Positions 1 to 32,033 of a DNA stretch of 32,033 nt are shown here, piece after piece (position 1 is the first letter of the stretch; each line of letters starts with the position of its first letter). The notes under the pieces are model-generated. The model did not search any database, was not told the origin of the DNA, and worked only from the letters and a program-made list of their open reading frames with translations. The stretch is from a virus, in the IMG/VR virus record IMGVR_UViG_3300032294_002843, positions 1 to 32,033 of that record. The stretch is one strand, 5' to 3'. The position numbers and the translations under genes are program-made.

Positions 1-122
1 AATTAAGCCTTACAGGGCTTGTAATCTAGGCAATTCAACTGGTTCAGCCGTTTTCATCTTGCATAGAACTTTTGCCATTTTATGATTTATGCTATCCCTG
101 TGCCTTAAATAATCACCTCTGG

Positions 123-212
123 ATGCCAACAAAAAAGCAACGGGAAAATGCCAAAAAGCGACAACCTTCGGAAAGCCAGATTGAAAAATATATACAGCTT
201 GCTATCTGGTAG
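123..212 (+). pseudogene. Possible gene remnant, Lys/Arg-rich 29-aa ORF
   Basis: From 1 to 283 no confident gene is seen. The plus strand has an ATG ORF of 29 codons (begins MPTKKQREN, ends at TAG). After the TAG the same frame goes on for ten sensible codons to a second TAG, as if a longer protein had been broken. A competing minus-strand frame is open over about 10-201 but lacks a good start. Neither strand shows a ribosome binding site, so this is most likely decayed sequence at the downstream edge of the left operon. Confidence 0.2.
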
Positions 213-283
213 CAGTCGTCAGGATTGCCGCAGGATGTAATGTAGTTGTCAAGATCCCCGTGAATATATACAATGCCAAAATG

Positions 284-448
284 TTAACCATGATTCTTTA
301 AAAGTAGTTGTGCGAGTAAAATATCTGTAACCGATACTCCTAGTTTAACACTTAATTCTTTGGCGTTTTCTAGGACTGTTTCTAATTCTGTTTTGGGTGG
401 TTTTTCGGGTTCTTTATCTTCAGGGAAAAGTATTGAGAATATGTCCAT
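284..448 (-). CDS. Small 54-aa protein, last gene of left operon
   Basis: The start ATG overlaps the stop of the upstream ATPase gene (TAATG), and there is no separate ribosome binding site, so translation is probably coupled. The 54-aa product begins MDIFSILFPED, has an acidic and proline-rich stretch (residues 10-20), then a predicted amphipathic helix, and ends with a Leu-rich segment and NHG. No family is recognised. Position and coupling suggest that it works with the ATPase, perhaps as an adaptor, but that is inference. The stop is followed by about 280 bp without a convincing gene. Confidence 0.6.
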   Translation of the reverse strand: MDIFSILFPEDKEPEKPPKTELETVLENAKELSVKLGVSVTDILLAQLLLKNHG

Positions 449-2379
449 TATTCAATAAATAAAACGCTAATTCTTTCATCCTGCGAAACCATTGATGCCG
501 TCGTTCTTGCTTGTGCTTGATCACCCTCATTGCTTGGGAGAAAACCCATAGCAAGTAACTTGTATTCGTTGCCAATACCGTATAAATGCAGTTGTCCGGC
601 TGCTTGGTAAATTGTGTCCCTGGTGAGGTATTTCTTGATTTCAATGATTGTTCCGCCGTCAAAATCAGTGGCGATATCAATAAATCCGCCGTTACATTTG
701 ACTTCTGCCTGGGCTTTGTAACCGTGTTCAGTGAGTCGGGATGTGATCGCCTTCTGCAAATCTTCCTCTCTCCATTTTTCGGGTAATTCTAAATCAGAAG
801 TAATTGTAGACCATGTGACGACTTCATCAGTTAGTTCCAAATTGTTTTTTAACAGCGTCAAAGCATCGGCAGTTAAAGATATTCCAGTGACTTGTTGCCA
901 CGCTTGCATTAACTCAGCATCGGTGGGATTCCTGCCTATTTTATCTATCCAATCTCCTATTATTTGGTAAGGGTTTACAGCCTCTTGTTGTTGCGCTGGT
1001 TGTGCATCCTGCGGTTTTTCGATTTGCTCTAAATCATCAATATTGAAGACTGGAATTAGTGCAATATAAGGGTTGCCTTTGGTGGGAATTACTAGCGCAT
1101 AGCGTACACCTTGTTTATCAAGTAGTTCGCAAACTTCTTTTAATAAGTCAAGAATTTCAGTTTTGACATTCAGGAAATCGGCTGGATTACTTAATATGTA
1201 ACTCGATACCTTGCCTAATGCAATGAAACAAATATTCTTGTAGCTGGGACGAGTAAACCCAGTGCATCCACTTAACGGATTTTGCCCCATGAACACGCCG
1301 TGAATCTTCATTGCGGCTGTAAAATTAATAATATAATTCCACATCCCCTGTAAGCTTACAGCCGTTTCTTTCGTGACTTGTTTTTTGCCTGTTCCTGGTA
1401 GTCCCTTACCACCGCCATAAACTACATTTACCTCATCCTGAATTAAGAATATTTCGGATAGACCCGTGCCTTTTCGATTGTGTTCAAATTGTTGTTGTCT
1501 TTCATCAATAATCTTGGTAGCAAAAGTTACCCATTCTGGTAACGATTCTAACCCTTCAAATTTACGGGAAAATTTGCATAACCAGCGAGTGACAAAATTC
1601 TTAGGGTCTGAACCAATTACATAGGCTGCACCCTGTGACTGTGCAGCGATTTTATTAATAATCACACCTGCCAAAGTTGATTTACCTGACTGAGTTTCAC
1701 CCCATAATCCAAAGTGGTGGTTAGCGCGATCGCCCATATTTTGCAATGCGGAACTATCGCATAATTCATCTAGCCAATCACCATCAATCCTGATGTATTC
1801 GGGGTATTCTGCGGCTAATTCTTCCAATACAGCCATCACACCAGGATTGATAATTGCCTGAACCGCATCCTCATTAAATTCCGCTACTTCAGGACTAGGG
1901 ATACCGCGATCGCTTGGTAATTGTCGAGGTTGTTCAATTACCGCTTGTTGGACTTGCGGCAGTTCAACCAATCCCTGAAGCCCATATTGTTGCATCCATC
2001 TACCGCGTTCTTCCACTGGCAGGGAGTTAACATAAGCCGCTAATTCCCGTTTAGAGCTAATTTCTTGGGCTGCTTTTTCATAAACAAATGTGTTCCGCAG
2101 CCCCTCCTTTACTATCTGATAATTAGCTTCATCAATACTCTGATAAGTTTTTTCTTTGCGTTGGCGGCGAAAACATTCTGCTGTGAAACAAGTCGCAAAA
2201 GACAGCCCCGCTATGTTTTCAATCAGCTTAACTTCCTTGATTTGATTTGGCCACAAAATAGGTAAAACCGTCCCAACTGCGGCTGCAATTCCGAGCGCTC
2301 CCAACAATATGCGCTCGGATGTTATCAAGGGTTCAAAACAGTTTTTTTGATGTGCAAACGGGTTGGTTGATTGCAACAT
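448..2379 (-). CDS. Membrane-anchored FtsK/HerA-like ATPase fused to PD-(D/E)XK nuclease-like domain
   Basis: A 643-aa protein. Residues about 23-70 hold two hydrophobic segments that probably anchor it in the membrane. A P-loop follows: Walker A GETQSGKST at about 227-235, and Walker B as hydrophobic residues followed by QDE, D315-E316. This type of ATPase is usual in DNA pumps such as FtsK/HerA and coupling proteins. After a linker rich in Gln and Ala (about 455-475), the C-terminus contains GGFIDIA (D568), then EIKK (E580, K582) and a downstream QAAGQ, the spacing expected of a PD-(D/E)XK endonuclease fold. I read it as a DNA translocase that also cuts or holds DNA ends. It lies at the end of an operon of small membrane proteins, 1 nt after the previous stop, with a G-rich ribosome binding site. 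It could be a conjugation coupling protein, a packaging or segregation pump, or a defence protein. ATPase call about 0.85; nuclease call about 0.6. Confidence 0.8.
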   Translation of the reverse strand: MLQSTNPFAHQKNCFEPLITSERILLGALGIAAAVGTVLPILWPNQIKEVKLIENIAGLSFATCFTAECFRRQRKEKTYQSIDEANYQIVKEGLRNTFVYEKAAQEISSKRELAAYVNSLPVEERGRWMQQYGLQGLVELPQVQQAVIEQPRQLPSDRGIPSPEVAEFNEDAVQAIINPGVMAVLEELAAEYPEYIRIDGDWLDELCDSSALQNMGDRANHHFGLWGETQSGKSTLAGVIINKIAAQSQGAAYVIGSDPKNFVTRWLCKFSRKFEGLESLPEWVTFATKIIDERQQQFEHNRKGTGLSEIFLIQDEVNVVYGGGKGLPGTGKKQVTKETAVSLQGMWNYIINFTAAMKIHGVFMGQNPLSGCTGFTRPSYKNICFIALGKVSSYILSNPADFLNVKTEILDLLKEVCELLDKQGVRYALVIPTKGNPYIALIPVFNIDDLEQIEKPQDAQPAQQQEAVNPYQIIGDWIDKIGRNPTDAELMQAWQQVTGISLTADALTLLKNNLELTDEVVTWSTITSDLELPEKWREEDLQKAITSRLTEHGYKAQAEVKCNGGFIDIATDFDGGTIIEIKKYLTRDTIYQAAGQLHLYGIGNEYKLLAMGFLPSNEGDQAQARTTASMVSQDERISVLFIE

Positions 2380-2380
2380 A

Positions 2381-2668
2381 TTACCCCCCTATTGCGATTC
2401 CAGTAATTAGCGCGACTGTAGCCGCAGTTCCGAAAACATAAGTTGGGGCAAATCCTACAATTGATTGATTTTTATTCAGATGCCCGGCGGACTTGTACCA
2501 CAGCCCACACCAATTATAAAAACCAAGTCCGATAAATATTAGGATGCTGACAACAAATAAGGCGATCGCGCCATTCTTGGATTCAGGGAATCCCCGAATA
2601 ATTTGCCCCAACAAAAGGAAGAACGATGCGCCAGTTAAGAAGTATCCAAAATAGAGTAAATTTTTCAT
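2381..2668 (-). CDS. Small multi-pass membrane protein, 95 aa
   Basis: The product has three hydrophobic segments: near residues 3-20, 33-52 and 73-92. It carries a short charged loop after each and ends in GIAIGG. I choose the ATG at 2668 because it overlaps the stop of the 31-aa gene as ATGA, which is typical of translational coupling. An in-frame ATG at 2683 would add five residues. The next gene (the ATPase) begins 1 nt after this stop. No family is recognised. The tight coupling to a membrane ATPase suggests a subunit of the same membrane complex. Confidence 0.7.
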   Translation of the reverse strand: MKNLLYFGYFLTGASFFLLLGQIIRGFPESKNGAIALFVVSILIFIGLGFYNWCGLWYKSAGHLNKNQSIVGFAPTYVFGTAATVALITGIAIGG

Positions 2669-2760
2669 TTTCGCATTTCCCATTGAAGATACAAGATCAT
2701 GCCTAAAAATAATGCAACTAATAGAATGATAATTATACCCTTTGCATCTGGAACTATCAT
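2665..2760 (-). CDS. 31-aa single-pass membrane microprotein
   Basis: A very short gene. The ribosome binding site AGGGAG lies six bases before the ATG, and the stop overlaps the next start as ATGA. The product begins MIVPDAKG, then has a run of about 17 hydrophobic residues (isoleucine and leucine rich), and ends with QWEMRK. This is a single transmembrane helix with a positive tail. Its ribosome binding site is among the strongest in the operon, so it is likely real. Function unknown; a small structural or regulatory subunit of the membrane complex is a reasonable guess. Confidence 0.7.
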   Translation of the reverse strand: MIVPDAKGIIIILLVALFLGMILYLQWEMRK

Positions 2761-2761
2761 T

Positions 2762-3244
2762 TTAATCTCCCTGTTTGCTTGCTATATAGAAAACATTTGC
2801 ACAACCAAAAGCTACCTCTGATCCCAACACAAATACACCGCACAACACTTTAAGAAACAATAACTTGGGATTGCCAAGTTGAATAAGATTGACTTGATAA
2901 TCAAACCAAAAAGTGTAAGCAGAAATCAGCAAAAAAGCACCTATTCCCAAGAAAGATACTATATCTACAACCTGCTTAACCTCTTTGTCTGACTTCGGGT
3001 TTTCAAGAATTTTTATCAATACTCTAGGGTCAAATAACACCGTAATAGTTGCGCTTTCAACTCCTAAAATCAGAGCTATTGATACACAAGTTGCAAAAGT
3101 TTTCTGCCACTGATCAATGCCTTTCATTAAATTCCAAAAATACGGAAATAAGGTGAATCCGTTGTAGAAAAATATACCCCAACCTACTTTATTAAAAATT
3201 GAGCTAAGACTACCATCTGCTTCAGCATTTCTTTTAAAGAACAT
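2762..3244 (-). CDS. Four-helix membrane protein, 160 aa
   Basis: An integral membrane protein with about four hydrophobic segments (residues near 22-40, 48-70, 92-114 and 130-155). A charged loop between the second and third contains PKSDKEVKQ. The ATG overlaps the stop of the upstream gene as TAATG, showing coupling. Its stop lies just before the 31-aa gene and its ribosome binding site overlaps that boundary. No known family is recognised. Together with the neighbouring 31- and 95-aa proteins it gives this operon at least three integral membrane components next to the ATPase. Confidence 0.75.
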   Translation of the reverse strand: MFFKRNAEADGSLSSIFNKVGWGIFFYNGFTLFPYFWNLMKGIDQWQKTFATCVSIALILGVESATITVLFDPRVLIKILENPKSDKEVKQVVDIVSFLGIGAFLLISAYTFWFDYQVNLIQLGNPKLLFLKVLCGVFVLGSEVAFGCANVFYIASKQGD

Positions 3245-3675
3245 TAGCTAAATATCTCCGCACCTACTTGATAAGCTTCTGTAAAACCGTCTACATAAGC
3301 CTGGGTTGTGGCCGCGCCTAACACATATTGAGCAACTGTTTGATTATGCCCAGATTCAATTTCTCGCAACTTCTGATCTGCTTTCATTGTCACAGCAGCC
3401 CATTTAGTGTTTTTAGCGTGTAAATCTACCGCCTTGCCAAGTAGTTTTTCTTGTGTAGAAATAATGTCATCGGCTAATTCCAGTTCTGCGTCAACCTGTC
3501 CCATTTCACGCTCCAAATTAACTACTTGCTGTGCTGATATTTCAGTGGGTAATTTCATCTTGGCTTTCACTCTAGCCATTGAATTACCCATGTTGCCGAT
3601 AGCAGTTGGATTTTGCCCACTACCTGCTAATTTACCGGACTTGCCCGCAACTAATCCCCCGAAAAAATTCTCCAT
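3244..3675 (-). CDS. Helical, coiled-coil-like protein, 143 aa
   Basis: A soluble protein beginning MENFFGGLVAGKSGKLAG. A Gly-rich N-terminus (1-30) is followed by a long charged helical region (about 45-110) with heptad-like hydrophobic spacing, and then an Ala-rich C-terminus. A GGGAG ribosome binding site lies about eleven bases before the ATG. Its start lies inside the end of the upstream gene (44-bp overlap, different frame), and its stop overlaps the next start. No family is recognised. The helical make-up would suit a scaffold or a peripheral subunit of the membrane complex, but this is inference. Confidence 0.7.
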   Translation of the reverse strand: MENFFGGLVAGKSGKLAGSGQNPTAIGNMGNSMARVKAKMKLPTEISAQQVVNLEREMGQVDAELELADDIISTQEKLLGKAVDLHAKNTKWAAVTMKADQKLREIESGHNQTVAQYVLGAATTQAYVDGFTEAYQVGAEIFS

Positions 3676-4033
3676 TATTCGCTACGCTCCCCTGCGATTG
3701 TTGTTTGTTGTTGAATGAAAGAAAAAGACATAAAAGACTGACTAAAATTGATGAAGCTAAAACGCAGAGAGTCATCATGTCAACGTTTTTAGCTTGCTTT
3801 AGTATTTCCAATTCCTGTTTTCTGCTTGCGGCTCGATTATAGTCAGTAGTTGTTATTATCTGTCTGATTACGTTGTCATCAGCAACGCCCTCAAAATTAA
3901 ATTCTCCACTTGGCTTGACACTAACTTTTATCGGCTTTGGTTGCTCACCAATCGGCTTGGCGGTAAACTGTATCGGGTTGGGCTGGGTAATTGTCTCCTC
4001 CTCCCATATATCGGGGAGGTCTGGAAATAGCAT
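3632..4033 (-). CDS. Single-pass membrane protein with long N-terminal domain, 133 aa
   Basis: I choose the ATG at 4033 because AGGAG stands nine bases upstream; a TTG at 4057 in the same frame has no such site. The protein begins MLFPDLPDIWEEE, continues with a Pro- and Lys-rich stretch, and has one strong transmembrane segment at about residues 90-110 (begins LCVLASS). It ends in a short polar tail with one Cys. Topology is probably a long soluble N-domain plus a single anchor. No family is recognised. The 3' end overlaps the next gene by 44 bp, continuing the overlapping layout of the operon. Confidence 0.7.
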   Translation of the reverse strand: MLFPDLPDIWEEETITQPNPIQFTAKPIGEQPKPIKVSVKPSGEFNFEGVADDNVIRQIITTTDYNRAASRKQELEILKQAKNVDMMTLCVLASSILVSLLCLFLSFNNKQQSQGSVANNGEFFRGISCGQVR

Positions 4034-4151
4034 AAATAAAAACTCCTGAGAATGCAACTGAAAGAATAACTGTTGCGATCGCTATCCAATTAGATGGGCG
4101 GATAATGCTATCAACCCCAAGCCTCGTCGAACGCCCCCTCAAATCTGTCAA
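3945..4151 (-). CDS. Possible overlapping single-pass membrane ORF
   Basis: An open frame in the gap between the 173-aa and 133-aa genes, overlapping both. It encodes a clear hydrophobic helix (near NWIAIATVILSVAF) followed by RPPRYMGGG and a polar tail. There is no in-frame ATG before the helix; starts would have to be TTG (4151 or 4142) or ATT. A G-rich GAGGGGG motif lies near 4139. It fits the theme of small membrane proteins and would fill a 77-bp gap, but the start is doubtful and it may be a chance frame. Confidence 0.3.
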   Translation of the reverse strand: MTDLRGRSTRLGVDSIIRPSNWIAIATVILSVAFSGVFIYAISRPPRYMGGGDNYPAQPDTVYRQADW

Positions 4152-4632
4152 GAAAAGATTTTGTTTCTTGTGACCTCGCTTCTAAGCCCTTGGTAAAATC
4201 GAGAAGAATTTCCTCATTTATTCCGTCAGTTAATGCGAGTAATTCTTCTACCGCTGAATTTTTCTTTTCCTCAACTTTCCTGCGAACTATATCTTTCATC
4301 GCCCCAGTCTGAGTAGATACAGTTGTATGCAAATCTTTGATGACTGGGATTAGTCTTTCAATTGGGTCAGAGCCATTGGCGGTAGAGTCTGATTTTTTCT
4401 TTTTTCTCTTGTCGCTAGTTTGTTCTGCAACTGCTAACTGTCCGCTACCTCCACCAACCGCTAAACCACTATTTTCTTTATCAATTTCCCCTGCTACAAA
4501 CTGGGCGTTGGCATCATCTAAAGTAGTGGGGTCAATGCCGTATTGAGCGCAAATATATTGGGTTTTCTCCCAAACTTGCTCTACGGACATTTCTGTTTTC
4601 ATGAAACTTTTGACTAAATCTGCAACTGTCAT
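4111..4632 (-). CDS. Soluble 173-aa helical protein of the left operon
   Basis: The protein begins MTVADLVKSFMKTEMS. It has a helical N-terminal region (1-55), a Gly-rich then Lys-rich linker at about 58-85 (KRKKKKSD), and a second helical region (90-173) rich in Glu and Lys that ends in FDEAWG. GGGAG lies seven bases before the ATG, and the ATG overlaps the stop of the 50-aa gene (TAATG). No family is recognised. The basic linker could contact nucleic acid or membrane lipids; this is inference only. Confidence 0.7.
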   Translation of the reverse strand: MTVADLVKSFMKTEMSVEQVWEKTQYICAQYGIDPTTLDDANAQFVAGEIDKENSGLAVGGGSGQLAVAEQTSDKRKKKKSDSTANGSDPIERLIPVIKDLHTTVSTQTGAMKDIVRRKVEEKKNSAVEELLALTDGINEEILLDFTKGLEARSQETKSFLDRFEGAFDEAWG

Positions 4633-4784
4633 TATCTAACTCCCAATAATAATTTTTTGATTTCCTTTCTAACGGCGGCGGTAAAAGCGATTAGTCCGGG
4701 TTTTGTCGTCCATTCACTGTAGCTTCCATCTGGTTCGTGTCGTCTAATAGTGAGAATAATTTCAGTTTCACTGTTTTGCTGCAT
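4632..4784 (-). CDS. Small 50-aa protein
   Basis: A complete small gene with GAGGT upstream of its ATG and a TAATG overlap with the following gene. The product begins MQQNSETEIILTIRRHEPDG, has an SYSEWTTKPG turn, and ends in a basic helix (VRKEIKKLLLGVR). The first half looks like beta-strands and the second like a helix. Its first 17 bases overlap the end of the upstream 42-aa gene. Unrecognised; coupled expression argues that it is a genuine member of the operon. Confidence 0.6.
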   Translation of the reverse strand: MQQNSETEIILTIRRHEPDGSYSEWTTKPGLIAFTAAVRKEIKKLLLGVR

Positions 4785-4896
4785 TAACTACCTCAGCTTT
4801 TGTGGCGTGAATGTTATTCGCTGCCACTAATGAAAGTGGCGGAATCGCTAACAACAACAAAACAACAATCATGGCTTCTAACTTAGATTTAAACAT
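4768..4896 (-). CDS. 42-aa exported or membrane-inserted small protein
   Basis: AAGGAG stands six bases before the ATG, close to an ideal ribosome binding site. The product begins MFKSKLEAM, has a hydrophobic core of about 18 residues (VVLLLLAIPPLSLVAA), and then a short polar tail with two lysines. This could be a signal peptide plus short mature peptide or a single membrane anchor. Its size and make-up recall very small coat or holin-like proteins, but nothing decisive is visible. The start overlaps the end of the upstream HTH-like gene by 8 bp. Confidence 0.6.
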   Translation of the reverse strand: MFKSKLEAMIVVLLLLAIPPLSLVAANNIHATKAEVVNAAKQ

Positions 4897-5161
4897 TGCT
4901 ATCTCCTTGGTTATATTTCTCTAGTTCCAGTTGAATCATTTTCGCTTTGCCTCTAAAATTTCTGTATTTTACGACAAGCGATCGCACCAACTTTAATTGT
5001 TCAATTTGCTGATCAGTTTCAATTGGCATCCCAGTCAATTTGCCTGTTTCTGAATTCATAAAACCGGAAAAAACATTCAAATGCTGGGATGCCAATTTTA
5101 AATATCGCTGGAGTTGCCTTTCCCCTACACCAATCTTTTCCGCAACATCCTTCCTAGTCAT
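4889..5161 (-). CDS. Small HTH-like DNA-binding protein, 90 aa
   Basis: I place the start at the ATG at 5161, which overlaps the upstream stop (ATGACTAG) and has AGGA just before it; an in-frame ATG at 5245 would add 28 Lys/Arg-rich residues. The N-terminus MTRKDVAEKIGVGERQLQRYL reads as a helix-turn-helix of the 'resolvase/MerR/XRE recognition helix' kind. The rest is a charged helix, probably for dimerisation. It is likely a regulator of this operon or a replication/partition accessory. Family assignment is from the motif only. Confidence 0.6.
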   Translation of the reverse strand: MTRKDVAEKIGVGERQLQRYLKLASQHLNVFSGFMNSETGKLTGMPIETDQQIEQLKLVRSLVVKYRNFRGKAKMIQLELEKYNQGDSNV

Positions 5162-5432
5162 TTTCCTGACTTTGATCTTGACTTTGATTCCACGCTCTCC
5201 AAACGTTTCTTTGCCCCCTCGCTGTTCTTTCTCCGAATAAATCATTGTTGATTGTTACGGCTGCTTGTTTAGCTAAGGATGGTGAAACTCCTTTGCTTTC
5301 CAGCATTTCTTGAAAAAGCTTTGTTCTTGTCTTTTCCACTGATGTCTGCCTCATGTCTGGTATGTACCCAATATAAAGCCACCCTTTTGAGGTGGCTATA
5401 GGTTTCTGTGATTTCGCAGAATTTATAATCAC
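5154..5432 (-). CDS. Small basic protein, 92 aa
   Basis: The GTG start overlaps the upstream stop as GTGA, and the TAG stop overlaps the next start, so the gene is coupled at both ends. The product has a short N-terminus with GWLYIGYIP, then a helical region SVEKTRTKLFQEMLESKG, and a basic C-terminus ending NQSQDQSQEND. If the GTG is not used, the first in-frame ATG (residue 27) would give a 66-aa protein. Unrecognised; the make-up and neighbours suggest a DNA-binding or regulatory role. Confidence 0.5.
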   Translation of the reverse strand: MIINSAKSQKPIATSKGWLYIGYIPDMRQTSVEKTRTKLFQEMLESKGVSPSLAKQAAVTINNDLFGERTARGQRNVWRAWNQSQDQSQEND

Positions 5433-5647
5433 TTAGAGAGAACAGCGATCGCCCAGCTTGGGAAATTATCTTTATAGAACCATGTTTCGATAGTTTGTCT
5501 TTTGGGTGGCTTACCCTCAGTCCCCTCGAAAAAAGTAGATATTTTTCTAACGGCATCATTAATACACATTTTTTTATAGCCGTGATCGCCCATTAATAAT
5601 CCTTGGGCTTTTGGGAGTTTGTCCGCGATCGCTTGCATCCGTGCCAT
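5429..5647 (-). CDS. Small protein at head of left operon, possible regulator, 72 aa
   Basis: AGGAG lies eleven bases before the ATG. The product begins MARMQAIADKLPKAQG and has a short helical pattern with RQTIETWFYKDNFPSWAIAVL. That stretch resembles the second half of Cro/XRE-like domains, which recognise when to bind and then have a 'P-x-W' turn. It faces the divergent plus-strand gene at 5769 across a 120-bp control region, which is where phage and plasmid switch regulators often sit. HTH assignment is tentative. Confidence 0.55.
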   Translation of the reverse strand: MARMQAIADKLPKAQGLLMGDHGYKKMCINDAVRKISTFFEGTEGKPPKRQTIETWFYKDNFPSWAIAVLSK

Positions 5648-5651
5648 AATT

Positions 5652-5744
5652 TTAATTACTCCTAGCAGGTAATAGCTGTTTGGGGTGAATATCCTCCTCT
5701 CCGGTTGCGTCGGATTGGGGGATTATTTTTTCAGTGTACACCAT
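5652..5744 (-). CDS. Possible 30-aa leader peptide
   Basis: An ATG ORF of 30 codons (begins MVYTEKIIPQSD, ends LPARSN) whose stop lies four bases before the ATG of the 72-aa gene. Its 3' part contains the AGGAG used by that gene. GCGGAA precedes its own ATG. It could be a leader peptide coupling translation, or chance. Nothing is recognised in the sequence. Confidence 0.3.
   Translation of the reverse strand: MVYTEKIIPQSDATGEEDIHPKQLLPARSN
5734..5741. promoter_or_regulatory. Palindrome GTGTACAC in divergent control region
   Basis: The region 5648-5768 separates the minus operon from the plus genes. It contains the perfect 8-bp palindrome GTGTACAC next to the ATG of the possible leader peptide. 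No clear -35/-10 pair is seen on either strand. It may be an operator for one of the adjacent small DNA-binding proteins. Confidence 0.3.
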
Positions 5745-5768
5745 TTCCGCTAAATTCGTGCTAACTTA

Positions 5769-6167
5769 ATGGGACAATCTACAAATAATTTTATAGTGGA
5801 ACGCAAAAAACCGCAGACAAAGCAAGAGCTAGAAGCCGATTCAGTCAATCACCCAGAACGGGGTAAAGTTGACGGAAAACCAGTTGTAAGCGATGCACCC
5901 CGCGAACTTAGAGGGTGTGTGCCAGCCGAACTCAAAAGAAAATTCCTCAGAGTTATTGCCTGTTATGGGCTTGATAATTCTACTGGGGTGCAACAAGCGC
6001 TCACACTCTATTGGAACGAAAACAGAGAAGCGGTAGAATCTCACGAACGGCAAAAGTCTGAAGAATTGGGAATTTCTGTTGCAGAAGTTCAGAAAAAAAG
6101 CTATGGACACTCCAAAGCTAGGAGTAGACAGAAGAAATTAAATTTAATGGGTGGTGACAATGAGTAA
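5769..6167 (+). CDS. Ribbon-helix-helix-like protein, 132 aa
   Basis: The N-terminal half (1-45) is polar and probably disordered. Residues about 45-85 (RGCVPAELKRKFLRVI followed by STGVQQALTLYW) match the strand-helix-helix pattern of small ribbon-helix-helix DNA-binding proteins, and the C-terminus is Lys/Arg-rich. It is the first gene of a three-gene plus operon, and its stop overlaps the start of the HAD gene. No ribosome binding site is obvious before the ATG, so the message may have a very short leader. Likely a regulator or plasmid/phage accessory protein. Confidence 0.6.
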   Translation: MGQSTNNFIVERKKPQTKQELEADSVNHPERGKVDGKPVVSDAPRELRGCVPAELKRKFLRVIACYGLDNSTGVQQALTLYWNENREAVESHERQKSEELGISVAEVQKKSYGHSKARSRQKKLNLMGGDNE

Positions 6168-6672
6168 AATTCTATTTTTGGACTTAGATGGTACTGTCCG
6201 CAAAAGTAAATCTGGCGCAACTTTCATCAATGACCCCTATGACCAAGAATTGATTGATGGGGTGGAAGATGCGATCGCCCGCTACCACGACTACAAAATA
6301 ATTGGAGTCACGAATCAAGGTGGTGTAGGCGCTGGTTTTAAATCTTTAGAGGATTGTTTCAAGGAACAACGCCAAACCCTAAAACTATTACCTCAAATGA
6401 GTTTGCTGTTATTTTGCACAGATAATGGTGACTCAATGTATCGCTATCTTCAGCGGTCAAGCCTTGAGATACCCACATTGTCAAAATCAAAGCGTTATGG
6501 GAACTTCCGAAAACCTAATCCTGGAATGATTGTATTTGGGATGTCGTATTTTGATATTGACAAGAAACCCGAACAAGTATTAATGGTGGGCGATCGCTCA
6601 GAAGACCAAGAGTGCGCCGCCAATGCCAACATCCCTTTCCTATGGGCAGAGGATTGGAGAAATGACAAATAA
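6160..6672 (+). CDS. HAD-superfamily phosphatase (HisB-N/PNKP-phosphatase-like), 170 aa
   Basis: All four HAD motifs are present: FLDLDGT near residues 5-11 (nucleophile Asp and acid Asp), GVTNQGG at about 49 (motif II Thr with the HisB/GmhB-like signature), RKPNPGM near 118 (motif III Lys), and VGDRSEDQECA at about 140 (motif IV acidic pair). The TNQGG and KPNPGM strings point to the HAD-IIIA group, which removes phosphates from sugars, histidinol phosphate or 3'-ends of nucleic acid. A nucleic-acid 3'-phosphatase would suit a phage, but the substrate cannot be told. The ATG at 6160 lies within the end of the upstream gene; GTG at 6151 would add three residues. Confidence 0.85.
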   Translation: MSKILFLDLDGTVRKSKSGATFINDPYDQELIDGVEDAIARYHDYKIIGVTNQGGVGAGFKSLEDCFKEQRQTLKLLPQMSLLLFCTDNGDSMYRYLQRSSLEIPTLSKSKRYGNFRKPNPGMIVFGMSYFDIDKKPEQVLMVGDRSEDQECAANANIPFLWAEDWRNDK

Positions 6673-7210
6673 TCAACCCCAAGGATACCCAGAGCGCTGG
6701 GTTCGTGCCGAATGCGTGAAGCTCTATCAAGCCCCCATCGCACCCCGCACATGGGACGCATGGAAAAGTATTTGTAACTTCCCTGATTTTCGTTGCAAAG
6801 CGAACCGAGTAGACGGGGAGAATATTGTTTCAAAAACTCATTGCCTGTGGATCATGTGCCTTGCATACATGAAGCGCGAACAGGCACTAAAAACCAAGGG
6901 AGGCAAGCCCAAGGGTGTAGGTACAAAAATCACTATCCACCAAGTGATAAAAATGCTTAACTCCCCTACCCGATTACCCAACGGTAAAACCTGCAAACAA
7001 TCATTAGAAGAGGCATTGGGAGACGCAATTCTGATCGAGGGATTACCCGGTAAAGATGTGCCACTGTGGCTACAAAAACATACTGGGTGGAAGCCATCAA
7101 TATCAACAATCAGACGACGTGCTAAGGAATTGAATCTAGAGTTTAGCGTGTCTAAGCCAGTACCACGAAAGACCCTGGACGCGCTTCTAGATTTGGCTTA
7201 TGCTGCTTGA
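6662..7210 (+). CDS. Unknown protein, 182 aa, third gene of operon
   Basis: The ATG at 6662 lies inside the end of the HAD gene, with GGAG upstream; an ATG at 6623 in the same frame would begin far inside the HAD gene and is less likely. The product begins MTNNQPQGYPERWVRAE, has Trp and Cys in the first 70 residues, a Lys/Gly-rich loop at about 85-95, and a late segment SISTIRRRAKELNLEF that resembles a helix-turn-helix recognition helix. It ends just before a hairpin. Not recognised; a DNA-binding role is possible. Confidence 0.65.
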   Translation: MTNNQPQGYPERWVRAECVKLYQAPIAPRTWDAWKSICNFPDFRCKANRVDGENIVSKTHCLWIMCLAYMKREQALKTKGGKPKGVGTKITIHQVIKMLNSPTRLPNGKTCKQSLEEALGDAILIEGLPGKDVPLWLQKHTGWKPSISTIRRRAKELNLEFSVSKPVPRKTLDALLDLAYAA

Positions 7211-7232
7211 AACTGAGAAAATATGCAATTAT

Positions 7233-7270
7233 CAAAAACCGTCAGTTTTTACCCTTTGCTGACGGTTTCA
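7233..7270. terminator. Bidirectional hairpin terminator
   Basis: The stem AAACCGTCAG pairs with CTGACGGTTT around a 13-nt loop. On the minus strand it is followed by TTTTTG, and on the plus strand by CATTT. It sits between the plus operon (ends 7210) and the minus tail-tip gene L (ends 7515), so it could end both transcripts. Confidence 0.6.
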
Positions 7271-7306
7271 TTTATGCCAGAATTGTATTATTACGATGCT
7301 GATTTA

Positions 7307-7339
7307 TGCAAATAGATTGCAAATTGTTAAATAATTTGC
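7307..7339. repeat. Operator-like direct and inverted TGCAAAT repeats
   Basis: TGCAAAT occurs at 7307 and 7318, and the second copy forms an inverted repeat with AATTTGC at 7333-7339 (arms GCAAATT and AATTTGC, 7-nt spacer). This lies just upstream of a promoter-like pair, so an operator is the simplest reading. The rest of the 7211-7398 gap shows the terminator at 7233 and no other gene. Confidence 0.4.
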
Positions 7340-7365
7340 GCTAAAACGATTTATTGATAAGGTTT

Positions 7366-7394
7366 TTGACGGTTTCACTATATTTGCATATTTT
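7366..7394 (+). promoter_or_regulatory. Promoter-like TTGACG-N17-TATTTT
   Basis: TTGACG at 7366-7371 and TATTTT at 7389-7394 are 17 bp apart. The -10 ends five bases before the ATG of the small ORF at 7399, so the transcript would be almost leaderless or begin at a later codon. Confidence 0.4.
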
Positions 7395-7398
7395 AATT

Positions 7399-7524
7399 AT
7401 GATCGATAAACAAGAGCGATTCCGCCAAATTATGAGCAGGTACAACAAACTGGGATGGATGCCTAGAGAGGATTTGGACTGGGTTTTGAAGACTTTAGCA
7501 GAATTACTAAAGAATCAGGAATAA
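7399..7524 (+). CDS. Small 41-aa protein
   Basis: An ATG ORF with a promoter-like pair directly upstream. The product begins MIDKQERFRQIMSRYNKLGW, is highly charged and helical, and ends LAELLKNQE. Its last 10 bases overlap the 3' end of gene L on the other strand. Unrecognised; length and charge fit a small regulator. Coding status is moderate because no ribosome binding site is visible. Confidence 0.4.
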   Translation: MIDKQERFRQIMSRYNKLGWMPREDLDWVLKTLAELLKNQE

Positions 7525-8459
7525 GTATTCAGTCCCGGCGCTCCCCCAAAAGGCAGATCCACCGCAGTTCCAAACCGAGTTTCACACGCCGTAAGTGTCT
7601 TGGCGCATACATCCAACGCCGGATCTAAAGTAGCCACATTGTTGATAGTGAAGCCACCGCCTAAATATCCACATTCAGCAGCCCGATAACGCCATGAGCA
7701 TGACCGCAACAGGGGACGGGCTGGCAATGTCACGCCCTCAACATCAAATGGTGATCCGAGCCGAAATTGAACAGCGAGATAGGTCTCTGATACTAACTGC
7801 TCAATCACGAATATTTGCGGTAGCAATTCCTTGATCGAATCGCCTTCATTCTCGCCACCATCTAAAAATTGCCTCTGAGTGACGCGGCGTTTTACCGTCG
7901 TTCCCTCTAATCGGTAGTTAGGGTCAGTCTTGCACTGAGTCAACCAAGTAGAGACGACACGCCCAATATTGGAAACCGTTAATTGTGGCGTGGGGATTGG
8001 TCCCTGCCCGATTAGGTCAAAACCTTCAGACTCGCAACCAATAGCGGCGTATGCTTGACCCTCGAACGACACCCCGACATAGTTGCAGATGTAAAGGGTT
8101 TCCGATGGTGAGGATAGGTTGTAGTTACTGATCTCAAATAACTCAATGGGTGAGTCAGGGTTTAGGGATAGGAGATTGCTGATAATTGGCATTTTATTCT
8201 TATAGTTGCCACGAAAAAGCCCGTCATTGCTGACGGGCTTTGCGGATTCAAAAGGCTCTCCGTTTTTGCCATAAAAAGAGTTGTGGGATTCGTACCCACC
8301 TCTTTCATATACGTGTTCCCAGTAACCATTGGGGTCGTTTCTCTTCCCCTGAGAAACTCCGATATACTCGGTTACGTGGTAAGAACCGGTTCTTACCACA
8401 GTTCTTTCTTCCTTGATCACGCCGCTTATAACGGCATTAATTAATTTTTGACTTGCCAT
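7515..8459 (-). CDS. L: Tail-tip protein L (lambda gpL-like) with an N-terminal extension
   Basis: From residue 90 on (ATG at 8192), this is a lambda gpL-type minor tail protein. It has the conserved C-terminal cysteines as C-x8-C (CSWRYRAAEC) and C-x6-C (CAKTLTAC), the same spacing that holds a 4Fe-4S cluster in gpL, and ends with the family's FPFGG-like string (here DLPFGGAPG). The L part is 225 aa, close to lambda L (232 aa). Residues 1-89 are not part of gpL: they begin with a good ribosome binding site (AAGGA, ATG at 8459), read as an unknown small protein, and run in frame into L through a terminator-like hairpin. Either a fusion protein is made, or a small gene and L are expressed separately. 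The L domain acts in the tail tip at the cell surface. Confidence 0.85.
   Translation of the reverse strand: MASQKLINAVISGVIKEERTVVRTGSYHVTEYIGVSQGKRNDPNGYWEHVYERGGYESHNSFYGKNGEPFESAKPVSNDGLFRGNYKNKMPIISNLLSLNPDSPIELFEISNYNLSSPSETLYICNYVGVSFEGQAYAAIGCESEGFDLIGQGPIPTPQLTVSNIGRVVSTWLTQCKTDPNYRLEGTTVKRRVTQRQFLDGGENEGDSIKELLPQIFVIEQLVSETYLAVQFRLGSPFDVEGVTLPARPLLRSCSWRYRAAECGYLGGGFTINNVATLDPALDVCAKTLTACETRFGTAVDLPFGGAPGLNTYS
8199..8213 (-). promoter_or_regulatory. 15-bp element also found before the tape-measure gene
   Basis: On the minus strand the element reads CGTGGCAACTATAAG and ends 6 bp before the internal ATG of L (8192). TATAAG works as a -10 box with ATGACG 17 bp upstream as a possible -35. 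The identical 15-mer lies at 31091-31105, 25 bp before the tape-measure ATG. A shared late promoter is the simplest explanation. Confidence 0.45.
8214..8241 (-). terminator. Terminator hairpin inside the L reading frame
   Basis: On the minus strand AAAGCCCGTCA pairs over 11 bp with TGACGGGCTTT around a GCAA tetraloop, followed by TTTTT. This is a textbook intrinsic terminator, yet it lies in an open frame (residues about 73-83) and 22 bp upstream of L's internal ATG. It probably ends the upstream small gene's transcript. Confidence 0.75.
8376..8399. repeat. 24-bp perfect palindrome
   Basis: GTGGTAAGAACC is followed directly by its exact reverse complement, with no spacer, in the codons for residues about 21-28 of the N-terminal extension. 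It could be a strong operator, a cruciform or a nuclease/modification target. The chance of such a perfect 24-mer in 32 kb is low. Confidence 0.7.
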
Positions 8460-8530
8460 GATTTTATTTCCTTCTCTAAATTAATTACAAAAGAATGTTT
8501 AGCGCGGACTGGATGCTGGCGATCGCATCC

Positions 8531-8929
8531 TTAGCAAACTGTCTTCCACCATTTAGCGATCGCAATATTCCTGCTAGATTCAGAAATATTTACTTTTGCC
8601 CCTAGCAGCATCATCCGTTTAAAATTCAACCCAGCCAATGCTAAAGTTGCTTGCGAAACCCAATAATCAGGATCAGCTATTTTCTCGCCGGGAAAATTTG
8701 CATACCAGTTGTTTAACCACTTAATCAAATTATCTTCAGATAGATCATTCTCAAGGGGGCAATCCGCATATATTGAAGCCATTTTATCCAGTCCTTTGGA
8801 AATTTCACCGTCTCCGATTTGTTTTGCTAATTCCACAGTTTCCGGGTTTAATCTGGCGTGAACCCGGATCGCATCAGGGCGTTTGTTTTTCCCTGCTACC
8901 AGATTTTGCAGGGATTTTTTAGTTACCAC
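8531..8929 (-). CDS. RHH-like putative autoregulator, 132 aa
   Basis: The GTG start lies two bases after the stop of a 27-aa ORF. The N-terminal part is basic (MVTKKSLQNLVAGKNKRPD), and residues about 21-55 (IRVHARLNPETVELAKQIG, then EISKGLDKMASIYA) show the strand-helix-helix order of ribbon-helix-helix proteins. The C-terminal half is a Trp-containing helical domain with no recognised family. The operon is preceded by a strong promoter with two exact 12-bp repeats that overlap it, so the protein may repress its own gene. It sits between tail genes M and L, so it is a later insertion into the tail cluster. Confidence 0.6.
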   Translation of the reverse strand: MVTKKSLQNLVAGKNKRPDAIRVHARLNPETVELAKQIGDGEISKGLDKMASIYADCPLENDLSEDNLIKWLNNWYANFPGEKIADPDYWVSQATLALAGLNFKRMMLLGAKVNISESSRNIAIAKWWKTVC

Positions 8930-8931
8930 TA

Positions 8932-9015
8932 CTAAAGACTTGATAAATCAGGAATACCAAACTCATCAATTTTTACTGTGCTTTTAAAGTTAACTAACTG
9001 GCTTTGAGATTTCAT
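8932..9015 (-). CDS. 27-aa leader ORF
   Basis: A short ORF (begins MKSQSQLVNFKST, ends LSSL) preceded by GGGGAAC and the strong promoter at 9046-9074. Its stop is two bases before the start of the RHH-like gene. Likely a translated leader, or a very small antitoxin-like protein; unknown. Confidence 0.4.
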   Translation of the reverse strand: MKSQSQLVNFKSTVKIDEFGIPDLSSL

Positions 9016-9045
9016 CTTTTTGTTCCCCACTTGGTTTATATATCT

Positions 9046-9087
9046 ACTATACACAAAGCAGAATAATCTGTCAAGCACAAAGCAGAA
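9046..9087 (-). promoter_or_regulatory. Strong promoter with duplicated 12-bp operator-like repeats
   Basis: On the minus strand TTGACA (9069-9074) and TATAGT (9046-9051) are 17 bp apart. The 12-mer CACAAAGCAGAA (plus strand) stands at 9052-9063 and again at 9076-9087, i.e. one copy fills part of the spacer and the other lies just upstream of the -35. A protein bound to both would block RNA polymerase. The RHH-like protein encoded downstream is the natural candidate. Confidence 0.75.
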
Positions 9088-9093
9088 AATATT

Positions 9094-9438
9094 TTAACCA
9101 AACCTCCTAACCTGCTCAAATTTCCCGCTAAAAGCCGCCACCGTCACACCCTGCTGCTGAATAGTCCACTCTTTACATATATACAGTTTCCCGTCATCTG
9201 TCACGCCACCATCAAGCGACAATCTAAATGGTGAACCACGCCGCGTCCTGAGAAATTCGTCTACCTCTGCAAAATTAATAATATTTACGCTGATATCCCA
9301 CGCGCTGCTAATGGTGTTGATGCCTTTGGTGGTACGCTGTTCTACTCCAACCTCACCATATTTAGTTTTGGCAATATCAGCGGTTTCTGTTTTTGGATTG
9401 GACCAGGTAGGGACAAGGGGAATTATAGGGTAAGTCAT
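9094..9438 (-). CDS. M: Minor tail protein M (lambda gpM-like), 114 aa
   Basis: The length matches lambda M (109 aa). The family's late pattern is visible: a segment with EVDEFLRTRRGSPFRL in the middle, a KEWTIQQQG strand, and a C-terminus ending SGKFEQVRRFG, like the terminal FEQV of gpM. gpM is needed for tail-tip assembly together with L. The start overlaps the stop of the upstream gene as ATGA. Divergent sequence means that the family call rests on pattern and position. Confidence 0.75.
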   Translation of the reverse strand: MTYPIIPLVPTWSNPKTETADIAKTKYGEVGVEQRTTKGINTISSAWDISVNIINFAEVDEFLRTRRGSPFRLSLDGGVTDDGKLYICKEWTIQQQGVTVAAFSGKFEQVRRFG

Positions 9439-9722
9439 AGAATATTTACCTTATATCCAAGCGTCATCAACTTGACGCTTGCTGTACTTGCGTCATTCGC
9501 ATACCTCATTCCGTTTACCTGAAACGTGAACGTCATAGGAGACAAACAAACGCCTGTCAAAACATTATTAACAAGCAATGTTTTAAGTTCAGGGATAATT
9601 TTAATCAACTCCAAAAACCACGATCCATCCAGCAAATTAGAAATGGGTTTTCCCTTTATCACAACTTTAATTTCAGAATCTTCGCCTATATTGCCTATAT
9701 TGTTTAGCCCTAAATAATCCAT
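9435..9722 (-). CDS. Unknown 95-aa protein upstream of M
   Basis: The start is the ATG at 9722, which overlaps base-for-base with the ATG of the divergent I gene (CATG). A GTG at 9728 would add two residues. The stop overlaps the M start. It begins MDYLGLNNIGNIGED, shows a beta-rich pattern, and ends KLMTLGYKVNIL. No family is recognised. Coupling to M suggests a tail-tip or tail-assembly role. Confidence 0.6.
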   Translation of the reverse strand: MDYLGLNNIGNIGEDSEIKVVIKGKPISNLLDGSWFLELIKIIPELKTLLVNNVLTGVCLSPMTFTFQVNGMRYANDASTASVKLMTLGYKVNIL

Positions 9723-10332
9723 GATCACAATTTATTTACAAGGTGAACTTGCAGACTATTTTACCCCACAAATTACCGTTGCTGTATCTAGTGTTGCCGA
9801 AGCTATAGCAGCCCTAAAAGCCAACTTCAAAGACTTTGCTAACTACTTATTTGAGGCGGCTAATCGTGGCGTAAACTACCAAATCCGGGTAGGGTATCAG
9901 GAGATTGAAGAACAGCAGCTAAAATGCCCAATTTCCAAGAAAGTCCAGTCAATCCGCATTATACCCGTGATTGCTGGCGCTGGTGCGGTTGGTAGGATTG
10001 TCGCAGGGGTAGCGTTGATTGGAGCGGGTTTCTTGACTGGGGGGACGGCTACGTTTTTAGGGTTAAGTTCCACTTCCTTATTTGTCACCGGGGGCGCGTT
10101 GTTACTTGGTGGTATTTCGTCTCTATTCTCACGGCAACCGTCGCCTGATTCTAGGGATGATAAGAAGTCTTCGGTATTTGGTGGCACGTCAACAACGGTT
10201 AAAGAAGGGGGTCGCGTGCCGATTATTTACGGGGTGGCATTAGTGGGGATGTATATAATCAGCGCAAAGATTACGACTTCCTATGTTCCCGCTGGTAGTG
10301 GCGGGGGCGGTGGTGGAGGTGGGGGCAAATAG
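9721..10332 (+). CDS. I: Tail assembly protein I (lambda gpI-like), 203 aa
   Basis: The N-terminus MITIYLQGELADYF followed by a region ending NYQIRVG is typical of the lambda tail assembly protein I family. The middle has a long hydrophobic stretch (about 80-140, rich in Gly and Ala) and the C-terminus is Gly-rich (a run of G after GSGGGG). Length is close to lambda I (223 aa). gpI is needed for tail-tip assembly but is not found in the mature tail. The ATG is interlocked with that of the opposite-strand gene, so any ribosome binding site would lie in the other gene; none is visible. Confidence 0.85.
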   Translation: MITIYLQGELADYFTPQITVAVSSVAEAIAALKANFKDFANYLFEAANRGVNYQIRVGYQEIEEQQLKCPISKKVQSIRIIPVIAGAGAVGRIVAGVALIGAGFLTGGTATFLGLSSTSLFVTGGALLLGGISSLFSRQPSPDSRDDKKSSVFGGTSTTVKEGGRVPIIYGVALVGMYIISAKITTSYVPAGSGGGGGGGGGK

Positions 10333-10337
10333 GTAAT

Positions 10338-10363
10338 AAAAAACCCGCCATTTGTGGCGAGTT
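10338..10363 (-). terminator. Intrinsic terminator for the Nudix-like gene
   Basis: On the minus strand ACTCGCCA pairs with TGGCGGGT around CAAA, followed by six T. It sits 81 bp after the Nudix-like gene's stop and 6 bp after the I gene's stop on the other strand. Confidence 0.65.
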
Positions 10364-10443
10364 AAACGCAATTTTGACTATTTTTTATTCCCATGAATTG
10401 TGGCGATCGCTCATTTCCAGTATTTAGGAATGGGTGATCACTA

Positions 10444-11163
10444 CTATCTCCAGACAAACACGGTTGTTTTGTCCTCTTGAACTTCCCTAAATTCTTCCCG
10501 CCAATATTCAATAGGATAATAGGCAAGGAAATCGTGAAACTCATAGCGAGTCAGTAGCCCTGGATAACTAGGGCTTTCTAGCTCTTCATGGTCAATACCG
10601 TCAAAATGAATTGGGGTTATCTTCAGAGCATCATCGCTCATTCCCAATTCTTCTTTTAAAGCCCGTTCCGCTGCAATTACAGGATCTTCATCAATATTCA
10701 TTTTTTCTGACAAACAATCAAAACCACGTTGACGGATGCGACCGTCTTTAAATTCTTGTCTGTCTTCATATAATGTCAGTTCTTTATCTAAACAGATAAC
10801 TTTGACCCGACAAACTTTTAAACAACGGATGGGTTTGTCTTCTTCCCAAATAATCTGAGATTCGCCATTGCTTATTTCATCTAACAGGCTTTGAAAAGAT
10901 TTAGCTTGTCCATGTCCGTAGAGTTCCAGGGGCAAAACATTTTTTAAATCTTGCATCTTTTTTATTTCCAATTGATAGCCTAAGCAATTTAAAGTTTGAT
11001 TGATTTTGACCCATGTTTCAGGGTCTTTTTTTAGCCATTGAGACAGGCGTTTATGAATTGTTCCTAGCGTATCGCCTGTCTGTAAAGAGACTTCCTGAGC
11101 AGCATCATAGGTGCTGTTGAAATTGCTCAGGATTTGTCTAAGGACTTGGGATATCATAGCCAT
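10444..11163 (-). CDS. Nudix-box protein with N-terminal helical domain, 239 aa
   Basis: Residues about 160-185 contain AAERALKEELGM, which fits the Nudix box core (E-x7-R-E-U-x-E-E-x-G-U, with A in place of the first E of REU). Nudix proteins cleave nucleoside-diphosphate-linked compounds. The N-terminal 60 residues (helical, TGDTLGTIHKRLSQWLKKD) are unlike a Nudix domain and may bind DNA or a partner. A strong promoter lies 89-117 bp upstream and a terminator downstream, so it stands alone as a 'moron' gene. A nucleotide-pool or NAD-linked role during infection is a guess. Confidence 0.65.
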   Translation of the reverse strand: MAMISQVLRQILSNFNSTYDAAQEVSLQTGDTLGTIHKRLSQWLKKDPETWVKINQTLNCLGYQLEIKKMQDLKNVLPLELYGHGQAKSFQSLLDEISNGESQIIWEEDKPIRCLKVCRVKVICLDKELTLYEDRQEFKDGRIRQRGFDCLSEKMNIDEDPVIAAERALKEELGMSDDALKITPIHFDGIDHEELESPSYPGLLTRYEFHDFLAYYPIEYWREEFREVQEDKTTVFVWR

Positions 11164-11251
11164 TCCGAAATTTGAGAGATTCGATCCTTCAAATTTTGCA
11201 CACCTCTTCCTTGAAGACGTTTTAATTACCTTTGCTTTTTTAACTTCTTAC

Positions 11252-11280
11252 ACTATAGAGTAATTTATCTATAATGTCAA
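11252..11280 (-). promoter_or_regulatory. Strong promoter TTGACA-N17-TATAGT
   Basis: On the minus strand TTGACA at 11275-11280 and TATAGT at 11252-11257 with a 17-bp spacer. The spacer and -10 include the inverted repeat TATAGA/TCTATA. It drives the Nudix-like gene. The -35 and -10 are the same hexamers and spacing as at 9046-9074. Confidence 0.75.
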
Positions 11281-11304
11281 CTACTAAATTAAAGTATTTT
11301 TAAA

Positions 11305-11434
11305 ATAAAAATCCCCAGCCATAGACTAGGAATTTTAATTACTTCTTATATTCCTCCAAAAGCTTATCCACAACTGGCAATAACTCTAAAGGAATATATC
11401 TTGTTTCACCCTGACCTGTGGCAGTTTCATTTGA
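11305..11434 (-). pseudogene. 3' fragment of a gene plus its terminator
   Basis: The minus strand is open from 11434 to a TAA at 11339 and reads GQGETRYIPLELLPVVDKLL and a short tail ending EEYKK, a convincing protein C-terminus with no start codon. A stop codon (11435-11437) abuts its upstream end, where a palindromic element begins. A weak terminator (AAATTCC / GGATTTTT) follows at 11305-11337. Most likely the rest of the gene was lost or displaced. The gap 11164-11530 holds only this, the promoter above and the palindromes below. Confidence 0.4.
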
Positions 11435-11473
11435 TTAAGTCCCCTTTGAATAACAGTTTTTGGGGAATGATCG

Positions 11474-11527
11474 TCTCAGGCGTCAAACCTGAGATGCAAG
11501 CCTACTCTTTTGAGAGCATACTTAGGC
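11474..11527. repeat. Pair of hairpins, possible transposon-derived element end
   Basis: TCTCAGG at 11474-11480 pairs with CCTGAGA at 11488-11494. Then GCCTA at 11500-11504 pairs with TAGGC at 11523-11527, with CTCT...AGAG inside. Two neighbouring imperfect hairpins without genes are common at ends of IS200/IS605-type elements and their internally deleted derivatives. No transposase is seen, and the borders are unknown. Confidence 0.3.
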
Positions 11528-11530
11528 GAT

Positions 11531-11710
11531 CTAGTCTGTGTACCCTGCTGCGATTAAGGTTTCATTGAATTTGTCGTAATCGCTGAGGCTTTTTAGGGTT
11601 TGTTTGTTTTTGTGGCGAAACTTGCGATTAGCTACTTTGTAGTAAAAACGGCGTTGAGAGCCGCGACGGCAAGCTTGGCAGGAACAAATTCTGATTGGGT
11701 TAAATTTCAT
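11531..11710 (-). CDS. Small basic Cys-containing protein, 59 aa
   Basis: An ATG ORF with an AAAGAG-like ribosome binding site. It begins MKFNPIRICSCQACRRGSQR, with three Cys in C-x-C-x2-C spacing that might bind zinc or a metal cofactor, then a very basic middle and an acidic C-terminus (SDYDKFNETL). No known family is recognised. Small basic Cys-rich proteins are common in phages as host-takeover or DNA-binding factors. The 70 bp to the next gene hold no other feature. Confidence 0.45.
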   Translation of the reverse strand: MKFNPIRICSCQACRRGSQRRFYYKVANRKFRHKNKQTLKSLSDYDKFNETLIAAGYTD

Positions 11711-11780
11711 GATTAGCTCTTTTGGTAAGGGTGAGCTAATGGAAAGGCTGTTTTATCCGTGTTAATTTTTTAATCATTTT

Positions 11781-11996
11781 TTAACCAAATAAGATAGGGT
11801 GGAAATTTACTACACCGCCCTCATATTGAGGGCAAGAGTTACGGAACTCCCTTTGATTTTTGAGAAGTGGTTTTTCTTCTTGTTGTAGGGGTTGGTATGC
11901 CACTACCGCTCCTTCTTTCTCCAGTTCTAGCAACCAACCATGACCGCTAGAAGCTAGATTAAATTCACTAAAACTTACTTTTTTGTAATTAATCAT
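11781..11996 (-). CDS. Unknown 71-aa protein
   Basis: The start ATG follows directly after the stop of the 42-aa gene (TAAATG). The product begins MINYKKVSFSEFNLASSGHGW, has a polar middle with QQEEKPLL, and ends in GGVVNFHPILFG. No family is recognised. It forms a two-gene unit with the gene upstream, and its expression is probably coupled. Confidence 0.5.
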   Translation of the reverse strand: MINYKKVSFSEFNLASSGHGWLLELEKEGAVVAYQPLQQEEKPLLKNQREFRNSCPQYEGGVVNFHPILFG

Positions 11997-12125
11997 TTAT
12001 TTTACCTCTACTATCGCTGCCGTCCCGTTGGTTTTAGCCTTTCTAAATTTAAAGGCTAGTTGCTGGTTTTTAAACGGAGTTTTATTTAAAATTACTCCGT
12101 TTTGAACTACATTCCAAAGTTGCAT
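11997..12125 (-). CDS. Unknown 42-aa basic protein
   Basis: GAGG lies upstream of the ATG. The product begins MQLWNVVQNGVILNKTPF, has strand-like hydrophobic alternation, then a basic stretch (KFRKAKTNG) and ends AIVEVK. It abuts the 71-aa gene (TAAATG). Unrecognised, but the ribosome binding site and coupling support it as a gene. Confidence 0.5.
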   Translation of the reverse strand: MQLWNVVQNGVILNKTPFKNQQLAFKFRKAKTNGTAAIVEVK

Positions 12126-12196
12126 TTAGCCATCCTCAGTGTGAGCATTAAACCTATCTCACAGACACCCACAAGGGGCGTTTCGGCTTGGTTTTC

Positions 12197-12988
12197 TTAA
12201 TAAATTTTGGGGTATTTTTGACAAAGCTCACGAAGTCTTTTAACTTCGGCGGGTTTACCAACTAAACCCGTTTTTTTGCGCTCTTTTGACGCTTTCAACA
12301 ATTGGCGCAATTCTTCAATTTCCGCTTTTTCGGCGGTTTCAGCTTCTTTTTGAGAGCGTGCTTTTTCCTCTTTTAATAGTTGTACTGATCTCTCTTTTTC
12401 TTTTTCCGCTTGTAGGTTAGCGTATTTTGACAATAGCTCTTCTTCTGTTGGTAAAGTAGAAGTCATGGTCGGTATCAAAAGAGTAAAACCATCTTTTGAT
12501 ACATAAAATCTTATAGAAAATTTTACTGTTAAGTTTGGGTATTTGGATCGAAGCTCGGTGAGTCGAGCTTCGATCTCTTGGGAAGGCGCAACTTCCCAAG
12601 CTTTTTCTGTCCTCTTCAAAGAGGCAATGATGTTAGACAGCGCGTTAATGTCACATGACGGGCATTCCATGTCTAAAATTAATTCTTGCCCAAAGTCTTG
12701 GTTATACTTTAGACCATACTGAGATCCTGTGGGACTCATATAAAATCCCCAAGCAGGGATCTCTCTGTAAACCTGCCGAGTCCCAACCACGACGGTCTCA
12801 TGCCATCTTCTTCCTCCGACCCTTTCTGTAACGTCTATAGTTACCATTCCCCTGAAGTCAGGGTTTACGACAACCTTCCACTCACTATAGATGTCGGAAA
12901 ACGCCTCATATCTTGCCGCTGATTCATAGCGTCCGTTTTCCAGGTCAGAAATCAAATCTTTAATAGTACCTTTGTTTAAAGCAAACAT
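12197..12988 (-). CDS. Unknown 263-aa protein with C-terminal coiled coil
   Basis: The product begins MFALNKGTIKDLISDLENGR. The first 175 residues are a mixed alpha/beta domain with conserved-looking Trp/Gly motifs (for example GGRRWHE and PAWGFYMSPTGSQYG). Residues about 190-250 are a charged Lys/Glu/Gln coiled coil. Only two Cys are in the N-domain (CPSC). No family is recognised. A hairpin (CCCGC/GCGGG at 13019-13035) lies in its leader and its ribosome binding site is weak, so it may be controlled at that step. It stands alone among accessory genes between I and J. Confidence 0.6.
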   Translation of the reverse strand: MFALNKGTIKDLISDLENGRYESAARYEAFSDIYSEWKVVVNPDFRGMVTIDVTERVGGRRWHETVVVGTRQVYREIPAWGFYMSPTGSQYGLKYNQDFGQELILDMECPSCDINALSNIIASLKRTEKAWEVAPSQEIEARLTELRSKYPNLTVKFSIRFYVSKDGFTLLIPTMTSTLPTEEELLSKYANLQAEKEKERSVQLLKEEKARSQKEAETAEKAEIEELRQLLKASKERKKTGLVGKPAEVKRLRELCQKYPKIY

Positions 12989-13018
12989 ATATTTTTACAG
13001 AGTCCCTAGCATCTGCAC

Positions 13019-13035
13019 CCCGCGAGGCTTGCGGG
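13019..13035. repeat. CCCGC/GCGGG hairpin in the intergenic gap
   Basis: A 5-bp GC stem with a 7-nt loop in the 96-bp gap between 12988 and 13085, in the leader of the 263-aa gene on the minus strand. No T-run follows on that strand, so a regulatory leader is likelier than a terminator. Confidence 0.3.
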
Positions 13036-13084
13036 TTATTTTGGGATTAGTGTTTTGCCTCTCATATCTATAAATGTATGGCAT

Positions 13085-13300
13085 CTATTCTGGAATGTCA
13101 AGACTTTTTGCAAAATTTTCTTGAAACCACTCTAATGGCTTATCTGATAACGCTTCCATGAAATTAACTAAATCAGGATTGACGGCATTTGCATAAGAGC
13201 GGCTATACCCTACAGCAATTAGTTTTCTAGACAAGTTATCCTTGACATCTTCTGTGCATCTAGCCTCTATTTTTGCTGTCCGGTTTAATGATGGTCGCAT
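13085..13300 (-). CDS. Small RHH-like protein, 71 aa
   Basis: I use the ATG at 13300; a TTG at 13351 would add 17 residues. The stretch RTAKIEARCTEDVKDNLSRK fits the opening strand and first helix of small ribbon-helix-helix regulators, followed by a second helix. The end WFQENFAKSLDIPE is acidic. It is divergent from gene J, with a 10-bp-arm palindrome over the J start, so it could control J. No ribosome binding site is clear. Confidence 0.55.
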   Translation of the reverse strand: MRPSLNRTAKIEARCTEDVKDNLSRKLIAVGYSRSYANAVNPDLVNFMEALSDKPLEWFQENFAKSLDIPE

Positions 13301-13404
13301 GATTTTATCTGTTAGTTGTATGACATCAATTATAGCAGATGATTTTGTCAATGGTTCTCACGCGATTGAGGAAATACATTGCATTAAATACTGACAAGGC
13401 AAAA

Positions 13405-13431
13405 ATAACCACAAATATTAATTGTGGTTAT
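13405..13431. promoter_or_regulatory. 10-bp-arm inverted repeat at the J start
   Basis: ATAACCACAA at 13405-13414 pairs exactly with TTGTGGTTAT at 13422-13431 around a 7-nt loop. The right arm includes the GTG and the first two bases of the ATG of gene J. It could be an operator or, in the RNA, a hairpin that hides the start codon. Confidence 0.6.
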
Positions 13432-15694
13432 GCCGAAAAAACAATTTAAAGGTTTTGGCGGTAGTGGCGGTGGTGGCAAACCTCCAAAACCACCGGAAAC
13501 CGCTATATCAGGGACTTCTGTTTCTGTCGCATCAGTTCTAGGGATTGTCTCTGAAGGGGAAATTGAGGGATTGGTAGACGGGCTAAAATCTGTTTATCTT
13601 GATGAAACTCCTATCCAAAACGCTGACGACTCCCTAAATTTTGACGGGTTCACCTACGCCTTTAGGCTGGGGACTCAAGGGCAAAGCAGGATGCCGGGTT
13701 TTGGGGATGAGGTGACAAGCGAAACTAGCGTGGCTGCTGACGTTAAGTTCAACTTCCCAATTACCCGCACTATCACTAATGCCAATTTAGATATTATCCG
13801 CGTTCGGTTAGGCGTGGTTTTGCAAGAATACCCACCAGACGGGGGCGTACTGGGCTTAAATGTAGGATTTAGGATTTATATTAAACAAGGCGCGGGGGCG
13901 TTCGTTCTCGTTCATGAAGGCAATATAGGCGGGAGATTTGCGACTATAACAGAGTTTGAGTATGCCTTTGCAGTTAATAACGCAGGTGGTACGGTTTCGA
14001 GTTTCAGCGTCCGCGTAGAACGAACCACCACGCAAGACGCAGACGAGACAAGATATCAGCGGATATTAAAATGGCAATCGTACACGCAAGCCACAGAAAC
14101 CAAGCTTGCCTACCCCAATAGCGCGTTGTTTGGGTTTACTTTCAATGCGGCGCAGTTTCAATCCTTACCCCAAATATCCCTAAAACTAGCAGGGCGGAAA
14201 ATTCAAATACCCAGCAACGCTACACCTACCGCAAGCAGGGGATTAACATTTAGTGGAACTTGGAATGGAACTTTTATCACGCCATCGGTAGCAGTGGCAG
14301 ATCCGGCATGGATTTTATACGACTTAATCACCAATACCCGCTATGGGCTTGGGCGGTATATTGATGCAACTCAGATTGATAAATGGGCATTGTACGAGAT
14401 TAGCCAGTATTGCAACGAATATGTAAGCGATGGCTATGGTGGCACTGAGCATAGATTCCAGTGTCACTTGCTGCTAGAGGGTAAGGACGAGGCGTATAGA
14501 ATAATTCAACAATTTCTGTCAATATTTCGTGGCTTCTCCTACTGGATGAGTGGCGCAATTGGATTTGTGGCAGATAAACCCGGATCACCGGTGGCACAGT
14601 TCACCCAGTCGGACATTGAAGAGGGGATGTTTTCTTATACTCGGACGGGTTTGAAAACACGAAACACTATTGCACTAGTAACATGGGCAAACCCTGATGA
14701 TTTCTACCGCCAATCCGTAGAAGCAGTAGATGACCCCGCCGGGATTGCCAAATATGGGGTTCGGGAAATAGAATTATCTGCTTTTGCTTGTACGTCAAGA
14801 GGTCAAGCGCGACGGGCTGGGTATGCCACGTTGCTAACCGACAGATTGGAGCAGGAAACGGTAACTTTTAAGTGTCGTGCTTACGGGACTTATACCAAAC
14901 CCGGCGACATTATCAGGATCATGGACTCAAAAAGGGCTAATATTCGCTATGGGGGGCTGATTGCAGCGTCTACCACCACCTCAATCACCTTAGATAACCC
15001 CGTAGAACTGCTAGAGGATGAAACCTATACCCTCACGGTAATGCTTGCTGATGGCACAGTTCAGGAGAGGGTTGTCACAAACTCCCCAGAAACAGCCGCG
15101 ACAATAATCACCCTTGATCTAGCGCTATCATCAGCACCACCACCCGAATCAAACTGGATTCTTGCCTCATCTACAATACAGCCTCAGTTATTTCGGGTTT
15201 TGAACCGCGTGCCGAGTTCCGGTGGCACGGAAATGATGCACGAAATCACAGCTATTGAGTACAACCCCGCCAAATATTCTCAAATTGAAAATGGCTGGAG
15301 TCTTGAACCACTACCAGCACGGCGTAATCCTCCCGTCGTTGTGTCGGCCCCCAGAAATATTGCCCTTAGTTACCGCACCATTGACCTATTTGATCTAAAT
15401 GCAGTATGGGATTTTCCACTACTGGGAAGCGAACGCGACCCCTACATCACAGGCTACACCATTGAATTGCGCCTTGGTGACGATGGGCTGTGGGGGAATA
15501 CCAGATTTGAGACAACTGCCTCTACGCAATTTGCAAACATATCAGCAGGGAAATATTACATCAGAGTCGCCGCTGTTGATATCAATGGCAGGTCATCGCG
15601 TTGGGTAGTTTCTGACCCGATACTCCTGACTAAATACAACTGGGTGGGAGTTCTCACTTCTCGCTATGCCTCTGTATTTGCAATGGAATTTTAA
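13430..15694 (+). CDS. J: Host-specificity / tip attachment protein J (lambda gpJ-like), 754 aa
   Basis: The protein starts with a Gly/Lys/Pro-rich stretch (KGFGGSGGGGKPPKPP) and the family's VASVLGIVSEGEIEGLVDG, as in lambda gpJ. A central region includes ADPAWILYDLITNTRYGLG, a hallmark of J-type tip proteins. The C-terminus (about 635-745) has fibronectin-III-like strands (ITGYTIELRL, GKYYIRVAAVD). It is shorter than lambda J (1132 aa), lacking most of the variable distal part, so receptor binding may lie in the following proteins. GTG at 13424 is an alternative start. It heads a four-gene plus operon. Confidence 0.9.
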   Translation: MPKKQFKGFGGSGGGGKPPKPPETAISGTSVSVASVLGIVSEGEIEGLVDGLKSVYLDETPIQNADDSLNFDGFTYAFRLGTQGQSRMPGFGDEVTSETSVAADVKFNFPITRTITNANLDIIRVRLGVVLQEYPPDGGVLGLNVGFRIYIKQGAGAFVLVHEGNIGGRFATITEFEYAFAVNNAGGTVSSFSVRVERTTTQDADETRYQRILKWQSYTQATETKLAYPNSALFGFTFNAAQFQSLPQISLKLAGRKIQIPSNATPTASRGLTFSGTWNGTFITPSVAVADPAWILYDLITNTRYGLGRYIDATQIDKWALYEISQYCNEYVSDGYGGTEHRFQCHLLLEGKDEAYRIIQQFLSIFRGFSYWMSGAIGFVADKPGSPVAQFTQSDIEEGMFSYTRTGLKTRNTIALVTWANPDDFYRQSVEAVDDPAGIAKYGVREIELSAFACTSRGQARRAGYATLLTDRLEQETVTFKCRAYGTYTKPGDIIRIMDSKRANIRYGGLIAASTTTSITLDNPVELLEDETYTLTVMLADGTVQERVVTNSPETAATIITLDLALSSAPPPESNWILASSTIQPQLFRVLNRVPSSGGTEMMHEITAIEYNPAKYSQIENGWSLEPLPARRNPPVVVSAPRNIALSYRTIDLFDLNAVWDFPLLGSERDPYITGYTIELRLGDDGLWGNTRFETTASTQFANISAGKYYIRVAAVDINGRSSRWVVSDPILLTKYNWVGVLTSRYASVFAMEF

Positions 15695-15697
15695 AAT

Positions 15698-16132
15698 ATG
15701 CCTACACCACGTCCTTACATTGGGGGGGACGGAAACCCCTATCAGCGATCACTCACAACCTCGTCCGCCGGCACAACAGACAACCCCGATGTTGCTCATT
15801 TTGCCCTTGATTATTCAGAAGAATCGCCAATTACCGGGGCAACGATACCGACCGGGGGGATAGGAGCAATCGGTTGGTTGAGTGCTATCTGGAGACAGTT
15901 ATCAGGGAATCAGCGAACCCCCGGTTTTCTCAGCAGAACTACCACAGGCACGGTAACAGCAGGGGCTAAATCTGTGGTTATCAAAAACGTTGGTGGTGCA
16001 GTAGGAACGGTTTTAACGGTCAATCTGCCAGCAGGGGAAAGCCTCAACTTTACGACTGCTGGGAACGACACTATCGGGGCGATCGCTTACAACGCCACCG
16101 GAACAACTTTTTTAATCACTGAAACAAGATGA
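15698..16132 (+). CDS. Virion structural protein with beta-sandwich C-domain, 144 aa
   Basis: It begins MPTPRPYIGGDGNPYQRSL. The N-part has polar and Gly-rich loops, and the second half (TGTVTAGAKSVVIKNVGG to LITETR) is a beta-rich domain seen in many tailed-phage structural and decoration proteins, probably a jelly-roll-like fold. The ATG follows the J stop by 3 bp. The last codon region overlaps the next start (ATGA). Likely part of the tail tip or fibre base, given its place after J. Confidence 0.65.
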   Translation: MPTPRPYIGGDGNPYQRSLTTSSAGTTDNPDVAHFALDYSEESPITGATIPTGGIGAIGWLSAIWRQLSGNQRTPGFLSRTTTGTVTAGAKSVVIKNVGGAVGTVLTVNLPAGESLNFTTAGNDTIGAIAYNATGTTFLITETR

Positions 16133-16911
16133 CAAACGCGATAATCACTACAGCCAACTCCATGCCGGGATCACAAGCTGTTTTTCTAAATTCCTTGACC
16201 ACAGCAATGCAGTCCGCAGGATTCACCCTACTGGACTCCTACACAGCCAGTGGGAATGAAGCGCGGGTTTACTCTTTTGTTGCTGATGCCGCAAAAACGT
16301 TTGGAACGCTGATCATAGAAGCCGCCTTCAGTGCTGCAACTACCATGAATATTCGTGGATATAGGACATGGGATGCAGGAGCTAATACTGGTACAAACGT
16401 TAGTACAAATGCACCCAAAGCCATAGATCCCGCTGTATCACACGGGTTTCATATTTGCAATCACCCTGAAGTAAGGGGAGTCAATATAATTGTTGGTGGC
16501 ATACCCCGCGCTTTTGTCGGGTATTTCCGACCACTTACGCCTAGTTATGACGAAGATCTATATCCCTTTGCATTTATAGAATCGGGGGGGTCTACAAGCT
16601 GGCAATCCAGTACTGGGCTTAAACCCATATCATCATCGCATCCCTACGGTGTTATTACGCTTGAGACAATTGATGTAAGGATGACAGAACCCGACGCAAC
16701 GAGAGGGAATAAAAGACTACTCGTCCCCGCAGCCATAAGCCGGACTGGCGACAGTATCGCGGAATTTTCCAGTGATTGCGTGCTAGGCGCATCCAATGGC
16801 ATGAGTGCTTTAGACGTTTTTCAGGTAACTCCGGGGGCTGAGGAATATCAGCTTTTTGACGGAGCCGCTGCGCCGACTAGTCTCGCTAGATTCGCCGTGA
16901 GGGTTGTATAA
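16129..16911 (+). CDS. Tail-tip or fibre-associated protein, 260 aa
   Basis: The product starts MTNAIITTANSMPGSQAVFL and has a mixed sequence with no strong repeats. It includes SFVADAAKTFGTLIIEAAFSA and a late segment with FAVRVV. Both ends overlap neighbours (ATGA before, TAATG after), so it is coupled in the J operon. No family is recognised; context suggests a receptor-binding or baseplate-like component. Confidence 0.55.
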   Translation: MTNAIITTANSMPGSQAVFLNSLTTAMQSAGFTLLDSYTASGNEARVYSFVADAAKTFGTLIIEAAFSAATTMNIRGYRTWDAGANTGTNVSTNAPKAIDPAVSHGFHICNHPEVRGVNIIVGGIPRAFVGYFRPLTPSYDEDLYPFAFIESGGSTSWQSSTGLKPISSSHPYGVITLETIDVRMTEPDATRGNKRLLVPAAISRTGDSIAEFSSDCVLGASNGMSALDVFQVTPGAEEYQLFDGAAAPTSLARFAVRVV

Positions 16912-17360
16912 TGCCAAATTTCCCCGCAGTCAAACTTAATGGAACTACAAAAACAGCTACAGCGGTTTTTCAAGCCGTAAAGACCCGTGCCTTTGAACAG
17001 GTAATCGTTGATTGGACTTTTGAATATTGCAACATCCTGGTTTTGCCCCCAACGTGGGAAGCTTCGATGCGGGTAACACCACCATTCAATAATTCAAAGC
17101 TAGGGGATGGCTACATTCAAATAGTGTGGAACGGATTAGAAGAAAAAGAAGAATGGCAAATCACATCCCCGATTTTCAATGAAGTGGATATTGATTCCAA
17201 ACTTGCAAAATTAAACGAGTTCACTGTGGGCGGCTTTTCGTGGAGTCCTGACAACGGAATAACTGTGCCACGCAAGCGGTACACGGCAGATGCTTGGACG
17301 GTAAGGACACTAGGAGAAGGAGCGTACCAGTTGAGTACGACTTTCCTTAAATTGACGTAG
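16911..17360 (+). CDS. Possible second M-like minor tail protein, 149 aa
   Basis: The middle and end (GDGYIQIVWNGLEEKEEW, a central segment GGFSWSP, a strand KRYTADAWTV, and the end LSTTFLKL) follow the layout of the lambda gpM/minor tail fold: a GYxQ-like turn, a WxSP loop and a final pair of strands. It is longer than the M gene at 9094-9438 and differs in sequence. It is the last gene of the J operon. Family call is moderate; it could equally be an unrelated tail-tip protein. Confidence 0.5.
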   Translation: MPNFPAVKLNGTTKTATAVFQAVKTRAFEQVIVDWTFEYCNILVLPPTWEASMRVTPPFNNSKLGDGYIQIVWNGLEEKEEWQITSPIFNEVDIDSKLAKLNEFTVGGFSWSPDNGITVPRKRYTADAWTVRTLGEGAYQLSTTFLKLT

Positions 17361-17427
17361 GATACATACTCTCACCGGATTTTGTTGGGCAGCGCCATGT
17401 TGTCTGACAAATCCATCATAAACTGAA

Positions 17428-17595
17428 TTACCCCATACCCCACGCGTCACCAAGTAATTTTAAAAACTCAACATCGTTGATCATCATCTGTTTGTAATGC
17501 GCCACAAGCTGCTGCTTCACCTGTTCCGGTGACATCTGCTGTACTTGCATCTTAAAAGCGGCGATTTGAAACTGCTGCTCAGTAGTTAATTGCAT
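17428..17595 (-). CDS. nblA: NblA-like phycobilisome degradation protein, 55 aa
   Basis: The 55-aa product carries the NblA signature. It begins MQLTTEQQFQIAAF, then has MQVQQMSPEQVKQQLV, HYKQMM and FLKLLGDAWGM. Cyanobacterial NblA proteins have the same run (LS-EQQF near the start, a QVQ-x-MS motif, then a Y-x-QM and a final LL-x3-WG). NblA recruits phycobiliproteins to the Clp protease so that phycobilisomes are dismantled; freshwater cyanophages are known to carry nblA. The gene is short (family about 55-65 aa), on the opposite strand from its neighbours, and separated from the tail genes, as expected of an auxiliary metabolic gene. It is divergent from rha across an AT-rich control region. 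Confidence 0.92.
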   Translation of the reverse strand: MQLTTEQQFQIAAFKMQVQQMSPEQVKQQLVAHYKQMMINDVEFLKLLGDAWGMG

Positions 17596-17601
17596 ACATT
17601 A

Positions 17602-17634
17602 TTAGAGTATCAATAAAATTATTGTATAATCAAT
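17602..17634. promoter_or_regulatory. Divergent nblA/rha control region with inverted repeats
   Basis: CAATAA at 17611-17616 faces TTATTG at 17619-17624, then ATTG-TATAAT-CAAT at 17621-17634. TATAAT at 17625-17630 could be a -10 box for rha (TTAGAG 17 bp upstream is a weak -35). It lies 6 bp from the nblA start, so nblA's own promoter would overlap it. A hairpin GGGAAG/CTTCCC (17655-17676) follows in the rha leader. Confidence 0.4.
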
Positions 17635-17719
17635 AGGTAGTGTCAGCACGGCGAGGGAAGCCATCTACTACTTCCCAGTCCGTTACAGCCGACAGTCCAC
17701 TCAACCGAAAAAATGAACT

Positions 17720-18511
17720 ATGGATAGTTTAACAAAGATTGACGTAATTGAACAAGGTGATGTTTTAGTTGTAGATTCTCGGCTAATTGCCGATGAGTTG
17801 GGGATTGAGCATCACACTTTCCTGAAAACGGTAAATAAATACCTTGACCGCATTGAATCAAGGTTTGGGGTTGTTCGATTTGTAGTAGATAAACCCCTAG
17901 AGGGTAGTCAGGGCGGTCGTCCTGAGAAATATGCACTTTTGACCGAGCCACAAGCAACCACACTGATGACATTTTCTAAAAACACAGAAAAGGTTGTAGA
18001 TTGCAAATTAGCACTTATAGAAGCATTTGAAAGAGCCAAGTCCGTAATAAAAACCGTAATTCCTCAACAGAATGATCAGATCCGCGAATTAGAATTACGA
18101 TTGCAACTTGCACAGGCGGAAATGCAAAAAGCGCTTGCAGAAAAATCCGTACTTGACACACGCCATTTAATTGTCGCCACCTGTCCTGAACCCATGCAGC
18201 AGAAAATATTAGGGTTTGAGGTTGTCAAGGAAATTGAATACAGGGATCGGATTATTCAAGACAACCAAATTATTAACGATGGGACAACAGTCAACAAAGC
18301 CGCGCTATGCAAACGTTACGGGTTTATGACTAAAGGCGGAAAACCAGATTACGCAAAACTAAATAAACACCTTGAATCACTCAAAATCCCTGATTACGCT
18401 TGGGAAAATGTACCAAGCGTCCGTGAAAACCAAGAATTACGCCGCGACTACCTGGAGAAATTGGACAAGAAGATTCTTGATGATTCCCGTCAATTGTGGT
18501 TTGTGGAGTAA
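17720..18511 (+). CDS. rha: Phage regulatory protein, Rha family, 263 aa
   Basis: The first 110 residues show the pRha pattern: a strand LVVDSRLIADELGIEHHTFL, then GVVRFVVDKPLEGSQGGRPEKYALL, then TEPQATTLMTFSKN and VVDCKLALIEAFERAK. The rest is a coiled coil (about 115-150) and a C-terminal domain with TKGGKPDYAKLNKHLESL. Rha proteins are phage-borne regulators that interfere with host or phage growth decisions; their exact role is not settled. Start: ATG at 17720; a tiny MNYG ORF (17713) overlaps it, which may tune translation. A strong terminator follows. Confidence 0.85.
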   Translation: MDSLTKIDVIEQGDVLVVDSRLIADELGIEHHTFLKTVNKYLDRIESRFGVVRFVVDKPLEGSQGGRPEKYALLTEPQATTLMTFSKNTEKVVDCKLALIEAFERAKSVIKTVIPQQNDQIRELELRLQLAQAEMQKALAEKSVLDTRHLIVATCPEPMQQKILGFEVVKEIEYRDRIIQDNQIINDGTTVNKAALCKRYGFMTKGGKPDYAKLNKHLESLKIPDYAWENVPSVRENQELRRDYLEKLDKKILDDSRQLWFVE

Positions 18512-18555
18512 TTAGCGAGTAGTTCTGCGTCCATGCCTATTAGAAAATCAATAGT

Positions 18556-18590
18556 ATTACTGACAATTTGATTAATCACAAATCAGTAAT
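18556..18590. promoter_or_regulatory. Inverted repeat ATTACTGA/TCAGTAAT
   Basis: ATTACTGA (18556-18563) faces TCAGTAAT (18583-18590), with nested TTTG/CAAA. CTGACA near 18560 and TAATTA near 18587 could form a promoter for the secreted-protein gene. Candidate operator. Confidence 0.35.
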
Positions 18591-18600
18591 TATGGTTAAA

Positions 18601-18636
18601 AACAGGTAGATTAATGTAAAATCTACCTGTTTTTTT
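18601..18636 (+). terminator. Strong intrinsic terminator after rha
   Basis: AACAGGTAGAT pairs over 11 bp with ATCTACCTGTT around a 9-nt loop, followed by seven T in a row. The ATG of the next gene begins at the base after the last T. Confidence 0.9.
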
Positions 18637-19050
18637 ATGAAAATTCTACCTCTTGCGATCGCGCTCTCGTTGCTACCAATTCCGACAATGGCGCAAAATC
18701 TTCCAGCAGGCAACACATTGACGGGATACTTGGAATTAGTTGCGGCTGGTATTGAGGGAACGGACGATGACTGTTATGGGACGGGAAGATTTGGTGACGT
18801 AACTGGATCAATGCCTGTGATTGTTAAAGATGAGCAGGAAAAGATAATTGCTACAGGATCTACCAAGCCCGGCAAGCGCCCAACAGAAAACCCTACTGTT
18901 AGGTGTATCTTTTCTTTCAACATTAAAAGCATACCAAAATCAAAGTTTTACAGCATTGGAATAGGAGATAGAGGGGCAGCCATTTTTTCCCAACAAGAAT
19001 TAGATGATCGGAAGTGGGAAGTAGAGTTTGTATTAATGCGGTCCCGATAA
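18637..19050 (+). CDS. Secreted small protein with signal peptide, 137 aa
   Basis: The first 20 residues (MKILPLAIALSLLPIPTMAQ) are a clear signal peptide with cleavage after TMA or MAQ. The mature part is about 115 aa with two Cys (DCYGTGRFG and VRCIF) that could form a disulphide, a strand-rich pattern (GSMPVIVKD), and a C-terminus WEVEFVLMRSR. No family is recognised; such small exported proteins are common in cyanobacteria. The ATG lies directly after the rha terminator, leaving no room for a ribosome binding site, so translation control is unusual. It converges with the tape-measure gene (stops abut). Confidence 0.65.
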   Translation: MKILPLAIALSLLPIPTMAQNLPAGNTLTGYLELVAAGIEGTDDDCYGTGRFGDVTGSMPVIVKDEQEKIIATGSTKPGKRPTENPTVRCIFSFNIKSIPKSKFYSIGIGDRGAAIFSQQELDDRKWEVEFVLMRSR

Positions 19051-22000
19051 CTACTTATTCAACGCTCCGCCGGGTCTCTGTTGTTTCTGAATTTCCGCCA
19101 ACACGGCAGAACGGACGGCATTTTGCAACTGTGGCACGTTCACGGATGTATCACTCTGTCCGCCGTTTACGCTGACGGGTACGCTGATATTCACGGTTGA
19201 TGACTGGCTGGGCGCGGAAAAGTTCATGTTAGGCGTAGACGTGCTACCAACTACACCACCTCCGGCGTAATTCAACACCCGTTCCATCTGCAATTCTTCA
19301 AACCGCTTAGATTGCTTGGGGTTTAATATCCTCTCCCCGCCATTGAAAACTCCCAATATTGGTGTTCTGCCGCCGGACTGAATCCTCTCTCGGTTCATCG
19401 CGTCGCTGATCGCCCCAATTACACCACCATCAGCAAAGTTGGGGACTTTACCGCCTTTACTAAAACCAAACAAACCACCGCCGACACCACCTGCACCAAA
19501 CAACCCGGAGAAGAGGGAATTTAGAGCCATGTCCAGCACACCATTAAGAATCTTGTCCGAGATGTCTGTAAGTGCGTCTCCTAGTGACTTCGTTCCGAGG
19601 ATTACCTCTTTTATTCCTGTGGAGAATCCAGATATTAATTGCTCTTGCAACATATCTTTTATCGCCATATCAAAAGTTTTGGCGGACTTAGTGATGTCGT
19701 CCAATTTCTTCTTATTTAACTCATCCAACGCGGCGGACATTTCCTTGATCTGATCCGCGTTAAATGCATCTTTAGGAAACTTGAGATTATATTCATTGAT
19801 GCTAATCATCAACTGTTCCTGAGAGCGTCGGGCGGCTTCCATCTGCTTCTCTATTTCCAGTTCCCTTGTCAGTCTATTAGTTAAGAACTGATTTGCCCTG
19901 CCACCTTTTAAAGTTTCAATACTAGAAGATCGAAGGTCAAATTTATTCTGGTTTAAAAGGTCGAATTTTTTGCTAGAAGCATCTAGTTTAGCCTGTGGGA
20001 TTGTGACAAGTTCCGCAAGTTTGATTTGGTATGCGTTGTCCGCTTCGGCGTTAGATAATTCTTGCCGATAATTGCGATTAGCCTTCAATTGCTCTCTCAA
20101 CTTTTCACCAGGCTTATTTAACAAAACATTACCCTCAATCTCTAGTAACTGTTTCTTGTAAGCATTAGTCAATTCATTGGTTTTCATGGTCAATTCATTG
20201 GTTAATCCAACCAAACTCACCATGCCATCCTTGTTATCGATCGCAAACCGTTCATTATCCAACTGCAATGATTTCATCTGCGAGGACTGGATAGTTTGCG
20301 CTTTGGTTAATTCCTTGGTGGCTTGATCAATCCGCTTAACCGTATCAGCATAATTAAAGTTAAGGTCAATGCCTTCTTTTTTCACAGAATTAACATTGAG
20401 AATGGCTTTAAATTCCTTCTGAAAAGCATCTTCACTCATGTTACCGCCCTTGCCACCGCCTTCATAATATCGCTTTTGGAGGTCTAGCAATTGTTGGTAT
20501 TGATCACGGTTTATGCTCAATAAATCAATGTTTTTCTGGAGCGCTGGAATACTCAAAACCAATGGATTTAGCGGGTCAATCTCATCTAATTTCTGTAGTG
20601 CCTGTAGCTGCTGTTGTAACTGTTCAATGGCCTTTGTTTGTTGCGCTATATCCTGTTCACTTAATCTGAAAAATTCTTTCTTGTCAAAATCTGCTATTGA
20701 CGCTTTGAGTATGTCATCAACATTAGATTTTAAGAAAGCCAGATTGTTTTTAGCTTCTGCATTACGGAACGCTGTCGCTTTGAAAGTTAAGTCATTTGTT
20801 TGAATTGCATCTGCGGCTAACTTCGGATCATTAGGGAATCTCTTCATTGCCAGATTAAACGCAGCTTGTAAATCTGGTTTTTGTGCGATCGCTCCATCCG
20901 TATCATCAATAATCTGCTGTAGTGCCTCTATATCCTTCTCGATTTTTCGGCGCAAATCAGCAAGCTGAATTCCAAATCTGTCAGCATTGCTCATATTAGG
21001 GGATAGCCCCTCTAATACGGTTCTTTGCGTTCCTAATGTAGAATCTTTCGTGCTGCTGATGTCTCCCAATGCCGATTTTCGAGTTGATCTAATAAATCTG
21101 TAAGCTTCTAACCTTTGCTTCAGTGCATTTTCCTCGATTTGCTCAGGGTCTAAATTGCTGTTAATTTGATTAGTTTCGAGTTGCTGGGCTGCTGTATTTA
21201 ACCTGAGTCGACCAGCTTGTGTAACTAGATTTTGCTGGCTGTTAGGGTTGATCGGTCTACCCTGCATAACATTGTTGTTCAACGCTTGTAGATTGCGCTG
21301 AATGTTGCTAAAAAATACGTTCGTTTTGCCAGTAGGAGATCCTTGCCCGTAGGGGTTTCCCGCCAAAGATGCCCATTCGCTAGAGGCATCCATGTATCCA
21401 GGGCGGTTTATAACCGATTTAAAATTACCTTTCTTGATGTCGTCCAATATGCCTCGGTACATCAAGCGAGATACTGCTAGAATCTCCTGTGATTGTGGCT
21501 TAAAGTCCCTCAACCCTAATCTGCTAAATTCTTCTTTAGCTACAAAATCCATTGTCTGATAACGCCCAGTGGCACTAGAGACTTGATTTCTACCCCTGCC
21601 ATACCGGACTCTTCTGCCAGGGTGTGATCCTAGTTTGTTGGGATCAAAAGACTCTCTGCCCTTGATGTCGTCGCCAATCAAGTAACCATAGCCACCTTGC
21701 TCCGCGCCTTTTGTTCCTACTTCCGCTACTGCAATGGCATCCAAGAACGCCCTAACATTTGGGTTTTGCAACGCTGCCATAGCTTTTTTGCCCCTAGCAG
21801 TCAAGCCGGATAAATCAGATGGCGCATAATTAGCCGCTTTACCCCATAAAACGCCGCCTAATTGGGGGGCTTGTGATTGTGCAACGGGTTTAACGGATTG
21901 AGAGGACTGTTTGCCAGTCGCCACGCCGCCATACTTGCCGCCCATGAAATCCTGTAGAAATTTCTGAGGGTCTGTGTATTTCCCGTTGACTCTGACCCCG

Positions 22001-25000
22001 AAATCTAGATGCGCTCCGGTAGATAAAGCGTCCATCGTCACCTTGCCTAACTTTTGCCCCGCCTGTACCTGCACCTGTTTACCGATACCGCCTAGAGCAT
22101 CCTTGATACTAGCTAAAGACAAGTGACCGTATTCCAGTGTTATTTTTTGCCCTGACGGTAAAACGCTATTTACAAAAACTCCACCGCTATTGCCCGTCCA
22201 CTTCTTAGAGGTGGCCACTCCAGGCAAACTAGCTAAAATTCCCGCATCTTGACCAGCTTTAGCTCTTGAGTCAAAATCTATCTTACTATGTTGCCTTGCG
22301 CCTCTATCCCTAGAACCGTAGAACCCCTGCTGTCGAGTTGGCTTGTATCTAAGTAGATCCTCGACCGTTGTACCTTGGATTGGTGAGAAAATTTTGTTTT
22401 TATTTGCGCCCAAGAAATTAGTGATAGCCCCAACCGGATCACCGCCAAGCTGGTTTGTACCCTGTTCTAGTTGCTGACCCGCTTCCTTTCCAAATATGCC
22501 AGTAACCGCAGATTGCACCCCACTAGCTACATTCTGCAACAAACTGGGAGCATTGCTAATTGAACCTAGCCAAGTTGCTGTTTTAACTTGCAAATCATTA
22601 ATTTTATTGCCAATTCCGTCAAATCCGTTTTCAAAAACATTGAATAAACCAGCGAACCTGCCGCCAAATCCTTCTATCCATGAATTGCTGCTATTGTCTA
22701 AATCTTGAATACTTTGGTTTAGTTTATCCAGTTCTGCATTAGCTTTTTTAGCAGCCTCTACAACGTCATTTGATAAGCTACTCGCAACGTTTTTAACACT
22801 GCTATTGATAGTTTCAACTGTTCCGTCTATTTCCTCAAGACTGAGGTTAAAATTATCAGCAACACTAGAATCTAATGGAATTATTTTCCCTGGTAAATTT
22901 CGCTGCAATTCAGATGCTTGTAGTTGAATATCCTGAACATTATTCTCGTAATCAACCCGTTGCTTTCTAGCTTCTAACTGCTGTTTTTCGATTTCAGTTG
23001 TTTGCGAAATTATGTTAATAATTCCTTCGATAAACTGAGTATAGATGTTATCGCCAGCACCTATCAAAGCCTCTCTCAGTTTGTTTTGCATCCTAGAGTT
23101 TTCTAGGGTCTTTTGCGCTTTTTGGAACTCAATACTAACGGCTTGCGCTTCTCTAGTTGCGGTGCGGTAATAGTCGGCTACTTGTTTGGTTTGGTCTACC
23201 AAAGTTTGACGAATATCACGTTTTGCCTTAGATATATCATTGCCTAATTTAGCTAAGTTATCTTTATCGTCTCTGATGTTTTTACGTAAGTCTTCTAACT
23301 CTTTTTTCTGCTCATCAGTCTTGCCGAAACCGGTAATTGAGTTCAGATTATTGAGTGTTCGCTCTCTAATCTTTAGAATTGCCTCAACACCTGCTTTTCG
23401 TGCTTCTTGTTCTTCTAGTGCGTTGCGACTGGATTCTCTATTAAAATTACCAGGATTCAAATTTGAATTATTTAATGCCTCTTGTCTATTCGCGGTTTGA
23501 ATTGCTAATCCGCTGAGTGATCTTTCGTAGACAAGCTCAAAATCTCGCAGTGAGTTTATAGTCTGTGTATAAACTTCCTTTAACGGATCTACAGGTAATT
23601 TAGCTATTTTTTGAGACGCGGTTCTGATTGCATCTTCCATCGGCTTTAAGTCTGCAATCAGTTTCATTCTGACATCAAGGGGCATTTCTTTATTGTCTCT
23701 GATTGCATCCATCGTATCTTTAAGCCAACCTGATTTTATTTCACCTGTTTTGGGATCAAATACTCCGATTTCTTTGGCCTGTGCATCAATGTTGACAATC
23801 TCTTCTGCAGCAACCCCGCGCTGTTTTTCAAGTGCCATTAATTGCTTGTCAAGTTCAGCAATTTGTATTTTAGATGCACTGGTATTTAACAATCCTAGTT
23901 TAGAGCGTTTCTGTCCTAAACTGAATAATTGCTTGTCTAATTCTCTGACTTGATTAGCGGCTTGTTTGACATTTGTAGAGAAGTCTGTACCCGCAGTTAG
24001 TCCGGTTTCACTAAGGAATTTATTCAGTCCGTCTTTGTTAAGTTGAATGTCTTTGACTTGGTTTAGGAGTTGGGTTTGAGCTAAACTAGTTGTCGTTTCT
24101 TTCCCGGTAAAGTATTTACCAATACCGTATTTATCAGCATCTATTTTATTTTGTTTGACTGATTCTGGAGTTTCTTGATATCCAAGTATTGACGCTAAAC
24201 TCTTAGCGTTGTAAATAGGATTTAAGTTGTTCAAGCCACCCGATAAAGACCTAATCAAGCTTCTTTGGATGTTACCACCAAAACCTTCACTAGCGTTAGC
24301 TTGGTTTATAAAATCATCAGATTTAAAGCTTTTACCGCCCACCCCAAGGGCATATTGTATGTTTAATTCAAGTCCTTTAGATGGTAGATTACTACCCATA
24401 TCCTTAGCAGACTTACCAGCATTATCAAACTTATTCGCTAACTCATCCAAAGACCCGTTTATTGATTTAATAGCGTTATTAATCCCCGTTGCCATCTTAC
24501 CAATAGAATCGCTGACTGGGTTCGTGAAATCACTTCTAGCAAACAGAATTACACCTAATGCTAATGCGGCTTCTGCGGCTATTGGAAGCAGCATTTTTAG
24601 GGATGAACCAATTTTGTTAATCCCAAAACTGACAATATTTCCCCAGTCACTTCTCGCAGACTGCCTAACTAATTTGTCGCCACTAAATAAGGCTGTTAGT
24701 GGGGTAAGTATTGTACCTAGCGAATTTTTAGCTCTGTCAATACCCTGTGTAAATCCGTTCCATACGTTAGACCCAAAAGTTTTAACTGCTGATTTTGTGT
24801 TATCAACTTTCTGCACAAACCCAGTCCATGTAATTTGTGACATTGAATTTTTAGCTCTATCAATACCCTGTGTAAAACCGTCCCAAACATTAGAACCAAA
24901 ATTTGTTACGGACGTTTTTGCGCTGTCCACACCCTTAGTAAATCCGCTCCATACGTTACTAATCCCTTGTCCGGGGCTTACTTGCCTCCTTGGGGTATAT

Positions 25001-28000
25001 TTACGCTGCTCATCAGCATTTCGCGCCATGTCAAACGTATTGACAAACAACTCTGGAATAATTGTGCCTATGGGTTTAAGCATTCCTGCAAAGTTACCCA
25101 AAATATCTCCAAACCCTTTAAAAATATTCATCCCTGTTGGGAATAAAAACAGTTTAGCTAATGTCTGAACCTGTTCAAACATCAACACCAAAGCACCCAA
25201 TTCCACTACGCCAGACGGAATTATTCTAAATAAACCACCAAGCCCGTCTATCATGCCTTGGAACGGATTCCCCGCTTCTTTTTTGCCTACAATGTCGCTA
25301 AACAGAGATTTACCTGCAAATGCTCTATTTAGATTATCTAGGGCGGTTGCCATAGCCACAGCCATGCTACCTACACCCTTCATCATGTTATCCATCAGGT
25401 CATTTTGCGCTCCTAGCCAACCATCTGCTACATCGGCAATGATTCCTATGTAAAACGGTGCGAGTTGCAACATTAATTTACCTAACCCGACAGTGATCAT
25501 GGTTTGCATATTTGTCAGGAATTTAGCTATAGGATTAGATTGCAAAATTACAGCCAACCCCACACCGACAACAGCCGTTACCCCAATCATCAGAGAATTA
25601 AACAACGGAATTATCTGGTCTAAAGCGTCTCTGAATATTCCTAGCAGCCCTGCCCCAAAGTTGGTGAACATTGCAAATGTTCCGCCAAATGCCTTAGTCA
25701 GTTTGATAGCAATATCAAAGCCTATGTTGCCTAATTTGGTTAACGCAGACGTGAAACTTGCTGTACCATTAGCCGCAGATTTACCGTAATCCTCGCTTAA
25801 AGTTTTGGCGACTTTAGGAAGAATGTCTTCTGACAGAATTGCGCCTTTGCTGATTAATTGCCCTAATTCCGCAACGGAGACACCCATTGATTTAGCGAAA
25901 ACACCCATCGCTGGGGGAAATTTTTCACCTAATTGTTGACGCAGTTCCTCCATGCTTAATTTGCCTTTTGCGAGTATCTGCGTATATGCCATAAACACTA
26001 AACCTGCATCTTGCCCGTTTATGCCTAACGCACTTAATGAAGCGGAAATACCCTCATACAATTCCCTAACGCCATCGCCTTCTAATTTTGTGCCTCTAGC
26101 AGCGATCGCTAACTGAGAATAAGCTTGGATACCTTCTCTAACCGGAACATTTAACCGATTAGCGACACCTTGGGCATACTTCATTTCACGTTCACCACCC
26201 GCAGGTGAACCACCCAAAAAGTTTAGGCGACGTTGTAATGGTTCAACCTCTTTAATGGCGTTTGCTAACCCTGCTATTTTTCCACCGACCATTACAGCCA
26301 ATCCGCCCAAAGCCCCCATCAACGGCATTAAGGGGATTAGCAGCGGTAGCAAGCTGGCCGCTATCGTGGTAATCGGTGCAATCATTGTAGAGATACTTGC
26401 ACCAAACCCTAGTATATTGCCAAAAACACCCTCTTTGTCACCTTTCAGTGCTTTATTCTTGAAAGTTTTACCAATCTCATCAAAGAAGTCGCTAAAAGTT
26501 TCCCTGGAGACAACCGTACCTTGTTTAATTTTCTTGATTATGTTTCCGGTTAAGTCTCCTAAAACATCCATCCCCATTGCTTGTTTTGCCTTGATTTTCA
26601 TGTCATCAAAGGCGTTACCCCAATTCTTCTGGGCTTCTTTGAAACCTTTCAGCAATGCTTGACCTAATCCTAAACCCTCTTCAGCAAAGGCTTTATGAAA
26701 TGCTGTAATACCCGCTATAGCAGTACCCATTACTAGGGTTAGCTGCTTCATGTCCACTTTGAAGCCGATTGTCCGTAGAATCGTACCCGCAAGCTTGGAA
26801 GATTTGCCTATTACACCCTCTACATCACCCTGTGCGTAGGATTCGGCAATACCTCTCACACGCCCACCAATGCCCTTGCCACCTGTATTGGTGAAGATAC
26901 CTAAGTTAGCAAAGTTGGCTATACGCCCTTTTACCATTGCCTCAATAGCTACACCGACCGCACCGGACACGCCGAACTGTTTTAGAACAGCGGAAACTAA
27001 CATTTGTCCAGTGTTTTCAACTAATTTGGAAACATTACCACTAGCACCAACACCCCCAAGATTTGCACTTATTTGTTTGGTGATTACTTCCATTGGTGAA
27101 GTAATTGGAGACTTACTACCTTTGGATATTCCTAGAGTGTTTGTGACGGCACTCATGAAGCCTGTTTTCTCTAACTTAATACCCGTTAGAGATTTGAATA
27201 AATCGTTTAGGAATCCTGGTTTAATTGCTAAATTGTTGTTGAGAATTTTAACAATTGTGTCACCTAAATTTAATCCTTTTAATCCTAATATTGGCACTAA
27301 CAAAGGTAGTAGCTGAGGAATTAACGCCGCAGTATTTCCGCTTGTTAAAGTCCGTAATATAGAACCCATTCCTGATGCACCAATCCCAGCGCTTCCTAGT
27401 AACGATCCACCACCTGCTCTAAGGGCGTTACTAATAAATACACCCAATGTAGCGTTACCCTGTTTTTGTGTGTCTGTAAAACTTCTTAGTAGCGTCTGGA
27501 ATAGATTTTGGAACGTGGATTGCGTGTTATCAAAAAGTTTTTGCCCTGGATGTATAGGTGTGATGGGTTGGTCTGGAAGAGGATTAAAACTGTTATTTCT
27601 TCTATATTGTGTTTGTTGTGCATGAAAAACCCAATTTGGATCTGATGATGGTTTATGTGGGTTTTGAGTACCCCAAGGATCGGAAGTCACAAAGGAACTA
27701 TTTTTTGAACTTGTGTTAGGAATATTAGGTATTCCGTAGCCGATTGAAGTGTTCCAGGGATCAGGTATCCCATTTATTGCTCGATTTCTAGACATCATTT
27801 CCATTGGAGTGGGTAAGCCAACGGAACGCTGCATATTAACAGAAGTGGCGGTAACGTCGCGTTTTGCTTGTTGTAATATTTTAGGTATTTCGGATGTACT
27901 CACTCCGGTATAGTCTGCCGCTTCTTTGCCGTATTTAACGCCAACCGCTAAATGCTGTGATGCTTGTTCGTTACTATATTTTCCTTCTCTAACTAATTTG

Positions 28001-31000
28001 GATATCCTGTTATTTTCAGCTTCTACGTTAGCAGCGTAATTAGCAGCACTAGCTTTTTGATACTCTGTCGCTGTCTCACTTTCGTTAACAGTTTTCAGAA
28101 TTAAATCAGCAATTCTCTTATTAGCTAAAACCAGGGATGCTACAGCACCATTTTCAAAACCTTTCCCAAAATCCAAACCTATGGACTGCATGACTTTGGA
28201 TGGTGATGCAATCTGAAATACCGCCTTAGTTGCGCCAATCACACTGCTAAATCCAGTGTGTATTGCTTCCAGCATTGGGGATCTACCCTTGCTAAAACCG
28301 CTGACAAAGGCATTAGGTAGATTTTCACCTATTTGATCACCCTGTTGTTTTAATTGTTTCTGAATTTCAGGGTGTAATAAGAACTTGTTTAAATCGCCTT
28401 TACTGTCCTTATATGCTTTAGTCCCAACACTTAATAATTCATCGGTACGACGCGCAGATACTTCATGAGTTTGGATATATGGTTTTCCTCCAACCATATT
28501 ATGAAAAGCGTGTCCTAATGCAAAATCTTTATTCTTAGAATTGATAAAACTGAATAATGCTTTACCTTCTGAATTGGTTTTAGTAAATGCTTGTTCACCA
28601 CCTAAATCCTCTAGTTTAAATCCCAGTAATTTACTAATTCCTGAATGCTTTTGAAGTAACTTAAATATTTTAGATCCCATGTCCTTGGGAAGCTTGAAAG
28701 GTGTCAGAGAGTCATCATCTGCCCAGTCGTAAACATCATTTATGTTTAGTCCACCTTGTTTATTTTGATTGTAATTAAAACCACCTAGTGTGTAGCGAGT
28801 ATCCGGTAATTTTGCACCATAACGACTTGGAACAACACCACTGTCAGGCAAAACACCTTTAGATTTTTGAGCCTCTTCAATCATCCGAAATACTGTTAAT
28901 ATTTCAGCTTCTTTGGCTATCTGAGGATTCATTCGATTGACATCCGTTGCACCTTGATAAAAAGCTCCCAGATGTCTAACAGGGGTTGCGATACTTTTAG
29001 GAACTATCCCCATATTCACAGCACCGCTCAACATATTGCCTAAAATAACCCCTGGTAAAGTCGTTCTACTCCTGCCGCTTTCATAAACGTTCTTAGTAGC
29101 TTGTGCTGCACCGCCGAGGGAATTTTCAATTACAGCATCAAACGATTTAATGCTTTCGGATGGTATTAAATTAGGTATTTGCAGACCTTTTTTAATTGTA
29201 CCTGTGACACCTTCAACCGTATTTTTTAAAATTCCTAATCCTTGTTGTAACCCAATAGACAAACCCTGGAGTATATTAACCCCAATAGGAATCATGTTTT
29301 TAGCAGGTGACGCAATACCAAAAGCCTTTTTAATTGCTAATAAATAAGCCGTCGCATTTTCAATACCAAACTTTGCAAAAGCTTTGTTGTCAACACCAAT
29401 TCCTAAGCCTGCTACGACGTTTTTACCAATAACCGCCGCTTCACCTTCCGCCTGTCTTCCTGCTGTAAAATATGCCGATCTGATATTGTTGACACTGCGA
29501 GTAATTGGTGCTTTTGTGTCGCGTAACTTGTTAAAACCTTTCTGCTTTAAACCCGCTGCTTGTCCTTCTTTTAGTAACTCGTCAATCTTGGCTTTAGCCG
29601 TCTCAGAATTTTTGGTGAAGTCTCTATAAATCTGATCAGCTAAGTCATAGTCGCCTAAATCTTTGGCAGATTCTAGTAAATTTTTGAATGTTGAATAAGC
29701 CTTCTGATGTGCTGTTTTAATTTTAGTTATTTCATTGGCGACTCTTTTTACTGTCTGATTCCCGCCACCGACGGGACTACCTTTTACGTTAAAATTGCCT
29801 ATTTCTTCAAGCACATAACCAAAGTTTTTGTTACTTTCATGTGCTGCTTTCTCAAATGGTGTAAATGTGTTTTCTAGTAATACTTTTTGAGCTTTTGGTT
29901 TTATATCAACTATTGGTAATTTTTCAGGTTTTTTGACAACAGGAATATTTAGTGGTGCTTGTACTACAGTAGGTTTTTCATCTTCATCAATAGGAATAAT
30001 GATCCGTGATGGTCTAGCGGCTTCTGTTGATGGCGGCGCGGACTTAGATGCGGTGGTCGCTCTTTGCGCTGTAGCCGTAGCTTTTTGTTTAGAGCTTGCA
30101 CTAAAATCACCTTTGAACAATTCACTGAAAATACTATCAAGCGAATCAGTCAACGCTTTATTTAATTTACTAACAGCGTAAGTTTGAACGGATTTACCTA
30201 ATGATTTAACAGCTATTTGTGAACCGTCACTAATAGCTGTCAATAGCTTATTTTCCTTCTTGACTTTAATTCCAAATGCGCCTAACAAGTTGTTTCCAGC
30301 TTGCTCACCCATCTTTTTAAAGTCCATGCCAAGTTGTTTGGCAAAAGTGTCTTGTAATCCCTTGCTAACCTGTTTCCCTAAGTCATTGGAAATGCCTTCA
30401 GAGAATCCCGTGATTAAGTCTTTAGCAGGTTTTAAAACCGTTTTTAGCGCATCGCCTATTAACTGATTGCCAATCTGCTTTTGTAAGTCTCCAAAACCGC
30501 TTTTAAGTTCACCAACAATATCTTCAATTCCCTCTTGTTTCTTACTACCACCTGAAGAACCGCCGCCGCTAAAACTTTTGCTACCTGCTTTAATTCCATC
30601 TGCTACGGCTTTGGCGATCATATCTTCCATACCGTCAAGCCCCTTGCTGACTCCTTTCTCCACGCCGTCCGCCACGCCATCGGTTACGGACTTGGCGATA
30701 TCACGTTTAGATGTATCCGTCAATTTGGCGTTGATCCGTTGCTCAATGGTGACGGTGTGTTTATTCTGAGTGAGTTCTTTTAGGGTTTTATTTAATTCTG
30801 TCAATTCCCCATCATCTACAGTTGGCGTGAGGGGGTTGTTTTTAAAATATTGGTTAACTTCCCTGAAGTGCCTGTACTTCAAGTCTAAGTGCTTGTTGAG
30901 GTCGTACAGTGCGGAGTCGTCAACCTCAATGGTCAATGATAATTTCTGGAATGACTTCTCAATACTTGCGGCGGCGTTAGATGCGGCTTTTTTTGCCTGT

Positions 31001-31065
31001 TCTAGGGATTGGTTAAATTCTGCGTAGTCGAGAGAGAGGTCGACAATTAGTTCGCCTAAGTTCAT
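19051..31065 (-). CDS. Giant tape measure protein with M23 peptidase and lambda-R-like transglycosylase domains, 4004 aa
   Basis: The start is the ATG at 31065 (LGELIVDLSLDYAEF is a standard tape-measure opening). A TTG 51 bp upstream lies inside a CRISPR repeat and is rejected. Along the protein: two IASPxK-type motifs near residues 588 and 955; the tape-measure domain about 1590-1760; Trp-containing tandem repeats about 2035-2120; several hydrophobic segments; an M23 peptidase-like domain about 2912-3042 (HSKID near 2926, YGHLS, and AHLDFGV); a GH104/lambda-R-endolysin-like domain about 3092-3255 (Glu in AVAEVGT near 3115, ATGRYQ, ASLAGNPYGQ); then long coiled coils and a GERILNPKQ tail end. 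It sets tail length and would cut peptidoglycan on DNA entry. At 0.15 nm per residue, the upper limit is about 600 nm. Confidence 0.92.
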   Translation of the reverse strand: MNLGELIVDLSLDYAEFNQSLEQAKKAASNAAASIEKSFQKLSLTIEVDDSALYDLNKHLDLKYRHFREVNQYFKNNPLTPTVDDGELTELNKTLKELTQNKHTVTIEQRINAKLTDTSKRDIAKSVTDGVADGVEKGVSKGLDGMEDMIAKAVADGIKAGSKSFSGGGSSGGSKKQEGIEDIVGELKSGFGDLQKQIGNQLIGDALKTVLKPAKDLITGFSEGISNDLGKQVSKGLQDTFAKQLGMDFKKMGEQAGNNLLGAFGIKVKKENKLLTAISDGSQIAVKSLGKSVQTYAVSKLNKALTDSLDSIFSELFKGDFSASSKQKATATAQRATTASKSAPPSTEAARPSRIIIPIDEDEKPTVVQAPLNIPVVKKPEKLPIVDIKPKAQKVLLENTFTPFEKAAHESNKNFGYVLEEIGNFNVKGSPVGGGNQTVKRVANEITKIKTAHQKAYSTFKNLLESAKDLGDYDLADQIYRDFTKNSETAKAKIDELLKEGQAAGLKQKGFNKLRDTKAPITRSVNNIRSAYFTAGRQAEGEAAVIGKNVVAGLGIGVDNKAFAKFGIENATAYLLAIKKAFGIASPAKNMIPIGVNILQGLSIGLQQGLGILKNTVEGVTGTIKKGLQIPNLIPSESIKSFDAVIENSLGGAAQATKNVYESGRSRTTLPGVILGNMLSGAVNMGIVPKSIATPVRHLGAFYQGATDVNRMNPQIAKEAEILTVFRMIEEAQKSKGVLPDSGVVPSRYGAKLPDTRYTLGGFNYNQNKQGGLNINDVYDWADDDSLTPFKLPKDMGSKIFKLLQKHSGISKLLGFKLEDLGGEQAFTKTNSEGKALFSFINSKNKDFALGHAFHNMVGGKPYIQTHEVSARRTDELLSVGTKAYKDSKGDLNKFLLHPEIQKQLKQQGDQIGENLPNAFVSGFSKGRSPMLEAIHTGFSSVIGATKAVFQIASPSKVMQSIGLDFGKGFENGAVASLVLANKRIADLILKTVNESETATEYQKASAANYAANVEAENNRISKLVREGKYSNEQASQHLAVGVKYGKEAADYTGVSTSEIPKILQQAKRDVTATSVNMQRSVGLPTPMEMMSRNRAINGIPDPWNTSIGYGIPNIPNTSSKNSSFVTSDPWGTQNPHKPSSDPNWVFHAQQTQYRRNNSFNPLPDQPITPIHPGQKLFDNTQSTFQNLFQTLLRSFTDTQKQGNATLGVFISNALRAGGGSLLGSAGIGASGMGSILRTLTSGNTAALIPQLLPLLVPILGLKGLNLGDTIVKILNNNLAIKPGFLNDLFKSLTGIKLEKTGFMSAVTNTLGISKGSKSPITSPMEVITKQISANLGGVGASGNVSKLVENTGQMLVSAVLKQFGVSGAVGVAIEAMVKGRIANFANLGIFTNTGGKGIGGRVRGIAESYAQGDVEGVIGKSSKLAGTILRTIGFKVDMKQLTLVMGTAIAGITAFHKAFAEEGLGLGQALLKGFKEAQKNWGNAFDDMKIKAKQAMGMDVLGDLTGNIIKKIKQGTVVSRETFSDFFDEIGKTFKNKALKGDKEGVFGNILGFGASISTMIAPITTIAASLLPLLIPLMPLMGALGGLAVMVGGKIAGLANAIKEVEPLQRRLNFLGGSPAGGEREMKYAQGVANRLNVPVREGIQAYSQLAIAARGTKLEGDGVRELYEGISASLSALGINGQDAGLVFMAYTQILAKGKLSMEELRQQLGEKFPPAMGVFAKSMGVSVAELGQLISKGAILSEDILPKVAKTLSEDYGKSAANGTASFTSALTKLGNIGFDIAIKLTKAFGGTFAMFTNFGAGLLGIFRDALDQIIPLFNSLMIGVTAVVGVGLAVILQSNPIAKFLTNMQTMITVGLGKLMLQLAPFYIGIIADVADGWLGAQNDLMDNMMKGVGSMAVAMATALDNLNRAFAGKSLFSDIVGKKEAGNPFQGMIDGLGGLFRIIPSGVVELGALVLMFEQVQTLAKLFLFPTGMNIFKGFGDILGNFAGMLKPIGTIIPELFVNTFDMARNADEQRKYTPRRQVSPGQGISNVWSGFTKGVDSAKTSVTNFGSNVWDGFTQGIDRAKNSMSQITWTGFVQKVDNTKSAVKTFGSNVWNGFTQGIDRAKNSLGTILTPLTALFSGDKLVRQSARSDWGNIVSFGINKIGSSLKMLLPIAAEAALALGVILFARSDFTNPVSDSIGKMATGINNAIKSINGSLDELANKFDNAGKSAKDMGSNLPSKGLELNIQYALGVGGKSFKSDDFINQANASEGFGGNIQRSLIRSLSGGLNNLNPIYNAKSLASILGYQETPESVKQNKIDADKYGIGKYFTGKETTTSLAQTQLLNQVKDIQLNKDGLNKFLSETGLTAGTDFSTNVKQAANQVRELDKQLFSLGQKRSKLGLLNTSASKIQIAELDKQLMALEKQRGVAAEEIVNIDAQAKEIGVFDPKTGEIKSGWLKDTMDAIRDNKEMPLDVRMKLIADLKPMEDAIRTASQKIAKLPVDPLKEVYTQTINSLRDFELVYERSLSGLAIQTANRQEALNNSNLNPGNFNRESSRNALEEQEARKAGVEAILKIRERTLNNLNSITGFGKTDEQKKELEDLRKNIRDDKDNLAKLGNDISKAKRDIRQTLVDQTKQVADYYRTATREAQAVSIEFQKAQKTLENSRMQNKLREALIGAGDNIYTQFIEGIINIISQTTEIEKQQLEARKQRVDYENNVQDIQLQASELQRNLPGKIIPLDSSVADNFNLSLEEIDGTVETINSSVKNVASSLSNDVVEAAKKANAELDKLNQSIQDLDNSSNSWIEGFGGRFAGLFNVFENGFDGIGNKINDLQVKTATWLGSISNAPSLLQNVASGVQSAVTGIFGKEAGQQLEQGTNQLGGDPVGAITNFLGANKNKIFSPIQGTTVEDLLRYKPTRQQGFYGSRDRGARQHSKIDFDSRAKAGQDAGILASLPGVATSKKWTGNSGGVFVNSVLPSGQKITLEYGHLSLASIKDALGGIGKQVQVQAGQKLGKVTMDALSTGAHLDFGVRVNGKYTDPQKFLQDFMGGKYGGVATGKQSSQSVKPVAQSQAPQLGGVLWGKAANYAPSDLSGLTARGKKAMAALQNPNVRAFLDAIAVAEVGTKGAEQGGYGYLIGDDIKGRESFDPNKLGSHPGRRVRYGRGRNQVSSATGRYQTMDFVAKEEFSRLGLRDFKPQSQEILAVSRLMYRGILDDIKKGNFKSVINRPGYMDASSEWASLAGNPYGQGSPTGKTNVFFSNIQRNLQALNNNVMQGRPINPNSQQNLVTQAGRLRLNTAAQQLETNQINSNLDPEQIEENALKQRLEAYRFIRSTRKSALGDISSTKDSTLGTQRTVLEGLSPNMSNADRFGIQLADLRRKIEKDIEALQQIIDDTDGAIAQKPDLQAAFNLAMKRFPNDPKLAADAIQTNDLTFKATAFRNAEAKNNLAFLKSNVDDILKASIADFDKKEFFRLSEQDIAQQTKAIEQLQQQLQALQKLDEIDPLNPLVLSIPALQKNIDLLSINRDQYQQLLDLQKRYYEGGGKGGNMSEDAFQKEFKAILNVNSVKKEGIDLNFNYADTVKRIDQATKELTKAQTIQSSQMKSLQLDNERFAIDNKDGMVSLVGLTNELTMKTNELTNAYKKQLLEIEGNVLLNKPGEKLREQLKANRNYRQELSNAEADNAYQIKLAELVTIPQAKLDASSKKFDLLNQNKFDLRSSSIETLKGGRANQFLTNRLTRELEIEKQMEAARRSQEQLMISINEYNLKFPKDAFNADQIKEMSAALDELNKKKLDDITKSAKTFDMAIKDMLQEQLISGFSTGIKEVILGTKSLGDALTDISDKILNGVLDMALNSLFSGLFGAGGVGGGLFGFSKGGKVPNFADGGVIGAISDAMNRERIQSGGRTPILGVFNGGERILNPKQSKRFEELQMERVLNYAGGGVVGSTSTPNMNFSAPSQSSTVNISVPVSVNGGQSDTSVNVPQLQNAVRSAVLAEIQKQQRPGGALNK
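24722..24960 (-). repeat. Internal tandem repeats in the tape measure
   Basis: Two 58-bp blocks, at 24722 and 24845, match at 51 positions and are 123 bp (41 codons) apart. In protein terms four units of about 21 residues follow each other, each with Trp and GF-x-Q/K-x-V/I-D (for example NVWDGFTQGIDRAKNS and NVWNGFTQGIDRAKNS). Recent duplication is likely. Confidence 0.8.
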
Positions 31066-31090
31066 AACTGGCAACTGGTAAGGGATTTTC

Positions 31091-31105
31091 CTTATAGTTG
31101 CCACG
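31091..31105 (-). promoter_or_regulatory. Second copy of the 15-bp element, before the tape-measure gene
   Basis: On the minus strand the same 15 bases as at 8199-8213, ending in TATAAG. It lies between the CRISPR array's last repeat and the tape-measure ATG. No ideal -35 is present (GGATTG is 17 bp upstream, within the repeat). Confidence 0.4.
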
Positions 31106-31109
31106 CCTC

Positions 31110-31291
31110 GTTTCAATCCCTCAGAAGGGATTAGTCATCCTGCAAGAATGCGTTTTCTGTGATTTTGCTGTAACACGGTTGTGTTTCAATCCCTCAGAAG
31201 GGATTAGTCATCCTGCAAGTTTCTAAGAAAAAATAACTCATTTTTCCACACTCTGTTTCAATCCCTCAGAAGGGATTAGTCATCCTGCAAG
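31110..31291 (-). CRISPR. CRISPR array 1: three 37-bp repeats, two spacers
   Basis: Three identical repeats begin at 31110, 31183 and 31255 (plus-strand start GTTTCAATCCCT, then a hairpin with AGGGATT, end CTGCAAG). Spacers are 36 and 35 bp. Read on the minus strand the repeat ends in ATTGAAAC, the usual 5' handle of crRNAs in cyanobacterial type I-D/III systems, so transcription is probably leftward, with the leader at 31292-31491. No cas gene is in the window. The array's distal repeat is 44 bp from the tape-measure ATG. Confidence 0.93.
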
Positions 31292-31491
31292 TGCGGCAAC
31301 CTGAAACCCTTGATATACTTGAATCCTAGAGGCTGTTTGCGCGAGCTAATCCAAAAAGTCCATTGCAGCCGCTTAAATCCCTTTTGATATTCTGCAAAGA
31401 TAGCTCTAATCCCTTCGCTTGTCTAGGTTCTGGATTTGCGCGGGGGTTTGTTTTAGCCACGCCCGCCCGCTAATTTTCCAGATGGATGAAA
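31292..31491 (-). promoter_or_regulatory. Probable leader of array 1, with degenerate repeat-like sequence
   Basis: A 200-bp gap between the two arrays. It holds no ORF of note. At 31363-31398 the plus strand reads TTGCAGCCGCTTAAATCC and goes on CTTTT, resembling the array-2 repeat in the opposite orientation. CTAATCC-like strings also occur near 31345 and 31406. It is the likely leader for array 1 if that is transcribed leftward. Confidence 0.4.
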
Positions 31492-32033
31492 GTTTCAGTC
31501 CCTTAAAAGGGATTAGCCGCCTTGCAAGAAAATGGAAATGCACCCGATAAAATACTATTTCTGTCAAGGTTTCAGTCCCTTAAAAGGGATTAGCCGCCTT
31601 GCAAGTTCTGGCAATTAGATGATTGCAGCGACAGGGAACTGTTTCAGTCCCTTAAAAGGGGTTAGCCGCCTTGCAATCTGAAGAGATAGATAAGCCATAG
31701 GGAAAATTCCCAGTTTCAGTCCCTTAAAAGGGGTTAGCCGCCTTGCAATAAATTTTACAGCCATCTCAATAAAATGCCGCTTTAAAGAGTTTCAGTCCCT
31801 TAAAAGGGATTAGCCGCCTTGCAATAATTCAATGATCAAATCTGCTTTTCTGGTTAGGTTAGTTTCAGTCCCTTAAAAGGGATTAGCCGCCTTGCAATAT
31901 TCGATTTAGCGCAACAGGTGACAGGATACGCGGAAGTTTCAGTCCCTTAAAAGGGATTAGCCGCCTTGCAATACTAGAAGCACTCAGATTGTGGTGATCC
32001 GAGTGCTTGTTTCAGTCCCTTAAAAGGGATTAG
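31492..32033 (-). CRISPR. CRISPR array 2: eight 36-bp repeats (last one cut by the window edge)
   Basis: Repeats start at 31492, 31569, 31641, 31713, 31789, 31862, 31936 and 32009. Seven complete spacers of 36-41 bp lie between them. The plus-strand repeat starts GTTTCAGTCCCTTAAAAGGG and ends CTTGCAA. Copies 3 and 4 have GGGGTTAG for GGGATTAG. Read on the minus strand it ends in ACTGAAAC, as in the type I-D repeat of Synechocystis. Leader and cas genes, if any, lie beyond the right edge. Confidence 0.95.

Follow-up and report, generated by a model that had tools for sequence, protein, structure and literature searches.

NblA proteins are ClpC adaptors that bind phycobilisomes and lead to their degradation (PMC7966870, PMC7760959), with an N-terminal motif assigned to ClpC binding and a C-terminal motif to phycobiliprotein binding (PMC4103541). 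As an auxiliary gene of phages, nblA is already established, with copies in Ma-LMM01, MaMV-DC, PaV-LD, and marine phages (PMC4103541, PMC9602691); a first-pass annotation of the DNA analysed here was right that such genes are known, but too narrow in attributing them to a few freshwater cyanophages. In Ma-LMM01, nblA is expressed early during infection and above the host copy (PMC4103541), and Synechocystis or Synechococcus cells lose phycobilin when they express NblAs of phages other than ours (PMC9602691, PMC4103541).

Here we describe an nblA gene in an IMG/VR virus contig of 32,033 bases, the whole of which is referred to below as the window. Our preferred reading, to which we assign a probability of about 0.8, is that this is a genuine phage-borne nblA of a tailed, temperate-type cyanophage, whose product would serve as a ClpC adaptor for phycobilisome breakdown. 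The protein resembles NblA of Anabaena/Nostoc PCC 7120 (PDB 1ojh) in its family, helix-loop-helix, EQQF...F..QVQ.MS motif, and LL...WG end; the latter, however, is the ~65-aa product of a host gene, whereas the phage protein is without the N-terminal extension and carries a glycine in place of Lys53. NblA of the Planktothrix phage PaV-LD (ORF022L) is similar in length (54 aa), and that phage also has an integrase, DnaB, and a replication initiator, but its nblA adjoins a thymidylate kinase gene rather than rha, and it has another place in the NblA tree, where its branch is long and uncertain. The Microcystis phages Ma-LMM01 and MaMV-DC likewise carry nblA but belong to another lineage (Fukuivirus), in which nblA overlaps nrdA and takes a different tree position. 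An NblA-like ORF in Nodularia phage vB_NpeS-2AV2 and its kac relatives (2AV2_141; KU230356.1 99350-99526, L100 980-1156) is 30% identical to the window protein and lies in the same tree clade, but scores 22.2 bits, under the Pfam cut-off of 25, and is thus weakly NblA-like. Annotated as hypothetical, this ORF bears out the earlier remark that so short a gene is easily missed: nblA has been overlooked or left unnamed in phage annotation. In tail protein L and sigma factor (53% and 45%), the isolates nearest to the window phage are the Cylindrospermopsis phages Cr-LKS4 and RM-2018a, while the best full-length Rha match (37%) is in Aphanizomenon phage CL131; a Pfam search of these three phages returned no nblA.

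An NblA family gene inside a phage genome

The nblA ORF runs from 17595 to 17428 on the minus strand and encodes 55 aa: MQLTTEQQFQIAAFKMQVQQMSPEQVKQQLVAHYKQMMINDVEFLKLLGDAWGMG. Judged by sequence, its membership of the NblA family is firm. The protein matched PF04485 at 45.6 bits (E 9.8e-12, hmmscan against Pfam), far over the gathering score of 25 bits, and a six-frame NblA search of the whole 32,033-base record returned this ORF as its single match (E 8.9e-13), so that it is not a chance ORF. Its best PDB relative is Anabaena 7120 NblA (1ojh, E 4.4e-9, residues 2-54). The position, strand, length, and motifs given in the first-pass annotation all proved exact, with EQQF at residues 6-9, QVQ-x-MS at 17-22, Y-x-QM at 34-37, and LL-x3-WG at 47-53. 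In an alignment with 27 relatives, V18, M21, and L30 are invariant, and the nearly invariant columns of host NblA are retained at Q7, F9, F14, Q17, S22, E24, Q25, M37, L48, and W52. The length falls within the range of 50-65 aa, and the conserved N-terminal motif, on the ClpC-binding side, is present.

Structure prediction agreed with this assignment. The helix-loop-helix that had been anticipated was modelled confidently for the monomer by AlphaFold (helices 5-19 and 23-51, pLDDT 89.9, 28 aligned sequences), with topology and loop equal to those of a control model of a canonical host NblA (helices 9-23 and 27-61). Searches of the PDB with the window model (Foldseek and VIA-align) retrieved no NblA chain, but Foldseek also retrieved none for the canonical control; it is blind to the NblA fold at such small size, and the negative search therefore says nothing about the window protein.

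The gene lies among the following features:

7515-8459: lambda L-like tail gene
9094-9438: lambda M-like tail gene
13424-15694, plus strand: lambda J-like tail tip attachment protein (phrog_31, 2.8e-202; PF13550, PF24801)
16911-17360, plus strand: minor tail protein, last of the J run and convergent with nblA (PF05939 at 25.8 bits, short of the curated 39)
17428-17595, minus strand: nblA, NblA/ycf18 family protein of 55 aa (PF04485, 1ojh match, AlphaFold, dN/dS)
17611-17700, no strand: conserved noncoding nblA-rha spacer between the start codons, hairpin-forming, a probable divergent promoter/leader region (conservation, fold z)
17618-17646, minus strand: sigma-70-like promoter match upstream of nblA, CTGACA-17-AATAAT (1 found, 0.9 expected by chance)
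17720-18511, plus strand: rha, phage regulatory protein and divergent neighbour of nblA (PF09669, 52.2 bits)
18637-19050, plus strand: gene without assigned function, separating rha from the tape measure gene (order kept in contigs G400-G402; present in Nostoc prophage G356)
19051-31116, minus strand: giant tape measure protein of 4021 aa with an M23 peptidase domain (PF20155, 4.1e-28; PF01551, 1.5e-8)
31110-31291, no strand: CRISPR array 1, 3 repeats
31492-32033, no strand: CRISPR array 2, 8 repeats, the last cut by the window end and continuing in contig G001

As first described, nblA stands opposite in strand to, and between, the J/minor-tail run (13424-17360, plus strand) and rha. From position 16522 to its right end, the window is covered at about 99.9-100% identity by an IMG/VR contig of 60,722 bases (G001), and the two combined represent at least 77 kb of the element. 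This contig adds a DnaB helicase, a large terminase, a DNA methyltransferase, a replication initiator, a sigma-70-like factor, and a tRNA-Met. With tail genes on both sides and these phage genes on the overlapping contig, nblA sits within a phage genome and not in host DNA. A further gene of G001 (173-1246) has a weak integrase match (phrog_1, E 2.5e-5) but no Pfam integrase domain, and is 42% identical to a gene near the end of prophage G356. Elsewhere in the window, positions 448-2379 encode a HerA/DUF87-like ATPase with a PD-(D/E)XK-like end, which is ~50% identical to Nostoc plasmid proteins and ~88-89% identical in related phage contigs.

Relatives of the locus in phages and prophages

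The unit of nblA, spacer, and rha is present in G001 and in G002-G004, three viral contigs that hardly differ from one another and in which an NblA 81% identical to that of the window is encoded beside rha and facing the tape measure gene. The order of modules is J, tape measure, nblA, rha in these three contigs versus J, nblA, rha, and an inverted tape measure gene in the window, and Rha has had its N-terminal domain exchanged (Rha versus Bro-N-like) while its C-terminal half is kept next to nblA. As to the tape measure gene itself, the 4021-aa version is inverted relative to J, whereas in G004 one of 1715 aa follows J on the same strand. Three other contigs (G400-G402) have rha, the gene at 18637, and the tape measure gene in the window order and no nblA, which points to nblA as exchangeable cargo at the rha site; since such closely related elements live without it, the gene is not essential. 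It is under purifying selection (dN 0.11, dS 0.61, dN/dS 0.18 between the window and G003), which argues that it is used; the amino-acid changes between these two copies lie mainly in codons 35-55.

Over 87 nt, the nblA-rha spacer shares 95% identity with G002-G004, compared to 85.5% for the wider nblA/spacer match. It folds into a strong hairpin on either strand (fold z of -2.9 on the plus and -3.4 on the minus strand), yielded no family in an Rfam search, and its core occurs, among viral contigs, only beside these nblA genes. The simplest reading is that it represents a shared divergent control region of nblA and rha. The promoter match upstream of nblA is weak, since 0.9 such matches were expected by chance, and G003 does not strictly preserve its -10 hexamer.

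Homologues of J were found in 17 viral contigs and in 6 of 391 genomes of the host order, the closest two being the prophages G315 and G356 (66% and 63%). In both, nblA recurs on the same contig as J, 11-14 kb from it, and canonical nblA copies are present elsewhere in the genome. The genes for J, M, I, L, the tape measure protein, and the sigma factor are common to the two prophages and to the window and G001, and G356 also shares the integrase-like gene. On G356:C32, chromosomal genes (S1-domain protein, GH31, amidohydrolase) precede the prophage, and on G315:C53 the tail module adjoins a SIS/glutamine-amidotransferase (GlmS-like) gene. From identical nblA position and sequence, G356:C32 would be Nostoc sp. 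NMS2 (NZ_JABXKH010000137.1). Both prophage nblA genes are intact (dN/dS 0.23). While these integrated relatives resemble the window in their set of tail, sigma, and nblA genes, their nblA lies beyond J and head to head with the phage sigma-factor gene rather than beside rha, and their NblAs are 33-38% identical to that of the window. Used as query, prophage NblA found no relatives in phages and viral contigs. Judged by these distant relatives integrated in two cyanobacterial chromosomes, the lineage is temperate, and the phage of the window itself is likely to be so too.

A tree of 57 NblA sequences joined the window and G003 copies with those of the two prophages and the Nodularia phage in one group (90/88) apart from host copies, and NblAs of Ma-LMM01, PaV-LD, and contig L171 fell elsewhere. 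Because the alignment has only 65 columns and the branches are long, with bootstrap values not settled, the tree provides weak support and suggests that phages may have acquired nblA more than once. The L171 protein (4303-4485; IMGVR 3300045902_000324, 97 kb) is a canonical-looking NblA of 84.9 bits on an unrelated viral contig, which had no other proteins in common with the window phage within the 9.5 kb compared.

Predicted activity and alternative readings

The Pfam match of the window NblA ends at position 40 of the 50 in the profile, and the C-terminal stretch is the divergent part of the protein. Bienert et al. (2006) reportedly found Lys53 of Anabaena NblA to be important for binding; the aligned residue is a glycine in both phage variants. 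An NblA homologue altered in this way might no longer act on the standard phycobilisome, and could instead pair with host NblA as a weak or dominant-negative partner, or serve ClpC as an adaptor for another substrate, for example steering or inhibiting host Clp during infection. The divergent C-terminal binding region and the clustering of changes in codons 35-55 would fit such a role, and mixed phage/host NblA dimers are conceivable since NblA1/NblA2 of Synechocystis form a heterodimer, according to a title cited in PMC7966870. We nonetheless consider this reading improbable: the window copy keeps Trp52 and the C-terminal LL and WG, selection on it is purifying, and PaV-LD NblA, about equally divergent on Pfam (46.8 bits), degrades phycobilisomes when expressed in Synechocystis (PMC4103541).

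A second alternative, and a very improbable one, is that the gene is a host nblA copy, the window then being cyanobacterial DNA, chromosomal or plasmid-borne, that includes a phage remnant, or else an assembly chimera. Nostoc plasmids do carry nblA genes and homologues of the window's HerA-like gene, and CRISPR arrays are usually host-owned; yet the best host NblA is only ~46% identical, tail genes flank nblA on both sides, the junctions recur in the independent 60.7-kb contig with the nblA/rha unit in three more, and the prophage NblAs cluster with the window away from host copies, albeit with modest support (90/88). A host chromosome origin of the window is largely refuted by the overlapping phage contig and the prophage relatives. 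Least credible of all is a chance or decaying ORF without a product: the gene is short and lacks both a strong promoter match and an obvious ribosome-binding site, but its frame is intact in two variants at 85% DNA identity (dN/dS 0.18), and independent intact copies (dN/dS 0.23) occur in the two prophages.

A phage NblA acting on phycobilisomes remains our preferred reading. Dismantling of the host antenna is the family's established role, one that heterologous expression has demonstrated for NblAs of other phages, and it is the role proposed for the window protein, whose activity is likely by analogy with PaV-LD NblA. In the mechanism that we infer, which spans dimerisation, binding of ClpC and phycobilisomes, expression timing, and benefit to the phage, a small NblA would be made from a promoter region of its own, in divergent orientation to the regulator gene rha, and would form a dimer through its helix-loop-helix. 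Its N-terminal part would contact ClpC and its C-terminal part phycobiliproteins, delivering the phycobilisome to the Clp protease. The infected cell might thereby release amino acids for the phage and suffer less photodamage.

On this reading, phage-driven antenna dismantling would extend to a lambda-tailed, prophage-forming phage lineage of filamentous cyanobacteria. What is new is nblA in this lineage, together with a conserved putative control element at nblA/rha; a literature text search of incomplete coverage found no earlier report of nblA in its prophages. Lysogens would then contain nblA of both host and phage origin, and an effect of the prophage gene on their pigmentation would be simple to test. 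A prophage of S. elongatus alters pigmentation without nblA (PMC9239245). A more speculative extension, which we regard as unlikely, is that nblA is a lysogenic-conversion gene with which the integrated phage tunes host antenna size, nblA and rha being controlled via the conserved structured spacer and the shifted C-terminus conferring a phycobiliprotein preference unlike that of host NblAs.

Host and CRISPR arrays

The phage probably infects Nostocales of an Anabaena/Dolichospermum-like kind. A planktonic member of this order is the likely host, given a CRISPR spacer of the element (31605-31640) in which 33 of 35 bases agree with plasmid pANA03 of Anabaena sp. 90, the tail and sigma similarity to Cylindrospermopsis phages, and the Rha match in an Aphanizomenon phage. 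The 36-nt CRISPR repeat (≤2 mismatches) had no match in 391 sampled cyanobacterial genomes and hence gave no host assignment.

CRISPR arrays are known in Nostoc phages (PMC4916379), and the pANA03 match suggests that the phage array targets a rival mobile element of the same host. Spacers of array 2 differ between the window (31972-32008) and G001 (L012 5436-5472), sequences otherwise almost identical, which suggests spacer turnover within the phage population. In the region of the two arrays (window 31110-32033; L012 of G001, 3005-6334), G001 encodes next to them a 643-aa TnpB/Cas12f-like protein (Cas12u2, E 2.5e-53; PF07282), possibly part of a phage-borne type V CRISPR system.
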